64,000 bases of DNA from Oscillospiraceae bacterium. GTDB lineage: Bacteria; Bacillota; Clostridia; Oscillospirales; Ruminococcaceae. Position 1 is the stretch's first letter. Every line of letters starts with the position of its first letter. Shown one piece after another: positions 1 to 64,000 of this stretch. The notes beneath the pieces are model-generated. The model did not search any database. It was not told the origin of the DNA and saw nothing but the letters and a program-made list of their open reading frames with translations. The position numbers and the translations under genes are program-made. Location of the stretch: contig JAUNSK010000006.1 in assembly GCA_030539275.1 (NCBI GenBank), positions 95,198 through 159,197 of the forward strand. Reading direction: 5' to 3'.

Positions 1-732
1 ATTTTTTAGTCTGCCGGGATATCTTATCAAAGTCGACATATCTTTGTTGAAGAGTACTCCGAATTTGCTGCTGTAGTACTTGTTATCAGCTGATACATTA
101 AATTCGCTGACCTGACTGAAGTATTGTATGGCATCCTGTGAAAAATGCTTCATTGAAGAAGGAATATTTACAGTTTCTACACTGTTGAATGTTTTAACAG
201 GAGTTGAATAGAATCCTTCACAGAAGCCGACAGCTGAGTCTTTCAAAGTAAGTTCTGTATCCTGATAGGCTGAACCTTTATAAGCATACACATAGTTTCC
301 TACGTAAACAAAACCGCTTTGCTGACTGTCAGCAATTGCAGTATCATCAAATGCCTGGGCTGATATTTCTGTTACACTGTCAGGAATATCAACACTTTCA
401 AGTAATTTACAATCCTGAAATGCCTGATAGCCGATCGATCTTAATCCTTCCGGGAGAATTACTGATTTCAGTGTTTTTGATGATTGAAACGCATAGTCAT
501 CTATTCTGGTGACATTAAGACCGTCAATAACAGCAGGTACAGTTACTTCTTCTTCAAAACCTGTATATTGTTCTATCTGTATTTCTCCTAACCATATAGT
601 GTACGCAAAATGTTCATAAATACTGGCGGCTGAAACCGTTGTTATGCAGGATGGTTCTGTAACGGCATCAATGCCAAGCGGAGATATCATGCCAAGTAAT
701 AGTAATATGGCAATGATTTTTTTGTTTCTCAT
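1..732 (-). CDS. BspA-type leucine-rich-repeat secreted protein (C-terminus beyond window edge)
   Basis: Reading leftward, the ATG at 732 opens 244 codons that run off the left edge without a stop, so the gene is partial. The first 35 or so residues look like a secretion signal: MRNKK, then a run of Ile/Leu, then small residues. The rest consists of LRR_5 (BspA/TpLRR) repeats, for example ILPEGLRSIGYQAFQDC and VDIPDSVTEISAQAF. AGAATG at about 736-741 serves as a weak ribosome site. The neighbour 38 bp upstream (771-2405) is a paralogue with the same architecture and blocks in the same order, so the pair probably arose by tandem duplication. A dockerin, present in the paralogue, may lie beyond the edge. 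These proteins are usually cell-surface or secreted adhesion modules. No enzymatic function is visible. Confidence 0.85.
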   Translation of the reverse strand, partial: MRNKKIIAILLLLGMISPLGIDAVTEPSCITTVSAASIYEHFAYTIWLGEIQIEQYTGFEEEVTVPAVIDGLNVTRIDDYAFQSSKTLKSVILPEGLRSIGYQAFQDCKLLESVDIPDSVTEISAQAFDDTAIADSQQSGFVYVGNYVYAYKGSAYQDTELTLKDSAVGFCEGFYSTPVKTFNSVETVNIPSSMKHFSQDAIQYFSQVSEFNVSADNKYYSSKFGVLFNKDMSTLIRYPGRLKN

Positions 733-770
733 ATTACATTCTCCTTTTTCACATAGATCATTATGTTTAA

Positions 771-2405
771 TTATTTAAAATATTCTGCCAGTCCCAGGTG
801 AACGGGTTCTTTCATTATATATTGCTTGAGCATCGAGAGATCAGCCAGGTTTACCATACCGTCAGCTGTTACATCTGCATTTATTAGAGCTTCGGGATGC
901 ATGTCACAGTCTCCGATAAGATGAAGGGACAGCGTTGTAAGGTCTGACATATCTATAGTACCGTTTAAGTCCATATCACCGTATCCGGCGTTCTTTGAAT
1001 TGCTTTTATCGCTGATCTCAGCAAAGGTATATCCGCAGTACTCAGCATACTTCCGGGCAACGGAGTCAGCATATCCATATATTATTCCGTCAAAATGCCA
1101 GTCAGGATCCTTAATGCCGTTATAGTAAGGATTATAGGAAACATATACTCCTTCAGGTTCGGGAGTCGTGACACATCTGTTGCTTATGGTGTAGTTTGAC
1201 ATAAATGATGAGTCTATATTCATACTGCAGTCAGGATTAAGTATAGTAACACTACCAAGTGAACTGCAATTTGCAAATGAAGCATAACCTATCGCGGTTA
1301 CGCTTTCAGGAAGAGTTATTTCCCTGAGGCTGGTTGAGCTGAATGCATATTTTCCGATAGTCTCAAGAGAAGAAGGGAGGATGATATTACTGATCGGATC
1401 ACTGTAAAATGCATATTCTCCTATAGTTTTAACAGTATCAGGAAGTTCAATATTACGTAACTTAGTACAGCTTCCAAAAGCATTTCTTCCTATTTTTTCA
1501 ATACGATCAGACAGATTTATGTCTGTAAGTGAATCACAACCTTGAAAAGCATAGCCGCCTATTATGACGGTCTGTTCAGGAACCGTATACGATGTGTTCT
1601 TATTGCTGGATGAATATACTATGAGTTCTGTCATGTCTTTGCTGAAAAGAACACTTCCTGTGCTGGTAAAGCAGCTGTTTTCATCAGAAACATTGAATTT
1701 ACTGACATCTTTGAACAAATAACCGAATGTGGATGGCAGACTCTTTAAAGAAGCAGGTATATTAACTGTGGTTATATCGGAAAATGAATCACGGTTTGTG
1801 TAATTAAAAATCTCAGAAAAACCGGTTGTTCCTTCTTTAATGGTAAATTCTGCAGTTGACTGTGCTGGCTTTTTGTACGAATATACGAGATTTCCGGCAT
1901 AGACAGGACCTTCCGGCTGACGGTCAAACCATGCTGTGAAATCAAATGCGCTGTATCCGATATATTCAAGAGTGTCCGGCAGCGTAATATTTTCAAGCGC
2001 TGAACAGCGGTAAAATGCATCTGATTCGATACTTGTCACACTGTCAGGAATCATAATATCTTTAAGTGAAGTGCATTCAGAAAATGCCGAGTCTCCGATA
2101 TACTTTACGGAGTCAGGAATTATTACGGATTTTATCTCACTGTTATTGCTGAATGCACAGCGCTCGATTTTTGTAACAGGTAACCCGGCAATAACAGAAG
2201 GGATTGATAAAGTATCTGCTGATCCTTTATATCCTGTTATCTCTGTATGATCGTCAAATACGTCATATACATAACCGCTGTCAGGATCTGACTCAGTCTG
2301 AGATGCTGAAATCGTTAAAAATGAACTGTCGCTGACTGGTATCCGGGCTGCTGCAAAAACCATATTCAGTGCAATAACAGCTGATATAATTTTTTTAATA
2401 TTCAT
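771..2405 (-). CDS. Secreted BspA-type LRR protein with C-terminal type I dockerin
   Basis: This 544-residue protein starts at the ATG at 2405, behind GGGAGG. Residues 1-35 look like a signal peptide (MNIKK, hydrophobic stretch, ISAS). Residues about 45-420 are LRR_5 repeats with the pattern IPDSVxxIGxxAFxxCxxL. A non-repeat segment around residues 140-270 mirrors a segment in the partial paralogue at 1-732. The last 70 residues form a dockerin: two calcium-binding loops, GDMDLNGTIDMSDL and ADVTADGMVNLADL, each followed by a helix. Dockerins bind cohesins on scaffoldins, so the protein is likely secreted and attached to a cellulosome-like complex or the cell surface. LRR-dockerin proteins are known in ruminococci and their ligand is generally unknown. 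Confidence 0.9.
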   Translation of the reverse strand: MNIKKIISAVIALNMVFAAARIPVSDSSFLTISASQTESDPDSGYVYDVFDDHTEITGYKGSADTLSIPSVIAGLPVTKIERCAFSNNSEIKSVIIPDSVKYIGDSAFSECTSLKDIMIPDSVTSIESDAFYRCSALENITLPDTLEYIGYSAFDFTAWFDRQPEGPVYAGNLVYSYKKPAQSTAEFTIKEGTTGFSEIFNYTNRDSFSDITTVNIPASLKSLPSTFGYLFKDVSKFNVSDENSCFTSTGSVLFSKDMTELIVYSSSNKNTSYTVPEQTVIIGGYAFQGCDSLTDINLSDRIEKIGRNAFGSCTKLRNIELPDTVKTIGEYAFYSDPISNIILPSSLETIGKYAFSSTSLREITLPESVTAIGYASFANCSSLGSVTILNPDCSMNIDSSFMSNYTISNRCVTTPEPEGVYVSYNPYYNGIKDPDWHFDGIIYGYADSVARKYAEYCGYTFAEISDKSNSKNAGYGDMDLNGTIDMSDLTTLSLHLIGDCDMHPEALINADVTADGMVNLADLSMLKQYIMKEPVHLGLAEYFK

Positions 2406-2725
2406 ATTGATTCCTCCCTGGAGATTTTTTGTCGGTCAATTAATTATTTCTACATAAGTAATACTTTAAGGGATGTATAAAAGCTACAGATGATTTACTA
2501 ATTATTGAAGAAAAGAATAAACAAGGAAACCGACCTGCATTTTCATCATCGGGCATAATGTACTTTGCCATTTATGAGGATCAGCTGAATACACAATACA
2601 ATTGCCGGTAACATAAGCACTGTATAAAGTAAATGAATTAAATTATCTTAATAAAAATGGAAAATAAATACAACTAATGATTAAACGTGATAATGCTTAT
2701 TTTTGAATCTGCCAGTACCTAAAGG
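2406..2725. other. Intergenic stretch, no gene seen
   Basis: A+T-rich spacer between the leftward LRR gene and the rightward gene at 2858. Stops are frequent in all frames, and I see no RNA gene, repeat or convincing hairpin. A promoter for the rightward gene lies just downstream. Confidence 0.5.
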
Positions 2726-2754
2726 TTGCAAAAATCATCATTTTTGTGTAAAAT
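2726..2754 (+). promoter_or_regulatory. Sigma-70-type promoter for the 2858 gene and perhaps the Wadjet operon
   Basis: TTGCAA (2726-2731), a 17-bp spacer, then TAAAAT (2749-2754), about 100 bp before the start codon. No terminator is visible between 3292 and 10389, so this promoter may also serve the downstream jet genes. Confidence 0.5.
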
Positions 2755-2857
2755 AGTATATATAACTCTGATTCATTTCAATTTTTAAACTTGTATAGCT
2801 TCTGTGCTGATGTCAATGATTAATATATAATTAATTTCAATGAACCGGGTGATATAT

Positions 2858-3292
2858 ATGAGATTATGGTCATGGCAGCTGCTGCCTTATCTGCCGGATC
2901 TTCAGCTGCGCGGTCAGCTCATGGAACTTGTCGGGCTTATGCATGAATGGCGTGACAAGGGGACGACCAATCATCTTGTAGTCAATAAAGTTATGGAGTA
3001 TCCAAAAAGTGAATTATCAGGATATTTCAAATATTATAAAGACATTATGAGACGCAGATATGGCAATAATCTTGATAAATATATAGCAGAGTTCAGAGAT
3101 TTTTCCGGTCCGGCGCACCACAAGGATTCATTTTTTGATGGCTGGCATGACCGTGAATACATGAGAGTCTGCATGGCAAATCTCTATGAAAAATACAGGT
3201 TTGGTGTAGGTAAATCACGCATCACGCAAGAGCAGTGGGAAGTTCTGTGTATCGGATATAAGAAATATACAGGTGAGGATTACAAAATATAA
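2858..3292 (+). CDS. Pyrimidine-dimer DNA glycosylase-like (Pyr_excise / TIGR02328-type) protein
   Basis: The 144-residue protein begins MRLWSWQLLPYLPDLQLRGQ. This matches the usual MRLWxxxLxPxLPxxQLxGQ opening of a conserved family annotated near T4 endonuclease V (Pyr_excise). Later features are a W..K.TxNHxxVN segment and an M-R-R-R-YG segment, as in that family. An in-frame ATG lies 18 bp upstream at 2840. I chose 2858 because the family starts at MRLW and GGGTGAT sits at ribosome-site distance. T4 endonuclease V uses Thr2 as its catalytic residue and it is not present here, so activity is uncertain. The next reading frame starts 18 bp downstream, so this gene may be cotranscribed with the Wadjet genes. 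That would give a DNA-damage or defence context, but it may also be unrelated. Confidence 0.6.
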   Translation: MRLWSWQLLPYLPDLQLRGQLMELVGLMHEWRDKGTTNHLVVNKVMEYPKSELSGYFKYYKDIMRRRYGNNLDKYIAEFRDFSGPAHHKDSFFDGWHDREYMRVCMANLYEKYRFGVGKSRITQEQWEVLCIGYKKYTGEDYKI

Positions 3293-3310
3293 AAAAACAG
3301 CGGGGCAGTT

Positions 3311-3780
3311 ATGGACATAAGAACCTATATTAAGGATTCCAGAAATAAGACCTTTACTCTGACTCAGCTGATGCAGGCTTCCGGCGTAAAAAATGAGGAA
3401 GAACTGTTCAGAATAATTACGGCCTGTACTGATTCGGGCGATATAGAGCCGGTAAGGGCTTCAGGAACAAACGGAAACAGAAAATATCCTTTGTAAATAA
3501 AATACAGAAAAAAAGAGAACAGGAACACTCAGTTACCAATGTAAACCCTGAGCTTGATATAAATGCATTTGTTCCGGCATATGAAAAAATGCTGGAGCTT
3601 TCTGCCGGGATCAGGCTGCCTGACAGCGCAGACATGAGAAATGTCCCGGTCGAGACGGATTTTATAGAAAAATCATTTGACTCTGAAGCAGCCCGCAGGA
3701 TAACAGACCTGCTAAGCGCAAACAAACGGCTTCCACAGGAAATTGTAACTTACAAATATCTATGTACAACTATGAAATAA
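3311..3780 (+). pseudogene. Frameshifted, truncated jetD-like gene (Wadjet), no nuclease domain
   Basis: Two reading frames abut. The first (3311-3496, 61 residues) begins MDIRTYIKDSRNKTF and ends ASGTNGNRKYPL, then stop. The second frame is open from about 3470 to 3780; it reads NKIQKKREQEH, then NPELDINAFVPAYEKMLEL and ends YLCTTMK. Joining them by a frame change near 3485-3497 gives one continuous N-terminal region of roughly 155 residues. The ASGTNGN..P motif followed by a basic stretch and NPELDI resembles, from memory, the N-terminal half of some JetD (DUF2220) proteins, which are usually 350-400 residues with a C-terminal Toprim nuclease. Nothing like the Toprim domain follows; jetA starts 13 bp after the second stop. 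I therefore call a decayed jetD, although an unrelated small gene or a sequencing error is possible. Confidence 0.4.
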
Positions 3781-3793
3781 AGAAAGGTATAAA

Positions 3794-5344
3794 ATGAACC
3801 TCGAAATTAGCGAAATACTTGACGGCTTTGAACAGCGAATGAAATATATGAGTATCGTGAGGTGCCTTACAGAGCATACACGTCCTGATGTTATACGGGA
3901 TATTATCAGCGACGACGATATGCTCAACAACTGCATTATGGCGGTGCTTGTTTACATAATGGAACATAATCTGAGATATGACGCTGAATGTACAATTGAC
4001 AATGTATCCTCTTTTCTGCGTGAATTTCTTATTCTCAACGAAACAGATCCTGAAAGTTCTCCGGTACTAGCAAAGTACATAGTAGTAAACGTGCTTCAGA
4101 ACAGCGGTATTATTCATGAGTTTCCTGTGTTCAGTCCGCTGACAATGAAGTGTGAGAAAATAAATATCAGACTTATCAATGATGTCAAAGGACGTTATCA
4201 TCTTACTGATGACGCATATGAGTTTCTGTTTCGAACCAAGGAAATTGACAGTGAGCTTGACTTTTCGGTTGCCCGTTTCAAGCTGCATGAGCTTTTAAAG
4301 CGTGGAAATTACAACGATGCCCTCAGGCAGAGCAGGGAGCTTGTCAGCAAGATAAGAACCATGAAATCAGGTATCAATGACTTTATACAGAGATGCCGTG
4401 AAAATATTTCACAGATCCTCATAGATGAATATGAAAAGATCATAAACAAGATACATACCATACTCAGTGAAGAAAGCAATGAGCTTGAGTCACTTGAGAA
4501 AAATGTTCAGCTTACTCTGGATGCCATGAACCAGACAGATGAATACAACCGTGAGAATAATATCATCAACCAGAACATCAGATCAATGAACGAGATAGTA
4601 TCAAATATCAGAATTGCTATCAATGAACAGCGTTCGCTTATGAACAGGCAGTACGATCTGTCAAAACAGTATCAGCAGCTTCTTCTAGACAATATGTATA
4701 TCAGAAGCTATAAACGGTTCAATTTAGAACAAGAGCTTCTGGATGTATTCCGTAAAAAAGGCAGTGATACAGACAAGCTGTGTGATTTTGCACAGTTTAT
4801 TCTCGGACCGTTCGGGAAACCACGCCTGAAAAAATATTTCAGTATCAGTGACTTCTATGACAAACAGAGCCTGACTGATAAGGAGTTAAGTGACAATGAA
4901 ATAGTCCTTGAATCAGAAGATGACCAGGCAGCAAAATTAATTGACAGACGAAATGAGCTGCATCTTGGAATAATAAAAAGTCTTTTCATTTATATACAGG
5001 ATCATTCAAGGTTTACAGTAAGTGAATATCTTCACAGTCTGACACTGGAGGAGTTTGAAAACTACTGTGACGAACAGCTGCTTCCAGGCGTACTGCTTGC
5101 GCTGTACGATACAGGACGTATAGATATTGACAGCTGGAAAAGCACTCCTAAAACCATAATAGAACCTAACGGAGAATTTGAACTGGCATGGTGCCTGAGC
5201 AGACTTCCGGATGAACTGCTTGAAATAAATGCTGTAAATATTATATGGAGTGATAAAACAACATTAATGAATATTTCTGACGGGGAGCGTCAGAGAAAAA
5301 TTGAAATAACTGATTTTATAATAGAGGTGTCAGCAAATGAATGA
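3794..5344 (+). CDS. jetA: Wadjet anti-plasmid system protein JetA (MukF/kleisin-like)
   Basis: This 516-residue protein starts at the ATG at 3794 behind GAAAGG. The first 130 residues are helical and winged-helix-like (MNLEISEILDGFEQRMKYMS). Residues about 180-320 are predicted long coiled coil, rich in E/Q/N/R. The C-terminal 130 residues look like another winged-helix region. This layout, and its place directly before a DUF6063-like gene and a MukB-like ATPase, matches the JetA family (DUF5716), the kleisin of Wadjet. Wadjet complexes sense and cleave circular plasmid DNA and need JetA, JetB, JetC and the nuclease JetD. JetA bridges the JetC heads. The gene overlaps jetB by 8 bp, implying translational coupling. 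Assignment rests on layout and context rather than an alignment. Confidence 0.8.
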   Translation: MNLEISEILDGFEQRMKYMSIVRCLTEHTRPDVIRDIISDDDMLNNCIMAVLVYIMEHNLRYDAECTIDNVSSFLREFLILNETDPESSPVLAKYIVVNVLQNSGIIHEFPVFSPLTMKCEKINIRLINDVKGRYHLTDDAYEFLFRTKEIDSELDFSVARFKLHELLKRGNYNDALRQSRELVSKIRTMKSGINDFIQRCRENISQILIDEYEKIINKIHTILSEESNELESLEKNVQLTLDAMNQTDEYNRENNIINQNIRSMNEIVSNIRIAINEQRSLMNRQYDLSKQYQQLLLDNMYIRSYKRFNLEQELLDVFRKKGSDTDKLCDFAQFILGPFGKPRLKKYFSISDFYDKQSLTDKELSDNEIVLESEDDQAAKLIDRRNELHLGIIKSLFIYIQDHSRFTVSEYLHSLTLEEFENYCDEQLLPGVLLALYDTGRIDIDSWKSTPKTIIEPNGEFELAWCLSRLPDELLEINAVNIIWSDKTTLMNISDGERQRKIEITDFIIEVSANE

Positions 5345-6041
5345 AAAAGCTCTGATGATCTTCAGACAGCTGCTTAAAACCGGGATGATATCAAGAAATG
5401 ATAATCCTGAGTTATGGAATGATTTTGAAACTGCTCAGGTCCGCGAGGCACTTGATGTGCTCAGAAAACAGCTTGACTTTGATATTTACCGGGCATCAGA
5501 CCGTGCATATCTGATACCGGAAGAGGATAATGTTATATTCAGCAAGGACAATATGGATTTCAGACGTGATATAAGATCAGGAAATGATATAAAGATCACT
5601 GATCTGTATCTTCTCAACTACATGTCAATGTATCTTCTGTACGAATTTTTTCATGGAGAGGGTGCGGAACCTTTATGCAGGGATTTTGTAGAGCAGGATG
5701 ATTTTATCAGCATTTTTACAAGTCACTGTGAATCTGTCAGCCTGAGAAAATCGGATGCAGATGACATCAGTGATAAATACAGCATTAATTTCTGCAAAAT
5801 GGCTGATCAGTGGCTTACAAAAACATATGGTGAACCTGACAGCAGACAGATCGCTACAAAAACAGGATGTCTTAACAGAGTGCTCATCAAAATGAGAAAT
5901 GAAAATCTGTTTATTGATGACAACAACATGATAGTTCCTACTCAGAAGCTAAAGGATATCATGCCTTATTTTCTAAGAAAAGAAAGAACAGCTTCAATTC
6001 ACAGATTTTTAGGAGGTCAGGACAATGCCGCAGATCAGTAA
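5337..6041 (+). CDS. jetB: Wadjet system protein JetB (MukE/KITE-like, DUF6063-type)
   Basis: A 234-residue protein starting at the ATG at 5337 inside the end of jetA, with GGTG nine bases upstream. It begins MNEKALMIFRQLLKTGMISR and has the size and winged-helix pattern of the KITE subunits that pair with MukB-like SMC proteins. The segment REALDVLRKQLDFDIYRASD followed by YLIPEEDN is typical of DUF6063/JetB proteins. JetB binds the kleisin JetA and helps set up the SMC loop-extruding motor. The 17-bp overlap with jetC and the AGGAGG ribosome site within its last codons indicate a tight operon. No signal peptide or membrane segment is seen, consistent with a cytoplasmic DNA-bound complex. 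Confidence 0.8.
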   Translation: MNEKALMIFRQLLKTGMISRNDNPELWNDFETAQVREALDVLRKQLDFDIYRASDRAYLIPEEDNVIFSKDNMDFRRDIRSGNDIKITDLYLLNYMSMYLLYEFFHGEGAEPLCRDFVEQDDFISIFTSHCESVSLRKSDADDISDKYSINFCKMADQWLTKTYGEPDSRQIATKTGCLNRVLIKMRNENLFIDDNNMIVPTQKLKDIMPYFLRKERTASIHRFLGGQDNAADQ

Positions 6042-9000
6042 GATAAGAGTAGTTAACTGCTGGTACAATAACGGAAAAAGACTGATACCGGATGAAACCT
6101 TTGATTTTCTGTCTCCGTCTGCTCAGCCGAACAATACCCTGATCGCACTGGCAAACGGAGGCGGAAAGTCAGTTCTTGTACAGATGATGCTTCAGCCTGT
6201 GTGTCCTCTCAGGAGTCTCGGCAGAAGGATAGGGGACTATTTTGAAAAGGCCAGTGACCACTGCTACATACTGCTCGAATGGAAACTCGATGGTTCTAAC
6301 GAGTATCTGCTGACCGGTATCTCTATCTCTGCCGGTGCAAGAACAGACAGTGAGGATGAGAATGAAAATAAAACACGAACTCTGAAGCATTATACATTCA
6401 CAGCCAAATATATCCCGTCAGGCACCAGTGACTATACACTTGACAATCTGCCTCTCTCATCTATGGAAAACGGACAGTTTAAAGCTCAGTCATTCTCATT
6501 TGTAAGGGATCTTGCCAAGAATAAAAATAATATAACTGTTTTTTCAGACAGTGAACATGAAAAATACCGTCACGAACTGCTTAACCACGGCATCTCAAGA
6601 TTTGAGTGGGAAAATGTCATCAGTAAGGTAAACCTTGTTGAGGGAGGACTCATAAAATATTTTGAAGCCTTCAGGACTTCGGACTCACTTATCAATAATC
6701 TCCTTATCAAAACTATTGAGGATAACCAGAACAGCAGCGGTGATGATCAGTCACTTAAAAATCTGTTTATTAATTACTCTGGAGAATACAGTAGGTTGAG
6801 GGAAAACGAGGAACGCCGCGGGTTTGCTGCACAGGTAAGAGATGAGATCACAGGTAAGCTTACCGGAGTTGAACATCTGCGGGAACTCAGTGATGAGCTT
6901 GCGTCATCACAGGCTGTTATGCGTGGTTTCATCAAAGCACTAGGAGTAAAGTATCAGCAGCTGCGAAAATCAGAAGATGATATTGCCCGGAAGACAGCAT
7001 CACTCAAAGATGATATCAGGCATCTTAGGTTTGAAGAGGCTTCACTTGTTTACTATAAAGCTGATTCGCTGTATTCTGACGCCGATGCTGAATATATTAA
7101 GGCACTCAATAAACTTGAGGATACTCAGTTTAATTATAATGATACTGAAAAAAAGCTCAGGATAATGAAATGTGCACATGAAAACGATCAGATCAGAAGA
7201 CTGACAGGTGAAAAACAGGGTGCTGCCATTGCGATCGATCAACTGAGCGGAAATTCTGAATATCTCAACAGATCTCAGAAGCTTGGATATTCAATATATT
7301 TTAAAGCTGATAAAGAAGCTAAGGAAACTGATTTTTCAATTAATGATCTGAATAATAAAATCATCGAATCTGATCAGGTGCTGGAACAGGCAAAAAAACA
7401 GAAAAAGGAACTTCAGACGCAGTACAGCAGAATAAAATCTGAAGCTGACACCATGAGCGGAAGACTTATCAGTTTAGATGAGTCGATCTCAAAGAAAGCA
7501 GCGATGCTGGAACTTGATCTGGTCAGGAAACTTGATGCTAGTTATCAGACTGACTGTATAACTGATGAAAGAAAAAAACTTGAGGATCGTCGCAATGAGA
7601 TCTGTGAAGAAAGACAGTCTCTGTGCAATGAAAAAGCAGAGCTTGAGAAGAGAAAAAAAGAGATCATAAAAGAAGAAATTGCGCTGACTGTTAAAATAAA
7701 TGAACTTAAGGCAAGCATTGACGTGCAGGAAAAAAATCTTGATGAATATAATACTGCTTCTGAGAAGATAAATGAACTCTGTCAGCTCTTCTCACTGCCG
7801 GACGACAGCATTTATAACGGCAGACTTACTCAGGTGATTTTAAATGCTGTAAAACAGGTAAAGGCAGAATCAGAGGGAATAAGCCACCGCATTATTCTTC
7901 AGAATGAGCAGATAGAGGCTGCAAAAAAAGGTTGTCTGCATATACCTCATGCAGTACTAAAGTATCTTGATTCGACTTCAATAGAATACCAGACATGTGA
8001 AAAGTATTTAAGAAGCGGTTCGTACAGTAAAGAAAAAATTTCTCAGATGCTGACCATCATGCCTCAACTGGCATTTGGAATTGCGGTGTTTGATGATGAC
8101 TATGAAAAGATACTTGCAGACTCGTCAGCTCAGTGGCTGCCATGCGTTGTTCCTGTTTTCAGATATGACGATATTGCAGAATGTGCCAAAGGAAATTCGG
8201 TTATATCTAACCGCATGATCTCTTGTTATTCAAAAAGATATTTTGATGATCCTGACGGATGTTGCCATGATTTTGAAAACAGCCTGAATTCATTGAAAGA
8301 ATCCTATAACTTTCAGCAGGATCGTATCAAAAAGCTTGATGATTATATCGGGATCTGCAGCGCGTTTACATATGCAAGCGATTTTAAGGAAAAACAGACA
8401 CTGAAAATTCAGTCAATAAAAAATGATATTTCAAAAGCTAACACAGAGCTTTCGCAGACACAGGCAAGTGCCGGAAAAACGGATGAGCGCATAAATGAAA
8501 TCACTGTGCTTTCAGGAAATCTTGATAAAGAAAGCAATGCAGTTAATTCTGAGCTGAGTTCACTTAACGAGCTTTTTCAGGATTGTGAAAACTGCCATAA
8601 ATACCTTGAAGAAATATCAGCTATGAGCTCACAGCTCAAAGACATTGAAACACGCAGCAACAAGGCTGAGCAGATCATCAGTGAACAGACGGCCGTAAGC
8701 GGAGATCTGAAAGCTTCTCTCAGAAACGCAGCAGAGATCAAAAGCAAGCTGAACGGATACTTAGAGCAGTTCAGGGATTATAAGCCAACAGAAATTTTAG
8801 ACGATGATATAGAATCTCTGATTTCACAGCTCAGTAAACTCAATGAAAACCAGAACAAAAGCATTGAAGAACTGAATAAAGTGATTGAAAGGTGCACCGG
8901 TGAGATCAGCCGATGCAGAAAAGAAATCAGCCGTCTTGGTATAGAAGAAGAACTGTATGCCGGAGTAATGTATTCAGGTGAAAGAGAAGAGGAACTGATA

Positions 9001-10389
9001 AGTCAGTGTGATAAACTGAATAATGAGAAAAAAACTATTGAATCTGATAAAAATGAAAAGTATGAGACAAGAATGAAATTAATGTCAAAGAGGGAAGTAG
9101 CTCAGGAAAAACTATATGATTTTTCTCCTGATAAAACTCCTCTGTCTGTAAATGAAATATCAGACTGCATTCATAAGGATGTCATCAGAGAAAAGAACTC
9201 GCAGCTCAGCGGATATATTGATGAGTCGGAAAAGATCAATAAGAAAGCCGGAGAAATAAAAATAATACTGGATTCACAAGGTGATTATACGAAAGATTTA
9301 AATCTGCGTATAAATACAGTTGAGATAGAAAGTGACCCGTCCGCACAAAGACAGCGTATTTCAGACCTGATAGCAAAAGCTTCAAAAGAATTCAGTATTG
9401 CAGAGCATGATTTCAGGCAGGAAATTGATGAGATGAAAAAAAGGCTTGATAAAAGAGATGATTTTGCTCAGGTATTTGATGATATATATTCTGTTATAGC
9501 AAGAGAAAGTGAAGACGGTGACAAATATAGAACACTCAGCGTTCATATGCAGGATCAGGCAGCAACTCTGAGTAAGCTTATTAATGCACTTGATACTGAT
9601 CTTTCAAAGCTTGATGAGAAAAAAGAATTTCTTATAGAACAGTGTCAGCGGCAGGGAAAATATATTTACGATGAACTTAAAACCATATCTGCTGGTTCAA
9701 AGGTCAAAATAAACGGTCACAGTACACCTGTTGTCATGCTAAAGCTTGATCTGAATGAAGAAATTGATGAAAGTGCTGCGAGGTCACGCATTGAGACAGA
9801 AACTCAGACAGGTATCCGTGAATATCTTGATGCGGTTGAAAAAAATGATGATGAAACTTCGCTTATGAAAATTGCAGACAGGATAGTCAGCAGCAGAAAT
9901 CTTCTGAACAAATACACCGGAAGAGACAGCATTTCAGTCAGGGTCTACAAGATCGATGTCAACGAAAAGAACGGAACGTACAGAACCTGGGAACAGTCAC
10001 TTGTCAAAAACAGCGGTGGTGAGTGCTTCGTAGTCTATTTTTCAGTTTTACTTTCTGTTATGAGCTACGCAAGATCATCCGAAGCATGTGCGTCAGCACC
10101 GGGAATAAAAGCCGGAAGTGTACTCATCCTCGACAATCCATTCGGCGCGATCACTTCATCCCATCTTCTCGAACCGATGTTCCAGATAGCCCGAAAGTTC
10201 AGAGTCCAGCTCATATGTCTGTCCGATATCAGCAAATGCAACATAACAAAATGCTTCGATACCGTAATCAGAATAACGATCCGAAAACTTCAGTTCTCAA
10301 ACTACGAGATATTAACCCCCGAACGCGACGACCAGCTAGAACAAACCGAACACGCCTTCTACAAAACCCAGCAAATAAGTATGTTCTGA
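6025..10389 (+). CDS. jetC: Wadjet system SMC-like ATPase JetC (MukB-like)
   Basis: A 1454-residue protein that starts at the ATG at 6025, behind AGGAGG. The N-terminal head contains a Walker A motif, ALANGGGKS (residues about 41-49). Long coiled-coil arms, dense in E/K/Q/S, run from about residue 300 to 1250. They are interrupted near residues 600-750 by a hinge-like region rich in aromatic residues and glycine. The C-terminal head has the ABC signature NSGGECF (from about 1329) and Walker B SVLILDNPFG (about 1365-1374). The DNPF form in place of DEP is usual for MukB/JetC ATPases. This is the loop-extruding motor of Wadjet. All ATPase motifs are intact, unlike the upstream jetD-like fragment. 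Three 100-bp repeats begin 12 bp after the stop codon. Confidence 0.88.
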   Translation: MPQISKIRVVNCWYNNGKRLIPDETFDFLSPSAQPNNTLIALANGGGKSVLVQMMLQPVCPLRSLGRRIGDYFEKASDHCYILLEWKLDGSNEYLLTGISISAGARTDSEDENENKTRTLKHYTFTAKYIPSGTSDYTLDNLPLSSMENGQFKAQSFSFVRDLAKNKNNITVFSDSEHEKYRHELLNHGISRFEWENVISKVNLVEGGLIKYFEAFRTSDSLINNLLIKTIEDNQNSSGDDQSLKNLFINYSGEYSRLRENEERRGFAAQVRDEITGKLTGVEHLRELSDELASSQAVMRGFIKALGVKYQQLRKSEDDIARKTASLKDDIRHLRFEEASLVYYKADSLYSDADAEYIKALNKLEDTQFNYNDTEKKLRIMKCAHENDQIRRLTGEKQGAAIAIDQLSGNSEYLNRSQKLGYSIYFKADKEAKETDFSINDLNNKIIESDQVLEQAKKQKKELQTQYSRIKSEADTMSGRLISLDESISKKAAMLELDLVRKLDASYQTDCITDERKKLEDRRNEICEERQSLCNEKAELEKRKKEIIKEEIALTVKINELKASIDVQEKNLDEYNTASEKINELCQLFSLPDDSIYNGRLTQVILNAVKQVKAESEGISHRIILQNEQIEAAKKGCLHIPHAVLKYLDSTSIEYQTCEKYLRSGSYSKEKISQMLTIMPQLAFGIAVFDDDYEKILADSSAQWLPCVVPVFRYDDIAECAKGNSVISNRMISCYSKRYFDDPDGCCHDFENSLNSLKESYNFQQDRIKKLDDYIGICSAFTYASDFKEKQTLKIQSIKNDISKANTELSQTQASAGKTDERINEITVLSGNLDKESNAVNSELSSLNELFQDCENCHKYLEEISAMSSQLKDIETRSNKAEQIISEQTAVSGDLKASLRNAAEIKSKLNGYLEQFRDYKPTEILDDDIESLISQLSKLNENQNKSIEELNKVIERCTGEISRCRKEISRLGIEEELYAGVMYSGEREEELISQCDKLNNEKKTIESDKNEKYETRMKLMSKREVAQEKLYDFSPDKTPLSVNEISDCIHKDVIREKNSQLSGYIDESEKINKKAGEIKIILDSQGDYTKDLNLRINTVEIESDPSAQRQRISDLIAKASKEFSIAEHDFRQEIDEMKKRLDKRDDFAQVFDDIYSVIARESEDGDKYRTLSVHMQDQAATLSKLINALDTDLSKLDEKKEFLIEQCQRQGKYIYDELKTISAGSKVKINGHSTPVVMLKLDLNEEIDESAARSRIETETQTGIREYLDAVEKNDDETSLMKIADRIVSSRNLLNKYTGRDSISVRVYKIDVNEKNGTYRTWEQSLVKNSGGECFVVYFSVLLSVMSYARSSEACASAPGIKAGSVLILDNPFGAITSSHLLEPMFQIARKFRVQLICLSDISKCNITKCFDTVIRITIRKLQFSNYEILTPERDDQLEQTEHAFYKTQQISMF

Positions 10390-10400
10390 CCCCCGTTTTC

Positions 10401-10700
10401 CTATGAATCACCGAAGGTTCAGGGCGACCGGAAAGCCCTGATCGCCTCCGCAGAGGCGAAACTTCTGAAAGACAATAAAAACTATTTATATCTGTAAAAA
10501 CTATGAATCACCGAAGGTTCAGGGCGATCGGAAAGCCCTGATCGCCTCCGCAGAGGCGAAACTTCTGAAAGATAATAAAAACCATTTATATCTGTAAAAA
10601 CTATGAATCACCGAAGGTTCAGGGCGACCGGAAAGCCCTGATCGCTTCCGCAGAAGCGAAACATCTGAAAGACAATTCTAAACATATTAAAAGGAGACAA
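10401..10700 (+). repeat. Three 100-bp tandem repeats encoding a branched RNA-like fold
   Basis: Units start at 10401, 10501 and 10601, each beginning CTATGAATCACCGAAGG, with a period of exactly 100 bp. Units 1 and 2 differ at three or four bases; unit 3 diverges in its last 20 bases where the next gene's ribosome site begins. Each unit holds CAGGGC/GCCCTG with a 9-base loop. It also holds TCGCCTC/GAGGCGA around a CGCA tetraloop, and both hairpins are enclosed by GAAGGTT/AACTTC, giving a three-way junction. In unit 3 the second stem reads TCGCTTC/GAAGCGA, so a C-G pair became T-A on both sides. That compensatory change argues for selection on structure. Leftward reading frames through the repeat encode an ASAEAIRAFRSP-like peptide, which I take as spurious. 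Confidence 0.85.
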
Positions 10701-10702
10701 CT

Positions 10703-11161
10703 ATGACAATCACAAAAATAACACTCCAGACCTATGACGAGGCCATCACCCTTGTAAAAAGAGTATTTATGAAATTTGAAGCCCCCGAATACCCCGAAGA
10801 GGGTATTAAAACCTTCATGGATTTTGTAGATAACAAAGCTGAGGCATCGCAACTCGAAATGTACGGTGCATTTGTCGACAATACTCTCGCCGGAATCATT
10901 GCAACCCGCATGAGCGGCAAACATATCTCATTATTCTTCGTAGATGAAAAATATCAGGGCAGGGGAATAGGCAGTGCTCTGATGAAATACATGATTAATC
11001 GTAATGAAAATGAGTATATAACAGTAAACTCGTCACCCTATGCCGTAGAAATATATAAAAATCTAGGCTTTAAAGCAATGGACAAAGAAAAAATCACTGA
11101 CGGCATCAGATATACCCCTATGAAGTACAGAAATACAGGTATGACTGATTTTAATAATTAA
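10703..11161 (+). CDS. GNAT-family N-acetyltransferase
   Basis: A 152-residue protein starting at the ATG at 10703 behind AAAGGAG. The acetyl-CoA-binding core is visible as FFVDEKYQGRGIGSALMKYM (residues about 74-93), with the R/Q-x-x-G-x-G/A loop QGRGIG. The next strand, ITVNSSPYAVEIYKNLGF, is the usual GNAT motif B ending in Y-x-x-x-G-F. The N-terminal half is the variable substrate-binding part. Substrate cannot be told. The gene stands alone, between the 100-bp repeat array and a convergent terminator. If the repeat array is transcribed from the left, it would form this gene's leader. Confidence 0.88.
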   Translation: MTITKITLQTYDEAITLVKRVFMKFEAPEYPEEGIKTFMDFVDNKAEASQLEMYGAFVDNTLAGIIATRMSGKHISLFFVDEKYQGRGIGSALMKYMINRNENEYITVNSSPYAVEIYKNLGFKAMDKEKITDGIRYTPMKYRNTGMTDFNN

Positions 11162-11181
11162 AACTGTAATGTAAAATATAG

Positions 11182-11230
11182 AAACAGCATTGGGTACATA
11201 TTTTTATGACTCAATGCTGTTTTATTTATA
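11182..11230. terminator. Bidirectional terminator between convergent genes
   Basis: AAACAGCATTGGGT pairs with ACTCAATGCTGTTT (14 bp, one G-U) around a 13-base loop, followed by TTTATTTAT on the right. It separates the GNAT gene from the leftward ABC permease gene. Confidence 0.75.
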
Positions 11231-11257
11231 GGTTTATATAACTTTAAAAGAATATTA

Positions 11258-11989
11258 TTATGCAAGTCTCGGTTTGTTCTTCCATCTGATATTAACGGCC
11301 ATAAAAATAATACCAAAAATAACATAGCACCCTCTTGCAGCCAGCCATATAACATTGTATGTAAAATCCGGCTCACCGTCATTATTCACAGGAAGTGTCA
11401 GAGGATATGATGAAAAGAACCGGGAACCAAACAGATCATATGCACCGGTTGATCCTGCAAAACCTAAAGCAAATGATATGATTATCAGCAGATAAATAAG
11501 GCTCTGATGTATTCTTCCCAGAAGACTGCCAAGTGATGAAATAAACACGAAACAAGGAACTGTCACAAGTATGCAGGGCAAAAAATAGTCACTGAAACTG
11601 TAATAATGAAAACAGCACATAAAGAATATTATATTCACAGCAGATGTCAGGACAACAAAAATTATGAAGCTCGCAAACAGCACGGCGCAGCGGATAAACT
11701 GTATCTGTGTATCTGTCACCGGTGCAGCCAGAATCAGTTTTTCAGCTGTCTTTTGTTGCTTACTATAATACTGCGCCTGTATAAGAAGTATAGCAGCAAT
11801 TTCGAACGGAAGTATTTTACCTGCAAAAGTACAGAAACTCCATACTGAAAACGGCGCTGTATATGCAATTCCCTGAATAATATCTGTTGTGAATGTGTAC
11901 CATGCATACACCAGATTTGCAAGCAGCATTATAAGAAAAAACCAGCTGAATACAAATCGTCTCAGCTCATACCAGAAAGCTTTAATCAA
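11258..11989 (-). CDS. ABC-2-type transporter permease subunit
   Basis: A 243-residue integral membrane protein (MIKAFWYELRRFVFSWFFLI at the N-terminus) with six predicted membrane spans of mostly Leu/Ile/Phe/Val, near residues 15-35, 55-75, 100-125, 135-155, 165-190 and 215-235. The basic N-terminal helix before span 1 and the order of spans are those of ABC-2 exporters. Its start overlaps the end of the upstream permease gene by 8 bp, so the two are translationally coupled and likely form a heterodimer. The ATP-binding subunit is two genes upstream. Cargo is unknown. The gene is the last of a leftward operon and ends at a bidirectional terminator. Confidence 0.75.
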   Translation of the reverse strand: MIKAFWYELRRFVFSWFFLIMLLANLVYAWYTFTTDIIQGIAYTAPFSVWSFCTFAGKILPFEIAAILLIQAQYYSKQQKTAEKLILAAPVTDTQIQFIRCAVLFASFIIFVVLTSAVNIIFFMCCFHYYSFSDYFLPCILVTVPCFVFISSLGSLLGRIHQSLIYLLIIISFALGFAGSTGAYDLFGSRFFSSYPLTLPVNNDGEPDFTYNVIWLAARGCYVIFGIIFMAVNIRWKNKPRLA

Positions 11990-14147
11990 GTGACAGCGCC
12001 TCCTTACTTAATCCACAGTAATCAAGAAAATCCTTGAATGAAATTTGTTTTAAGAGATCCTCAGATATGCAGTCAGAATACATTTGTCTGATGATCTCAT
12101 CCATTTTTTCTGAGCCGACAAGTTTTTCTGCTTTAATAATCATGAGAGGAAGTCGTGCACAAAAGTTTGTTTCGTTATTTTCGGCCGTTATACTCTGCTG
12201 ATATCTCTCAGGAAGATATTTAAGGTATTCCGGATGACGGTTATAAAATTTTTTGCTTTGAGAGTCTACAGCCTCCTGCCATTTATCTATATAGTATTTC
12301 TTAACATACAATTCACCGTATTTTTCTTTTTGAATGCGATATAAACTGTAATACTCAAATCCTATACTAGACCAGAGTTCTTCATTTTTACAGCGCAGGC
12401 CGCCATATCTCGTCCACTTACTGACAACGGATAGGATAATGTAATCATTTTTGTGTATATTGTTTTGATTGGTCGCTGATGTGTAAGACGGAAAATAATC
12501 CTCAGTCCATTCAATCACGTCCGGGCTTACATATGTCACTCCACTTTTTTGCATAAATGCCAGTTGCTTTTCATCAGTATATTTAAGCTCTCCTATATGC
12601 CTGAGACAATAATCATAAGCTTCACATATAGCCTGTTCAACATTGTAATCTTTTATTGTTTTCTCAAAATCCTTTTGATAGATCAGGTTAATGTCTGTGT
12701 CTGAAGCAGTTAATGTGTCAGTGACCATATCTGCTGCTGTAAAGTCAACAAAGTCATTTTCCCATTTTCCTGTCCAGGTTTTTGTCCCATCCCCGTTATC
12801 TGTATAATCTGTCATTGCTTTATAGTTCAGATAAGGACTAAGTTTTCCAGGTATAGTTACATCAATAGTACTGGCAAGACAGTTGCTGACATTGAGCTCA
12901 GGCAGTAATCCTTGTTCTCCAAAAGTTATATAGTTATTATCTATGCAGCGGGCATAAGTGTAATATTGAAAGCGGTTCTCAGTAGTCGGCATTCCTTCAT
13001 ATTCAATTACCAGTGTAGTACCCTGTGTATATGGCAGTGTAAAATATGTACAGCATAAGTCATCTACAACTTTCTTGTCTGTTCTGTAATCAACATTCAG
13101 TCCGTCATAAGTCATTTTTGTTATTTTATATCCCGGATTGAGAGCAAGCAAAGTCTCGTTCCTGAAAGGGTATGCTAACTGATATTCAGCTCGTACTGAA
13201 ACAGTACCATGCAGTGGGTTTGTTTTTACTTCAAAATGTGAATCATCAATATAAGACACATCATATAGATAATCATCCCATAAATACTTAAAGTCATAAT
13301 CTTCAGGTCCATGGTCAATAAACGGCTGATGCTTCCAGAGACAAGTGCCGGAAACAATGAACGCAGCTGCAAGGATGAGAATATAAACTTTCTTAATCCC
13401 TTTCCATATCGATGCGATCAGATTTTTCTGATATTTTCGTATGCACATCAAAGAAAACAGCCATAAACCAGCCGAGAAACAAATCCATATTATTCTCGTG
13501 TATAGTCCGATACGCAGCGGCCAGTAACTTAAAAAGTAATCCGAAAGTAAACCAGATATTGGATTGAGCCATCGCATAAAATAATTATTTTCTGCAAACT
13601 TACTCAGACTCATACAGCATAAGAGGGCATACAGGATTACAGAAAGATCAGTACGTTGGGTTATATTATAGATACCATTAACAAACAGGACAGACATACA
13701 CCATGTCGGAAGAGTAAAAATAAAAAAATATGCTAAATAAAAGCCCGGATTAAATATATGTCCCAGCCTGACAGCTGTGAAGGGCAGGTAAAGAAGAGAG
13801 CATATCACTGCAGCCATTGATGAAATAGTAAGCATGGCGAGCATTCGTGCTGTTGAATAAATAACCGGCGAAATAAATGATGCAATAATGCTGTCAGCTT
13901 TATAACTTCTGATACGTCCGGCATCATATATTGAAATACAGCCGAACAGCAAAGAACCCACTAAAGCTGCTGTCAGCACAGGATATGCAATATACAATTG
14001 AGTCAGCATTGCGTCACCGGTCCAGGTACGTTTATAGTATAAGTATCCTGACAGCGGAGAGAACAGACATAATATGCAAACTAACCAGACAGGTTTAGAC
14101 AGCATAAGTCGTTTCAGTTCAAGCTTATATATTGACAACAGTTTCAT
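11982..14147 (-). CDS. ABC-2 permease with large M1-aminopeptidase-like exterior domain
   Basis: I start this gene at the ATG at 14147 (MKLLSIYKLELKRLM), because GGGAGG lies just upstream and just after the ATPase gene's stop at 14152; an in-frame extension to 14207 would overlap that gene. The protein is 721 residues. Residues 1-270 hold an ABC-2 permease with about six spans and a seventh near 270-290. Residues about 300-720 are extracytoplasmic. They begin like the beta-rich N-terminal domain of M1 peptidases (Y-D-G-L-N-V-D-Y-R, then YARCIDNNYITFGEQGLLPE) and continue into a helical region. I find no HExxH zinc motif, so this part is probably a non-catalytic M1-like domain. Similar permease-M1 fusions occur in clostridial ABC exporters. 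Function unknown. Confidence 0.75.
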   Translation of the reverse strand: MKLLSIYKLELKRLMLSKPVWLVCILCLFSPLSGYLYYKRTWTGDAMLTQLYIAYPVLTAALVGSLLFGCISIYDAGRIRSYKADSIIASFISPVIYSTARMLAMLTISSMAAVICSLLYLPFTAVRLGHIFNPGFYLAYFFIFTLPTWCMSVLFVNGIYNITQRTDLSVILYALLCCMSLSKFAENNYFMRWLNPISGLLSDYFLSYWPLRIGLYTRIIWICFSAGLWLFSLMCIRKYQKNLIASIWKGIKKVYILILAAAFIVSGTCLWKHQPFIDHGPEDYDFKYLWDDYLYDVSYIDDSHFEVKTNPLHGTVSVRAEYQLAYPFRNETLLALNPGYKITKMTYDGLNVDYRTDKKVVDDLCCTYFTLPYTQGTTLVIEYEGMPTTENRFQYYTYARCIDNNYITFGEQGLLPELNVSNCLASTIDVTIPGKLSPYLNYKAMTDYTDNGDGTKTWTGKWENDFVDFTAADMVTDTLTASDTDINLIYQKDFEKTIKDYNVEQAICEAYDYCLRHIGELKYTDEKQLAFMQKSGVTYVSPDVIEWTEDYFPSYTSATNQNNIHKNDYIILSVVSKWTRYGGLRCKNEELWSSIGFEYYSLYRIQKEKYGELYVKKYYIDKWQEAVDSQSKKFYNRHPEYLKYLPERYQQSITAENNETNFCARLPLMIIKAEKLVGSEKMDEIIRQMYSDCISEDLLKQISFKDFLDYCGLSKEALSLD

Positions 14148-14151
14148 TACG

Positions 14152-15006
14152 CTATTCCTCCCTGTGAATACAGTACAGGTAAGCATCTTCAAGTGTCGGC
14201 TCTGCATCCTGTGTAAAAAAAGGCATCTGATGTGCTACAATACGGTACTGTATACCGTCAGATACATTGATCTTTGATATAACATGACACTTGTCCGGCA
14301 AGTCCCTTTCAGAAGCTGCTGTAAAAGTACCGACATGACCCTTTGCCTTACATATAAGATCTGACGGTGAGCCATCATAAAGTATCATTCCGTCATATAT
14401 AACGAGAACACGGCTGCACGCAGCCTGGACATCCTCAACAATATGAGTCGAAAGCAATACTATTTTATCCTGTGCCATATCAGAAAAAATATTACGGAAT
14501 CGGACACGTTCTTCAGGATCAAGGCCAACTGTCGGTTCATCAAGAATCAGCAGCTGCGGGTCACCTGTGATTGCCTGGGCAATTCCCACACGCTGACGCT
14601 GTCCGCCTGACAAATTTCTGATGCGGACTTTTTTATATTCGGTTAAGCCGGTTTTCTCGATTACTTTCTCAACTGCTTTCCTGTCTTTTATGCCTTTCAA
14701 TGCTGATATGTAGTCAAGAAACTGCCAGACAGTAAGTTCATCATACAAACCAAAACTCTGCGGCAGGTATCCAAGCTGTGATTTCAGTTTCTTTTCCTGA
14801 GAAAGCAGCGGTTTGCCATTAAGCATGATTTTTCCTTTGGTAGGGATCAGTCCGGCGATCAGCAGCTTCATCAGCGTTGTTTTTCCTGCACCGTTCGGAC
14901 CAAGTATTCCTATAAATCCGTTATCCTGTGCGTGAAAAGATATGTCCGCAAGTGCTTTTTTACCTGACGGGTATATCATTGTAACATTTTCTGCATCCAG
15001 TTGCAT
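14152..15006 (-). CDS. ABC transporter ATP-binding protein (ABC-2 exporter)
   Basis: A 284-residue ATPase. Walker A is GPNGAGKTT (residues about 37-45), the signature LSGGQRQRVGIAQ is near 133-145, Walker B LLILDEPT is near 153-160, and the switch histidine lies in STHIVEDV. The Q-loop reads YLPQSFGLYDELT, typical of CcmA/NatA-type exporters. I use the ATG at 15006; a TTG two codons earlier is equally possible, and neither has a strong ribosome site. It precedes two permease genes on the same strand, separated by only a few bases, so all three form one exporter. An esterase lipoprotein gene and a two-component system lie upstream on the same strand and may be functionally linked. Confidence 0.9.
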   Translation of the reverse strand: MQLDAENVTMIYPSGKKALADISFHAQDNGFIGILGPNGAGKTTLMKLLIAGLIPTKGKIMLNGKPLLSQEKKLKSQLGYLPQSFGLYDELTVWQFLDYISALKGIKDRKAVEKVIEKTGLTEYKKVRIRNLSGGQRQRVGIAQAITGDPQLLILDEPTVGLDPEERVRFRNIFSDMAQDKIVLLSTHIVEDVQAACSRVLVIYDGMILYDGSPSDLICKAKGHVGTFTAASERDLPDKCHVISKINVSDGIQYRIVAHQMPFFTQDAEPTLEDAYLYCIHREE

Positions 15007-15155
15007 AGTCAATTTTGGTATAATCAGATCATCTCCCGGCAGGAGATCAGATTACACATTTCCTTTCTGAAAAATATATATGTAATGTAGATACTTCGGT
15101 TTATCCTCAGTGGAAAACAAGGAAGTGCCGGGGTGCGGTCACAGCGCAGATGTTA

Positions 15156-16691
15156 TCATTTCTTATAGTACTCAAGAAAAAAGGTCCTGAACATTTCCGG
15201 AATATACTCATAGTGATTAGAACCCTCATAGATCTTACATTCGACTGAAGATATCCCATATGTTTTCATTCTTTCCATGAGGTTTGAAACTCCTTCAAGA
15301 GTAGAGTCATTTTCACCGTAATACTGTGCGTAATCCGCATCTTCATTTTCTCCGCCGGACACGTAAATAGATTTTTCAAGTCTGTCATTTCTGTCAAAAT
15401 ATCCGTACTCGGATTTGTATTCGCCGTTATTATTAAAGTAAGGAGACCAGAAGGCAGGACTTCCTATAATGTAATTATGAAATGGCTGATTTGCGTACTG
15501 ATCTGAATTAAATGCAGCATAGTGAGTAAATACTCCGCCAAGCGAATGTCCGTATAGTGTGGAATGTTCATAATCAATTTTGTATTCATCACCCAGGTAC
15601 GGCATAAGATTATCGGTAATGAAATTCAGAAACTGTTCTTTTTTATCGCAGAAATACTCTCCTCTGATACCGTTATCTGTTCCATCAATACTGAAGTCAT
15701 AGCCTATGCTCACCAGAAGTACATCCTGTGTTTCTTTGTTCTTCATCATTTTTCTCAGTGCCGGATGATCTCCGAATCTCCATACGCCATCTGTCATAAC
15801 AAACACAGGATAAGTTTCTGATTTATTAAAATCAGGCGGGAGCGTCACATGAACGATAAATGTTGTATCAAGCTCCTCATCATATACGGATATCTCTTTT
15901 ACCGAATCGATAATTTCCGAAACCTCACTGGCATTAAATTCCCAGTTGTTCTTCGCATCCGTTGTAGCAGAATAATCAATGGAGTCAATATGTATGTCTG
16001 TTACCTCATATGTTTTATTGATAACGCTGTCAAAAATAACAAGCATATCATTATATTCCTGATCGGCCTCTTCCTGAGTCATTAGTCCGTCTGACACATC
16101 TTTATTTATATATTCTCTGTACCATGGTTTGAATTCCTCAAAGTTATTGAATTTACATTCTTCGGGTCTGTCGTTATTCTCTGAGTCTGCAGCAGAGCTT
16201 GCGGTCTGCATCACAGAATATGACATCTGACCGCCGTCATAATTATAAGGAGGCATAAATCCTGAATACCTTCTGCCGTCAATAACTACCGTTCGTATGC
16301 TCTTAATGTCATCATTTATCATTGCCTTATATGACATGGTATAGTTATTGTATTGTTCTTCTTTGAACTGCGATTTAACATCACTTTGCCGGATCCACTC
16401 AAGATAATCGTTGCCATCCCACACATCGATCTGTACAACCTGTTTATCTGAAGGGGAATCCGAAGTATCAGACTCATCCTCATCAAGCAGCGAGAATCTG
16501 CCTACAGAAACACTGCTTTTTTCCTTTTGACTCATATAGTTTACAAGTTTTTCAGACTGCTGTCCGATAACGCTGCTGCTGTTGGCATTGCTTTCAGGTG
16601 GTGACGGTTCTTTCTCATTTTGGGCACAAGCTGATAAACTGATCAGTACTGTCATGGATAATAATAATGCTGCAGCTCTTTTCTTTTTCAT
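15156..16691 (-). CDS. Lipoprotein esterase (enterochelin esterase / PF00756-like)
   Basis: A 511-residue protein. The N-terminus MKKKRAAALLLSMTVLISLSAC is a lipoprotein signal with the lipobox LSAC and acylated Cys22. A low-complexity Ser/Asn/Asp linker follows to about residue 80. The C-terminal 280 residues are an alpha/beta hydrolase of the enterochelin-esterase type. They include FIVHVTLPPDFNKSETYPVF, FVMTDGVW, the nucleophile elbow YGHSLGGVFTHYAAF, and a late histidine in SNHYEYIPEMF. The enzyme should therefore be tethered outside the membrane and hydrolyse ester bonds, possibly in acylated polysaccharide or siderophores. The true substrate is not evident. The region of residues 80-230 matches nothing I recognise. 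Confidence 0.8.
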   Translation of the reverse strand: MKKKRAAALLLSMTVLISLSACAQNEKEPSPPESNANSSSVIGQQSEKLVNYMSQKEKSSVSVGRFSLLDEDESDTSDSPSDKQVVQIDVWDGNDYLEWIRQSDVKSQFKEEQYNNYTMSYKAMINDDIKSIRTVVIDGRRYSGFMPPYNYDGGQMSYSVMQTASSAADSENNDRPEECKFNNFEEFKPWYREYINKDVSDGLMTQEEADQEYNDMLVIFDSVINKTYEVTDIHIDSIDYSATTDAKNNWEFNASEVSEIIDSVKEISVYDEELDTTFIVHVTLPPDFNKSETYPVFVMTDGVWRFGDHPALRKMMKNKETQDVLLVSIGYDFSIDGTDNGIRGEYFCDKKEQFLNFITDNLMPYLGDEYKIDYEHSTLYGHSLGGVFTHYAAFNSDQYANQPFHNYIIGSPAFWSPYFNNNGEYKSEYGYFDRNDRLEKSIYVSGGENEDADYAQYYGENDSTLEGVSNLMERMKTYGISSVECKIYEGSNHYEYIPEMFRTFFLEYYKK

Positions 16692-16821
16692 GTTCGATAC
16701 ATCTTCTTTCGATTATAATTAATATTTTACTGCGGGCTGAAATATTTACAGGTTACCCTATGAATATATTATACCAGATTCTGTGCAGACTGAATCTGTA
16801 GTTTATGTGAAGATTTAAGTG

Positions 16822-16861
16822 AATAAAAAATAAGGAAGCATCGTATTAAACAGATGCTTCC
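16822..16861 (-). terminator. Terminator after the sensor kinase gene (leftward)
   Basis: On the minus strand GGAAGCATC pairs with GATGCTTCC around a ten-base loop and is followed by TTATTTTTTATT. The kinase stop codon (TAA, 16846-16848) lies inside the loop. This separates the two-component genes from the esterase gene. Confidence 0.75.
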
Positions 16862-18201
16862 TGTAAAAACACACAGAATTCTACTCCGTCAGAGGTATTT
16901 GTAACGGAGTAATCTATATGATATGTTTCAAATATCATTCTTGTAATATATAGTCCAAGCCCGCTCCCGTGCTTGGTTTCCTGATTGACACGGTAAAATG
17001 CCTCAAAAATATGGGGGAGATGTTCTTCGCTTATATGGGCAGGAGAGTTCACAACGCGCAACCTGATGTTATTATTTTCTTTATATAATTTAATGCTGAC
17101 TCTTCCATGTTCCGGCGTATGGATAACAGCATTTGACACGATATTAGAAAATGCTTTCTTCAGAAGCATTTCATCCGCGCATACCAGAAGACCGGTTTCA
17201 ATATTCTCTGAAACAGAAACCAAAGAAGTGTCAGTAATGTCTCTGCAGTCATCTATAACAGACAGTAACATTTCCGAGATATCAAAAGGCAGAAGTATCT
17301 GATCATCTGACATATCAAGATGTGAAACAAAAAGAACTTCTCTGATAAAGCTGTTAAGAGACTGAAGGATCTCTGAACTTCTGGCAAGATACTTGTCTGT
17401 GTCCTTATATACTCCGATATGAGCCTGCATTCCTTCAAGCTGACCAATGACAATGGCAACAGGCGTTTTAAGTTCATGAGAAACTCCGGAAAAGAAGAGC
17501 ATTCTCCTGCGTTCACGTTCCTTTTCTATAGAAATCTCATCCTCAAGCAAATGATTTTTCTGATCAAGGCTGTCGAGTGCCTCATGCAGTTTATCTGACA
17601 GTTCATTTATACTTTTTGAAAGCATTCCTATCTCATCATCCCGGACATCCGGACAGTACCAGCTGAAATCAAGCGCTGCCATTTTTCCGGCTATGTTGTT
17701 GATTCTGAGTATCGGACGTGTTGTATAACGAGAAAATATCCAGGCAGTTATCAGAGAAAGCAGAAGAATAATACATGTTACAAATGGTATGCTCAATATA
17801 ACCGCATGCTGAATTTCATCGCGGCGCTGCATGTCCGGACTGACAATAAGGACATATTCAGAGTCTGAATCTGCAAATCTGAACGGATATTCTGTACCCT
17901 TCACAGGCGGGACACCGGTATATTTAAATGTAAACATGCTTACAGACTGATATTTATTATCCAGAAGAGAGACCTCGGCACCGGTTGCTCTGATAAAATC
18001 AGTAAAGAGAGATTCGCTGTCACTCTTTTCGGTAACCATGAGCTGTGAAACAAGTGCCTCTGATTCTGAGGCAAGGCATTTTCCGGAATTACTGCTGTTT
18101 ATGTAGGGAAGAAACATGCATATGCAAAGATAAGCAAGAGAACAGACAGTAACCGATAATGCAAGCAGCAGCAGATATGTTTTTTTAGTCAGTTTCTTCA
18201 T
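16846..18201 (-). CDS. Membrane sensor histidine kinase
   Basis: A 451-residue protein. Membrane spans lie near residues 9-32 and 129-152, bounding an extracytoplasmic sensor domain of about 95 residues. A HAMP domain follows (TTRPILRINNIAGKMAALDF). The phosphoacceptor histidine is in FFSGVSHELKTPVAIV (about residue 243), and the HATPase_c domain carries the N box SNAVIHT and the G box GSGLGLYITRMI. It is coupled to the response regulator gene upstream by an ATGA overlap at 18198-18201. It sits upstream of an esterase lipoprotein and an ABC exporter on the same strand, which are plausible targets. The signal is unknown. Confidence 0.92.
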   Translation of the reverse strand: MKKLTKKTYLLLLALSVTVCSLAYLCICMFLPYINSSNSGKCLASESEALVSQLMVTEKSDSESLFTDFIRATGAEVSLLDNKYQSVSMFTFKYTGVPPVKGTEYPFRFADSDSEYVLIVSPDMQRRDEIQHAVILSIPFVTCIILLLSLITAWIFSRYTTRPILRINNIAGKMAALDFSWYCPDVRDDEIGMLSKSINELSDKLHEALDSLDQKNHLLEDEISIEKERERRRMLFFSGVSHELKTPVAIVIGQLEGMQAHIGVYKDTDKYLARSSEILQSLNSFIREVLFVSHLDMSDDQILLPFDISEMLLSVIDDCRDITDTSLVSVSENIETGLLVCADEMLLKKAFSNIVSNAVIHTPEHGRVSIKLYKENNNIRLRVVNSPAHISEEHLPHIFEAFYRVNQETKHGSGLGLYITRMIFETYHIDYSVTNTSDGVEFCVFLQEASV

Positions 18202-18866
18202 ATATTCTCATTTCTCAGTTTATATCCTACTCCACGCACTGTATCGACCTGTACCGAGTCACTGAGCTTTTTCCGGATATTTTTAATGTGAGTATCAACT
18301 ATACGTGTGTCATCATAGTATTCATATCCCCAGATCGTATCAATAAGTCTTTTTCTTGTTACTACTTCGCCCGGGCATTTCATAAGTTCCAGAAGAATCT
18401 GATATTCACGAAGTGTGAGTTCAACAGGATTTCCGCTGACACAGACTGTATGAGCTTTTGTATCAAGCTGTATATCACGGAATATGATCGTCTGAGGCTG
18501 CGACTGTACAGTTCGTCTCAGTACAGCATTTACTTTCTGGATCAGCAGCGTCATTGACACAGGTTTTGTAATATAATCATCTATATTCATGTCATAGCCC
18601 CTGATCTGGTGCTCTTCACTTTCAAGTGCGGTCAGCATAATAACCGGTATATCCTGCGAAGCACGGATCCTCCTGCAGACTTCGTATCCATCCAGTTTTG
18701 GAAGCATAAGATCGAGCAGAATAAGATCAAATCCTGTTCCAAGTGCAATATCAACCGCTGCTTTGCCATCAAAGGCAGCTGTTATCTCATGTCCCGCGTT
18801 TTCCAGAAAGTTAATAAGCAGCTCCTGATAATCCGGGTTATCCTCAGCTATAAGTATTTTTGCCAT
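18198..18866 (-). CDS. OmpR/PhoB-family response regulator
   Basis: A 222-residue two-domain protein with ATG at 18866 behind GAGGTGGGA. The receiver domain (residues 1-118) begins KILIAEDNPDYQELL. The phospho-acceptor Asp is in FDLILLDLMLPKLDGYEV (about residue 52), the switch Thr is in PVIMLTA and the conserved Lys is in DYITKP. The C-terminal winged helix (130-222) has ELTLREYQILLELMKCPGE and ends DTVRGVGYKLR, the usual signature of DNA-binding OmpR regulators. It is paired with the overlapping kinase. Such regulators bind tandem direct repeats near their target promoters. I did not identify its operator. Confidence 0.93.
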   Translation of the reverse strand: MAKILIAEDNPDYQELLINFLENAGHEITAAFDGKAAVDIALGTGFDLILLDLMLPKLDGYEVCRRIRASQDIPVIMLTALESEEHQIRGYDMNIDDYITKPVSMTLLIQKVNAVLRRTVQSQPQTIIFRDIQLDTKAHTVCVSGNPVELTLREYQILLELMKCPGEVVTRKRLIDTIWGYEYYDDTRIVDTHIKNIRKKLSDSVQVDTVRGVGYKLRNENI

Positions 18867-19055
18867 ATTCCCACCTCATAAAAAAATTGTACGAATAACA
18901 TATATTTTACCACATCACAGAAAATCATTCAAGTGAGAAAATACATAGGATTTTTTACGTCTGTTACGCTTATATTCTCATTATTTATTAATTAATAAAA
19001 ATCATGTATTGATTTCTTATATAAGCAGATAATACTATTATGTGAGGTGATAATA

Positions 19056-19490
19056 TTGGAAAGTAATGATACAGTCAAACTGCTGCGTGAATGCGATGCC
19101 GGATCAAAAATGGCTGTCTCAGCAATTGATGAAGTTCTTGAAAAAGTCACAAGTGAAAGGCTGAAAACCGATCTAGCTGAAAGCAAAGCTCATCATACAA
19201 AGCTTGGGAATGAAATCCATAATATACTCAATGAATACGGGGTAGAGGATAAAAATCCTAATCCGATGGCAAAGAGTATGTCGTGGATCAAAACAAGTGT
19301 CAAGCTCGGAATAGATGAAAGCGACAGTACTGTAGCCGATCTTATAACAGATGGCTGCAATATGGGTGTAAAATCGCTGCATCGTTATCTCAATCAATAT
19401 CAGGCAGCTGACTCAAAGTCAAAGAGTCTGTGTAATGAACTGATTGATATTGAGAGTCATCTGTGTGATGATATGGTACGTTATCTCTGA
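19056..19490 (+). CDS. Ferritin-like four-helix protein (DUF2383 / PA2169-type)
   Basis: A 144-residue, all-helical, charged protein. I choose the TTG at 19056 as start because GAGGTG stands six bases before it; a GTG at 19047 would overlap that ribosome site. The protein begins LESNDTVKLLRECDAGSKMA and contains the E-x-x-H-x-x-x-x-x-E-pattern helices (ESKAHHTKLGNEIHNIL, then SLHRYLNQY, then ELIDIESHLCDDM). This fits the DUF2383 ferritin-like family, whose bacterial members are small stress or metal-binding proteins. The function is not established. It is a monocistronic unit that ends at a strong terminator shared with the convergent kinase gene. Confidence 0.7.
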   Translation: MESNDTVKLLRECDAGSKMAVSAIDEVLEKVTSERLKTDLAESKAHHTKLGNEIHNILNEYGVEDKNPNPMAKSMSWIKTSVKLGIDESDSTVADLITDGCNMGVKSLHRYLNQYQAADSKSKSLCNELIDIESHLCDDMVRYL

Positions 19491-19498
19491 TTTATATT

Positions 19499-19546
19499 AA
19501 AAGAACAGCTGCTCTGAGCTAAATGATTCAGGGCAGCTGTTCTTTT
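19499..19546. terminator. Bidirectional terminator with a 19-bp stem
   Basis: AAAAGAACAGCTGCTCTGA pairs with TCAGGGCAGCTGTTCTTTT (one G-U) around gctaaatgat. A-run and T-run flanks allow termination in both directions. The last codons of the leftward kinase gene lie inside its right arm. Confidence 0.85.
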
Positions 19547-20565
19547 GGAAGTACGACGGTAAAGCATGTACCGCAGCCTTTTTTGCTTTTTACGCTTATA
19601 TCTCCGCCGTGCAGAAATACTATTCGTTTTGCAAGAGTAAGACCAAGTCCGTTTCCGTTGGTTGAGTGGGAAGGATCACACTGATAGAACTTTTCAAATA
19701 TACGTTTCTGTTCATCCTCGTCCATTCCTTGTCCGCTGTCACTGATAAAGACAGTAACACAACTGTCATTTTCACGCAGTGATACACGGAGTTCACCGTC
19801 ATTGTCTGTAAACTTAACAGAGTTACTGATAAGGTTCTGCCAGACCTGAGCCAGCAGTTCCTGGTTTCCTGTGTACTCAACTATATCAAGATCGACATCC
19901 AGCTCAAAATTTTTGGAAGTCCATTCGTTTTCATACAGAAGAATAGTCTGCCTTAACTGCTCATCAAGAGAAAACTGTTTTTTGTCAATATTTATCTCCT
20001 GATTTTCAAGCCTCGAAAGAAGAAGGATGTTTCCGGTCAGTCCGGAAAGACGCTTTGTATTGAAAATAATCTTTTTAATATATGCATCACGTTTGGTGTC
20101 ATCAAGCTTTTTGTTCTGAAGAAGTGTTGCATAACCTTCTATTGCAGTAAGAGGTGTTTTGAATTCATGAGAAACATTGCTTATAAAGTCATCTCTGAGC
20201 ATCTCAGTATTTGCGAGTTCTCTTGTCATGATATTAAAATTGTGTGCCATACTTCTGAGTTCTTCAGCACGGCTGTTTTCACTCAGAGTTACATTAAAAT
20301 TTCCTTTTGCTATTTTCTTTGTCGCATCGTTGATCTGGATAATTCTCGAAACCAGACTTCTTCCGATTATTTTAGAAACGACCGTGCCTGTGATAATGCT
20401 GACGACAGCGAATGACAGTATAAATAATTCCATGCTCTGCAGACGTATAAGTCCGAAGTTAAACATTATCATAGTAAGCAGTCCGATAATACCCATTGTC
20501 AGAGTAAGAATTACAAAAATCATAACTGAGAACATAGCGGTTATTTTTATTTTCCTTTTATTCAT
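19528..20565 (-). CDS. Sensor histidine kinase partnered with the MacB-like transporter locus
   Basis: A 345-residue kinase with spans near residues 10-33 and 45-67 and almost no external loop, so it probably senses within the membrane or through a partner transporter. HAMP follows (SRIIQINDATKKIAKGNF). The phosphoacceptor histidine is in NVSHEFKTPLTAIEGYATLL (about residue 133), the N box is NLISNSVKFTD and the G boxes are DSGQGMDEDEQ and GNGLGLTLAKRI. It overlaps the upstream response regulator gene by 8 bp. The intramembrane-sensing layout and the adjacent divergent ABC transporter recall Bce-type detoxification modules of Bacillota. There the transporter acts as the sensor for antimicrobial peptides. 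That role is inferred. Confidence 0.9.
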   Translation of the reverse strand: MNKRKIKITAMFSVMIFVILTLTMGIIGLLTMIMFNFGLIRLQSMELFILSFAVVSIITGTVVSKIIGRSLVSRIIQINDATKKIAKGNFNVTLSENSRAEELRSMAHNFNIMTRELANTEMLRDDFISNVSHEFKTPLTAIEGYATLLQNKKLDDTKRDAYIKKIIFNTKRLSGLTGNILLLSRLENQEINIDKKQFSLDEQLRQTILLYENEWTSKNFELDVDLDIVEYTGNQELLAQVWQNLISNSVKFTDNDGELRVSLRENDSCVTVFISDSGQGMDEDEQKRIFEKFYQCDPSHSTNGNGLGLTLAKRIVFLHGGDISVKSKKGCGTCFTVVLPKEQLP

Positions 20566-21235
20566 GCTTTTTCACTGCCTTATATCCAAGACCTCTCACC
20601 GTAACGATCTCAAAGTCCGGGTTATTTCTGAATCTCTCCCTTAGCCTGCTGATATGAACCTCAAGTGTGTGAATATCAGCATCAGAGTCCATTCCCCAGA
20701 TCTCATCAAAGATCTGTCTTCTGGTAAATATCCTGTCAGTATAGGAAACCAGCTTATACAAAAGAAAAAATTCCTTTTGCGGAAGTATTGTTTTTGAACC
20801 GTCATACTCAACACTCAGAGAATCACAGTTCAGAATAGTGCCTCCTATCTGAAAAGTGCGGTCACTTACTATTTTTGCACGTCTCAGAAGGGCGGCAACT
20901 CTCCATATCATTTCATTTACATCCACAGGCTTGACCATATAGTCATCCGTACCTGCAAGAAAGCCTTCCTGCTTGTCCTTTATATTATCTTTTGCTGTTA
21001 TCATGAGTACAGGAAGAGTAAAGTCGGCATTTCTCAGCTGCCTGACCAGTTCATATCCATTCATTACAGGCATCATAATATCAGAGATAATCAGATCAAT
21101 ATATTCGTGATCAAATATTTCAAGAGCTGCCGCACCGTTTGGAGCAGCAATAGGATTATAGCCATTGTCAGAAAGAACAGTGCAGAAGAGTTCACATAAT
21201 TCTTTGTCATCTTCAACTACTAAAATATTAAACAT
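20558..21235 (-). CDS. OmpR-family response regulator for the MacB-like transporter
   Basis: I choose the ATG at 21235 (MFNILVVEDDKELC) over the ATG at 21250, because GGAGG sits eight bases before 21235 and the family starts at this motif. The 225-residue protein has a receiver domain with the acceptor Asp in IDLIISDIMMPVMNGYEL and Lys in DDYMVKPVDV. Its winged helix contains LPQKEFFLLYKLVSYTDRIF and ends VTVRGLGYKAVKKHE. The gene is divergent from the ABC transporter at 21386. The 150-bp intergenic region contains a perfect 10-bp direct repeat with 11-bp spacing, the usual geometry of an OmpR-family operator. Confidence 0.93.
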   Translation of the reverse strand: MFNILVVEDDKELCELFCTVLSDNGYNPIAAPNGAAALEIFDHEYIDLIISDIMMPVMNGYELVRQLRNADFTLPVLMITAKDNIKDKQEGFLAGTDDYMVKPVDVNEMIWRVAALLRRAKIVSDRTFQIGGTILNCDSLSVEYDGSKTILPQKEFFLLYKLVSYTDRIFTRRQIFDEIWGMDSDADIHTLEVHISRLRERFRNNPDFEIVTVRGLGYKAVKKHE

Positions 21236-21327
21236 TACTAAAACCTCCATGTAACATTATATCATGGTTTTAGCTTTTTCATAGAGAATTTTATAAAAAA
21301 TAAATAATATTTCTTAAAAATTTTATT

Positions 21328-21361
21328 AGTTGAGGAAGAGTTGAGGAATTTATGATATAAT
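21328..21361 (+). promoter_or_regulatory. Direct-repeat operator and -10 element of the ABC transporter gene
   Basis: AGTTGAGGAA occurs at 21328-21337 and again at 21339-21348, an 11-bp step placing both copies on one face of the helix. TATAAT follows at 21356-21361. No good -35 is positioned 16-18 bp before it, so the promoter looks activator-dependent. The adjacent OmpR-family regulator is the obvious candidate. Confidence 0.6.
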
Positions 21362-21385
21362 AAAAACTGAAAAGGAGGCTGCAAT

Positions 21386-24154
21386 ATGCTACAGATAAAA
21401 AATATCTCAAAAAAATATGTAACCGGCACACTTATACAGAATGCACTAAAGGATGTAAGTCTTAACTTCCGTGACAACGAGTTTGTTGCTATACTTGGTC
21501 CGAGCGGATCAGGCAAAACAACTCTGCTCAATATTATCGGAGGTCTTGACAGATATGACAGCGGAGACCTTATCATCAATGATATTTCTACAAAAAAATA
21601 TAAGGACCGTGACTGGGATTCATACAGAAATCATACAATCGGCTTTGTTTTTCAGAGTTATAATCTTATACCTCATCAGTCAGTTCTCTCAAATGTCGAA
21701 CTCGCACTGACTATATCGGGTATTTCAAAGAAAGAACGAAAAGAACGCGCAGTCAGTGCACTTAAACAGGTAGGCCTTGGAGAACAGCTTCATAAAAAGC
21801 CTAATCAGATGTCAGGCGGTCAGATGCAGCGTGTTGCCATTGCAAGAGCTCTGGTCAACAATCCGAGGATTCTGCTTGCAGATGAGCCGACAGGCGCACT
21901 TGATACAGATACGAGTGTTCAGGTAATGGAACTGCTGAAAGAAGTTGCAAAAGACAGACTGGTTATCATGGTTACACACAATCCTGAGCTTGCAGCCGAA
22001 TACGCTACACGTACAGTAAAACTGCGTGACGGAATGATCACAGATGATTCAGATCCGTTTACAGTAGACAAAAAGCATGCTGAAAATGCCGGCCATAAAA
22101 ATATGGGCAGATCCTCAATGAGTCTTCTTACTTCTTTGTCACTGAGCTTCAACAATCTGCGTGCCAAGAAAGCAAGAACCATACTTACAGCATTTGCAGG
22201 TTCAATAGGCATTATTGGAATAGCACTTATTCTTTCACTTTCAAACGGTGTTAACACCTATATTCAGGATATACAGCGTGAAACGATGGCTTCTTATCCG
22301 ATCTCAATATCTCAGGAAACTGTTGATTTTTCAAGCATTATGGGTACTGGTACCGATAATCAGAATCAGGACAGCCATGAAGAGCATGAACTGGATGCCA
22401 TTTATTCAAACAGCATAGGACTTCAGATGGCAAATGAAGTCACATCGAGTCTTACAAAAAACAACCTGACACAGTTCAAAAAATATCTTGATGACCCTGA
22501 CAGTGAAATAAACCAGTACCTCGGAGAAAACGGAATAATCTACTCATATGATGTTCCGTTCGGGATCTACTCAAGAGATGAAACAGGAAAACTCATTGAT
22601 GCAAACTATAATGCATTTTCTATGGAAGCTATGAAGCCGGGTGCAACCGGTGCTCTTGGTGAAGTGCAGAAAACAATGATGGGCAATATGTCATCTATGA
22701 TTAAAAGTTCATCCGGAAACATGGTATCCTCAGATATTTTTGATGAACTGCTGCCAGGAAAAGACGACAATCTTGTGAGCAAGGTTACTACTGACAGCTA
22801 TGATGTTCTGGCAGGCAGCTGGCCTGAGAGCTATGATGAAGCTGTACTTGTACTTGACCGTAATAACGAAGTTCCCACCGCTGCACTGTATGCACTCGGA
22901 ATGCTGCCAGACGGCGAATACGAGAACATCCTTGATGCAATAAATTCCGGTGAGAAGCTTGACATCAAAACATTCAGCTGGAAGTATGATGATATTTTCG
23001 ACAAAACATTTTATCTTGTACCGTCATGTGATAACTATGAAAAAAATGCGGACGGAACATTTGACTATATAGCAGATGATAAGCTGAAGCTTGAAAAGCT
23101 TGCTGAAAACGCTGTTAAAATTAAGATATCAGGAATCATACGTGCGAAAGAAGACGATGATGCAAATGCAGATATAACCGGTGCTGTTGCTTATACACAT
23201 GCACTGACACAGCATATTATCGACTATGCAAACAACAGTGAAATAGTCAGTGCACAGAAAAACAGCCCTCAAGTCAATGTCCTCAATGATATGCGTTTTG
23301 AACCGGATGATGATAAGACAAAAATCAAAGATGCTGTCGAGTATATTTCATCTATGGGCATATCAGACAAAGCATCGATGTATTCGAGTATGGCAGCAAT
23401 GATGTTTATGAATGATCCTCAGCAGCTGTCTTCTATGGCTTCTATGGATGAAACAATGCTTGCTGACATGATGGATAAATATCTCTCACAGCCTGATGAT
23501 GAAACTCTTCTTATGATATATGATCAGTATATATCACCCGGAACATATGATGAGAATATGAAAACATTCGGATATATCAGTACTGATGCTCCTTCATCCA
23601 TAAGCATTTACGCAGACACGTTTGAGGCAAAGGATTCGATTGCTGACTGCATTACAAAGTACAATGAAACAGCAGACCAGAAGAACAAGATCGTTTATAC
23701 GGACTTTGTAGCAATGATGACATCATCAATTACAACCATTATAAATACAATTTCCTATGTTCTTATTGCATTTGTCGCTGTCTCACTTATCGTTTCATCG
23801 ATCATGATCGGAATTATCACTTATATTTCTGTTCTTGAAAGAACAAAGGAAATAGGAATACTTCGTGCAATAGGCGCTTCAAAGAGAAACATTTCACAGG
23901 TATTCAATGCAGAAACATTTATTATCGGACTGTTGTCGGGACTTCTCGGCGTAGGAATATCAAGACTTATTCTCATCCCCGGAAATGCCATAATCCATAA
24001 AATTCTCTACACAGACACAGTAAACGCTATCCTTCCTCTGAAGGCTGCAGTTATTCTTATACTGCTGAGTATCATCCTTACACTTATCGGCGGTCTTATT
24101 CCTTCAAAGAAAGCATCCAGAAAAGATCCTGTTACTGCTCTCAGAAGTGAGTAA
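21386..24154 (+). CDS. MacB-like ABC transporter, ATPase and FtsX-type permease fused
   Basis: A 922-residue fusion starting at ATG 21386, behind AAGGAGG. Residues 1-230 are the ATPase: Walker A GPSGSGKTT, signature MSGGQMQRVAIAR, Walker B ILLADEPTGALD. A span near residues 262-285 (AGSIGIIGIALILSLSNG) leads into an extracytoplasmic region of about 480 residues that is rich in Asp, Ser and Met. Three spans follow near 785-812, 842-868 and 885-910. The last part is the FtsX/MacB_PCD domain (LERTKEIGILRAIGASKRNI). MacB-like transporters expel peptides or move surface molecules. The large external domain and linked two-component system resemble antimicrobial-peptide resistance modules. It ends at a strong terminator. 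Confidence 0.9.
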   Translation: MLQIKNISKKYVTGTLIQNALKDVSLNFRDNEFVAILGPSGSGKTTLLNIIGGLDRYDSGDLIINDISTKKYKDRDWDSYRNHTIGFVFQSYNLIPHQSVLSNVELALTISGISKKERKERAVSALKQVGLGEQLHKKPNQMSGGQMQRVAIARALVNNPRILLADEPTGALDTDTSVQVMELLKEVAKDRLVIMVTHNPELAAEYATRTVKLRDGMITDDSDPFTVDKKHAENAGHKNMGRSSMSLLTSLSLSFNNLRAKKARTILTAFAGSIGIIGIALILSLSNGVNTYIQDIQRETMASYPISISQETVDFSSIMGTGTDNQNQDSHEEHELDAIYSNSIGLQMANEVTSSLTKNNLTQFKKYLDDPDSEINQYLGENGIIYSYDVPFGIYSRDETGKLIDANYNAFSMEAMKPGATGALGEVQKTMMGNMSSMIKSSSGNMVSSDIFDELLPGKDDNLVSKVTTDSYDVLAGSWPESYDEAVLVLDRNNEVPTAALYALGMLPDGEYENILDAINSGEKLDIKTFSWKYDDIFDKTFYLVPSCDNYEKNADGTFDYIADDKLKLEKLAENAVKIKISGIIRAKEDDDANADITGAVAYTHALTQHIIDYANNSEIVSAQKNSPQVNVLNDMRFEPDDDKTKIKDAVEYISSMGISDKASMYSSMAAMMFMNDPQQLSSMASMDETMLADMMDKYLSQPDDETLLMIYDQYISPGTYDENMKTFGYISTDAPSSISIYADTFEAKDSIADCITKYNETADQKNKIVYTDFVAMMTSSITTIINTISYVLIAFVAVSLIVSSIMIGIITYISVLERTKEIGILRAIGASKRNISQVFNAETFIIGLLSGLLGVGISRLILIPGNAIIHKILYTDTVNAILPLKAAVILILLSIILTLIGGLIPSKKASRKDPVTALRSE

Positions 24155-24168
24155 CATATAAATAAATA

Positions 24169-24207
24169 ATCCGGAACAGAATAAATTTTCTGTTCCGGAT
24201 TTTTTTA
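24169..24207 (+). terminator. Terminator after the MacB-like transporter gene
   Basis: ATCCGGAACAGA pairs perfectly with TCTGTTCCGGAT around ataaattt, followed by TTTTTT. The stop codon of the convergent GH18 gene lies at its right edge. Confidence 0.85.
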
Positions 24208-25752
24208 ATGTTTTAAAAGCATTGCCTTTAAAAGCATAAAGTCTATAATGTTTATTTGTCCGTCCTGATTTATATCTCCGCTTTCAAAGCTTTCATCTGA
24301 AAGTTCTCTTACCCCAAGCAGGTATTCCTTCATATAAACCATATCCGCAGCAGTAACACTTGAATCAAGATTAATATCACCGATAAGAGCAGGATCATCA
24401 GTCTGAGTTTCTTTGAGAATAACGTCCTTAATAACACTTAGAAGCGAATAATCACCCTGAGCATCCTGAGATATCTCCCAGATCATAATTCCGCCGTATC
24501 CGGAAGCCAGATCACATTTTTTTCTTATAGTATCTGTGCCGTTATAGGCAATTGAGTTATACAGATCCTTATCTGCATATGATGCTGACTGGGCGATTAT
24601 ATCCTTGTAGGCCATATATGATTTAAATGTGACATAACCTGTGTCCGGATCAAAGCCTCTGCCGTAAAACGGAACACCGAGTACAAGCTTGTCTCCCGAA
24701 ACGCCTCGCTGTATTCTAAAGTAATCGAGACATTCGATGGCATAATTGTATGTACTGTGATTTTCCTGACTCAGGTCATTGTCATAAGCCATAATATTCA
24801 GAAAATCAAAGCTTCTGAGTGTTTCGTTGCTGTATTTTGCTGATATGTAGGGGGAAACGGCTGATGTGATGAGTAGATTGTTCTCACTGCACATTGTTCT
24901 CAAATGAGAAACCCAGTCAGCATAATAATCCCAGAATACCGCATCAACATCACCTTCAATATCAAGATCGATCCCATCCAGATCATATTTTTTTACGTAT
25001 TCAAGAATCTTTGAACTGAATGCTGCTGCAGACTGTGAATTTCTTATAAGTGCCGGGTAATTTCCTGATCCTCCTGCACCTCCGAGTGATGCAAGTACTT
25101 TTACGCCGTTTTTATGCGCTGTGTCAACTATTTCATTGAAGTAATTGTCAGGTATATAGCATGATAAGTTTCCGTTTGTATCAGGATTGCAGAATGCTAT
25201 ATTAATATGGGTTAGTGCTGAAAAATCAAGTGTCCTGTATGTCGAATATGACCAGTCCGGAAGATATCCTACTACTCTTGACTCCGTTGTCTCTTCAGAC
25301 TTTAATGATTCAAAATATTCGCGCGTTACAACAGAAATATCGTATACTGTAACAGCAGTATTCTGGGCAGTTAAATTAAGTGCATTGACTAGCTTTAAAT
25401 CTTCTGAGAAAGATTTTTTCATGTCCTCATATGAATAGTACAAAGTATCATCAATATTTGCACATGGGAATACTTTTGCCCATATACTCTGACCCGTCCA
25501 TGACTGGAGAACAAGTGCTGGTGATGACCTCGCATCACATTTTACAGATATCATGTTTTTCTCGTTGAGGAGACTTGTATCCGGGCTGCTGATAGTTACT
25601 GCTGTAGACCAGGCTTTTGCATATTCGCTGCCGCTGAAAAGGTTCTTAACCAGTCCGTCTGAAACTGAACATATTTCTGACGGATTTATATGTAAAACGA
25701 GTGCAGCAGAAATAGCAGCCGATAGAAATCTTTTGATTACTTTTTTTAACAT
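24205..25752 (-). CDS. Secreted GH18 glycoside hydrolase with C-terminal dockerin
   Basis: A 515-residue protein starting at ATG 25752 with GGGAGG 12 bases upstream. Residues 1-25 or so form a signal peptide. Residues about 45-150 form a beta-rich domain with two tryptophans (VLQSWTGQSIWAKVF), perhaps carbohydrate binding. Residues 158-430 are a GH18 barrel. It contains VVGYLPDWS, the SxGG strand (ASLGGAGGSG), the catalytic motif DGIDLDIE with acid/base Glu, and the late tryptophan strand GGIMIWEISQD. Residues 448-515 are a dockerin with loops GDINLDSSVTAADM and GDINQDGQINIIDF. GH18 enzymes are chitinases or endo-beta-N-acetylglucosaminidases. The dockerin points to attachment to a scaffoldin, with fungal chitin, peptidoglycan or glycoprotein N-glycans as possible substrates. 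Confidence 0.9.
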   Translation of the reverse strand: MLKKVIKRFLSAAISAALVLHINPSEICSVSDGLVKNLFSGSEYAKAWSTAVTISSPDTSLLNEKNMISVKCDARSSPALVLQSWTGQSIWAKVFPCANIDDTLYYSYEDMKKSFSEDLKLVNALNLTAQNTAVTVYDISVVTREYFESLKSEETTESRVVGYLPDWSYSTYRTLDFSALTHINIAFCNPDTNGNLSCYIPDNYFNEIVDTAHKNGVKVLASLGGAGGSGNYPALIRNSQSAAAFSSKILEYVKKYDLDGIDLDIEGDVDAVFWDYYADWVSHLRTMCSENNLLITSAVSPYISAKYSNETLRSFDFLNIMAYDNDLSQENHSTYNYAIECLDYFRIQRGVSGDKLVLGVPFYGRGFDPDTGYVTFKSYMAYKDIIAQSASYADKDLYNSIAYNGTDTIRKKCDLASGYGGIMIWEISQDAQGDYSLLSVIKDVILKETQTDDPALIGDINLDSSVTAADMVYMKEYLLGVRELSDESFESGDINQDGQINIIDFMLLKAMLLKH

Positions 25753-25898
25753 AAAAAATAGATTACCTCCCTGTAATAATATTTAATTTTACCATGGATA
25801 ATTTATATATGTCAATCATAGTTTACTGGATATAACATAGTTAATTAAATGAAAGCAAGGCGTAATAATATGCCTGAAAATAACATCAGGATATTTAC

Positions 25899-25926
25899 TT
25901 GACTATTAATTCAGGTATGTTATAAT
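25899..25926 (+). promoter_or_regulatory. Promoter of the MATE gene
   Basis: TTGACT (25899-25904), a 16-bp spacer and TATAAT (25921-25926), 40 bp before the start codon. Confidence 0.65.
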
Positions 25927-25965
25927 TATTCCTGCCGTGTACTTAAATAACTATTCGGAGGTAAT

Positions 25966-27288
25966 ATGAAACAAACAGCTTTTCTAAAGGAATATATTAA
26001 ATATGTAAGTGTAAATGTTCTCGGAATGATAGGATTTTCCTGCTATGTCCTGGCAGATACATTTTTTGTTGCTCAGAAACTTGGTGCAAACGGTCTGGCG
26101 GCACTTAATTTCAGTATTTCAATATTCAGTATCCTTCAGGGATTAGGTCTTATGGTCGGAATAGGAGGAGGGACAAGATTTGCAATACTGCGGAGCTCCT
26201 CGTCTGAAACGAAACGAAACGCAGTTTTCTTTCAGTCGGTCCTTCTTGGATTGTTAATATCAGCTGTATTTATACTTATAGGTCAGTTCCTTACACGACC
26301 GATCGGCATGCTGCTTGGTGCAAGGAGTGATACACTTGAACTCACTGTAGTATATCTTCGCATAATGCTAAGCTTTGCTCCGAGTTTTGTGCTAAACAAC
26401 ATTCTTATGTCATTTGTACGCAATGACGCAAATCCCGGTCTTGCAATGACTGCAATGCTCATAAGCAGTTTCTCGAATATTTTACTTGACTATATCTTTA
26501 TCTATCCTCTGTCTATGGGGATATCGGGTGCGGCTGTAGCTACAGGTATCTCTCCTCTTATCAGCATGGGGATTCTTATGCTGCACTTTATTAAGAAGAA
26601 AAACTCATTTACCCTAAGTAAATCACAGGCTTCTCTGCGTATGCAGCTGGATATACTCAGACTCGGAGTATCTGCCTTTATAAGTGAACTGGCTTCAAGT
26701 ATTACTTTGATAACCTTTAACTATATTGTACTAAGACTGGCAGGCAACACCGGTGTTGCAGCATACGGAGTAATTGCAAATATTGCACTTGTGGCATCAG
26801 CCGTATTTACAGGTGCAGCACAGGGAATGCAGCCTCTGGCAAGCAGAAGCTTTGGAAGATCTGACAGCAGTTCACTTCGTAAAATCAGGCTGTACAGCAC
26901 TGTATTCTGTATTATTGCTGCAGCATTGATCTATACCGGCATATTTATGTTTACCCGGACAATTGTTCATGTATTTAACAGTGAATCAGATGCTTACCTC
27001 AAACAGATAGCCGAACCTGGTCTGAGAATATACTTTATCGGATATTTCTTTGCAGGACTGAATATAGTCGGTGCAGCATACCTGAGTGCTACGGAAAAAC
27101 CAGGCAATGCAGCAGTCATATCTCTGCTGCGAAGCAGTATCATATTAGTTCCCATGGTAATTCTTATGGGCAGCATACTCAGACTTAACGGTGTCTGGCT
27201 GTCTTTTGTTCTGACAGAATTCTTAGTCTGTATATTATGCGTATTCTTTATTATAAGATCATATAAAGCCAAAAGAAACGTATGCTGA
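25966..27288 (+). CDS. MATE-family multidrug/cation efflux transporter
   Basis: A 440-residue membrane protein with 12 predicted spans in two homologous halves, the usual MATE length and layout. It starts at ATG 25966 behind GGAGG. The first half has the typical opening around ADTFFVAQKLGANGLAALN and a Gly-rich span (GLGLMVGIGGG). The second half has GVAAYGVIANIALVASAVF and AAQGMQPLASRSFG, the conserved MATE pattern GxxxxxQPLxSxxxG. MATE proteins export cationic drugs or metabolites using a Na+ or H+ gradient. The substrate is unknown. A near-consensus promoter lies directly upstream and the gene appears monocistronic. Confidence 0.92.
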   Translation: MKQTAFLKEYIKYVSVNVLGMIGFSCYVLADTFFVAQKLGANGLAALNFSISIFSILQGLGLMVGIGGGTRFAILRSSSSETKRNAVFFQSVLLGLLISAVFILIGQFLTRPIGMLLGARSDTLELTVVYLRIMLSFAPSFVLNNILMSFVRNDANPGLAMTAMLISSFSNILLDYIFIYPLSMGISGAAVATGISPLISMGILMLHFIKKKNSFTLSKSQASLRMQLDILRLGVSAFISELASSITLITFNYIVLRLAGNTGVAAYGVIANIALVASAVFTGAAQGMQPLASRSFGRSDSSSLRKIRLYSTVFCIIAAALIYTGIFMFTRTIVHVFNSESDAYLKQIAEPGLRIYFIGYFFAGLNIVGAAYLSATEKPGNAAVISLLRSSIILVPMVILMGSILRLNGVWLSFVLTEFLVCILCVFFIIRSYKAKRNVC

Positions 27289-27337
27289 TGTGATACCACC
27301 TATATACAAATATCAACAATTCCATTTTTGTTCTTTA

Positions 27338-27366
27338 TTGACTTTTCCTGAGTGATATGTTATCAT
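27338..27366 (+). promoter_or_regulatory. Promoter of the Hpt-domain gene
   Basis: TTGACT (27338-27343), a 17-bp spacer and TATCAT (27361-27366), 90 bp before the start codon. Confidence 0.5.
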
Positions 27367-27455
27367 TATATTAAATTACATTATATTATTATTTTTTTAC
27401 ATAATATATCATATTCAAACTAGTTACTATAATATTTGTGATAAAGGGTGGTTAT

Positions 27456-27800
27456 ATGAACAAAAAACTTATTAATCTGAAAAATGCCGGATGTGCGATC
27501 GATTCTGCGCTTGACAGAACGCTAAATGACGACGAATTTCTGCTGACATGCATTAATCAGGCGCTCGTTGACAACAATTTCAATGATCTGGGGGATGCAT
27601 TGAAAAAGGAAGACTTTAAAGCAGCATTTGAATACTCGCATACTCTGAAGGGGATACTTGCTAACGTTGGTCTTACTCCGCTGTACGATATTATTGTCCA
27701 GATCGTCGAACCGCTGAGAAAAAACAACACTGCGAACCTGACAGTCAAATATAATGCTCTGATAGTTGAGAAGCAAAAGCTTTCGCTTCTTACAAAATAA
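27456..27800 (+). CDS. Stand-alone Hpt (histidine phosphotransfer) domain protein
   Basis: A 114-residue protein starting at ATG 27456, with AAGGGTGG just upstream (an in-frame GTG at 27438 would overlap that site). It is entirely helical and carries the Hpt motif YSHTLKGILANVGLTPLYD, with the phosphorylatable His62 followed by T-L-K-G. A second helix (VEPLRK) completes the four-helix bundle. Hpt proteins pass phosphate between receiver domains in multistep phosphorelays. No hybrid kinase or receiver lies next to it, so its partners are elsewhere in the genome. Orphan Hpt proteins of this size are common in Ruminococcaceae and Lachnospiraceae. Confidence 0.8.
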   Translation: MNKKLINLKNAGCAIDSALDRTLNDDEFLLTCINQALVDNNFNDLGDALKKEDFKAAFEYSHTLKGILANVGLTPLYDIIVQIVEPLRKNNTANLTVKYNALIVEKQKLSLLTK

Positions 27801-27828
27801 GATCATTATTCATTCGTTAATATTAAAA

Positions 27829-27878
27829 ATAAGTGTTCTCCGTATCAGGAAGAACACTTATTTTCGAGCTTTTTTTCT
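27829..27878 (+). terminator. Terminator after the Hpt gene
   Basis: ATAAGTGTTCT pairs with AGAACACTTAT around a ten-base loop and is followed by TTTCGAGCTTTTTTTC. Confidence 0.7.
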
Positions 27879-28021
27879 TTGATTCATTATCTGATATTAC
27901 TTAGCATATGTTGTTTTTGCTCATGTTGCTTTAATTTGCTGATTATGGTATAATAAATTATTACTTGTCTTTTATTTTACTCTGATACAAAAAACCTGCA
28001 GGTTATAAATATTTTATTTAT

Positions 28022-28309
28022 TCAGACAGTCGGGAGACTGCTCAGATTATTATTTTCAATACCATCAGGAATTGATTTAAGATATTCGGTGTCACCGCGG
28101 TGAGATATTCCTACACCTTCAATGCCGCCCTGTCTTGCAAGTTCAATTGCCTGGGATTTGTCAAGAATCGTATCATCTGAAAGACGATAACCGCAAACCT
28201 TGCCGCCTTCTTTAACAAGGCCCGTAATACTTCTTGCTCCGGGTTGCGGTGTTGGTATTGAATCAAGAGTATTTTTTGCAAGCATTGCTGTATAATCGTT
28301 TTGGTTCAT
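28022..28309 (-). CDS. DUF3892-domain protein
   Basis: A 95-residue protein whose start I place at ATG 28309, seven bases after GGAGG. The C-terminal two thirds match DUF3892. The sequence ITGLVKEGGKVCGYRLSDDT is followed by an Ala/Ile-rich helix (SQAIELARQGGIEGVGI), then YLKSIPDG and a terminal NNLSSLP. The domain is common in Bacillota and has no established function. The N-terminal 25 residues are unstructured and Asn/Thr/Pro-rich. No signal peptide. The gene stands alone on the minus strand. Confidence 0.75.
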   Translation of the reverse strand: MNQNDYTAMLAKNTLDSIPTPQPGARSITGLVKEGGKVCGYRLSDDTILDKSQAIELARQGGIEGVGISHRGDTEYLKSIPDGIENNNLSSLPTV

Positions 28310-28410
28310 CAAGATCCCTCCTTTATTATTTATATCTTGCTCATATGATTTTTATTTATACACCTGCTATCTTTATACTATCTGTTCTAAAATTGTAAAA
28401 GGTGATTGCT

Positions 28411-28872
28411 ATGTTTCTCAGATATATAAGAGCTACAAAATTTGATGCTCAGCTTCTAATTGAACTCAATAATAAGGCTTATCATTCGGATTTCATAAAA
28501 TTTAAAAAATGTCCGGGTTATGGAATGTGCAAAGAAAATATGGAGATATCATTAAACAGACCGGACGTAGAAAAGTATATAATTTTTGATTATAATATTC
28601 CTGTCGGAAGCTTCAGTATTCAGAGACTCGGCAAAGGGAGGTATTATATAGGAAATCTTGTAGTCATTCCTGAAAATCAGAACTGCGGAATAGGTTCACA
28701 AACTATAGATTTTATTCTTGATTACTACAGTGACTGGAAAAATATTTCTCTTATAACTCCGGCTCAGAAAAAAGAAAATATTTATTTTTATGTACAGAAA
28801 TGTGGTTTCAGGATCAGGAAGATCACAAAAGACAGCGGTATCGACGTTGTCGTTCTTGTAAAAACAAGATAA
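28411..28872 (+). CDS. GNAT-family acetyltransferase
   Basis: A 153-residue protein starting at ATG 28411 with AAAGGTG upstream. The core GNAT strand and acetyl-CoA loop are YYIGNLVVIPENQNCGIGSQ, where N-x-x-x-G-I-G replaces the more usual R-G-x-G. The last strand-helix NIYFYVQKCGFRIRK is motif B. The loop variation is within the family's range. Substrate unknown. It lies 27 bp before a GT-C-like membrane protein gene on the same strand, so the two are probably cotranscribed. Confidence 0.8.
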   Translation: MFLRYIRATKFDAQLLIELNNKAYHSDFIKFKKCPGYGMCKENMEISLNRPDVEKYIIFDYNIPVGSFSIQRLGKGRYYIGNLVVIPENQNCGIGSQTIDFILDYYSDWKNISLITPAQKKENIYFYVQKCGFRIRKITKDSGIDVVVLVKTR

Positions 28873-28899
28873 TACAAACATCAGATTGGAGACAACAAA

Positions 28900-30669
28900 A
28901 TGTCTGTAAAACAAACAGATCAGTCAGGTAAAATTATTTCTTCGGAATATGCCGGATGTATATTAGATGCTCTTGGTAAGCATCCGTATATCTTCATTTT
29001 TCTGATATGCATTATTCTTAATCCGTTTTATTTAGGACAGATAACAAACGCACCTCAGAATTCGCTTATATTCTCAGTTTTTTTATTATCTGCACTGATT
29101 GTATCTCTTATCGTCCGTGCAGGAGTCTGCGGAATATTTGATAAGAAAGAATCTGCTGTACTCTCAGCGGTATCAGTTATTATCATTTTCCTCCTTAGCG
29201 CATTGTATACAAAATCACAATACAAGGGGCTATGGATAATAGCTTCCGGAAGTTTCTTTTTGTGTGTTTTCTGCTGGCTTCTTAAAAATAAAATCAATAA
29301 GCAGAAGGTTTATTCACTGATGATTATCGGTCTGAGTTTTATTCAGAAGTTTCATTATGTCCTGTACACAACTATTTATGAAAGACAGCATGATGCAGGC
29401 AGTTTTGACGGAGGAAGCGGACACGCAGGTTATATAGGATATCTTCTTTCAAACCACATGCTTCCGGATTTTGATGTAAGAGATGTATGGCAGTTTTCTC
29501 ACCCTCCGCTTCATCATACAATATCTGCTCTCTGGATCGGACTGAGTGAAAAGATCTTCGGCATTTCACCTGAAGCTGCTCAGGAATCGATACAGACACT
29601 TACACTTTTTTATGCTATGGCAATAATAATAACATCATACAGGATTCTCAGATACTTCAGGGTCAACGGTGCAGCACTTTATATCCCGCTTGCTGTAATA
29701 GCTTTTCACCCTTCATTTACAATGTTTTCAGGAAGCATCAACAATGATGTTCTTTCTGTAGCTTTTATGACAGGTGCTGTTTACTGTACGCTCAGATGGT
29801 ACGATGATCAGTCTATGAAAAATATAATTAAAATTGCCATATGCACTGGACTCGGAATGATGACAAAGCTTTCAGCTGCTCTTTGCGCTCCTCCGATAGC
29901 TATAGTTTTCCTGGTGATTTTTATAAAGAAATTCAGAACAGATGCAAAGAAATTAACAGGTCAGTTTATTTCTTTTGCAGCGGTTTGCGTTCCGCTTGGA
30001 TTATGGTTTGAAATTAAAAACTATATTGCATACGGGATTCCGATAACATATGTCAATAAACTTGACAAAAACATAATGCAGTATATCGGTGATCAAAGCT
30101 ATATATCAAGGATAACAGATTTCTCAGCAGCTTCGTTCAACAGTGTTTTTGAACAGTGGCTTAGTGCCGATGAAAACGGTATACAGTATGGCTATAATGA
30201 GCACAACCCACTGATTGCGCTCCTGAAGAATTCCATATTCGGTGAATACATCAATGAAAATGCGCTGTGTAATAATGTATTAATTATTTATGTCTGCCGG
30301 ATACTTTTCTGGACAGCAGTAATTTTAGCAGCGTTCGCTCTTATATCAATGATAATTATGTGCTTTCGTAAATGCCGGATGAAGTCTCTGCTCAAAGTAT
30401 TTTTTATTTCATTCTATACTATAATGATTGCGAACTTTTACAAAATGGCAGCAGATTATCCGTTTACCTGCACACTCAATTTCAGATATATTACACCAAC
30501 AGTAATTACCGGTGCTCTGTTTACAGGCTTGCTTATCCAGACACTTACAGATACAAAAGCCCGGTCATTAAAAGCTGTCGTGATCTCATTGTCAGTTCTG
30601 ACAGTATTGTTTGCAGCAGCATCTGTTCTTGTATTTACAGTTGTTGTTTACCCGGAACCTGATCATTAA
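28900..30669 (+). CDS. GT-C-fold (PMT/ArnT-like) membrane glycosyltransferase
   Basis: A 589-residue protein with about 11-12 predicted membrane spans. After span 4 there is a long luminal loop with acidic residues and the pattern GSFDGGSGHAGYIGY, DVRDVWQFSHPPLHH. This is the position of the catalytic Asp and the conserved Pro-Pro in PMT_2/ArnT enzymes. GT-C enzymes use polyprenyl-phosphate sugars to glycosylate lipids or proteins outside the membrane. The start is ATG 28900 with GGAG upstream. It follows the GNAT gene and ends at a 16-bp-stem terminator. Donor and acceptor are unknown, and catalytic assignment is inferred from layout. Confidence 0.65.
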   Translation: MSVKQTDQSGKIISSEYAGCILDALGKHPYIFIFLICIILNPFYLGQITNAPQNSLIFSVFLLSALIVSLIVRAGVCGIFDKKESAVLSAVSVIIIFLLSALYTKSQYKGLWIIASGSFFLCVFCWLLKNKINKQKVYSLMIIGLSFIQKFHYVLYTTIYERQHDAGSFDGGSGHAGYIGYLLSNHMLPDFDVRDVWQFSHPPLHHTISALWIGLSEKIFGISPEAAQESIQTLTLFYAMAIIITSYRILRYFRVNGAALYIPLAVIAFHPSFTMFSGSINNDVLSVAFMTGAVYCTLRWYDDQSMKNIIKIAICTGLGMMTKLSAALCAPPIAIVFLVIFIKKFRTDAKKLTGQFISFAAVCVPLGLWFEIKNYIAYGIPITYVNKLDKNIMQYIGDQSYISRITDFSAASFNSVFEQWLSADENGIQYGYNEHNPLIALLKNSIFGEYINENALCNNVLIIYVCRILFWTAVILAAFALISMIIMCFRKCRMKSLLKVFFISFYTIMIANFYKMAADYPFTCTLNFRYITPTVITGALFTGLLIQTLTDTKARSLKAVVISLSVLTVLFAAASVLVFTVVVYPEPDH

Positions 30670-30671
30670 AG

Positions 30672-30716
30672 AATACAGTCCTCAGAACCTGATATAATTC
30701 TGAGGACTGTATTTTC
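30672..30716 (+). terminator. Strong terminator, 16-bp stem
   Basis: AATACAGTCCTCAGAA pairs perfectly with TTCTGAGGACTGTATT around cctgatataa, followed by TTC. Confidence 0.75.
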
Positions 30717-30772
30717 TGTATGACATTCAGGTATTAACAATATTTTTAACTTCTCATAATGATTCTCTTCAT

Positions 30773-30801
30773 TGGACAAATTCCTTCGCTTATGTTATAC
30801 T
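30773..30801 (+). promoter_or_regulatory. Promoter of topB
   Basis: TGGACA (30773-30778), a 17-bp spacer and TATACT (30796-30801), 60 bp before the start. Confidence 0.55.
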
Positions 30802-30860
30802 AGAACTGATATGTTTAAAAAAAGGTATTACATTTTCGGACAAAAGGAGTCTTAAACAAA

Positions 30861-32987
30861 TTGAGCCTTACAGTAATAATTGCAGAGAAACCAAGTCTGG
30901 CAAGAAATATAGCAGACGCAATAGGAAATTACAAGAGACGTGACGGATATCTTCAAGCAGGCGAATATATAGTTACATGGGCATTTGGTCACCTGTTTTC
31001 CCTTGCAGATATTGAAACATATAATCCTAAGGTGAGTGAATCAAAGTACTGGACCATGGAAAATATCCCTTGTTTTCCTGATAAGTTTATATTTGAACTG
31101 AAGAAAGATAAAAACAGGAACACTGATCAGGGTGTTGTAAAACAGTTTGAAACAATAAAATCTCTCTGTATGCGTGAAGAAGTCAGTACAATAGTAAATG
31201 CAGGAGACTCGGACAGGGAAGGCGAGATAATTATCCGTATATGCCTTAACCATATTTTCAATAACGGAGCATCAAAGCAGATCAAACGTCTATGGCTTCC
31301 TGACCAGACACCTCAGACAATCAGACAGGAGCTGGCACAGCTAAGAGACGATGCCCAGTATGACTGTCTTGCAAACGAAGGATATGCCCGTACTTATATA
31401 GACTGGCTGTACGGAGTAAATCTTACAAGGTATGCCACTCTTAAAACAGGTACACTTATTCGTGTAGGAAGAGTAATAGTTCCGATAGTCAAGGCTATAT
31501 ACGACAGGGACATGGCAATTAAAAACTTTATTCCTGATATTTATTATGCTGTTGTAAGCAAAACAGAAGTTGATTCTCAGGAAATTATTCTTACAAGCAA
31601 ACAAAAATTTGATAAGAACAAACTTAATGAGGCACAGAAACTCTGTGATCAGTTTAACAGCTTTGAAGCAGTTGTAATGAATGTTAAAAAGAGAAAAAGT
31701 ACCGTATCACCAGGAAAACTGTACTCTCTGACAAAGCTTCAGAATGCACTGGGAAAAAGATTCAAAATGCCTATGGATGAAAGTCTTGCAATTGTCCAGA
31801 AGCTGTATGAAGCAGGTTATGTTACGTATCCGCGTACAAACTCCGAATACCTTGCCAGTGCAGAAAAAGACAAGGTTAAAAGTATAATAGATGTTTTTTC
31901 TAAGCTTGGATACAATCTTGCTATGAAAGAGGATAAAACTATTTTTGATGACAGCAAGATCGAATCTCACTCGGCTCTGACTCCGACATATAAAGTACCT
32001 GACAAAAACCATATGACAGACAATGAATATAAGGTCTACTCCACAATAGTCAAAAGGTTTGCAGCCGTATTCTGTGCCCAGCCGTGCCTTGCTGATAAAA
32101 CAGAAATTACTGTTGATGTAGGCGGTCTTGAACAGTTTGTTCTTAAGGGAATGGTCATTACACAGGAGGGCTGGACAAAGTACGACATTTACACTTCAAA
32201 GGACAGGATACTTCCTGCACTCAAAAAAGGGGATACATTCAGTGTAGATTTCAAGCCTCAGCAGAAAGAAACTTCTCCTCCCAGGCACTATACGATAGAA
32301 ACACTAAACAACTATCTGAAAAATCCTTTTAAAGATGAAAAAGCTGCTGCTGCAGACCAGGAGAATAAAGAAAATGAGGATGATACTGAAGAATACCGTG
32401 CTGTGTTTGAAGGACTTGAACTTGGAACAGAAGCGACAAGAACCGGCATTATTGAAAACGCAATAAAGAGTAAATATATTCTTCTGAAAAAAGATGTATA
32501 TTATATTCTGCCGGACGGCATATACCTGGTTGAAGCTTTGTCAAGAATGAAAATCGGAATGGACAAATATAAAACATCAGAAATGGGCAGAGCACTCAAG
32601 AAAGTTTATCGTAATGAGATAGCTGTCAGTGACAGCATAAGTATTGTCAGAAATGAAATTGAGGCAGTATTTAACAAAGCAAAAGAACAGTCTCCCCAAA
32701 TGGACACTGATGACGGGTTTGCAGGAGATGAAGCAGGAAAATGTCCTCTTTGCGGCGGAGAAGTTGTCCGGACGAGATTCGGATACGGCTGCAGAAATTA
32801 TAAAGAAGGCTGCAGGTTTTCTATCAGCGGGGTGATCTGCAGCAGAATAATTCCAATCGCTCAGGTCAGAAAACTTCTTGATACAGGGAAGACTGATAAA
32901 TTATCAGGATTCATTTCTAAAAAAGGAAAACCGTTTGACGGAGCGCTGAAACTTGAAAACGGAAAAGCAGTTTTTGACTTCAGCTGA
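30861..32987 (+). CDS. topB: Type IA DNA topoisomerase (topoisomerase III)
   Basis: A 708-residue protein. The start appears to be the TTG at 30861, ten bases after GGAG, because SLTVIIAEKPSLARNIADAI is the canonical Toprim start. Toprim acidic residues appear in NAGDSDREGEIIIR. The active-site tyrosine is in YVTYPRTNSEYL (about residue 324). An Arg/Gly-rich gate region (RVGRVIVPIVKAIYDRD) precedes it. The C-terminus has a zinc-finger-like Cys cluster, CPLCGGEVV...GYGCRNYKEGC, followed by a short TOPRIM-C-like tail. The enzyme relaxes or decatenates DNA by single-strand passage. TopB copies often travel on plasmids or ICEs, but no transfer genes are near and this one has its own promoter. Confidence 0.92.
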   Translation: MSLTVIIAEKPSLARNIADAIGNYKRRDGYLQAGEYIVTWAFGHLFSLADIETYNPKVSESKYWTMENIPCFPDKFIFELKKDKNRNTDQGVVKQFETIKSLCMREEVSTIVNAGDSDREGEIIIRICLNHIFNNGASKQIKRLWLPDQTPQTIRQELAQLRDDAQYDCLANEGYARTYIDWLYGVNLTRYATLKTGTLIRVGRVIVPIVKAIYDRDMAIKNFIPDIYYAVVSKTEVDSQEIILTSKQKFDKNKLNEAQKLCDQFNSFEAVVMNVKKRKSTVSPGKLYSLTKLQNALGKRFKMPMDESLAIVQKLYEAGYVTYPRTNSEYLASAEKDKVKSIIDVFSKLGYNLAMKEDKTIFDDSKIESHSALTPTYKVPDKNHMTDNEYKVYSTIVKRFAAVFCAQPCLADKTEITVDVGGLEQFVLKGMVITQEGWTKYDIYTSKDRILPALKKGDTFSVDFKPQQKETSPPRHYTIETLNNYLKNPFKDEKAAAADQENKENEDDTEEYRAVFEGLELGTEATRTGIIENAIKSKYILLKKDVYYILPDGIYLVEALSRMKIGMDKYKTSEMGRALKKVYRNEIAVSDSISIVRNEIEAVFNKAKEQSPQMDTDDGFAGDEAGKCPLCGGEVVRTRFGYGCRNYKEGCRFSISGVICSRIIPIAQVRKLLDTGKTDKLSGFISKKGKPFDGALKLENGKAVFDFS

Positions 32988-33014
32988 ATACCGGGACATT
33001 ATCATGCTTTTAAT

Positions 33015-33043
33015 TTGACAAAAGCTGCATAAGATATTATAAT
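33015..33043 (+). promoter_or_regulatory. Consensus promoter of rex
   Basis: TTGACA (33015-33020), exactly 17 bp, TATAAT (33038-33043). The -10 lies within the perfect palindrome GATATTATAATATC (33033-33046), which lacks the TTG...CAA ends of a Rex site. Confidence 0.8.
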
Positions 33044-33082
33044 ATCGATATGATAAATACATAATCTGGACGGAGGAGAATA

Positions 33083-33772
33083 ATGAGTAACAGAGAAGAA
33101 GCACCGGTCACAATATCTGTACAGGCTCTGCAACGCATGCCGTATTATCTTCATTGTTTGAGGGAACTTGACAGCGAAGGGCTAAATGTTGTTTCATCGC
33201 CTATAGTAGCTTCCAGACTTGGTCTGAAGGAGATACAGGTAAGAAAGGATTTTGCTGCAATAAGTACAAAAGGCGGCAAACCTAAATCAGGTTTCGTAAT
33301 TCATGATCTTATTTACAGTATGGAAAAATTTCTGGGTTATCATAATGTCAAAGATGCTGTACTGGTCGGCACCGGATTTCTGGGCAAAGCACTTTTATCC
33401 TTTAAAGGATTTGTAAACTATGGTCTTAAGATCGTAGCTGCATTTGACACCGATCCAGATGTTATAGGAACTATGACAGCTGACAAAAAGATATTTTCAG
33501 CAGATAAAATAAGTGATTTCTGCCGCAGGCTCAACATACACATCGGAATAATTACAGTTCCTGATGAATCAGCTCAGATCGTCTGCGATCAGCTCGTAGC
33601 CGGCGGAGTCAGTGCCGTATGGAATTTTTCTCAGGTTCATTTATCAGTCCCTGACTGCATTCTGGTGCAGAATGAAAATATGGCTGCTTCACTTGCAATG
33701 CTTTCAAAGCATCTTGAGGAAAGAGAACATGGTATTCAAAATGAAAATAAATTCGGAGATATGTATATATGA
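33083..33772 (+). CDS. rex: Redox-sensing transcriptional repressor Rex
   Basis: A 229-residue protein starting at ATG 33083 behind GGAGGAG. Residues 8-85 are the winged helix (VSSPIVASRLGLKEIQVRKD, followed by G-K/R-P-K-S-G). Residues 90-205 are the Rossmann domain, with DAVLVGTGFLGKAL as the dinucleotide loop and AAFDTDPDVIG after the second strand. The C-terminal domain-swapping helix reads NENMAASLAMLSKHL. Rex binds DNA when NAD+ is abundant and is released by NADH, so it controls fermentation genes. Candidate Rex boxes overlap the promoters of adhE and the hydrogenase gene downstream. The stop overlaps the next start (ATGA). Confidence 0.95.
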   Translation: MSNREEAPVTISVQALQRMPYYLHCLRELDSEGLNVVSSPIVASRLGLKEIQVRKDFAAISTKGGKPKSGFVIHDLIYSMEKFLGYHNVKDAVLVGTGFLGKALLSFKGFVNYGLKIVAAFDTDPDVIGTMTADKKIFSADKISDFCRRLNIHIGIITVPDESAQIVCDQLVAGGVSAVWNFSQVHLSVPDCILVQNENMAASLAMLSKHLEEREHGIQNENKFGDMYI

Positions 33773-34692
33773 ATACACTGCATTTAAAATACGCTGTAGA
33801 AGTCGAAAAAACAAATTCAATTACTCAGGCTGCTGACAATCTGTTTATGGCCCAGCCTAATCTGAGCAAAGCAATAAAGGAACTTGAGGATAATCTGGGT
33901 TTCTGTATTTTTGAAAGAACATCCAAGGGCGTTATTCCTACACAGAAGGGTGCACGGTTTCTTGTGTATGCAAAAAACATTCTTGACATTATAGATAAAA
34001 TGAGCACGTTGTCTGACCCTGATATTACAGATTCTCAGAACTTCAGTATATCACTGCCCAGAAGCAGCTATATCTGGGACTGTATCAACAGCTTTGCAGA
34101 CAGTTTTGATTATGACAAATCAATAAACATGAATATCAAGGAAGCAAATGCTCTTGAGACTATTGACGACGTAACTAACGGCAAGTTTGATCTGGGTATT
34201 ATCAGATTCAGATGTGAATACAGAAAGTATTTTGAGGACTATCTCGATAATAAAAACATTTCATATGACATGCTGATAAAATCTCCTTACTATATCATAA
34301 CCTCATCAAGCAGTGATTTCGCTGACAATAAAAGCATGACACTCCGTGAGCTTCGCGATTTCACACGCATTACCTACGGTGACAACTCTATACCGTATAT
34401 TCCGTCAGCTGAACAGATCAAGCTTGACAGCAGTATATCCGGCAGCAAGTCAGTCTTTGTATATGACAGGGCAAGTCAGACGGAAATGCTTGAGATAATA
34501 AAAAATTCGTATGTTATTTCAGGCCTGATGTCAGATGAAATACTCAGACGTCATTCATTATGCAGTGTACTGCTCAGTGAATCAGATGTCAATTACTATG
34601 ATCTTTTCATATACAGGAAAAAATATCAGTTTTCTGATGTTGATACAGAATTTAAAAAAGAGCTTGATTCCTTTATCCGCGAGCTTTTATAA
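33769..34692 (+). CDS. LysR-family transcriptional regulator
   Basis: A 307-residue protein coupled to rex by an ATGA overlap. Residues 1-62 are the LysR helix-turn-helix (SITQAADNLFMAQPNLSKAI, then LGFCIFERTSKGVIPTQKG). Residues 90-300 form the periplasmic-binding-like effector domain. The operon with rex, and adhE 215 bp downstream, suggests control of fermentation or redox genes, but no effector can be named. LysR proteins usually activate a divergent gene; here there is none, which is slightly atypical. Confidence 0.9.
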   Translation: MNTLHLKYAVEVEKTNSITQAADNLFMAQPNLSKAIKELEDNLGFCIFERTSKGVIPTQKGARFLVYAKNILDIIDKMSTLSDPDITDSQNFSISLPRSSYIWDCINSFADSFDYDKSINMNIKEANALETIDDVTNGKFDLGIIRFRCEYRKYFEDYLDNKNISYDMLIKSPYYIITSSSSDFADNKSMTLRELRDFTRITYGDNSIPYIPSAEQIKLDSSISGSKSVFVYDRASQTEMLEIIKNSYVISGLMSDEILRRHSLCSVLLSESDVNYYDLFIYRKKYQFSDVDTEFKKELDSFIRELL

Positions 34693-34755
34693 TGTATATA
34701 TATTATCCGATGACTCATATATAGATATTTGTATATCGATATGCAATATTTATAT

Positions 34756-34784
34756 TTGCAAGTCATCGAAAAATTTGATATTAT
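34756..34784 (+). promoter_or_regulatory. Promoter of adhE
   Basis: TTGCAA (34756-34761), a 17-bp spacer and TATTAT (34779-34784), about 120 bp before the adhE start. The -10 is covered by the Rex-like palindrome. Confidence 0.6.
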
Positions 34785-34792
34785 ATTATCAA
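34775..34792 (+). promoter_or_regulatory. Candidate Rex operator over the adhE -10 element
   Basis: TTGATATTATATTATCAA, 18 bp, with the TTG...CAA ends and inverted-repeat arms of Rex boxes. It agrees with the common clostridial form TTGTTAAnnnnTTAACAA at 11 of 14 defined positions. The outer arms extend to TTTGATA/TATCAAA. Its place over the -10 would block polymerase when Rex is bound. Confidence 0.6.
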
Positions 34793-34907
34793 AGAAAGAT
34801 AAATATATAACATACTTAAGCAATGCGAAATTAATATATGATGTATTTCCGGGAAAAATACAACGGATGACATCATACATTGAAAACGATAATGGAGGAA
34901 AGTATCT

Positions 34908-37511
34908 ATGAACACTAACCGTGATATAATCGACAGCGTTGAAAAGCTCGAACAGGCACTTGAAAGAGTAAAAGCAGCTCAGAGAGAATTTGCAACATTT
35001 TCTCAGGAGCAGGTAGACAAAATTTTTAAGGCAGCCGCACTTGCAGCAAACAAAATGAGAATTCCGCTTGCAAAGCTTGCTGTTGAAGAAACCGGTATGG
35101 GAATAGTTGAAGATAAGGTTATCAAGAACAACTATGCAGCAGAGTACATTTACAACGCATATAAGGATACAAAGACATGCGGCGTTTTATCTGAAGATAA
35201 AGCATACGGAGTTAAGACTGTAGCTGAACCTATCGGTGTTATCGCTGCTGTTATTCCTACAACAAATCCTACATCCACAGCAATATTCAAAACAATGCTC
35301 GCACTTAAAACAAGAAATGGTATTATCATAAGCCCACATCCAAGAGCTAAGAACAGCACAATAGAAGCTGCAAGAATCGTTCTTGAAGCTGCTGTTGCAG
35401 CAGGTGCACCGGAAGGAATCATTGACTGGATCGACGTTCCTTCACTTGATATGACAAACCTTGTAATGAAGGAAGCAGATATAATTCTTGCAACCGGCGG
35501 ACCTGGAATGGTTAAGGCTGCTTATTCAAGCGGTAAGCCTGCACTCGGCGTTGGAGCAGGAAACACACCGGCAATCATCGATGATACTGCTGATATTCTT
35601 CTCGCTGTAAACTCAATCATTCATTCAAAGACATTTGATAATGGTATGATCTGTGCTTCAGAACAGTCAGTAATCGTTCTTGACAGCATTTACAAGAAGG
35701 TTAAGAAGGAATTCGCAGACAGAGGATGTTATATTCTTAATGACGAAGAAACTGAAAAGGTCAGAAAAACAATAATCATTAACGGCGCTCTTAACGCAAA
35801 GATCGTTGGTCAGTCAGCTTATAAGATAGCTAAGCTTGCAGGTGTAACTGTTCCTGAAACAGCTAAGATCCTTATTGGTGAAGTTACAAGTGTTGAACTG
35901 AGCGAAGAATTTGCTCACGAAAAGCTTTCACCGGTTCTTGCAATGTACAAGGCAAAGGATTTTGAAGATGCTCTCAGTAAGGCAGAAGTACTTGTTGCTG
36001 ACGGTGGTTATGGACATACATCAAGCGTATACCTCAACGCAATTACAGAAAAAGATAAGATCACTGAGTTCTCAAACAGAATGAAAACCTGTCGTATACT
36101 TGTTAATACACCTTCATCACACGGCGGTATCGGTGACCTTTACAACTTCAAACTTGCTCCTTCTCTTACACTCGGCTGCGGATCATGGGGCGGAAATTCA
36201 GTTTCTGAAAACGTTGGAGTCAAGCATCTGTTAAATATCAAGACAGTTGCTGAGAGGAGAGAGAATATGCTTTGGTTCAGAGCACCTGAAAAGGTTTATA
36301 TAAAGAAGGGCTGTCTGCCTGTAGCACTTGAGGAATTAAAGAATGTAATGGGTAAGAAAAAGGCATTTATCGTTACTGACTCATTCCTTTACAACAACGG
36401 ATATACAAAACCGATCACAGATAAACTTGATGAAATGGGAATAGTACATACAACATTCTTTGATGTTGCACCAGACCCATCACTTGCATCTGCTATGGAA
36501 GGCGCAGAAGCTATGAGAGCTTTCCAGCCAGACTGCATCATCGCAGTAGGCGGCGGTTCAGCTATGGATGCCGGCAAGATCATGTGGGTTCTCTACGAAC
36601 ATCCGGAAGCAGACTTCATGGATATGGCTATGCGTTTCATAGATATCAGAAAGAGAGTATACACATTCCCTAAGATGGGCGAAAAGGCTTACTTTATAGC
36701 AGTTCCTACATCAGCTGGTACAGGTTCTGAGGTTACTCCGTTCGCAGTTATCACTGACGAAAAAACAGGCGTTAAATATCCGCTTGCTGACTACGAACTC
36801 ATGCCTAAGATGGCTATCATTGATGCTGATATGATGATGGATGCTCCTAAGGGACTTACAGCAGCATCAGGTATCGACGCTGTTACTCACGCTCTCGAAG
36901 CATATGCTGCAATGCTTGCAACAGATTACACAGATGGTCTCGCACTCCGTTCACTCAAGATGATATTTGAATACCTTCCAAAGGCATATGACAACGGTCA
37001 GAATGATCCGATAGCACGTGAAAAGATGGCTAATGCGGCTACAATGGCAGGTATGGCATTTGCAAATGCATTCCTCGGTGTTTGTCACTCAATGGCTCAT
37101 AAACTCGGTGCTTTCTGGCATCTCCCTCACGGTGTTGCTAATGCACTTATGATCGACCATGTTATGAGATTCAACGCATGCGAATGTCCTATAAAGATGG
37201 GTACATTCTCACAGTATGATCATCCTCATACACTTGCACGCTATGCAGAAGTTGCAGATTACCTTGATGTAAAGGGTAAGAACGACGAAGAAAAGCTTGA
37301 GAACCTTATCGCTAAGATCGACGAACTCAAGGAGAAGGTTGGAATCAAGAAGACTATCAAAGAATATGGTATTGATGAAACAGCATTCCTCGCTCGTCTT
37401 GATGAAATGACTGAACAGGCATTTGATGACCAGTGCACAGGTGCTAACCCAAGATATCCTCTTATGAGCGAAATCAAGGAAATGTATCTTAAGGCTTACT
37501 ACGGCAATTAA
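34908..37511 (+). CDS. adhE: Bifunctional acetaldehyde-CoA / alcohol dehydrogenase AdhE
   Basis: An 867-residue fusion of the usual AdhE length, ATG 34908 behind TGGAGG. The N-terminal half (1-440) is an aldehyde dehydrogenase: the cofactor segment IPTTNPTSTAIFKT, ATGGPGMVKAAYSSGKPA, and the catalytic Cys in NGMICASEQSV (about residue 248). The C-terminal half (450-867) is an iron-dependent alcohol dehydrogenase. It has the NAD loop VGGGSAMDAGK, the segment TSAGTGSEVTPFAVI, and metal-binding His residues in GVCHSMAHKLGAFWHLPHG. It converts acetyl-CoA to ethanol in two NADH-using steps, reoxidising NADH in fermentation. Codon use is strongly biased toward frequent codons, as expected for an abundant protein. 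Regulation by Rex is likely. Confidence 0.96.
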   Translation: MNTNRDIIDSVEKLEQALERVKAAQREFATFSQEQVDKIFKAAALAANKMRIPLAKLAVEETGMGIVEDKVIKNNYAAEYIYNAYKDTKTCGVLSEDKAYGVKTVAEPIGVIAAVIPTTNPTSTAIFKTMLALKTRNGIIISPHPRAKNSTIEAARIVLEAAVAAGAPEGIIDWIDVPSLDMTNLVMKEADIILATGGPGMVKAAYSSGKPALGVGAGNTPAIIDDTADILLAVNSIIHSKTFDNGMICASEQSVIVLDSIYKKVKKEFADRGCYILNDEETEKVRKTIIINGALNAKIVGQSAYKIAKLAGVTVPETAKILIGEVTSVELSEEFAHEKLSPVLAMYKAKDFEDALSKAEVLVADGGYGHTSSVYLNAITEKDKITEFSNRMKTCRILVNTPSSHGGIGDLYNFKLAPSLTLGCGSWGGNSVSENVGVKHLLNIKTVAERRENMLWFRAPEKVYIKKGCLPVALEELKNVMGKKKAFIVTDSFLYNNGYTKPITDKLDEMGIVHTTFFDVAPDPSLASAMEGAEAMRAFQPDCIIAVGGGSAMDAGKIMWVLYEHPEADFMDMAMRFIDIRKRVYTFPKMGEKAYFIAVPTSAGTGSEVTPFAVITDEKTGVKYPLADYELMPKMAIIDADMMMDAPKGLTAASGIDAVTHALEAYAAMLATDYTDGLALRSLKMIFEYLPKAYDNGQNDPIAREKMANAATMAGMAFANAFLGVCHSMAHKLGAFWHLPHGVANALMIDHVMRFNACECPIKMGTFSQYDHPHTLARYAEVADYLDVKGKNDEEKLENLIAKIDELKEKVGIKKTIKEYGIDETAFLARLDEMTEQAFDDQCTGANPRYPLMSEIKEMYLKAYYGN

Positions 37512-37518
37512 TTGAACC

Positions 37519-37557
37519 TTTCGTATCAGTCATGAATCGGTCATGGCTGATACGAAA
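37519..37557 (+). other. Long hairpin after adhE without a U-tract
   Basis: TTTCGTATCAGTCATGA pairs with TCATGGCTGATACGAAA (17 bp, one G-U) around atcgg. It is followed by AAAATC, so it is not a classical terminator. It may stabilise the adhE mRNA 3' end or help the terminator 60 bp downstream. Confidence 0.55.
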
Positions 37558-37582
37558 ATCATTAACCTATATAACTTATACA

Positions 37583-37632
37583 AAAAGGAACCGGATATCC
37601 ACTCAAAAAAAGTGGTTTCCGGTTTCTTTTTT
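37583..37632 (+). terminator. Terminator downstream of adhE
   Basis: AAGGAACCGG..ATCCACT pairs with AGTGG..TTCCGGTTTCTT with a small internal loop, then a T-run (TTTTTT). Confidence 0.7.
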
Positions 37633-37702
37633 AATATTCTACGGATAGTAGATTGAAATTCAGGTCAGATCAGGCTATAATAATAAAGGCGGAGGTGAAA
37701 AT

Positions 37703-38296
37703 ATGGATTGCATTAAAGTCGGCCGGCTTATACATAGTCTCAGAACAGAAAAATCAATGACTCAGAAACAACTTGCACAGCTTATGAATATCAGTGACAA
37801 AACAGTATCAAAATGGGAGCGAGGACTTGGTTGTCCCGATGTTTCACTGCTGGCGGAATTGTCCGTCATTCTTGGTACAAATATTGAAAAGATCCTTTCG
37901 GGGACTCTTGATGAAAAAGAAACAGATGGAGGAAATATGAATAAAATAAAATTTTATATATGTCCTGGCTGCAAAAATATTATAACAGCCACTTCAGATG
38001 CCGAAATATCATGCTGCTCCAGAAAACTGACAGCATCAGATGCAAAACAGGCAGATGAAAAACATAAACTCAACATAGATACAATAGAAGATGATTTCTA
38101 CATTACTTTTGATCATGAAATGAAAAAAGATCATTACCTGAATTTTTTCGCTTATGTTTCATACGATAAAATGCTTCTTGTAAAACTCTATCCTGAACAG
38201 GGAAGCGAGATCAGATTTCCAAAACTCTATGGCGGAAAACTGTATTACGGATGTTCTGAACATGGTTTATTTGTTCAGGACTGCAAAGATATCTGA
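37703..38296 (+). CDS. XRE regulator fused to a desulfoferrodoxin/superoxide-reductase-like domain
   Basis: A 197-residue protein, ATG 37703 behind GGAGGTG. Residues 1-65 are an XRE helix-turn-helix (MTQKQLAQLMNISDKTVSKW). Residues 80-110 hold a possible metal knuckle, CPGCKNII with a later CC pair. Residues 130-195 (DHEMKKDHYLNFFAYVSYDK, followed by LVKLYPEQGSEIRFPKL and YYGCSEHGLF) resemble the neelaredoxin/desulfoferrodoxin fold. In superoxide reductase the iron ligands are four His and one Cys. Here the pattern D-H-x-M, D-H-Y, C-x-x-H-G retains several. The combination suggests a redox- or oxygen-responsive regulator, fitting its place between adhE and an oxygen-sensitive hydrogenase. Iron binding is inferred only. 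Confidence 0.7.
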   Translation: MDCIKVGRLIHSLRTEKSMTQKQLAQLMNISDKTVSKWERGLGCPDVSLLAELSVILGTNIEKILSGTLDEKETDGGNMNKIKFYICPGCKNIITATSDAEISCCSRKLTASDAKQADEKHKLNIDTIEDDFYITFDHEMKKDHYLNFFAYVSYDKMLLVKLYPEQGSEIRFPKLYGGKLYYGCSEHGLFVQDCKDI

Positions 38297-38300
38297 TTTC

Positions 38301-38339
38301 AAGACCGGATGATCATTTTCTTTATGGTCGTCCGGTCTT
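38301..38339 (+). terminator. Hairpin after the XRE gene, weak terminator
   Basis: AAGACCGGATGATCA pairs with TGGTCGTCCGGTCTT (two G-U) around ttttcttta, followed only by CATTAAATATTT. A real hairpin, but the tail is poor in T. Confidence 0.5.
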
Positions 38340-38378
38340 CATTAAATATTTGCCATGCATATATGCAGTTTATTACTA

Positions 38379-38407
38379 TTGACATTCATCTCCGAAAGTG
38401 TTATACT
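38379..38407 (+). promoter_or_regulatory. Consensus promoter of the [FeFe] hydrogenase gene
   Basis: TTGACA (38379-38384), 17 bp, TATACT (38402-38407), 55 bp before the start codon. A palindrome overlaps the -10. Confidence 0.75.
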
Positions 38408-38415
38408 TATAACGA
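38398..38415 (+). promoter_or_regulatory. Candidate Rex operator over the hydrogenase promoter
   Basis: GTGTTATACTTATAACGA contains the inverted repeat GTTATA-CT-TATAAC and agrees with TTGTTAAnnnnTTAACAA at 10 of 14 defined positions. It covers the -10 element, as the adhE site does. Confidence 0.45.
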
Positions 38416-38461
38416 TAAAATAATATCGATAAAAGAATAACATTATTTATGGAGGCGCTCT

Positions 38462-39901
38462 ATGAAAAAATTTGATACACAAGTACAATACTTGAAATAC
38501 AAAATATTAAGAGATGTAGCAAAGCATGCCTTTGATGATCAGCTTATCAACTGCTATACAGATATTCCGAAATCAATCGTCAAGGGACCTAACTCTACAA
38601 TGAGATGCTGCATATACAAAGAGAGAGCAATAGTAGAAGAACGTGTAAATCTTGCTCTGGGCGGCCATAAAGAAAATCCTAATGTAATAGAAGTTATTGA
38701 TATTGCATGTGATGAATGTCCTGTCAGCGGTTATATAGTAACTGATTCATGCAGAGGCTGTATAGCTCACAGATGTGAAGATGCATGCAGCAGGGGAGCA
38801 ATTTCATTCGATTCAAACCAGAAGGCTACTATAGACAAGGAAAAATGTATAGAATGCGGAAAATGTGCTTCTGTCTGTCCTTACAGTGCGATTACATCAC
38901 ACAAGAGACCTTGTGAAAGAGCGTGCAAGGTAAAAGCAATAAGCAGAAATAAAGAAACTCAGTGTGCACAGATAAATAATGACAAATGTATAGCATGCGG
39001 TGCATGTGTATATCAGTGTCCGTTCGGAGCAGTTATGGATAAGTCATATATAGTTGATGTTATAGACATGCTCAGGAAAAGTGACAGCAACAAGAAATAC
39101 AAGGTATATGCACTGGTTGCTCCGTCAATCTCAAGTCAGTTTATATACGCAAAGCTAGGTCAGGTTGTAAGCGCGATCAAGGAGCTCGGCTTCTTTACAG
39201 TTATTGAAGCAGCACTTGGTGCTGATATGGTAGCGTATGCAGAGGCAAAAGAGCTGACTGAAAAGGGATTCCTTACAAGCTCATGCTGCCCGGCGTTTGT
39301 AGACTACATAGAAAAACAGTTCCCGGATATGAAAGATAAGATATCACATAATCTTTCACCTATGGCTACAATAGCACAGTACATAAAAGAAAATGAACCG
39401 GACTGCAAAATAGTATTTATAGGACCATGTACTGCTAAGAAGATGGAAATCCAGAAAGAGCGTGTCAGCAAATATGTTGACAGTGTGCTTACATTTGAAG
39501 AGCTTCAGGCACTTATTGACAGTAAGGATATTGATTTAAGCGTTATGGAAGAGGATAAACTTGATAATGCATCATACTACGGAAGAATCTTTGCAAGAAG
39601 CGGCGGTCTCGCAGCAGCTGTAGAACAGGCACTTAAGGAACACGAAATAACAGACTTTGATTACAAACCAATTTCCTGTGACGGAATAGATGCATGCAGA
39701 TCTGCACTCCTCAGAGCTTCAAAAAATGTCCTTCCGAACAATTTTATTGAAGGAATGGCCTGCCAGGGCGGATGTATCGGCGGTGCCGGATGTCTGACTC
39801 ACGAAGCGAAGGACAAAGCACAGGTTGATGCTTACGGCAAGGAAGCACTTGAACAGACTATAACAGGAGCTATTGGTACTCTTGTAAATAAAAATAAATA
39901 A
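38462..39901 (+). CDS. Monomeric [FeFe] hydrogenase, group-B-like
   Basis: A 479-residue protein, ATG 38462 behind GGAGG. The N-terminal 185 residues are rich in iron-sulfur ligands: CDECPVSGYIV...CRGCIAHRCEDAC, then ferredoxin-type CIECGKCASVCPY and CIACGACVYQCPF. The C-terminal H-cluster domain carries the three catalytic motifs. L1 is TSSCCPAF, L2 is GPCTAKKME and L3 is GMACQGGCIGGAG. The L1 form with CCPAF in place of CCPxW is typical of the group B (ancestral-type) [FeFe] hydrogenases found in clostridia and ruminococci, which are less studied than group A. It probably handles electrons between ferredoxin and H2. HydE, needed for H-cluster assembly, is encoded at 47745; HydF and HydG are not in the window. 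Confidence 0.9.
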   Translation: MKKFDTQVQYLKYKILRDVAKHAFDDQLINCYTDIPKSIVKGPNSTMRCCIYKERAIVEERVNLALGGHKENPNVIEVIDIACDECPVSGYIVTDSCRGCIAHRCEDACSRGAISFDSNQKATIDKEKCIECGKCASVCPYSAITSHKRPCERACKVKAISRNKETQCAQINNDKCIACGACVYQCPFGAVMDKSYIVDVIDMLRKSDSNKKYKVYALVAPSISSQFIYAKLGQVVSAIKELGFFTVIEAALGADMVAYAEAKELTEKGFLTSSCCPAFVDYIEKQFPDMKDKISHNLSPMATIAQYIKENEPDCKIVFIGPCTAKKMEIQKERVSKYVDSVLTFEELQALIDSKDIDLSVMEEDKLDNASYYGRIFARSGGLAAAVEQALKEHEITDFDYKPISCDGIDACRSALLRASKNVLPNNFIEGMACQGGCIGGAGCLTHEAKDKAQVDAYGKEALEQTITGAIGTLVNKNK

Positions 39902-39928
39902 AAGTCAGAAAAAAATATAATATAGAGC

Positions 39929-39968
39929 AGGCTGTAACGGACAATCCGTTACAGCTTGTTTTATTTTG
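39929..39968 (+). terminator. Terminator after the hydrogenase gene
   Basis: GCTGTAACGGA pairs with TCCGTTACAGC around caa, followed by TTGTTTTATTTTG. Confidence 0.75.
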
Positions 39969-40170
39969 TCCATGATGTGAATATATTTTATAGTACAGCA
40001 ATTCCAACATTTTTTTTGAAAAAGTTATGTTATATTCTTAAAGGATAATTATTACAGGCTGATTACAATAATGCTGAAATAATGTCATATTGTTTACAAA
40101 GCTTACAAAATAATTATTCCGGATACTATTAACATATCTGCCGGAATACTGACAGATGGAAAGAGGTATT

Positions 40171-40932
40171 ATGAACATATTCAGAAAAACAAGAAAGAGT
40201 ATTTCTGTTATAACCGGAGTTATAACAGGGGCCGCAGTATTTGCAGTAACAATAACTGCCATGACAGACAGCAGTTCGATCAAAAATGATGATATTACTT
40301 TCAGTCCTGCTGCCGTTTATGAGACAAGCACAGACACCGCAGAAATTACACATAAAGTTACATACACGACAAAGAAAACAACAGTCTCCGCAAAAGCCAT
40401 GAGAACCGAAAAAACGACCACAGCTGAAACTACAGCGTCAGAAATACTTACTTTACAGCCTGCTGAAAGTGATGAAACAGAAACCCGGCAGCCTGACACT
40501 GCAGAAGATATACCGCAGCAGGATGAACCATGCGAAGTGATCTGTTATGAAGAACAGCCTGAACCACCGGAAGTACAGTTATGCTGTGATCAGCAGAGCC
40601 AGGAGCAGCCGGTACAGGAGAACACACTTTCTCTGCTTGGAACGTTCGAGTCTACTGCATACACATGGACCGGTTGCACATGTGCCTCAGGAAACTATCC
40701 GTATACCTGCAAAAATATAGACGGAATAAACTACAGAAGCGTAGCTGTAGATACCAGTATAATTCCGCTTGGAACACGTCTGTATATTGATGCCGGGGAT
40801 TACAGCGGATATGTAGTTGCTGAGGACACAGGCGGGTGCATTTATGGATACATAATGGATGTGTATATGGACAGCTATAATGAATGTATAAACTGGGGAC
40901 GAAGAAATATTACAGTATATACAGTTGTATAA
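40171..40932 (+). CDS. Secreted 3D-domain (MltA/Sps-like) cell-wall protein
   Basis: A 253-residue protein. I choose ATG 40171, six bases after GAGG, over the ATG at 40156. Residues 1-35 are a signal or anchor (MNIFRKTRKS then a hydrophobic span). Residues 45-160 form a low-complexity Thr/Glu/Pro/Gln linker suited to crossing the cell wall. Residues 160-253 are a 3D domain (PF06725): FESTAYTWTG, then VAVDTSIIPLGTRLYI, AEDTGG and IMDVYM, with the three conserved Asp. Such domains occur in lytic transglycosylase-like enzymes and Rpf/YabE-type proteins and are thought to cleave peptidoglycan glycan strands. The gene is monocistronic and ends at a terminator. Confidence 0.82.
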   Translation: MNIFRKTRKSISVITGVITGAAVFAVTITAMTDSSSIKNDDITFSPAAVYETSTDTAEITHKVTYTTKKTTVSAKAMRTEKTTTAETTASEILTLQPAESDETETRQPDTAEDIPQQDEPCEVICYEEQPEPPEVQLCCDQQSQEQPVQENTLSLLGTFESTAYTWTGCTCASGNYPYTCKNIDGINYRSVAVDTSIIPLGTRLYIDAGDYSGYVVAEDTGGCIYGYIMDVYMDSYNECINWGRRNITVYTVV

Positions 40933-40944
40933 TATCATGACATG

Positions 40945-40972
40945 CAGGCACATTAAATGTGCCTGTTTTTTT
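40945..40972 (+). terminator. Terminator after the 3D-domain gene
   Basis: CAGGCACA pairs with TGTGCCTG around ttaaa, followed by TTTTTTT. Confidence 0.8.
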
Positions 40973-40982
40973 ATCAAAGAAA

Positions 40983-41011
40983 TTGACATTTCTTTGATAA
41001 CAAGCTATAAT
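40983..41011 (+). promoter_or_regulatory. Consensus promoter of the 41067 gene
   Basis: TTGACA (40983-40988), 17 bp, TATAAT (41006-41011). One of three fully consensus-like promoters in the window. Confidence 0.8.
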
Positions 41012-41066
41012 TAAAGTGTTTGAATTAATTTTATTTACTAAAAATCTATATAAAAAGGAGATTCTT

Positions 41067-42731
41067 ATGCCAAAAACGTCGAAAATATTGGATCCGGAAA
41101 ACAATATTTTAGTCAGGATCAAAAAACTGAATCTAAAAAGATTTGTTCGTCCGGCTGCCAGAATACTCAGTTGTGCGGGAATACTTCTCACCTTTGCCGT
41201 TGTATTATATTATATTCTTTATCCGGCAAGAGGCGAGTTTCATGCTGACTGTACAGATACACTTATGTGGGCTGTAGCTTCACATGAGTCAGGACAGATC
41301 ATAAGCGATACTTTTAATTACGCTTGTTTTCTTCCGTTCGGAGGACAGCTTCTTATGCTGCCGTTTATCAATGCATTCGGAGGAGGAATAATAACACATA
41401 CGATAGGAATGTGCCTGTTCCTTCTGATCTTCTCGGTTTCACTTATCATGCTCACACGCGCTATGAAATGGAATATAACATGGACTTTCATAACAACCTT
41501 TTCTTTGCTTCTTACAGTCTGTACAAGTGAAAAACTACGTGAAATCTTCTGGGGGCACATTATTTACTACAGCCTGGGAATTCTGTTCATGCTTATAGGA
41601 CTTAACCTTGTTTTTAAAGTTCTTGAAAACTCAGAAAATATTAAAAAAAATAAACTGAAGCTTATAATTTATACGGTTGTACTCTTTGTGTGGTTCACAC
41701 TCTGCTCTTTAAATCAGCTTGAATCATTTACAATATTTGTAGTACCTGCTGCTGCCGGAGTTCTCGGAGAAGCATTCTTTTCTTACAGTGAAAAAGTCAA
41801 ATGCCGTAAAAACGCTGTATCTGTAATTCTTTTTGTCATAATAGCAATAGCTGCAGGATTAGGTTACATACTTGGTTCAAAGATAATAGGTGACAATGTT
41901 GCAGGATACGCAACAGCATTCTCAAACTTTTCTGAAATGGCAAAATGGAATGAAAATTTACACACATTCTTTACTGCCTGGCTTTCTCTTCTCGGCGTTA
42001 CAATAAAACAAAATCAGCCTATTGCTGACTTTACCGGAATGATTACTCTTATCAGGATCATTTACGGCTTCATTCTGATAGTAGCACCTTTCATTATTAC
42101 ATTCAAGTTTAAAAAACAGTCAAGACCTGTCAGAATTCTTATCATTACTCACTGGACAATGACCGCTTTAATTATGATGGGTTATGTTTTCGGACTTCTT
42201 TCAGCAGCAAACTGGAGACTTAGTCCTATTATCTGCACCTCAGTGCTTATGACTGTTGCTTTGTGTCAATGGATCTATACAAATACTTCTTTTAAAAGAA
42301 ATATCGCAATCATGCTCATCCCTATGATGATAATATGCTGTGTATCTGTTGTTGACATTCTTAAAATGCATACTAAAGAAAGAACAAATGTTCATCTTTA
42401 CAGACTCATGGAAGTGCTTGAAAATAATGATCTTACATATGGTTATGCAACTTTCTGGAATGCAAACTGCATCACAGTATTGTCAAATGAGCAGGTAAAA
42501 GTCAGAAATATTGCTGTCAGCGATATGGGAGACTGCACCAAATCCATGTACCAGTCAGATGAAAACTGGTATAAGGACCAGCCAGGACAAGAAAATTATT
42601 TCATTATACTGACTCAGGATGAGCTCAGCAAGGTTAATACCAATGCTTATCCGATAATCAGTGATGCACAAGATATATATTATTGCGGTAATTATGCTAT
42701 AGCTGTATTTAATCATAATATTTTTTCTTAG
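41067..42731 (+). CDS. Multi-pass membrane protein, possible GT-C glycosyltransferase
   Basis: A 554-residue protein starting at ATG 41067 behind AAAGGAG; the in-frame extension to 41016 lacks a ribosome site. About 11 membrane spans are predicted. The first external loop has FHADCTDTLMWAVASHESG, with acidic residues where GT-C enzymes keep their catalytic Asp. A soluble domain of about 90 residues closes the protein (MEVLENNDLTYGYATFWNAN, then LSNEQVKVRNIAVSD). It belongs to a poorly described group of ruminococcal membrane proteins; I cannot assign a substrate. It is followed 11 bp later by the rlmA-like gene, so the two are probably cotranscribed. Confidence 0.6.
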   Translation: MPKTSKILDPENNILVRIKKLNLKRFVRPAARILSCAGILLTFAVVLYYILYPARGEFHADCTDTLMWAVASHESGQIISDTFNYACFLPFGGQLLMLPFINAFGGGIITHTIGMCLFLLIFSVSLIMLTRAMKWNITWTFITTFSLLLTVCTSEKLREIFWGHIIYYSLGILFMLIGLNLVFKVLENSENIKKNKLKLIIYTVVLFVWFTLCSLNQLESFTIFVVPAAAGVLGEAFFSYSEKVKCRKNAVSVILFVIIAIAAGLGYILGSKIIGDNVAGYATAFSNFSEMAKWNENLHTFFTAWLSLLGVTIKQNQPIADFTGMITLIRIIYGFILIVAPFIITFKFKKQSRPVRILIITHWTMTALIMMGYVFGLLSAANWRLSPIICTSVLMTVALCQWIYTNTSFKRNIAIMLIPMMIICCVSVVDILKMHTKERTNVHLYRLMEVLENNDLTYGYATFWNANCITVLSNEQVKVRNIAVSDMGDCTKSMYQSDENWYKDQPGQENYFIILTQDELSKVNTNAYPIISDAQDIYYCGNYAIAVFNHNIFS

Positions 42732-42742
42732 GAGGTTAATCC

Positions 42743-43564
42743 GTGATAAATTTTTCCTGTCCTGTATGCTCTGAGATTCTGAGCCGTGACAACAATACAA
42801 TGAAGTGTTCAAACGGGCATTCATATGATATTTCTAAACGCGGTTACATCAATCTTCTTATGTCACAAAAAAGACATGACAGACAGCATGGTGATGACAA
42901 AATAATGGTGAGGGCAAGAAGAAATTTTCTTGAGAATAATTATTACAGCGGTCTCAGACAAGCTGTTGCACAAACAGTATGTGAACTCAGCAGCCCCGGC
43001 AGCATAATTTTTGATGCCGGCTGCGGAGAGTGCTATTACACAGAATATATTCACAGGCAGCTTGATAACAAAAAAACAGATCATAGTATTTTTGCAGTGG
43101 ATATTTCAAAAAATGCACTTGATCTTTCCGGCAAGCGCTGTCAGGATATCAATCGTGCAGTTGCAAGCGTATTTAATATTCCGATGTCTGATAATTCATG
43201 TGACATCCTTCTCAGCATTTTTGCTCCGTACTGCGGGGAAGAGTTTCTCCGTGTTCTGAAGCCTAATGGATTCTTTATTCAGGTAATACCGCTCGAAGAT
43301 CATTTGTTTGAACTTAAAAAAGCAGTTTATGAGCGTCCGTACAAAAATGAAGTAGCAAAATACAGTCTTGACGGCTTTACCTTTGTAAGAGAACAGCAGG
43401 TCAGAGGTAAAACAGATATTGGATGCAACGAGGATATTAAGAATCTGTTTATGATGACACCGTACTTTTATAAAACCAGTACAAGTGATTTTCACAAGCT
43501 TGATCAAATTGATAAAATGACGGTTGAAACCGAATTTGCAGTTCTGCTGTACAAAAAAATCTGA
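42743..43564 (+). CDS. rlmA: 23S rRNA (guanine-N1)-methyltransferase RlmA-like
   Basis: A 273-residue protein starting at the GTG at 42743, behind AGGAGG. An N-terminal zinc ribbon (FSCPVCSEILS, then MKCSNGHSYDISKRGYINLL) is followed by a basic linker (MSQKRHDRQHGDDKIMVRAR). The SAM-binding domain follows, with motif I as IFDAGCGECYYTEYI and the motif II Asp in FAVDISKNAL. This order is diagnostic of the RlmA family, which methylates G745 or G748 of 23S rRNA in the peptide exit tunnel. In Gram-positives the RlmA(II) form (TlrB) modifies G748 and can affect tylosin sensitivity. Which base is modified here cannot be read from sequence. Confidence 0.9.
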   Translation: MINFSCPVCSEILSRDNNTMKCSNGHSYDISKRGYINLLMSQKRHDRQHGDDKIMVRARRNFLENNYYSGLRQAVAQTVCELSSPGSIIFDAGCGECYYTEYIHRQLDNKKTDHSIFAVDISKNALDLSGKRCQDINRAVASVFNIPMSDNSCDILLSIFAPYCGEEFLRVLKPNGFFIQVIPLEDHLFELKKAVYERPYKNEVAKYSLDGFTFVREQQVRGKTDIGCNEDIKNLFMMTPYFYKTSTSDFHKLDQIDKMTVETEFAVLLYKKI

Positions 43565-43573
43565 TTAATAAAA

Positions 43574-43619
43574 AAACAGGCTGTACCTGAGAATATTGAA
43601 TCTCAGGTACAGCCTGTTT
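43574..43619. terminator. Bidirectional terminator, 19-bp perfect stem
   Basis: AAACAGGCTGTACCTGAGA pairs with TCTCAGGTACAGCCTGTTT around atattgaa, with A-run and T-containing flanks. It lies between the convergent rlmA and phosphofructokinase genes. Confidence 0.85.
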
Positions 43620-43629
43620 ATGAATATAA

Positions 43630-44847
43630 TTATATAGTAATGTGCACCGGCAGACCGTTCTTAGTCGGTATCTGTACTTCTCCCTGGATAAGAGGAAGAA
43701 TATACTGTACAGCCTCATCATTGATGTTGTTTCCCTGATCGTTTATCCAGTCAACAGGGAAAAGCTTTTCTTTATTTGCTATAGTTGATATTTCAAATGA
43801 ATCTATTTCTGTTTTATAAGGAACAGTAGAAATTCTTCTGAAGATCATCATTTTTCCGGTAACGCCCCTGAATGAGGCCTTGACTGCCTGGGCACCAATA
43901 AGTTCAGCTTCGTCAAGATCTGTTTTTGATGAAAGATGGGATGAACATCTCTGCATAACATTGAGTTCAACGGCTCTTACCTTGCAGCCGATCTTTTCTT
44001 TAACAAGGTTTTCAAGAAATTTTCCGAGGCCTGCAAGATACTGGTGACCAAAAACATCAACTGTTTCTGAAAGATAACCGTTGGCTGCATATTCACCGTT
44101 TTCATCCTTAAGGCCTTCGCTGACAGCAACTACAACTGAATTCTGTTTCTCATGAAGATTATTGATATCATCAATAAATTTCTGTGTCGAGAAAGCCGTT
44201 TCAGGAAGATATATAAGATCCGGAGCAGGCTGATTATTTGCACGGGGGAGGGCAGCTGCAGCGGTAAGCCATCCGGCATCGCGTCCCATTATTTCAATTA
44301 TTGTAACTGACTTAACATTATACACAGCACTGTCACGGATGATCTCTGCTGCAGTAGTTGCAATATACTTTGCTGCTGAACCATAACCTGGTGTATGATC
44401 TGTTGCTGCTACATCATTATCTATTGTCTTCGGAATTCCAATGATACGTACGTCAATATTGTTCTGCGCTGCATACTCGGACAGCTTCTGTACTGTATCC
44501 ATTGAGTCATTACCGCCAATATAGAAAAAAGCGCCTATATTGTTCTTTTTAAAATTCTCAAAGATCGTTTTATAAGTATCAGCATCCTGGGCAGAAGACC
44601 TAAGCTTGATTCGGCATGATCCAAGAACTGATGCCGGGGTATACTTAAGCAGGTTTAGCCATTCATCCGTACATGTTTCCTTGTCCAGGTTCACAAGACG
44701 GTCATTGATTATTCCTTCAATACCATTTCTGGATCCAAAAACGCTGCCAATACGTTCTTCCTGAAGAGCTTCTTTAATTACTCCGGCCAAAGATGAGTTA
44801 ATAGCACAGGTAGGTCCGCCAGACTGTGCAACAGCAATATTAATCAT
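43630..44847 (-). CDS. PPi-type 6-phosphofructokinase
   Basis: A 405-residue protein, ATG 44847 with GGGAGG upstream. It has the PFK fold: VAQSGGPTCAINSSLAGV at the N-terminus, FYIGGNDSMDT at the donor-phosphate site and GIPKTIDND at the F6P/donor site. ATP-PFKs have Gly at the last variable position of GGDGS and Gly in PGTIDND. Here the residues are Asp (GGNDS) and Lys (PKTIDND), the signature of pyrophosphate-dependent enzymes. The Asn in place of the usual first Asp is a small variation. The length also fits PPi-PFK. The reaction is fructose 6-phosphate + PPi to fructose 1,6-bisphosphate + Pi, reversible and energy saving in anaerobes. Confidence 0.88.
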   Translation of the reverse strand: MINIAVAQSGGPTCAINSSLAGVIKEALQEERIGSVFGSRNGIEGIINDRLVNLDKETCTDEWLNLLKYTPASVLGSCRIKLRSSAQDADTYKTIFENFKKNNIGAFFYIGGNDSMDTVQKLSEYAAQNNIDVRIIGIPKTIDNDVAATDHTPGYGSAAKYIATTAAEIIRDSAVYNVKSVTIIEIMGRDAGWLTAAAALPRANNQPAPDLIYLPETAFSTQKFIDDINNLHEKQNSVVVAVSEGLKDENGEYAANGYLSETVDVFGHQYLAGLGKFLENLVKEKIGCKVRAVELNVMQRCSSHLSSKTDLDEAELIGAQAVKASFRGVTGKMMIFRRISTVPYKTEIDSFEISTIANKEKLFPVDWINDQGNNINDEAVQYILPLIQGEVQIPTKNGLPVHITI

Positions 44848-44906
44848 TAAAATATGATCCTCCCTAATTTATCGAAAAAACATGATATTAATACACACTG
44901 GTTTAA

Positions 44907-44936
44907 ATTATAACATAAATTCTTAAAAAACGTCAA
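44907..44936 (-). promoter_or_regulatory. Promoter of the phosphofructokinase gene (leftward)
   Basis: On the minus strand TTGACG (44936-44931), an 18-bp spacer and TATAAT (44912-44907), 60 bp before the start codon. Confidence 0.6.
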
Positions 44937-45025
44937 GTAAACAGCATCACAAAAAAACCGTAAAATCAAGCTATTTATTGTGAATATTTTTTTTAATAAA
45001 GCAGTAAATAAATGAAATAAAAGTA

Positions 45026-45053
45026 TTGACAAATGAATAATGTATGGTATAAT
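45026..45053 (+). promoter_or_regulatory. Promoter of the T-box operon
   Basis: TTGACA (45026-45031), a 16-bp spacer and TATAAT (45048-45053). The predicted transcript would begin near 45060, just before the T-box leader. Confidence 0.75.
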
Positions 45054-45069
45054 GAAAACTGTAAAACAT

Positions 45070-45348
45070 AATATTGTGGTTAATGGCTGAGACGAAGACG
45101 GTCGGATTATACTACATACAGAGAGTCGATGGTTGGTGCGAATCGATTGTAATATTATTCAAATGACTTATCCCTTCTGAGCTGGAGGTCCCAAAGTGAT
45201 TATTTCATGAGTAGATATCTCCCGTATTTGCAGCGTAAATGCATAGGACTTGATAGAGTCTGTGAGGTGGCGTCATTTCTGACGCAATTTGAGTGGTACC
45301 GCGGGTAATTTATCCGTCTCAAGTAAGTGATTACTTGAGACGTTTTTT
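45070..45348 (+). promoter_or_regulatory. T-box riboswitch leader, specifier most likely CUU (Leu)
   Basis: The T-box sequence GAGTGGTACCGCGGG is at 45291-45305, with the UGG bulge that pairs with uncharged tRNA ends. Stem I includes the distal part AGAGAGTCGATGGTTGGTGCG (from 45119) and closes with CCCTTCTGAGCT (45172-45183). Just before the closing strand, ATGA-CTT-ATCCC at 45163-45174 matches the usual GAA-codon-A/RCC pattern, so CTT at 45167-45169 is the best specifier codon: leucine. Other registers give codons not followed by a purine. A stem-III hairpin, GCGTCA/TGACGC, precedes the T-box. Uncharged tRNA-Leu would stabilise the antiterminator and turn on the operon starting with the acyl-CoA synthetase. 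Confidence 0.85.
45315..45348 (+). terminator. T-box intrinsic terminator
   Basis: CGTCTCAAGTAA pairs perfectly with TTACTTGAGACG around gtga, followed by TTTTTT. Its left side lies immediately after the T-box sequence, so the antiterminator and terminator are mutually exclusive. Confidence 0.9.
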
Positions 45349-45425
45349 GTTGTCCAAAAAAATCTGGTCTCATTATATTATTAACCCAATACATCAAAAA
45401 CAATATTTTTGTGAGGAGTAACTTT

Positions 45426-47681
45426 ATGGAAAATCAATTATTAGACGTTGCCGCAAGAATCAAGGCATTGAGAGAGATTGCAGGTTTTTCTGTTGAACAG
45501 ATGGCAGAGAAGACAGATGTTACAGTATACGAGTACAAACTTTTAGAAGAAGGCAATACGGATTTTAACTTTACTTTTATTTACAAGTGCGCACATGCTT
45601 TCAATGTAGATATGAAAGATATTCTTGAAGGAGAAAGTCCTAGTCTTTCCTCATTTACAGTAACAAGAAAAGGTGAAGGGTTACCTATCACAAGAAGAAC
45701 AGGATTTGTCTATAACAACCTTGCTCCTTCTTTCAAACATAAGATAGCTGAACCTTTCTGGGTTAAGATTCCTTATACTGATGATGAGGAAATGGTCTTC
45801 AGTACACATAATGGCCAGGAAATTGACATAGTAATTAAAGGACACCTTAAAATTCAGATAAACGACAATGTGACTGAATTATCAGAAGGTGACACAATAT
45901 ACTATAACAGTTCATCTCCTCATGCACTTAAAGCTCTTGACGGTAAGGACTGTGAGGTTTATGCAATTGTACTTAAACCTGAAGAAGATGACAATTCCTT
46001 CAAGAGCCAGTACAGCGATATGCTTAAAGGAAAGTATAAACTCTCCGGAGAAGTGTCTGAACCATTTGTAAAAACTACAGTTGATGAAAACGGACTCCTT
46101 AAAGAAATAAAATTCCAGAATGAAGATAAATTCAATTTTGCTTATGATATAGTTGACAATCTCGCACTTAAGTGTCCTGATAAAGTTGCAATGCTGCATG
46201 TATCAGCAGATAAAACAGAACGCAGATTTACTTTCAGGGATATAAGCAGATACTCATCAAAGACTGCAAACTATTTCAGATCCCTTGGTATAAAAAAGGG
46301 TGACAGGGTAATGCTTGTACTTAAGCGTCATTACCAGTTCTGGTTCTCGATCCTTGCGCTTCATAAAATCGGTGCGATCGTAATTCCAGCAACCAACCTT
46401 CTTGTTCAGCATGATTTCGAATACAGATTCAAGGCAGCCGGAGTAAGTGCAATTGTCTGCACCGGAGACGGTGACGTTGCACATCAGGCAGATCTCGGTG
46501 CGCAGGGAGTAGATTCACTTAAAACGAAGATCATAGTAGGTGAGCCAAGAGAAGGATGGCATAATTTCAATGATGAGGTAGAGGCCTTCAGCGACACATA
46601 CGAACGTACTGCTGATGCCGCATGCGGAAATGATGACATGCTTATGTTCTTTACATCAGGTACTACCGGATATCCGAAAATTGCCCTTCATTCATTCAAG
46701 TACCCGCTTGGACATTATATCACTGCCAAATACTGGCACAATGTTAATCCTGAAGGAATCCACTTTACAATTTCCGATACAGGCTGGGGCAAAGCTTTAT
46801 GGGGCAAACTATACGGACAGTGGATGTGTGAGGCATGTATATTCACATATGACTTCAACAAATTCGATGCTCATGATATTCTTCCTATGTTTGCAAAGTA
46901 TCATATAACTACATTCTGTGCACCACCTACAATGTACAGATTCTTTATAAAAGAAGATCTTTCCCAGTATGATCTTTCTTCAATCGAGTATGCAACAACA
47001 GCCGGTGAAGCTCTAAATCCGGAAGTATTCAATCAGTTCAAAAAGGCAACTGGTCTTGATATCATGGAAGGCTTCGGTCAGACAGAAACAACACTTTCAA
47101 TCAGCAACCTTGTCGGTTCAAAGCCAAAGATCGGATCTATGGGAAAACCAAGCCCGCTTTATGATCTTGCTATCCTTACACACGACGGTAAAGTCGCAGA
47201 TGTAGGTGAAACAGGTGAGATCTGCATAAAAACAAGCGATAAGGTCCCATGTGGTCTTTTCAAGGGCTATTACAACGATGAAGCAAAAACCAGGGAAGTA
47301 TGGTATGACGGATACTATCACACAGGCGATACAGCGTGGAAAGATGAAGACGGATATTACTGGTATGTAGGCCGTGTTGATGATGTTATCAAGTCATCAG
47401 GCTACAGAATAGGACCTTTCGAGATCGAAAGTGTTATCATGGAACTTCCGTATGTACTTGAATGTGCTGTTACAGCTGCACCGGATCCTGTAAGAGGTCA
47501 GGTCGTAAAAGCAACGATCGTTCTTATAAAAGGAAAAGAGGAAAGTGAAGAGCTTAAGAAAGAGATCCAGACATACGTCAAGAAAAATACAGCTCCGTAC
47601 AAATACCCGAGAATAGTAGAATTCAGAAAAGAACTTCCGAAAACTATAAGCGGTAAAATAAAGAGAATCGATTTGAGATAA
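45426..47681 (+). CDS. XRE-cupin-AMP-dependent acyl-CoA synthetase fusion
   Basis: A 751-residue protein; ATG 45426 lies just after GAGGAG. Residues 3-58 are an XRE helix-turn-helix (VAARIKALREIAGFSVEQMA). Residues about 90-190 are a cupin, with the sequence EIDIVIKGHLKIQINDNV then GDTIYYNSSSPHAL. Residues 210-750 are an acetyl/medium-chain acyl-CoA synthetase-type adenylating enzyme: P-loop FTSGTTGYPK, GFGQTETT, YHTGDTAW, GRVDDVIKSSGYRIGP and the catalytic Lys in SGKIKR. It would activate a carboxylic acid to an acyl-CoA. Under a leucine T-box, isovalerate is a plausible substrate, since ruminococci make leucine from isovalerate by reductive carboxylation; this is inference. The HTH-cupin part may sense the acid or act as its own regulator. 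Confidence 0.85.
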   Translation: MENQLLDVAARIKALREIAGFSVEQMAEKTDVTVYEYKLLEEGNTDFNFTFIYKCAHAFNVDMKDILEGESPSLSSFTVTRKGEGLPITRRTGFVYNNLAPSFKHKIAEPFWVKIPYTDDEEMVFSTHNGQEIDIVIKGHLKIQINDNVTELSEGDTIYYNSSSPHALKALDGKDCEVYAIVLKPEEDDNSFKSQYSDMLKGKYKLSGEVSEPFVKTTVDENGLLKEIKFQNEDKFNFAYDIVDNLALKCPDKVAMLHVSADKTERRFTFRDISRYSSKTANYFRSLGIKKGDRVMLVLKRHYQFWFSILALHKIGAIVIPATNLLVQHDFEYRFKAAGVSAIVCTGDGDVAHQADLGAQGVDSLKTKIIVGEPREGWHNFNDEVEAFSDTYERTADAACGNDDMLMFFTSGTTGYPKIALHSFKYPLGHYITAKYWHNVNPEGIHFTISDTGWGKALWGKLYGQWMCEACIFTYDFNKFDAHDILPMFAKYHITTFCAPPTMYRFFIKEDLSQYDLSSIEYATTAGEALNPEVFNQFKKATGLDIMEGFGQTETTLSISNLVGSKPKIGSMGKPSPLYDLAILTHDGKVADVGETGEICIKTSDKVPCGLFKGYYNDEAKTREVWYDGYYHTGDTAWKDEDGYYWYVGRVDDVIKSSGYRIGPFEIESVIMELPYVLECAVTAAPDPVRGQVVKATIVLIKGKEESEELKKEIQTYVKKNTAPYKYPRIVEFRKELPKTISGKIKRIDLR

Positions 47682-47744
47682 ATTACATCTGCTCCTCTGC
47701 CAATTGACAGGGGAGCAGTGCAGGTTAAAAACAAGAGAGAAAAT

Positions 47745-48782
47745 ATGAATAATATAATAGAAAAATTAAAAAAAACTCAGGATCTTGATGATAATGAACT
47801 AAGACAGCTTCTGGAATGCCAAAACACAGATGATATCGAATATCTCAGAAAATCTGCAGAAATGGTAAGACAGGAGCACTACGGAAAAGATGTATATATC
47901 CGCGGACTGATAGAAATTTCAAACTTCTGCAAAAACAACTGCTATTACTGCGGGATCCGTGCCGGCAATAAAAACACTGACCGGTACAGATTAAGCAGTG
48001 AACAGATCCTTGATTGCTGTAAAAACGGATACGCATTAGGCTTCCGTACATTTGTTCTCCAGGGAGGAGAAGACGCATATTATTCAGATGAACTGCTGTG
48101 CAGCATATTAACTCAGATAAAGAATAATTTTCCGGACTGTGCGGTTACACTTTCTCTGGGCGAACGCTCATATGAATCATATAAAAAACTATATGATGCA
48201 GGCGCAGACAGATACCTGCTCAGACATGAAACAGCAAGTCCTGAACATTACAGCAGGCTTCATCCTGATTCAATGAGCCATGAAAACCGCCTGAAATGTC
48301 TTTATGATTTAAAAAAGATAGGTTTTCAGACCGGTTCAGGCTTTATGGTAGGATCTCCGTTCCAGACAACAGATAATCTGATAGCAGATTTAAGATTTCT
48401 TCAGAAACTTAAACCGGCTATGATAGGAATAGGTCCTTTTGTTTCACATCACGAAACGCCTTTTGCTGATTTTGAAAACGGAACTCTGGAACTAACATTA
48501 AAACTGATATCAATATTGCGTCTTATGTTTCCGAAAGTTCTGCTTCCGTCAACAACAGCACTTGGTACTATCTCTCCTACCGGAAGAGAAAAAGGAATAC
48601 TAGCCGGGGCAAACGTTGTAATGCCTAATCTTTCACCGGTAATGTTCCGCAAACTCTATTCACTTTATGATGACAAGATATGCACAGGTGAGGAGGCAGC
48701 TGAATGCCGCAACTGTCTTAACAACAGAATGCTCTCCATAGGTTACAATATAGTCGTCAGCAGAGGAGATATAAAAGAATAA
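47745..48782 (+). CDS. hydE: [FeFe]-hydrogenase maturation radical SAM enzyme HydE
   Basis: A 345-residue protein; I take ATG 47745 with AGAGA upstream. The radical SAM cluster motif CKNNCYYC lies in the typical HydE opening VYIRGLIEISNFCKNNCYYC. Downstream are GYALGFRTFVLQGGEDAYYS, LLRHETASPEHYSRLHP, GFMVGSPFQT, LLPSTTALGTI and GILAGANVVMPNLSP, all characteristic of HydE rather than BioB or PylB. HydE helps build the diiron-dithiolate subcluster of the H-cluster, with HydF and HydG. It serves the hydrogenase at 38462 or another. It lies 60 bp after the synthetase gene under the T-box and 20 bp before a small NlpC/P60-like gene, an unusual setting. Confidence 0.93.
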   Translation: MNNIIEKLKKTQDLDDNELRQLLECQNTDDIEYLRKSAEMVRQEHYGKDVYIRGLIEISNFCKNNCYYCGIRAGNKNTDRYRLSSEQILDCCKNGYALGFRTFVLQGGEDAYYSDELLCSILTQIKNNFPDCAVTLSLGERSYESYKKLYDAGADRYLLRHETASPEHYSRLHPDSMSHENRLKCLYDLKKIGFQTGSGFMVGSPFQTTDNLIADLRFLQKLKPAMIGIGPFVSHHETPFADFENGTLELTLKLISILRLMFPKVLLPSTTALGTISPTGREKGILAGANVVMPNLSPVMFRKLYSLYDDKICTGEEAAECRNCLNNRMLSIGYNIVVSRGDIKE

Positions 48783-48802
48783 TTAATGAAATGGGTGGTA
48801 TT

Positions 48803-49195
48803 ATGACTGATAAGCATAAATATAACACCATATTCATGAATATTTTGAATATGTCAGGCAAAGCTTTGCTATATGATTCTGATCTCAGTTTCATAAATGA
48901 CGTTTACAACAACACGGGAATAACAATAATATCAGCCAGTCAGCTTGGCTGTGAGTATAAAGAAATTCAGTTTGATGAATTAACAACCGGTGATATTGCT
49001 TTTTACAGTACAGATGCCGGGAATATATTTTACGGGGTAGTACTCGGAATCATCAACAGGAATATGATTTTTAAATCAGCAGAATTTAAATTTGCACAGA
49101 TCGTCAGCCTTAACAAAAGATATGAAGACTATAAATTCAGGCGCGGCTTCAGTATGCATAATTTATCAGAAGACGTCACAGGAGGTAAAATATGA
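48803..49195 (+). CDS. Degenerate NlpC/P60-like protein next to murL
   Basis: A 130-residue protein, ATG 48803 behind GGGTGG. The layout resembles NlpC/P60 peptidases without their signal: YDSDLSFINDVYNNTGITI aligns by eye with the fDCSGfvxyvyxxxGi helix, and FDELTTGDIAFYSTDAGNIF with the lxPGDLvFf strand. The C-terminal YEDYKFRRGF matches the usual Y-x-x-x-R-R end. However the catalytic Cys is replaced (DSDLS), and the catalytic His of HVGIYLG is replaced by Tyr/Val (YGVVLG). If the similarity is real, it is a cytoplasmic, catalytically dead relative. It overlaps murL by 4 bp, so it is coupled to cell-wall precursor synthesis. Identity is uncertain. Confidence 0.4.
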   Translation: MTDKHKYNTIFMNILNMSGKALLYDSDLSFINDVYNNTGITIISASQLGCEYKEIQFDELTTGDIAFYSTDAGNIFYGVVLGIINRNMIFKSAEFKFAQIVSLNKRYEDYKFRRGFSMHNLSEDVTGGKI

Positions 49196-50580
49196 GCGAT
49201 TACGAAAGATTCCGGAGCCTTTATCCGGAGTTTGTCTATCATGGATACGATATTGAAGAAACTGAAGAAAGTATAGGCATCAGATATAACTTTGAAATAC
49301 GCGGATTGTCAGACTTCAATCCGACCTGGAAGTTCATCAAACAGGATGCACAGAGTCTTAAAAACAACAGAACTTTCAACAAACTGGTTTTTTCACTTGG
49401 AATGGTAGAGCTTGTCAGCTACTGGAAAGTGACATGTTCTCCACTCGTTACTGTCAAGGGATTCAGCATGACACAAAAACAGATCAGCTGGTGGAAAAAG
49501 CTGTACTATAACGGTCTCGGTGAGTTCTTCTACAGAAACCAGATCGATGCGGATCCTTTGACATTTATGAATATTGAAGCGTCCGGAAATGATGATTTTT
49601 CACAGCATGACAACATCCCCCGTGATCTTAATGGCTGTCTTATACCGGTTGGAGGAGGCAAGGATTCTATTGTAACCCTTGATCTTCTGAGCGATATGGT
49701 ACCTGAGTCATGCTGTTATCTCATCAATAAACGAAACTCAATATATCAGTCTGCCTATACAGCCGGATATACCGATGGCCAGATAGTACTTGCTCAGCGA
49801 ACACTTGACAAGAACATTCTGCGTTTAAACTCTGAAGGCTTCCTGAATGGTCATACACCTTTTTCTGCAATAGTAGCATTTTCATCAGTTATCGCAGCTT
49901 TTATGAACTCAAAAAAATATGTCGTACTGTCAAATGAGGCCAGTGCAAATGAATCAACAGTAAAGGGTTCGCAGGTAAATCATCAGTATTCTAAGAGTTA
50001 CGAGTTTGAAAAAGACTTTTTTGAATATGAAAAAGAATTCATCGGTTCAGAAGTATACTATTTCAGCATGCTCAGACCTCTGAGTGAATACCAGATAGCA
50101 TCATATTTTTCTGATCTGAAAAAATACCATAAGATTTTCAGAAGCTGCAACGTCGGCAGCAAAACTGATTCATGGTGCTCAAACTGTTCAAAATGTCTTT
50201 TTGTCTGCCTTATACTTTCACCGTTCCTCGAATATGAAGAATTGTGCGAAATTCTCGGCAGCAATATAGCAGACAGAGAGGATATGCTTGAAACGTTCAG
50301 AAAACTTATCGGATTAACTGACGAGAAGCCGTTTGAATGTGTAGGAAGCAGAGATGAAGTGAACTTTGCAGCAGCAGCTGCTGTCAGAAAGATGGAAGAG
50401 GCAGGCAAAAGACTTCCCCTTCTTTTCGAGTACTATAAAACAACCACACTGTACAGCGAATACAGGAATAAAAAGAATGATCTGCTGGAAGGATACAATA
50501 AGACAAATAACCTCCCTGAAACGTTCAAAGAAATACTTTTCAAAAAATGCTGCAGAAAAGGGATAATTAAAAATGATTGA
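49192..50580 (+). CDS. murL: UDP-MurNAc-L-Ala-L-Glu epimerase MurL
   Basis: A 462-residue protein coupled to its neighbours by overlaps on both sides (ATGA with the preceding gene, 8 bp with murD2). It holds the PP-loop-like motif IPVGGGKDSIVTLDLL (about residue 155), a helical C-terminal domain and a Cys pair WCSNCSKC (about residue 328). This combination, and a MurD-like ligase directly after it, identify the MurL family first described in Xanthomonas. There, MurD2 adds L-Glu to UDP-MurNAc-L-Ala and MurL then epimerises that Glu to D-Glu using ATP and a metal. The route replaces or bypasses glutamate racemase (MurI). No signal peptide or membrane span is present, consistent with the cytoplasm. 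Confidence 0.82.
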   Translation: MSDYERFRSLYPEFVYHGYDIEETEESIGIRYNFEIRGLSDFNPTWKFIKQDAQSLKNNRTFNKLVFSLGMVELVSYWKVTCSPLVTVKGFSMTQKQISWWKKLYYNGLGEFFYRNQIDADPLTFMNIEASGNDDFSQHDNIPRDLNGCLIPVGGGKDSIVTLDLLSDMVPESCCYLINKRNSIYQSAYTAGYTDGQIVLAQRTLDKNILRLNSEGFLNGHTPFSAIVAFSSVIAAFMNSKKYVVLSNEASANESTVKGSQVNHQYSKSYEFEKDFFEYEKEFIGSEVYYFSMLRPLSEYQIASYFSDLKKYHKIFRSCNVGSKTDSWCSNCSKCLFVCLILSPFLEYEELCEILGSNIADREDMLETFRKLIGLTDEKPFECVGSRDEVNFAAAAAVRKMEEAGKRLPLLFEYYKTTTLYSEYRNKKNDLLEGYNKTNNLPETFKEILFKKCCRKGIIKND

Positions 50581-51904
50581 ACTTCTTAAGAAATATATAA
50601 AAGATAAAAATGTACTTATACTCGGATTCGGACGCGAGGGACGTTCAACACTAAAAAAACTGTACGAAGCCGGAGGATACAGATCAGTTGCCGTTGCTGA
50701 TAAAAATCCTGTCAGTGATATAGAGGATGATTCTGTCAGACTGATCTGCGGTGATGATTACCAGAGTTCACTCGATGACTTTGATATTGTTATAAAGAGT
50801 CCGGGAGTTGTGCTTGACAAGCCATTTTCGTCATATAAATGCAGGATTACTTCACAAACTGAAATATTTATTGAGAGGTATGCCAAGTCAATAATCGGAA
50901 TAACAGGAACAAAGGGTAAGAGTACAACGACTACGCTCATTTACCACATACTTTCGGAGTGCGGTGTTGACTGTGTTCTTGCAGGAAATATTGGCATTCC
51001 TTCATTTGATGTTGCTGACAAGTTAAATGCTTCGACCCTTGTAGTATATGAGCTGTCTTGTCATCAGCTTGAAAATATACGCTTCTCACCTCATTTTGCC
51101 GTATTTCTGAATCTTTTTGAAGAGCATCTTGATCACTACGGAACATTTGAAAACTATGCAAATGCAAAGCGAAATATATACAGATATCAGTCAGAAAATG
51201 ACTATCTGATATGTTCGTCTGATCTGACTTCGTATGAAACTATCAGATCACATGTACTGAGCGCATCAATGACTGATCCGTCTGCAGATATAACTGCAAA
51301 TGACAAATCCATCACATTTCCGGGACAGACAATAGAAATGGAGAATGTCAGCACATGTCTTGTAGGAAGTCACAATAACTACAATCTTGCAGTGGCATTT
51401 GCAGTATGCAGCAAGTATGGGATCAAAACAGAGGATATGATCCGTGCAGCCGGTACGTACAAATCACTTCCGCACCGTCTGGAATTTGTTGCCGAGATAA
51501 ACGGAGTAAAATACTATGATGATTCCATTTCTACTATGTGTCAGTCAACTATACAGGCTGTCAGGAGTCTTAAAAATGTCGACACTGTGATCATAGGCGG
51601 AATGGACAGGGGAATAGATTATACTGAGCTGATTGATTACCTCTTCAATAATCCCGTAAACAATATTATACTGATGTCTGACTCCGGCAAACGCATACTC
51701 AGTGAGATAAATGAGAAGTATAAAGGCAGTCAGCTTGAAGAGCACACCGTCTACTGCAGCACACTGAAATCAGCTGTTGATAAAGCTAAACAGCTGACAG
51801 CACCATCAAAAACCTGTGTCATGTCGCCGGCCGCTGCGAGCTATAATGAGTATAAAAATTTTGAACAACGCGGAGATTATTTCAAATCATATGTTCTGAA
51901 TTAA
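50573..51904 (+). CDS. murD2: UDP-MurNAc-L-Ala-L-Glu ligase MurD2
   Basis: A 443-residue Mur ligase. The N-terminal Rossmann-like domain begins LILGFGREGRSTLKKLYEAG. The ATP loop is GITGTKGKSTTTTL (about residue 108) and the central domain has ELSCHQLENI and LNLFEEHLDHYGTFENYANA. In the C-terminal domain the segment DDSISTMCQSTIQAV replaces the DSKATN motif of classical D-Glu-adding MurD. That change marks the MurD2 group, which takes L-Glu. The gene follows murL with an 8-bp overlap and is the last of the operon, ending at a perfect 12-bp-stem terminator. Whether the genome also has a classical murD and murI cannot be seen from this window. Confidence 0.88.
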   Translation: MIELLKKYIKDKNVLILGFGREGRSTLKKLYEAGGYRSVAVADKNPVSDIEDDSVRLICGDDYQSSLDDFDIVIKSPGVVLDKPFSSYKCRITSQTEIFIERYAKSIIGITGTKGKSTTTTLIYHILSECGVDCVLAGNIGIPSFDVADKLNASTLVVYELSCHQLENIRFSPHFAVFLNLFEEHLDHYGTFENYANAKRNIYRYQSENDYLICSSDLTSYETIRSHVLSASMTDPSADITANDKSITFPGQTIEMENVSTCLVGSHNNYNLAVAFAVCSKYGIKTEDMIRAAGTYKSLPHRLEFVAEINGVKYYDDSISTMCQSTIQAVRSLKNVDTVIIGGMDRGIDYTELIDYLFNNPVNNIILMSDSGKRILSEINEKYKGSQLEEHTVYCSTLKSAVDKAKQLTAPSKTCVMSPAAASYNEYKNFEQRGDYFKSYVLN

Positions 51905-51916
51905 TAAATTATTAAA

Positions 51917-51949
51917 AACCATATGGACCTTACGTCCATATGGTTTTTT
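51917..51949 (+). terminator. Terminator of the T-box operon
   Basis: AACCATATGGAC pairs with GTCCATATGGTT around cttac, followed by TTTTTTG. Confidence 0.85.
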
Positions 51950-52191
51950 GTCTCAATTAGCTGTAATAAGCTTACATAAACAGTTAATTTATGTAATAAA
52001 GTTTGCTTATTAGACATATAAACCAATTTATTATTCGTCAAAAACATAAAAAATGTAAAAATTTAATTTTTTAGTTGATATAATGCATTTTATTTGATAT
52101 AATATAGATATAACATAGACATTACGGAACACTTTTTCGTATATCTTGTTGTACAATGTCACAAAATGAGTAAAATAAGGGGTGATCATTA
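51950..52191 (+). promoter_or_regulatory. A+T-rich leader and promoter region of the biosynthetic cluster
   Basis: No gene seen. TTGATA (52075-52080), 17 bp, TATAAT (52098-52103) make a strong promoter. The 10-mer TTGATATAAT occurs twice within 20 bp (52075 and 52094), giving two overlapping -10 candidates. The ribosome site AAGGGGTGAT (52178-52187) precedes an acyltransferase frame with no ATG/GTG/TTG in register. Confidence 0.7.
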
Positions 52192-53145
52192 ATTATTGCA
52201 AATACATGCAGAAAACGCGTATTTGTTTATCAGGGCTTAGGGGCAAATATTCAGAAAACTATCAGCAAGTTCAGTAATATGCAGCTGATACGTTTTAACG
52301 AGCTTGTCAGAAAAGTACAGAACTACACAAATGTTAATCTGTCCGGTTATCTTGAGAATAATATATTACCTGATGTAACACAGACGATATATTCACAGGC
52401 TATGCTGACATGTATTTCAAATTATGTGGTTTATGATGAATGCATTAAAAATGCAGTATACCCTGACTGTTTAATGGGGTACAGTCTGGGATTGACAAAT
52501 GCTCTCTATTGCAGCGGGTCCATAACACTGCGTGATCTTTCTGACTTAACCTACTCCGTTGCCAGATGTATAGGCAACTCTGTAAAAGAATGTGCTTTCT
52601 TTGATATGGGAACAATTATTGGATTAGATATGGAGGATGTAAAAAAATTAATTACTGAGAACAATTGCAGCCAGTATGTGTTTATTGCAAGTGAAAATTC
52701 TGAATACTTTATAGTAATTTCAGGTTTGAGGGAATACGTTGAGATTATTCTGGATAAGGCAATCAGTGCAGGAGCACTGAAAGCAAAAGCGCTGAAAACC
52801 AATTTTGCTTTTCACACACATATGATAGACAAATATATTGATGATTTTTATTGCACAGTTGAGAATGTAAACTATAGCGATACAAGAGTACCAATTATGT
52901 CAATATACACTCAGAAACTAATATGCAAAGCGGATGAACTCAGGGAAGAACTCAGGAAAAATATTGTCTCATGTATGAAATGGCGTAAAACTGTAGAGTG
53001 CATAGAGAATACATCAACAGCAGAGTTCTGGGATATGAGTCCTGATTGTTCAAACAAAAAATCTACGGTGCTCAAAAGTAATTCCGTATTTAATACTTTA
53101 AAATCATTAGAAAATTATAAAACAGACATGGAGGAAATAATATGA
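52192..53145 (+). CDS. Malonyl-CoA:ACP acyltransferase-like (trans-AT), apparent ATT start
   Basis: An FabD-type acyltransferase of about 317 residues. The conserved opening RVFVYQGLGAN (the FxFPGQGxQ strand of the family) is coded at 52210-52242. It lies upstream of the first in-frame ATG at 52279, so starting at 52279 would amputate the fold. The frame is closed by TGA at 52183. AAGGGGTGAT stands at 52178-52187, so translation most likely begins at an ATT (52192 or 52195), or an upstream frameshift or error exists. The nucleophile elbow is GYSLG (Ser98; GHSxG in most) and the catalytic His is in FAFHTHM (His208). It probably loads the extender or starter onto one of the cluster's ACPs and is the first gene of the cluster. 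Confidence 0.75.
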   Translation: MIANTCRKRVFVYQGLGANIQKTISKFSNMQLIRFNELVRKVQNYTNVNLSGYLENNILPDVTQTIYSQAMLTCISNYVVYDECIKNAVYPDCLMGYSLGLTNALYCSGSITLRDLSDLTYSVARCIGNSVKECAFFDMGTIIGLDMEDVKKLITENNCSQYVFIASENSEYFIVISGLREYVEIILDKAISAGALKAKALKTNFAFHTHMIDKYIDDFYCTVENVNYSDTRVPIMSIYTQKLICKADELREELRKNIVSCMKWRKTVECIENTSTAEFWDMSPDCSNKKSTVLKSNSVFNTLKSLENYKTDMEEII

Positions 53146-53459
53146 ACGTTATTACAGATGAAATCAAGGTTGAGCTCAAGGATATGATATATGATTTTTT
53201 TGCAGATGAATGCGAAGTTGATATCAAAGACCTTAAACCGGAAACAAACATCATTGAAGAGCTTGACGGGGATTCACTAATGGTAATAGAACTGATTGAA
53301 AATGTCAAGAAAAAGTACAGTCTTGAACTTAAACTGCAGACTATAGGCAAATATATGCTTAAAAACTCTGTAGAAACCCTGAGTGAGATAGTAAATCTTT
53401 TCAATTTAATTTATCAGTATGGTGACGATATAATAAACGTTGAGGTTTGCGGAGCATGA
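53142..53459 (+). CDS. Acyl carrier protein 1 of the cluster
   Basis: A 105-residue protein overlapping the acyltransferase gene by 4 bp (ATGA). The phosphopantetheine attachment serine is in the motif DGDSLMVIELIE, preceded by TNIIEEL as in canonical ACPs. The helix II continuation NVKKKYSLELK is standard. The 25-residue C-terminal extension beyond the ACP fold (LFNLIYQYGDDIINVEVCGA) is unusual and may be a docking tail. Activation needs a phosphopantetheinyl transferase, which is not in the window. It overlaps the first crotonase gene by 4 bp. Confidence 0.88.
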   Translation: MNVITDEIKVELKDMIYDFFADECEVDIKDLKPETNIIEELDGDSLMVIELIENVKKKYSLELKLQTIGKYMLKNSVETLSEIVNLFNLIYQYGDDIINVEVCGA

Positions 53460-54175
53460 TCCGGTCATCCATCTCAGAGATTGATTCTCAGGGAGATATT
53501 TGTATATTACAGATTTCAAACGGTAAAAAGAATAAAATCACCGTTCCTGAATTCGTTGAAATAAATGAGTTAGATAATTTTATTAAAACACATAACTCAA
53601 AGGGACTTGTCATTACTGGTAATGACAGAAATTTTTCTGACGGTGCTGATGTATCTATGATTGACAGCTGTATCAGCAATCCTGAAGAGCTAACCGAAAA
53701 ACTTAGAAAAGGCAAAGAGCTTTTGTATTACATAGAAAACCTGCCTATAATCACTGCAGCAGCCATAAACGGAGCGTGCTTTGGTGCAGGCCTTGAAATT
53801 GCTTTAAGCTGTCAGTTCAGATTCAGCAAAAGTAATGCTTTTTTTGCTTTTCCTGAAGTATCAAGAGGTATTATCCCAGGAATGTCAGGAGTTGAAAGAC
53901 TTACACGGCTTATCGGAAAATCTTCCGCTGTAAAAATGGCTTTGTCAGGCGAGATGATAACTGCACAGCAGGCTTTTGATTCAGGACTTATTGACGAAAT
54001 AGTAACAGATACAAGTGTTCTTGACTCGTGTCTGAATTTCGTAAATGATCTTACTGAAAGCAGAAGTCTCGGGCAGATAAAAAGTATCGTCATGACAGCA
54101 AACAATTCAGTTACAGTTAACAAGTTTTCTGATATGGATTATTTTGAACAGGTTTTGTCAGACAAGAAGGTGTGA
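53456..54175 (+). CDS. Crotonase-fold enoyl-CoA hydratase-like enzyme 1
   Basis: A 239-residue protein; ATG 53456 overlaps the ACP stop as ATGA. It has the crotonase oxyanion-hole segments FSDGADVSMI and INGACFGAGLEIALSCQ, then FPEVSRGIIPGMSGVERL. Both glutamates of hydratases (in GAGLE and in FPE) are present, so it can plausibly catalyse hydration/dehydration of a 2-enoyl thioester. Crotonase-fold proteins in polyketide clusters also act as dehydratases or decarboxylases in beta-branching (PksH/PksI), but no HMG-synthase is present here. Its N-terminal strand is less conserved than in beta-oxidation enzymes, consistent with an ACP-bound substrate. Confidence 0.85.
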   Translation: MIRSSISEIDSQGDICILQISNGKKNKITVPEFVEINELDNFIKTHNSKGLVITGNDRNFSDGADVSMIDSCISNPEELTEKLRKGKELLYYIENLPIITAAAINGACFGAGLEIALSCQFRFSKSNAFFAFPEVSRGIIPGMSGVERLTRLIGKSSAVKMALSGEMITAQQAFDSGLIDEIVTDTSVLDSCLNFVNDLTESRSLGQIKSIVMTANNSVTVNKFSDMDYFEQVLSDKKV

Positions 54176-54176
54176 T

Positions 54177-54563
54177 ATGACAAGCAGTTATTCACTTGTA
54201 GCTCAGGGATGCGATCTTGATTCGCTTGGACATATAAACAATTCCGTATATCTCAAATATCTTGAAAGTGCTCGCTGGGATTTTTTTTATCAGTCTGGTC
54301 TGCTTGATTCTTTCAACTGTCAGAAACTTCTCCTTGTTGTTCTGGAAACTAAGATAAGATATATAAGAGAAATTAAAATATTTGACAATGTTGAAGTTAA
54401 AACAGTCTGGGAATGCACTGACGGAATAATGATAAATAAACACAGACTCGTTAATTCAAAAAACGGAGAATTGTTTGCCAAAGCGGAATGCAAGCTGGCA
54501 TTTATAGACCAAAACCGTGTAGTACATGATATACCTGAAGAAATAAAAACCACAATAAGGTAA
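54177..54563 (+). CDS. Hot-dog acyl thioesterase (4HBT-type)
   Basis: A 128-residue protein; ATG 54177 lies one base after the crotonase stop with AAGGTG upstream. The opening is the 4HBT/YbgC pattern DLDSLGHINNSVYLKYLESA, with the catalytic Asp region. Two later strands (IRYIREIKIFDNVEVKTVWE and NGELFAKAECKLAFID) complete the hot-dog fold. The size and motif fit acyl-CoA/ACP thioesterases that release a chain. A second, alpha/beta-hydrolase type thioesterase lies at 61610, so this one could release the product and the other edit mis-primed ACPs. Substrate unknown. Confidence 0.85.
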   Translation: MTSSYSLVAQGCDLDSLGHINNSVYLKYLESARWDFFYQSGLLDSFNCQKLLLVVLETKIRYIREIKIFDNVEVKTVWECTDGIMINKHRLVNSKNGELFAKAECKLAFIDQNRVVHDIPEEIKTTIR

Positions 54564-54570
54564 AACTACA

Positions 54571-55209
54571 ATGAAAGAAATAACAACAAAGGATAGCTGC
54601 ATATATGCAGATTTTGAAGTTCTGTGCGATTACGATCTGTATGAAGAATTTCAAAAACAGACAGAAATACTCATCGAAGAAGGAAAATATGCTGTTGTAG
54701 CAATATACCGAACTGACAACAACAGATCAATCAGTCTGCCTGTCAGTAAAATATATGATTTTTTAAGCAAACTGCCTTTGATAACAATTCTTGTGGCAGA
54801 TGATTTTAATAATACAGACCCTGAGCTGCTGTTTGCATTTGATATGCGTGTCGGCAAAGGTCCGTATACAATAAAAGCTGCACTTGGTTATGATGGATTT
54901 GCTTATGATTTCAATGCACGGTTTGTGCATCTTTTCGGAAAAAATGAATATAAAAAAATGATTGAATGCCATAACGGAAACAGAGATTATACTTCAGATT
55001 TGCTTATAATTGACTGTACTGACAGTGATTCAGTATTTGATTGTGCAAATAAGTATATTGATTCTCTGACCGCAGGAAAATCCACATTTCAGTTAAATTC
55101 AATATTAAAATGCTACAGTCATGTAAAGTGCAGCGAAACTGCTGACACAGAAAAAATGTCAGATGAAGAATTGCTGCAGTTTGTAACGCAGATTGTTCAT
55201 ATAAGCTAG
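54571..55209 (+). CDS. Degenerate crotonase-fold protein
   Basis: A 212-residue protein seven bases after the thioesterase gene. I recognise the crotonase helix-strand pattern LPLITILVADDFNNTDPELL followed by FAFDMRVGKGPYTIKAAL, which parallels the P-V-I-A-x-x-x-G-x-x-x-G-G-x-E-L-x-x-x-x-D-x-R segment of the family. The glycine-rich turn and the second catalytic glutamate (the PE of hydratases) are lost. The first half (residues 1-60) lacks the usual oxyanion-hole glycine/alanine triplet. It is therefore probably a non-hydratase partner or a diverged isomerase/decarboxylase. Its place between two intact crotonases suggests it arose by duplication within the cluster. Confidence 0.5.
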   Translation: MKEITTKDSCIYADFEVLCDYDLYEEFQKQTEILIEEGKYAVVAIYRTDNNRSISLPVSKIYDFLSKLPLITILVADDFNNTDPELLFAFDMRVGKGPYTIKAALGYDGFAYDFNARFVHLFGKNEYKKMIECHNGNRDYTSDLLIIDCTDSDSVFDCANKYIDSLTAGKSTFQLNSILKCYSHVKCSETADTEKMSDEELLQFVTQIVHIS

Positions 55210-55229
55210 TGCTTAAAATGGTGACAACA

Positions 55230-55934
55230 ATGAATAAAAAATATGAGACATTAATGATAAGTGAAAGTAATTCAACAGCAATAATTACGTTTGATGCACC
55301 TTACTCCAACAGAATGTCAATGCAGTTTATTGATGATCTTTCGTCAGCTGTAGAAACCTGCATAGAAGCAAAGCCTGACGGTATAATTCTTACCGGCGCA
55401 GGACGCCATTTCTCAGTAGGTGCTGATGTTGATGAACTTCGCATTTCCACTTCTTCCGGAACAGAACTTGACAAAAACGGCAGCATCGTCTGCATACCGG
55501 AAAAACAGAATAGGATACGGGAAACTTTAATCAGATTATCAAAACTCAGCTGTCCTGTTGCAGCAGCAATCAAGGGTTTCTGCATAGGTTCAGGCGCAGA
55601 ACTTGCTTACTTCTGTCACTTCAGAATATGTGAAAGAAGTATGAAAATAGGCTCACCTGAATCAACTTTCGGTATAATGCCAGGTCTTGGCGGATGTGTC
55701 AATACATACAGATTATGCGGACTGCAGGCTTCACTTGATATGGTATTGACAGGAAAATTGCTGACTTTTGAAGAAGCTGAAAGAAATAATATTGTAGATA
55801 TAGTCAGTGAGAAAAACAAAAGTCTTGAAACTGCATTAAATCTGATATCATTTATCAATTCACAGGGTAAATATGATCCGGAAGACAAATATCAGATTAT
55901 TTCAAGATTTACTAAGGAGGTAACCAGAATATGA
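55230..55934 (+). CDS. Crotonase-fold enoyl-CoA hydratase-like enzyme 2
   Basis: A 234-residue protein; I choose ATG 55230, with GGTGA upstream, over GTG 55209 and ATG 55218. Motifs are FSVGADVDELR, IKGFCIGSGAELAYFCH and GSPESTFGIMPGLGGCVN. Both hydratase glutamates (GSGAE and SPE) are retained. It is closer to the beta-oxidation/hydratase consensus than the crotonase at 53456. The two may act on different chain lengths, or one as hydratase and one as isomerase that shifts a double bond. It ends 4 bp into the dehydrogenase gene (ATGA). Confidence 0.87.
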   Translation: MNKKYETLMISESNSTAIITFDAPYSNRMSMQFIDDLSSAVETCIEAKPDGIILTGAGRHFSVGADVDELRISTSSGTELDKNGSIVCIPEKQNRIRETLIRLSKLSCPVAAAIKGFCIGSGAELAYFCHFRICERSMKIGSPESTFGIMPGLGGCVNTYRLCGLQASLDMVLTGKLLTFEEAERNNIVDIVSEKNKSLETALNLISFINSQGKYDPEDKYQIISRFTKEVTRI

Positions 55935-57022
55935 ATATTGGCATTGTCGGCAACGGTAAAATGGGTAATGAGATATTCTGGCTGACATTTAACAGTGGTC
56001 ATAATGTTGTCATCATGTGTGTTCTGAATGCCCGGGAATATGAGGCTAAAATTAAAAAGCAACTTGCTAAGATGCTTAAAAGGGGCATTGTTGATCAGGC
56101 CGGATATGATACATATATGAGCAGCTATAAAGTTACTGAAAATTACGATGATTTCAGGGACTGTGATCTGGTAATAGAAGCAGTACCTGAAAATCCTGAA
56201 CTGAAAAGACAGATATTCAGTACACTTGAGAGAGTAACAGATAATAAATGCATACTTGCAACAAATACATCTTCTATTCCCCTTAACCAGATTTTCAGCA
56301 GCTGTACTTTAAAGGAGAGATGTGCAGGCCTTCACTTTTTCTATCCTGTTATGCTCAGTTCAAGTGTTGAGATCAATACAGAAGATTTTACTTCTCATCA
56401 GACAATAAATACATTAAGTCAGCTGGTCACACAGATGCAGAAAAATCCGCTGATACTTAAAGACAAATTCAATATGTTTATCAATATGGCAATAGCTGTA
56501 GGTTCATCTCATGTATGCTACAGTATTTTCTGCAGCAATATAAGCTTATCTGATGCCAGGAACAAGATAATACCTCAGTATATGGAGTGTTCAGTATTTG
56601 ATATTATTGATTCTGTGGGAACACAGATCATAGGTACAAGTATCAGAAACTTTATGAATGATGAAAACAGATCACTTCTTTCCTGGTATATGGAGCATGT
56701 ATTTTCAAACAGTGAGTTTGGTTTAAAAGACAGTACAGCAGATCCGGAAAAATGCAAAAATGAAATCATACTCAGCTTTTATGCGGTTCTGATGAATCTG
56801 ACGGCATATGCATACAAGGAAGGAAATTGCAGCTTTAGTATTATCAAAGCTATTCTGGAAGATATGTTCATGCTTCACAAAGGATTCAATGAGGTTTACC
56901 ACGAGTATGGATACGAACTTCTGACATCATTTCTTGATCAGTATGATAATAGAATGCCATGCAGGATATATAACAAGATAAGCAAATCTGTATACGACGA
57001 AGTTTTTGGTGAAGGGAGTTAA
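55931..57022 (+). CDS. 3-Hydroxyacyl-CoA dehydrogenase-like enzyme
   Basis: A 363-residue protein, coupled by ATGA overlap to the crotonase. It opens with the NAD loop MNIGIVGNGKMGNEIF (GxGxMG). The catalytic region NKCILATNTSSIPLNQIF and GLHFFYPVM, with the His of HFF(N/Y)P, is as in HAD enzymes. The C-terminal domain is longer than usual and weakly conserved. In this setting it most simply acts in reverse, reducing a 3-oxoacyl thioester with NAD(P)H, replacing a FabG-type ketoreductase, of which none is seen. The family also includes methoxymalonyl-type and other dehydrogenases, so a role in making an unusual extender unit is an alternative. Confidence 0.82.
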   Translation: MNIGIVGNGKMGNEIFWLTFNSGHNVVIMCVLNAREYEAKIKKQLAKMLKRGIVDQAGYDTYMSSYKVTENYDDFRDCDLVIEAVPENPELKRQIFSTLERVTDNKCILATNTSSIPLNQIFSSCTLKERCAGLHFFYPVMLSSSVEINTEDFTSHQTINTLSQLVTQMQKNPLILKDKFNMFINMAIAVGSSHVCYSIFCSNISLSDARNKIIPQYMECSVFDIIDSVGTQIIGTSIRNFMNDENRSLLSWYMEHVFSNSEFGLKDSTADPEKCKNEIILSFYAVLMNLTAYAYKEGNCSFSIIKAILEDMFMLHKGFNEVYHEYGYELLTSFLDQYDNRMPCRIYNKISKSVYDEVFGEGS

Positions 57023-57023
57023 T

Positions 57024-58238
57024 ATGGACAGAAAAGTTTATGTAACCGGGATGGGAATGATAACGTCACTCGGATATGATTTAAATACTACATGGGAAAA
57101 TCTGAAAGCAGGCAAATCCGGAATAGATACGATAAAACGCATTGACCCATCTGCACTTGAAACTCAGATAGCAGCAGAGGTAGGCAGTGGTTTTGAAGAC
57201 TATCTCACAACAAAGGTATCAAAACGGCAAAGAAAACAGATGACAACGGCAACAAGAATGTCAATGGCTGCAAGTTTTCAGGCTATCGATCAGAGCAGAA
57301 TAGATTTTACAACCTGTGATTCAAACCGTGTCGGAGTGATCATGGGTGTAATCAATACATCAGATAATACGGAAATTGAAGATCTCACAAATCATCATAT
57401 AGTAAAAGGAATGCCAAGTGCACCTGCATCATGGTTGTCTATTATTAATGGTCTTAAGGGACCTAGTTTCAATATTTCAACAGCATGTGCATCGTCAGCA
57501 TATGCAATTGCAACTGCCTGTCAGTTCATAAAGTCTGGAATATGTGATATAGTTATTGCCGGCGGAACAGGTTCATGTGTAACTTCCGTACAGATAAATG
57601 GCTTCAATCAGATCATGGCCATGAGTGTAAACAATGACGACCCTGCCGGTGCATGCAGACCATTCTCAAAGAGCCGTGACGGTTTTATTCTCGGTGAAGG
57701 TGCAGGAACATTAATTCTTGAATCTGAAGAATCTGCCAAGGCAAGAAATGCTCATATTTATGCTGAACTTTCAGGATTTGCAATGACTGAAGAAGCAGTT
57801 GACATAACGGCACCTGAGGCAGACGGTAAAGGAATGGCCAGATGTATGAGCCTTGCCCTTGAAAATTCAGGTTATACCCCTGATCAGGTTGATTACATTA
57901 ATGCACATGGAACGTCAACATACCTCAATGATAAATATGAAACTATGGCCATTGAAAATGTATTCGGAGACAAAGCCCGCAAAATTCCTGTTTCGAGTTC
58001 AAAATCAATGATAGGACATACGTTGGGTGCATGCGGTGCTATTGAGTCAATAATTACAATAATGACTATAAACACCGGAATTATTACTCCAACAATAAAT
58101 TATAACGATCCTGATCCGGAACTTCAGCTGGACTATGTTCCGAATGTATGCAGAAATAGTGAAGTAAATGTTGCTATCACAAATTCCTTCGGATTTGGGG
58201 GACATGACGCAACACTGGTTTTCAATAAACATATATAA
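57024..58238 (+). CDS. Beta-ketoacyl-ACP synthase (FabF/KAS II-type ketosynthase)
   Basis: A 404-residue ketosynthase; ATG 57024 lies seven bases after GGGAG. The catalytic triad is complete: Cys155 in ISTACASSAYA, His295 in INAHGTSTYLND and His332 in SMIGHTLGACG. It would condense an acyl starter with a malonyl-ACP extender. The GFGGHDATL end is standard for FabF. It is the only ketosynthase in the cluster, and no chain-length factor is adjacent, so it probably works iteratively or performs one condensation. It sits centrally after the dehydrogenase gene. Housekeeping fabF normally lies with fabG, acpP and fabD. Here instead the neighbours are crotonases and AMP ligases, which argues for a specialised pathway. 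Confidence 0.93.
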   Translation: MDRKVYVTGMGMITSLGYDLNTTWENLKAGKSGIDTIKRIDPSALETQIAAEVGSGFEDYLTTKVSKRQRKQMTTATRMSMAASFQAIDQSRIDFTTCDSNRVGVIMGVINTSDNTEIEDLTNHHIVKGMPSAPASWLSIINGLKGPSFNISTACASSAYAIATACQFIKSGICDIVIAGGTGSCVTSVQINGFNQIMAMSVNNDDPAGACRPFSKSRDGFILGEGAGTLILESEESAKARNAHIYAELSGFAMTEEAVDITAPEADGKGMARCMSLALENSGYTPDQVDYINAHGTSTYLNDKYETMAIENVFGDKARKIPVSSSKSMIGHTLGACGAIESIITIMTINTGIITPTINYNDPDPELQLDYVPNVCRNSEVNVAITNSFGFGGHDATLVFNKHI

Positions 58239-58250
58239 AAGGAGATCATT

Positions 58251-58586
58251 ATGCCAGTAGTTAAGTTTACAACAAACGTAAAACCCGATAATTCAGAAAA
58301 GCTGCTTTCAGATATTGCACAGTGCATATCTGAAGTACTTGACAAACCTCTTAAGGCTGTAATGATGATGTTTTCACAGCAGGAATTTTACATGAACAGT
58401 TCATCAGATCCAGCTGCCTATATAGAAATTTTTTATGTCGGAGAAATTGATGCGTCAGTAAAAACAACACTCACAGATTCACTTCTGGAGATATTCATCA
58501 AGGAACTTCATGTAGACCCTTACCGGGTATACATGAACCTGATCCAGAATAAAAGAGAAGACGCATGGAGATATATTGAGAAATAG
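58251..58586 (+). CDS. MIF / tautomerase-superfamily protein
   Basis: A 111-residue protein, ATG 58251 with AAAGGAG upstream. It opens MPVVKFTTNV, so processing would leave the N-terminal Pro that acts as catalytic base in MIF and 4-oxalocrotonate tautomerases. DKPLKAVMMMFSQQEFYMN and a length of 111 match the MIF/phenylpyruvate tautomerase family. Such enzymes interconvert keto and enol forms. In a polyketide cluster this could tautomerise or help cyclise a poly-beta-keto intermediate or an unsaturated ketone. Tautomerases are rare in such clusters, so a specific chemical step is implied. Confidence 0.85.
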   Translation: MPVVKFTTNVKPDNSEKLLSDIAQCISEVLDKPLKAVMMMFSQQEFYMNSSSDPAAYIEIFYVGEIDASVKTTLTDSLLEIFIKELHVDPYRVYMNLIQNKREDAWRYIEK

Positions 58587-58625
58587 TATAACATAATAAA
58601 TATATAAAGATGGATGGTGATATTT

Positions 58626-59771
58626 ATGCAGTGGTCAATCAGGACCCTACTTAACCCGGTTATTACAAGATTATTGATCTATGGAGTTAATCCTATAGAT
58701 CTTGAATATGTACTCAAAGAGGTAGAAAAAGCACCGTTGATAAATGGAAAAGCTTTAGAAAAAGAATGGGTAAAACAGTGGAGTCAGAAATCTTCACATT
58801 TTACAGCTCTGGCATCAGAAGCAGAAAATAAAAATAATGCTGTTACAGCACGTGAACTCTATAAGCTTGCTTCACAATGTGATTATGCGTGCTATATGAT
58901 TAATTCAGAAGACATAAGCAGCAAAAGAATTACATATAAAAAATTTGAGCATAGTTACAGCAGTTATGTATCTAATCTGGAAAACGAAGTAGTATTAACA
59001 AAAATTCCATTTGGCGACAATAAATATCTGCCGTCTTATATTCATTATCCGGATACAAATAAATACACAGCACCTTTCCCTACAGCAATACTGTTTGCGG
59101 GTCTTGGAAGTTCCAAGGAAGAACTCAATACTCTGGCTCAGCCTCTGGTCGACCGCGGTATTGCCGTTCTCGCTGCAGATCTGCCGGGAACAGGTTCAGC
59201 TCTGTTTGATTATAACCTTAAGTGTACAAGTCAGCCTCTTGAACATGCATTTGACTGTCTGGTTTCAGAAGTTATCAGCAACGAGAGGCTTGATGATTCG
59301 AAAATGTGTACATATGGTCTCTGCATGGGCGGCGGATATGCATACAGGATCGCTGCCAGAGATAAACGCATCAAATGCTGTGTAAATCTGTTTCCTCTGT
59401 TTATAGGTGAGATAGGTTTAAATAAGCTTCCGAGATGGATGAATAAAGGAGAATGGGCAAATTATCAGTCAGGCAAATATGAAACGCAAGAGACATATTA
59501 TTACGATATGGCAGTACTTGAAGAAGGAAGTGTATCCTGCGATTATCTTCTTGTTCATGGCACACATGATAACTGGATGCCTTGTGAAAAGAGCAAACAG
59601 CTTTATGACAAAGCCACAGGCTTTAAAGAAATCATAGTTGTTGAACAGCCTCCGGTTTTCTCAACAAGCGAAGCAATTACTCATACGATGCCTGTCGGAG
59701 AACAGCTCCACTGGCTCAAACATGTAGTATCCGACTGGATAAAAGAGCGTTTAGAAAATAAAGGAGATTAA
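58626..59771 (+). CDS. Alpha/beta hydrolase with Cys nucleophile (FrsA/DUF1100-like)
   Basis: A 381-residue protein; I choose ATG 58626, six bases after GGTGAT. Residues 1-110 are a helical cap-like domain (VNPIDLEYVLKEVEKAPLIN), as in the FrsA/2,6-dihydropseudooxynicotine hydrolase group. Residues 145-380 form the hydrolase fold. The nucleophile elbow is YGLCMGGGYA, so Cys233 replaces the usual Ser, as in dienelactone hydrolase. The acid is probably in HGTHDNWMP and the histidine in ITHTMPVG. Members with this cap include C-C bond hydrolases and chain-shortening hydrolases of polyketide pathways. It may cleave or cyclise the product. The substitution of Ser by Cys should change reactivity toward acyl transfer. 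Confidence 0.8.
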   Translation: MQWSIRTLLNPVITRLLIYGVNPIDLEYVLKEVEKAPLINGKALEKEWVKQWSQKSSHFTALASEAENKNNAVTARELYKLASQCDYACYMINSEDISSKRITYKKFEHSYSSYVSNLENEVVLTKIPFGDNKYLPSYIHYPDTNKYTAPFPTAILFAGLGSSKEELNTLAQPLVDRGIAVLAADLPGTGSALFDYNLKCTSQPLEHAFDCLVSEVISNERLDDSKMCTYGLCMGGGYAYRIAARDKRIKCCVNLFPLFIGEIGLNKLPRWMNKGEWANYQSGKYETQETYYYDMAVLEEGSVSCDYLLVHGTHDNWMPCEKSKQLYDKATGFKEIIVVEQPPVFSTSEAITHTMPVGEQLHWLKHVVSDWIKERLENKGD

Positions 59772-59773
59772 TC

Positions 59774-61321
59774 GTGAATTATAACTATTTTGATTTTTTT
59801 GAAAAATATGCTGAAGAAACAGGTTCAAAACCGTTAATTACAATTGATGATGTAAGTCTCACATATCATGATTTCCATATTATAAGAAACAAACTGGCAT
59901 CTGCTCTTAAAATGAATGGAATATCAGAAAATAAAAAGGTTGGATTAATAATTCCGAATTCACTGGTCTGGTATAAGATTTTCTGGTCTGCCATTCAGCT
60001 TGGTGCTCAGCCGGTACCGATGGATCCGCAAAGCGGAGAGCTCGAACTGAACAGACTTCTTGATGTTACTACTGTAGAGATATGTTTTGTTGCGATAAAG
60101 TACAGAAACAATCATATTCTTGAAACAGTAAAAAAAATAATAGGTTCACATAAAAATATAAGAAAAATAGTAGTTGTAGATGAAAGCTTTGAAGATACTG
60201 GTGATGGTTTATTTGTATCATTTAACAGCTTCCTCAATGAAGCAGAATGCAAAAACGCTTTACCTGTTTATCAGGCTGATGATGATCATGTAATGTCACT
60301 TGCATGTACATCCGGAAGCACAGGTAATCCAAAAGTTCTTTCAGTTCCTTACCAGGGATTTTATGAAGCAATAAAAGACATTTCTGATTATCTTGAATTC
60401 AATTCAGATGACGTAATGATGATAGGCATGCCACTATATCACCAGGGCGGCTTCGGAATGGGTCTTCAGACAGTCATGAAGGGCGGATCTGTTATTTATC
60501 AGCCGCAGTTCGAACCTGTAAAATTTCTTAAGACCGTAGAAAAATATAAAGTCAGTGTTATCCAGCTTACTTCAACTCTTGCAAAAATTCTTTTGTCTGT
60601 GCCTGACTTTGACAGTTATGATCTGTCAACTGTCAAGGTATGCTATTTTGCAGGTGAAGTTCTTCCGCGTGATATTGCAGATTTCTTTGTAAAGAAGCTG
60701 CATATCAGAGTAATCAATGTTATCGGCTCATCAGAAACTGCCACAATGGTAGTCTGGGATTCAGATACAGACTTTGAAACAGACCCAAGTGATTTCAGGG
60801 AACTGCCGTTTACTAAGACAAGAGTAATCGATGATTTCGGCAATCCTGTTGAACCCGGCACTCCCGGAGAGTTATGTATATTTACTACAGCAGTTATTTT
60901 CAACTATTTTGGAAATCCTGAAGAGTCCAAAAGTAAAGTAGTTAATTACGACGGTAAACGATGGTTCAGGACAGGGGATCTGGTTACAACACAGCCTGAC
61001 GGAAGGCTTCGTTTTGTAGGCAGAAGCAAGAGAATAATTAAAAGAGGTGCAAACCTCGTTCATGCTGAAGAGGTTGAATCATTTATTCTTACGCATCCGA
61101 AAATCCAGGCCGTTGCTGTAACAGCTGAAGATCATCCGGTAATAGGCCAGCAGATCGTGGCTTATATTCAGACAGTTGACAACGAAAAAATCACAAGAGG
61201 CAATCTTGCATCTTACTTTGCAGGAAAGCTTGCAGCATATAAGATACCTGACAAAGTTGTTATTACCGAAGATCTTCCTAAGGATATCGGTAAGATTCAA
61301 TTTAAATATATACGTAAATAA
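59774..61321 (+). CDS. AMP-dependent acid ligase 1 of the cluster
   Basis: A 515-residue adenylating enzyme starting at GTG 59774, behind AAAGGAG and two bases after the hydrolase stop. The P-loop is CTSGSTGNPK (about residue 177), followed by GSSETATM, the ATP loop RTGDLVTTQ, and RSKRIIKRGANLVHAEEVE. The C-terminal catalytic Lys is in DIGKIQFK. The enzyme is of the acyl-CoA/acyl-ACP synthetase class. With ACPs and a ketosynthase nearby, it probably loads a carboxylic-acid starter onto ACP or CoA. It lies directly before ACP2, which suggests ACP2 as its partner. Specificity residues cannot be assigned by eye. Confidence 0.88.
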   Translation: MNYNYFDFFEKYAEETGSKPLITIDDVSLTYHDFHIIRNKLASALKMNGISENKKVGLIIPNSLVWYKIFWSAIQLGAQPVPMDPQSGELELNRLLDVTTVEICFVAIKYRNNHILETVKKIIGSHKNIRKIVVVDESFEDTGDGLFVSFNSFLNEAECKNALPVYQADDDHVMSLACTSGSTGNPKVLSVPYQGFYEAIKDISDYLEFNSDDVMMIGMPLYHQGGFGMGLQTVMKGGSVIYQPQFEPVKFLKTVEKYKVSVIQLTSTLAKILLSVPDFDSYDLSTVKVCYFAGEVLPRDIADFFVKKLHIRVINVIGSSETATMVVWDSDTDFETDPSDFRELPFTKTRVIDDFGNPVEPGTPGELCIFTTAVIFNYFGNPEESKSKVVNYDGKRWFRTGDLVTTQPDGRLRFVGRSKRIIKRGANLVHAEEVESFILTHPKIQAVAVTAEDHPVIGQQIVAYIQTVDNEKITRGNLASYFAGKLAAYKIPDKVVITEDLPKDIGKIQFKYIRK

Positions 61322-61365
61322 TTCTGGCATATGATACCGGATTTAAATTATTGGAGGAATAAATT

Positions 61366-61617
61366 ATGAATAACTTAAAATGGGACGAATTTGCACAAAA
61401 TATTTCTGACTATGTTGGTGTCGAAAAAAATGAAATAAATGAAGATACAGATTTATATTCAGATCTCTGTCTGGATTCACTCGGTTTATTCAGTATCGGA
61501 ATGTATCTTAATGGAATATACAAGCTTGAAGTTCCTCTGTCAACTATGGCCGTTGTAAGTAAGGTCGGTGATATGTACAGAATACTAAATGAAGAAGGCA
61601 AACCGTCTAATGGCTGA
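61366..61617 (+). CDS. Acyl carrier protein 2 of the cluster
   Basis: An 83-residue protein, ATG 61366 with TTGGAGG upstream. The attachment serine is in LCLDSLGLFSIGMYLNGIY, with the preceding DTDLYSDL typical of starter-unit carrier proteins. It differs strongly from ACP1 (53142). It overlaps the thioesterase start by 8 bp and follows AMP ligase 1, so it probably carries the activated starter. The cluster therefore has two carrier proteins, one near the acyltransferase and one near the ligases. This division suggests separate loading and extension tracks. Confidence 0.86.
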   Translation: MNNLKWDEFAQNISDYVGVEKNEINEDTDLYSDLCLDSLGLFSIGMYLNGIYKLEVPLSTMAVVSKVGDMYRILNEEGKPSNG

Positions 61618-62350
61618 TACTACTTTGTTTGTTATACCCCATGCAGGCGGGTCAGCTATGGGGTATATGAACTTCAAAAGACTGCTTGACGACTCTGTTT
61701 CTCTTGTTCCGCTTGAGCTTGCAGGCAGAGGAAAGAGAATAAAAGAACCGTGTTTTGACGATATAGAAAAATGTGCAGAAGATCTTTTTGAAAAACATAA
61801 AGACGAATTCAAAAAAGGAAATTATGCGTTCTTCGGACACAGCCTCGGAAGTCTTATAGCTTTTGCACTTTCCCGGATCCTGAAGGTAAATGGCTATCCT
61901 GACCCGATACAGATTTTCTTTTCAGGAAGACAGGCCCCTTGTGTCAATATGTCTGAAATAGTCGGATGCTATGCAGGCCTTAATGATGAAGAGTTTATAA
62001 ACAAGTTTACTTCTTTCAGCGCACTTCCTGAGGCGCTGATGAATAATAAGGAGCTTATCACTTTTATACTCCCGATACTGAGAAGTGACATATGTATGGC
62101 AGAAAATTATCATCCTGTTTATAAGGACGGAGTGCTCAGCTGTGATATCACCATACTCAGCGGTATAAATGATCTGCTTGTATCAGGACAAAATATTGAT
62201 CTGTGGAGAAAATGTACAACAGGTAAGCTTGAAGCATTCACATTTAACGGCAGCCATTTCTATTTTAATGATGCTGAACAAAGAAAATTATTATGTGATA
62301 TAATAAATAAAAAATTAGCAATTAACAGTGAGGTGTTAAAAAATGTCTGA
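61610..62350 (+). CDS. Type II thioesterase (alpha/beta hydrolase)
   Basis: A 246-residue protein; ATG 61610 overlaps the ACP2 stop, and an alternative ATG at 61589 is possible. The opening TLFVIPHAGGSAMGYMNF and the nucleophile motif FFGHSLGSLIAFALS (Ser about 85) are classic for the GrsT/TEII family that clears mis-acylated carrier proteins in polyketide and non-ribosomal peptide clusters. The Asp is in SGINDLLVS and the His in NGSHFYFND. Its presence is strong evidence for carrier-protein-bound biosynthesis rather than catabolic beta-oxidation. The 8-bp overlap with AMP ligase 2 continues the operon. Confidence 0.92.
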   Translation: MADTTLFVIPHAGGSAMGYMNFKRLLDDSVSLVPLELAGRGKRIKEPCFDDIEKCAEDLFEKHKDEFKKGNYAFFGHSLGSLIAFALSRILKVNGYPDPIQIFFSGRQAPCVNMSEIVGCYAGLNDEEFINKFTSFSALPEALMNNKELITFILPILRSDICMAENYHPVYKDGVLSCDITILSGINDLLVSGQNIDLWRKCTTGKLEAFTFNGSHFYFNDAEQRKLLCDIINKKLAINSEVLKNV

Positions 62351-63923
62351 TACATTTAATGAGGTCTATTCATGGTTTGGCAAGCAGTTTAGTGACGACC
62401 ATGAAGTTCTTTGCCTCGATGAGAAAACGATGAATCTTGGAGAGTATAAGACAAGAGTAAACGAATTGACAGCACATCTTATAAATCTTGGTGTACGTAA
62501 AGGAGACGGCGTAGGCTATACTATTAAAAACTGTCTTGATGTTATGCCGCTGTTTACAGCAATCGGTTCTATAGGAGCATTTACAATTCCGATTTTTCAT
62601 GGAATGCCTCCGGCAGCCAAAGTTCAGACATACAAAAATGTTAATGCTAAGTTTGTCGTAACAGACGCTGATCTTGCAGATGATCTGAAAAAAACTGCTG
62701 AAAATATGTCAGCACAGTTTCAGATTTTAACACTGACACCTTATAGTGATTATTATTCACTTGAAGGCAGCTGCAAAGCAGATATAGATATTTCTCAGTA
62801 TATAATTGAACATCCTGATAAAAACCTCAAACTGTTAGTCGCTTCAAGTTCAGGCACTACCGGTATTCCTAAAACTGTTGAGATATCTCAGGAAAACGTC
62901 GGCTCCGAGAATCACGCTGCTATGGAGATGATATCTGATGGCTCAGACTTAGTAGATATCAGGCACTCATGCATCGCTTTTCCATTATCCACATCAGTTA
63001 TGACCGTTATCATGTCTATGATGTTTGTAGGTCACACAGTCGTTTTCTCGGCAGATAATTCTCCGAAAAACTTTCTTACTAATATAGAAAGATGGAAATG
63101 TGAGCTTATGTCGACACCTCCGGCTTTCTACGAATCATTGCTTGTACTTAAGGATTCGAATACGCGTGACCTTTCAAGTCTTCAGGTTGTAGCTGCCGGT
63201 ATGGACTTCTGTTCACCTTCTTTGCTAAGAAGACTGCGTTCAATGTTTGTAAATGCGAAATACTTCTCAAACGGCTATGGCCTTGTAGAAACAACAAATA
63301 TATTTACATATAATACGATACGTATCGATGGTGAGGAAATAATAGGAACATCTACTCTTAAAGTATGCAAAACTGCTGAAAATACTGTGGAGATAAGAGA
63401 CGACAATAATAATCCTGTTAAAATCGGTGAAACAGGTGAGCTTTATGTAAAGGGCACAAACGTTATCGAGGGTTATCTGATAGATAATACCGGTTCAAAG
63501 GAACCTTTCAAGGATGGCTGGTTCAGAACAGGTGATATTGCACGTTTTGAAGCGGAGGATACAATTACTCTGCTTGGCAGAAGAAAATATTTTATCAAAA
63601 GGGGAGGAAAATCAGTTTCACCTATCGTTGTCCAGAATGAGCTTAACAAGGTAAGCGGCATTAAGGATTCCGGTGTTGTAGGTGTACCTCATCCGCTTTT
63701 CGGTGAAATGATCTGGGCATTTGTAGTCAAAGAAGATGGCTGCGATGTTTCTCTTAAGGATATCAAGATGCACTGCCGTGAAGCTCTTCCATATTATATG
63801 ACACCTGATCAGGTATCATTTATTGATGAGATTCCTAAAAACTCCGGCGTAGGCAAGGTAAACTTTAATAAACTCAGAGAAATGGCTCAGGAACTGCTTG
63901 ATAAAATAAATATTAAAAATTAA
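62343..63923 (+). CDS. AMP-dependent acid ligase 2 of the cluster
   Basis: A 526-residue adenylating enzyme whose start overlaps the thioesterase end. The P-loop is ASSSGTTGIPK (about residue 168), then SNGYGLVETTN, the ATP loop WFRTGDIARF, and RRKYFIKRGGKSVSPIVVQ. The catalytic Lys is in NSGVGKVNFNKL. It differs greatly from ligase 1, so the pathway may activate two different acids, or one enzyme may couple the finished acyl chain to another group. It is the last complete gene seen. No terminator follows within 77 bp and the cluster may continue beyond the right edge. Confidence 0.88.
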   Translation: MSDTFNEVYSWFGKQFSDDHEVLCLDEKTMNLGEYKTRVNELTAHLINLGVRKGDGVGYTIKNCLDVMPLFTAIGSIGAFTIPIFHGMPPAAKVQTYKNVNAKFVVTDADLADDLKKTAENMSAQFQILTLTPYSDYYSLEGSCKADIDISQYIIEHPDKNLKLLVASSSGTTGIPKTVEISQENVGSENHAAMEMISDGSDLVDIRHSCIAFPLSTSVMTVIMSMMFVGHTVVFSADNSPKNFLTNIERWKCELMSTPPAFYESLLVLKDSNTRDLSSLQVVAAGMDFCSPSLLRRLRSMFVNAKYFSNGYGLVETTNIFTYNTIRIDGEEIIGTSTLKVCKTAENTVEIRDDNNNPVKIGETGELYVKGTNVIEGYLIDNTGSKEPFKDGWFRTGDIARFEAEDTITLLGRRKYFIKRGGKSVSPIVVQNELNKVSGIKDSGVVGVPHPLFGEMIWAFVVKEDGCDVSLKDIKMHCREALPYYMTPDQVSFIDEIPKNSGVGKVNFNKLREMAQELLDKINIKN

Positions 63924-64000
63924 TAATAAAAATGGCTGATCGAAAGTGATATGTACCCAGATTTCTGGACACATTGATTTATGAATTAGACACAACACAT
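63924..64000. other. Right-edge sequence, nothing recognised
   Basis: This stretch has no open frame of note, no terminator hairpin and no ribosome site. The cluster's next gene may start beyond the edge. Confidence 0.4.

Follow-up and report, generated by a model that had tools for sequence, protein, structure and literature searches.

Fourteen rightward genes occupy positions 52279–63923 on the + strand of the window, by which we mean the whole 64,000-nucleotide stretch of DNA analysed. Between murD and the set lies a hairpin of 15 pairs with a T run (51914–51948, no strand assigned), and a sigma-70-like promoter with an extended −10 (TTGATA-17-TATAAT; 52075–52103, + strand) was predicted by consensus match only. 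An Rfam scan of positions 45000–64000, at E values up to 0.1, gave a T-box as the sole match and no leader element before the set. The contig ends 77 bp downstream of the last gene, and further tailoring genes may lie beyond its end. The first-pass annotation had described an ACP-based set of an acyltransferase (AT), two ACPs, a KS, crotonases, a 3-hydroxyacyl dehydrogenase (HAD), thioesterases, a tautomerase, a Cys alpha/beta enzyme (ABH) and two ligases. This composition was confirmed, as was the absence from the 14 genes of FabG, FabZ, enoyl reductase, HMG synthase, thiolase and acyl-CoA dehydrogenase. Apart from one gap, the catalytic residues do not vary among the 59–74 aligned sequences per family.

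The first gene encodes a FabD-fold AT (52192–53145), which probably starts at an ATT upstream of ATG 52279. It is followed by ACP1 (53142–53459; Ser in 60/60), the crotonase ECH1 (53447–54175, ATG 53456 being the likelier start; both Glu in 60/60), a 4HBT_2/FadM-like hot-dog thioesterase (54144–54563; likelier start ATG 54177), a degenerate crotonase, degECH (54571–55209), the crotonase ECH2 (55209–55934; both Glu in 62/62), HAD (55931–57022; S, H, E and N in 63/63) and a KASII-type KS (57006–58238; likelier start ATG 57024). The KS has the full Cys-His-His triad previously attributed to it, with the Cys in 64/64 sequences. Of the three crotonases, two had also been recognised as intact and one as degenerate, and the residues bear this out: in degECH the second position of the catalytic Glu pair is not kept, and the first Glu is present in 10/15. 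The long form of degECH has a crotonase fold, and degECH is fused to ECH2 in three loci (L074, L090 and L100), while ECH2 and HAD form a FadB-like fusion in two same-genus genomes (L024, the same as L037, and L027). degECH is possibly a structural partner of ECH2.

A MIF-family tautomerase (58251–58586), with an N-terminal Pro after Met in 67/67 sequences, separates these genes from ABH (58614–59771), the AMP-forming acid ligase AMP1 (59774–61321; 59–71% identity in same-genus loci), ACP2 (61366–61617; Ser in 67/67), a type II thioesterase, TEII (61589–62350; Ser and His in 68/68), and a second acid ligase, AMP2 (62343–63923). If TEII starts at ATG 61610, it overlaps ACP2 by 8 bp. ABH has conserved Cys, His and Asp residues, and its structure model consists of a helical N-domain and an alpha/beta domain, as in the AntI/Ayg1 lyases; the model has low confidence in the region of H357, with blocks of pLDDT 79 and 52.

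Two separable modules

The set is made up of two separable modules: module A, comprising AT, ACP1, ECH1, the hot-dog protein, degECH, ECH2, HAD and KS, and module B, comprising ABH, AMP1, ACP2, TEII and AMP2. Module A was found without an adjoining module B in two Lachnospiraceae, and module B without an adjoining module A at seven loci in three phyla. This make-up goes beyond the earlier view of a single unit. Recurrence of the set as a unit in rumen and gut anaerobes had been named as supporting evidence, and was seen across related genomes. The set was found in 10/11 genomes of the window's genus (its own genome included), and its ABH in 51/125 R. flavefaciens-genus genomes and 4/29 R. albus-genus ones; genome G191, taken to be R. 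albus 7, carries a complete 13-gene set (L172). Dispersal of the genes in relatives had been named as evidence against a unit. They stand together in Ruminococcus, but are split over two contigs in [Clostridium] polysaccharolyticum. The set does not substitute for fab genes in Ruminococcus, where these are present elsewhere in the genome, and the host of the window has a separate fab operon (G000:C7). This agrees with the earlier view that the set is dissociated and ACP-based and serves a purpose of its own, apart from housekeeping synthesis.

The window has both modules, AMP2 included, which is absent from 53 of the 54 comparable KS loci. Among the 61 loci with enough flanking sequence (14 of 75 were left out), KS occurred without AMP2 in 53, AMP2 without KS in seven and both in one (Fisher p = 1.8e-8). 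We considered the possibility that AMP2 and KS were mutually exclusive supply routes. However, a tree of ABH, calculated by a quick method from the 31/62 rows left after near-copies were thinned, requires a single AMP2 change, and the genome of one "KS-less" locus (L030) has module A on another contig. The pattern is thus a matter of history, not independent evidence, and this explanation was dropped.

In the KS tree, cluster KS and FabF are split by one branch with weak support (61); a C. polysaccharolyticum KS labelled FabF and placed near the window KS (L139) turned out to belong to module A. A search for ABH gave no match in phages, no confirmed match in viral contigs and only 22–29% matches on plasmids. 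An association of the set with cellulolysis was also dropped, since 112/125 R. flavefaciens-genus genomes contain GH48, which therefore does not discriminate.

Proposed pathway and relation to known systems

On balance, we favour the interpretation of the set as a specialised-metabolite pathway of two modules. From the gene content, residues, folds, modularity and distribution described above, we infer every reaction, the reaction order and the product. In module A, an unsaturated acyl chain would grow while bound to ACP1: KS would extend the chain with malonyl units, HAD would reduce the 3-keto group and ECH1 and ECH2 would carry out the dehydration. Since the set has no gene for an enoyl reductase, the double bonds would be retained, and repeated rounds would lead to a polyene. 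ECH2 and HAD may work together as in FadB, but in the reverse direction, with degECH as structural partner. In module B, AMP1 would activate a second acid and load it on ACP2, while AMP2 may activate a further or alternative acid. The Cys of ABH would take the acyl groups and release or join both partners, the MIF tautomerase would enolise a keto intermediate and the two thioesterases would serve in editing.

The first-pass annotation's interpretation is partly supported. It had assigned extension to KS and AT, the catalytic residues of which are intact, including the Ser-His pair of AT (59/59). However, the malonyl role of AT is doubtful, because Arg occurs at the FabD malonyl-binding position in 0/59 sequences (an Arg is found one residue later in 46/59). 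Its assignment of ketoreduction to HAD and of dehydration to the crotonases is putative, although HAD and both ECH1 and ECH2 retain their catalytic residues. Several observations count against the two-module pathway. The cassette loci are uneven, with AMP1 missing from L063, TEII from L081 and MIF from 5/7. At L195, the degECH-like reading frame matches at only 66%, the hot-dog reading frame has 27% identity, and HAD contains NSSS/HYFYP in place of NTSS/HFFYP. The short degECH forms of R. flavefaciens and R. albus (137–152 aa) had no crotonase match by hhalign (2.2%).

Reduction in dissociated polyketide and fatty acid systems is usually FabG-like and dehydration is usually carried out by hot-dog enzymes, while HAD and crotonases usually act on CoA esters. 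The set lacks an SDR ketoreductase and a hot-dog dehydratase, its hot-dog protein being a thioesterase by family, and has HAD and crotonases instead. Their use of ACP-bound substrates is putative; if true, it would be a new enzymatic way to form double bonds where an enoyl reductase is lacking. Host FabG and FabZ could also act in trans. The set itself contains no FabG/FabZ types and differs in this from the housekeeping type II fatty acid synthase. In reducing type II PKS and aryl polyene systems, the KS, ACP, reductase, dehydratase, thioesterase and ligase are separate proteins. The set likewise has a free-standing KS with Cys-His-His and free-standing ACPs with Ser, but has HAD and crotonases in place of a FabG-like KR and a hot-dog DH, and one KS without a chain-length factor. 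With FadB/FadJ it shares the crotonase and HAD, which in the window are separate genes accompanied by ACPs and KS, without a thiolase.

No described pathway matched the set in the searches made, and no paper on it appeared among those listed by a literature search that covered few subscription journals. The set is widespread in leading rumen cellulose degraders, the small-molecule chemistry of which is little known.

Alternative readings and the yellow pigment

HAD, the crotonases and the ligases belong to beta-oxidation families, as would be expected if the set were a CoA beta-oxidation operon serving degradation or fermentation. Such an operon is highly improbable here: thiolase and acyl-CoA dehydrogenase are absent among the 14 genes, after which the contig ends, and the set regularly includes two ACPs, a KASII-type KS and a FabD-fold AT, with their catalytic residues preserved. 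Hydroxymalonyl-type extender pathways contain HAD with ACP, and HMGS cassettes contain paired crotonases, so that the set might instead feed extender units or beta-branches to another PKS. This too is very unlikely, given the lack of an HMG synthase among the 14 genes, the KS Cys that contrasts with the Cys-less decarboxylase-type KS of HMGS cassettes, and the lack in 7 of the 12 genomes checked of a KS of another PKS to feed. The nature of ABH raises a further alternative. In fold and sequence it is nearest to AntI, DHPON hydrolase and Ayg1, and it shares its fold with these polyketide-trimming enzymes and with FrsA and AbyA5, which suggests trimming or C–C lyase activity like that of AntI and a shortened or cyclised polyketide as product, in place of two acids joined together. 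We consider this unlikely, since the GxSxG Ser of AntI/Ayg1 is replaced by Cys in 74/74 sequences and module B is found without adjoining module A. Module B, portable, found in three phyla and containing a Cys variant of a polyketide-trimming fold, is of interest in its own right.

A yellow pigment is frequent in R. flavefaciens, above all on cellulose, according to two reports (PMC9653558, PMC8865330), yet DSM 25089 (strain 17) was reported to be without cex genes and without celluxanthenes (PMC12144888). This argues for the set as the source of the yellow cellulose-binding pigment, an aryl or other polyene with an arylpyruvate-type head, made as a counterpart of celluxanthene by unrelated genes; we regard this as conceivable, albeit doubtful. 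It agrees with the cluster KS being the sole KS besides FabF in 7/12 genomes checked, a situation seen in R. flavefaciens 007c, MA2007, YAD2003, Y1 and YL228; moreover, MIF proteins are phenylpyruvate tautomerases, and AbyA5, an ABH-fold enzyme, acts on tetronates. It is harder to reconcile with the presence of ABH in less than half of the R. flavefaciens-genus genomes and with the complete set of R. albus 7, R. albus being not classically pigmented. One report describes yellow growth of both species (PMC11055587).

In an extended form, the long-sought yellow pigment of cellulolytic ruminococci would be a polyene made by reversed beta-oxidation-type enzymes on ACP1, joined by the Cys AntI/AbyA5-fold enzyme to an enolised arylpyruvate on ACP2. 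The logic of celluxanthene synthesis would then have been invented a second time in the rumen, without relation to the first. On this view the window keeps an intermediate stage, the meeting of a joining cassette with two ligases (B including AMP2) and the chain-building module A, and AMP2 would have been lost in later Ruminococcus lineages because module A supplies that partner. This joint reading is improbable. The set nevertheless offers a gene handle on the identity of the R. flavefaciens pigment, and perhaps on the phenyl-acid stimulation of R. albus on cellulose.

The set is not the celluxanthene (cex) cluster. The cex/faf (celluxanthene/flavoaffinin) system of Clostridium thermocellum likewise combines polyene assembly in a cellulolytic anaerobe with an AMP ligase, a discrete ACP and an alpha/beta hydrolase, but has one large iterative type I PKS (CexF; KS, AT, ACP, KR, DH) and two KASIII; neither such a PKS nor a KASIII is found among the 14 genes. 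Two cex-type loci of Pseudobacteroides cellulosolvens (L143 and L144), recognised by the published gene order (KASIII, ACP, KASIII, ligase, hydrolase, PKS and PPTase, the PPTase by eye), were used as stand-ins for comparison. The L143 ligase is 23% identical to AMP1, and the L143 hydrolase has a Ser nucleophile and no BLASTP hit to ABH; hhalign of the L143 and L144 hydrolases with ABH gave 6.6%. Orthology of ABH, AMP1 and ACP2 with CexE, CexD and CexB was rejected, the similarity to these loci being only distant. The genome of P. cellulosolvens nevertheless contains module B genes as well as the cex-type loci.

Recurrence of the gene set

The fourteen rightward genes at window 52279–63923 are a real, conserved pathway type and a new form of dissociated ACP-based assembly, of which no published description was found in the literature searched. 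They comprise module A (the FabD-fold acyltransferase AT, ACP1, crotonase ECH1, a hot-dog protein, the degenerate crotonase degECH, crotonase ECH2, the 3-hydroxyacyl dehydrogenase HAD and the ketosynthase KS), a MIF tautomerase gene, and module B (the Cys α/β hydrolase ABH, the AMP-forming ligase AMP1, ACP2, the type II thioesterase TEII and a second ligase, AMP2).

We annotated ten loci from the same genus. The genes from AT to TEII were grouped in eight (one locus per genome), with AMP2 only in L019. In three of these eight ABH precedes KS, one had ECH2 and HAD in a single frame, and in three an unmatched ORF of ≈190 residues took the degECH place; TEII of L021 was interrupted by the contig end. 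The ninth locus, L027, lies on a short contig with a partial set, and the tenth, L028, is a different locus. ABH was present in nine of the eleven genomes of the genus, including the host, and in a tenth (G003, the source of L027) the cluster runs off the contig end. HAD and TEII are each split over two frames in the four-contig genome G006 (L026, 9644–10769 and 15711–16431), possibly through sequencing error.

A profile search of GTDB genomes with ABH yielded 75 loci, the majority from R. flavefaciens, R. albus and further Ruminococcus, and AT accompanied ABH in 58. ABH occurred in 51/125 genomes of the R. flavefaciens genus and 4/29 of the R. albus genus, including the genome assigned to R. 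albus 7, whose locus (L172) has all 13 genes, the one at the degECH place being an unmatched ORF. Both R. flavefaciens and R. albus retain an ORF at this place, reduced to 137–152 aa (L041, L044, L057, L067 and others).

Separate occurrence of the two modules

Seven ABH loci with sufficient flank carry AMP2 and have no adjacent KS (L030, L031, L047, L063, L077, L081 and L088); their hosts include Lachnospiraceae, Pseudobacteroides cellulosolvens, Chloroflexota and Myxococcota, among others. These cassettes vary: TEII is absent from L081 and AMP1 from L063, and MIF is present only in L077 and L088. In the P. cellulosolvens locus (L063), AMP2 is also divided between two frames; elsewhere this genome has two loci of the celluxanthene (cex) type (L143 and L144).

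In one of the seven genomes, [Clostridium] polysaccharolyticum, module A sits on a separate contig, beside genes for an aldehyde ferredoxin oxidoreductase, KASIII, a B12-radical SAM enzyme, a flavodoxin and a PPTase. The degECH of this module was matched by hhalign at 96.8%. A 159-aa ORF within this module (L179, 4504–4983) had no Pfam match. The best KS in the other six genomes, five of them draft MAGs, was at FabF level (46–48%), or none was found. Among 397 screened genomes, sampled from the C. polysaccharolyticum family, one further module A was found, L195, with KASIII and radical SAM proteins 63% and 50% identical to those of L179. Here AT is separated from the remaining module A genes, a degECH-like ORF matches at only 66%, and no module B genes were found in the 30 kb fetched. 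Thus each module is found without the other adjoining.

In a tree of ABH sequences, those of the window and L029 cluster with the seven AMP2-bearing cassettes, and the 22 KS-bearing rows without AMP2 lie beyond a single branch (SH-aLRT 100; no bootstrap, unrooted). The window is of the type carrying everything, both modules with AMP2.

Catalytic residues and proposed chemistry

Residues were counted in alignments that took in the window sequence and every relative reaching at least 70% length. Conservation was complete for the KS Cys-His-His triad (64/64), the Glu pairs of ECH1 (60/60) and ECH2 (62/62), HAD Ser-His-Glu-Asn (63/63), the Ser of ACP1 (60/60) and ACP2 (67/67), MIF Pro (67/67), and the Ser-His of TEII (68/68) and AT (59/59). 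ABH retained Cys and Asp in 74/74 and His in 73/74, the remaining row being a gap. At the malonyl-Arg position of FabD, the 59 ATs have Asn (40), His (11), Val (5) or others (3), and 46 have Arg one residue later; the host's own FabD has Arg at the position itself.

In the proposed scheme, KS, HAD and the crotonases would build a chain, predicted to be conjugated as an enoyl reductase is absent. Host FabG or FabZ may act in trans. AMP1 and ACP2 would supply a second acid, and ABH, helped by the tautomerase, would release or join the two partners. MIF enzymes enolise arylpyruvates. The arylpyruvate step is the weakest of the model, because MIF is absent from five of the seven cassettes.

The yellow pigment and neighbouring genes

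The set is a candidate for making the yellow pigment of R. flavefaciens, which is frequent in this species, especially on cellulose (PMC9653558, PMC8865330). According to the celluxanthene paper (PMC12144888; related preprint on flavoaffinin, PMC11839114), R. flavefaciens DSM 25089 has neither the cex cluster nor celluxanthenes. The cluster KS was the sole PF00109 match besides FabF in seven of 12 genomes checked (007c, MA2007, YAD2003, Y1, YL228, R. albus KH2T6 and R. albus AR67); the other five had 1 (the MAG behind L033), 3, 6, 7 and 21 matches. However, the set is also present in R. albus 7. According to PMC4300822, the tryptophan operon is the most induced gene set of R. albus 7 on cellulose. 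A partner derived from Trp would be consistent with this induction, which the paper itself attributes to Trp-rich enzymes; it also states that optimal R. albus growth on cellulose requires 3-phenylpropanoate.

Upstream of the set, a T-box leader candidate (RF00230; window 45080–45324, + strand; 87.5 bits, gathering cut-off 93) is directly followed by an MbcS-like acyl-CoA synthetase (45411–47681). HydE, a 134-aa ORF, an epimerase resembling MurL (235.8 bits against a cut-off of 700) and MurD (47718–51904) directly precede the set; by eye, the same trio adjoins it divergently in L039 and L053. Elsewhere in the host, locus L112 (G000:C3:128001-148000) is a second NRPS/PKS-like cluster, which encodes two KS-like proteins, has three ORFs resembling type II thioesterases and, judged by eye, includes a likely PPTase.
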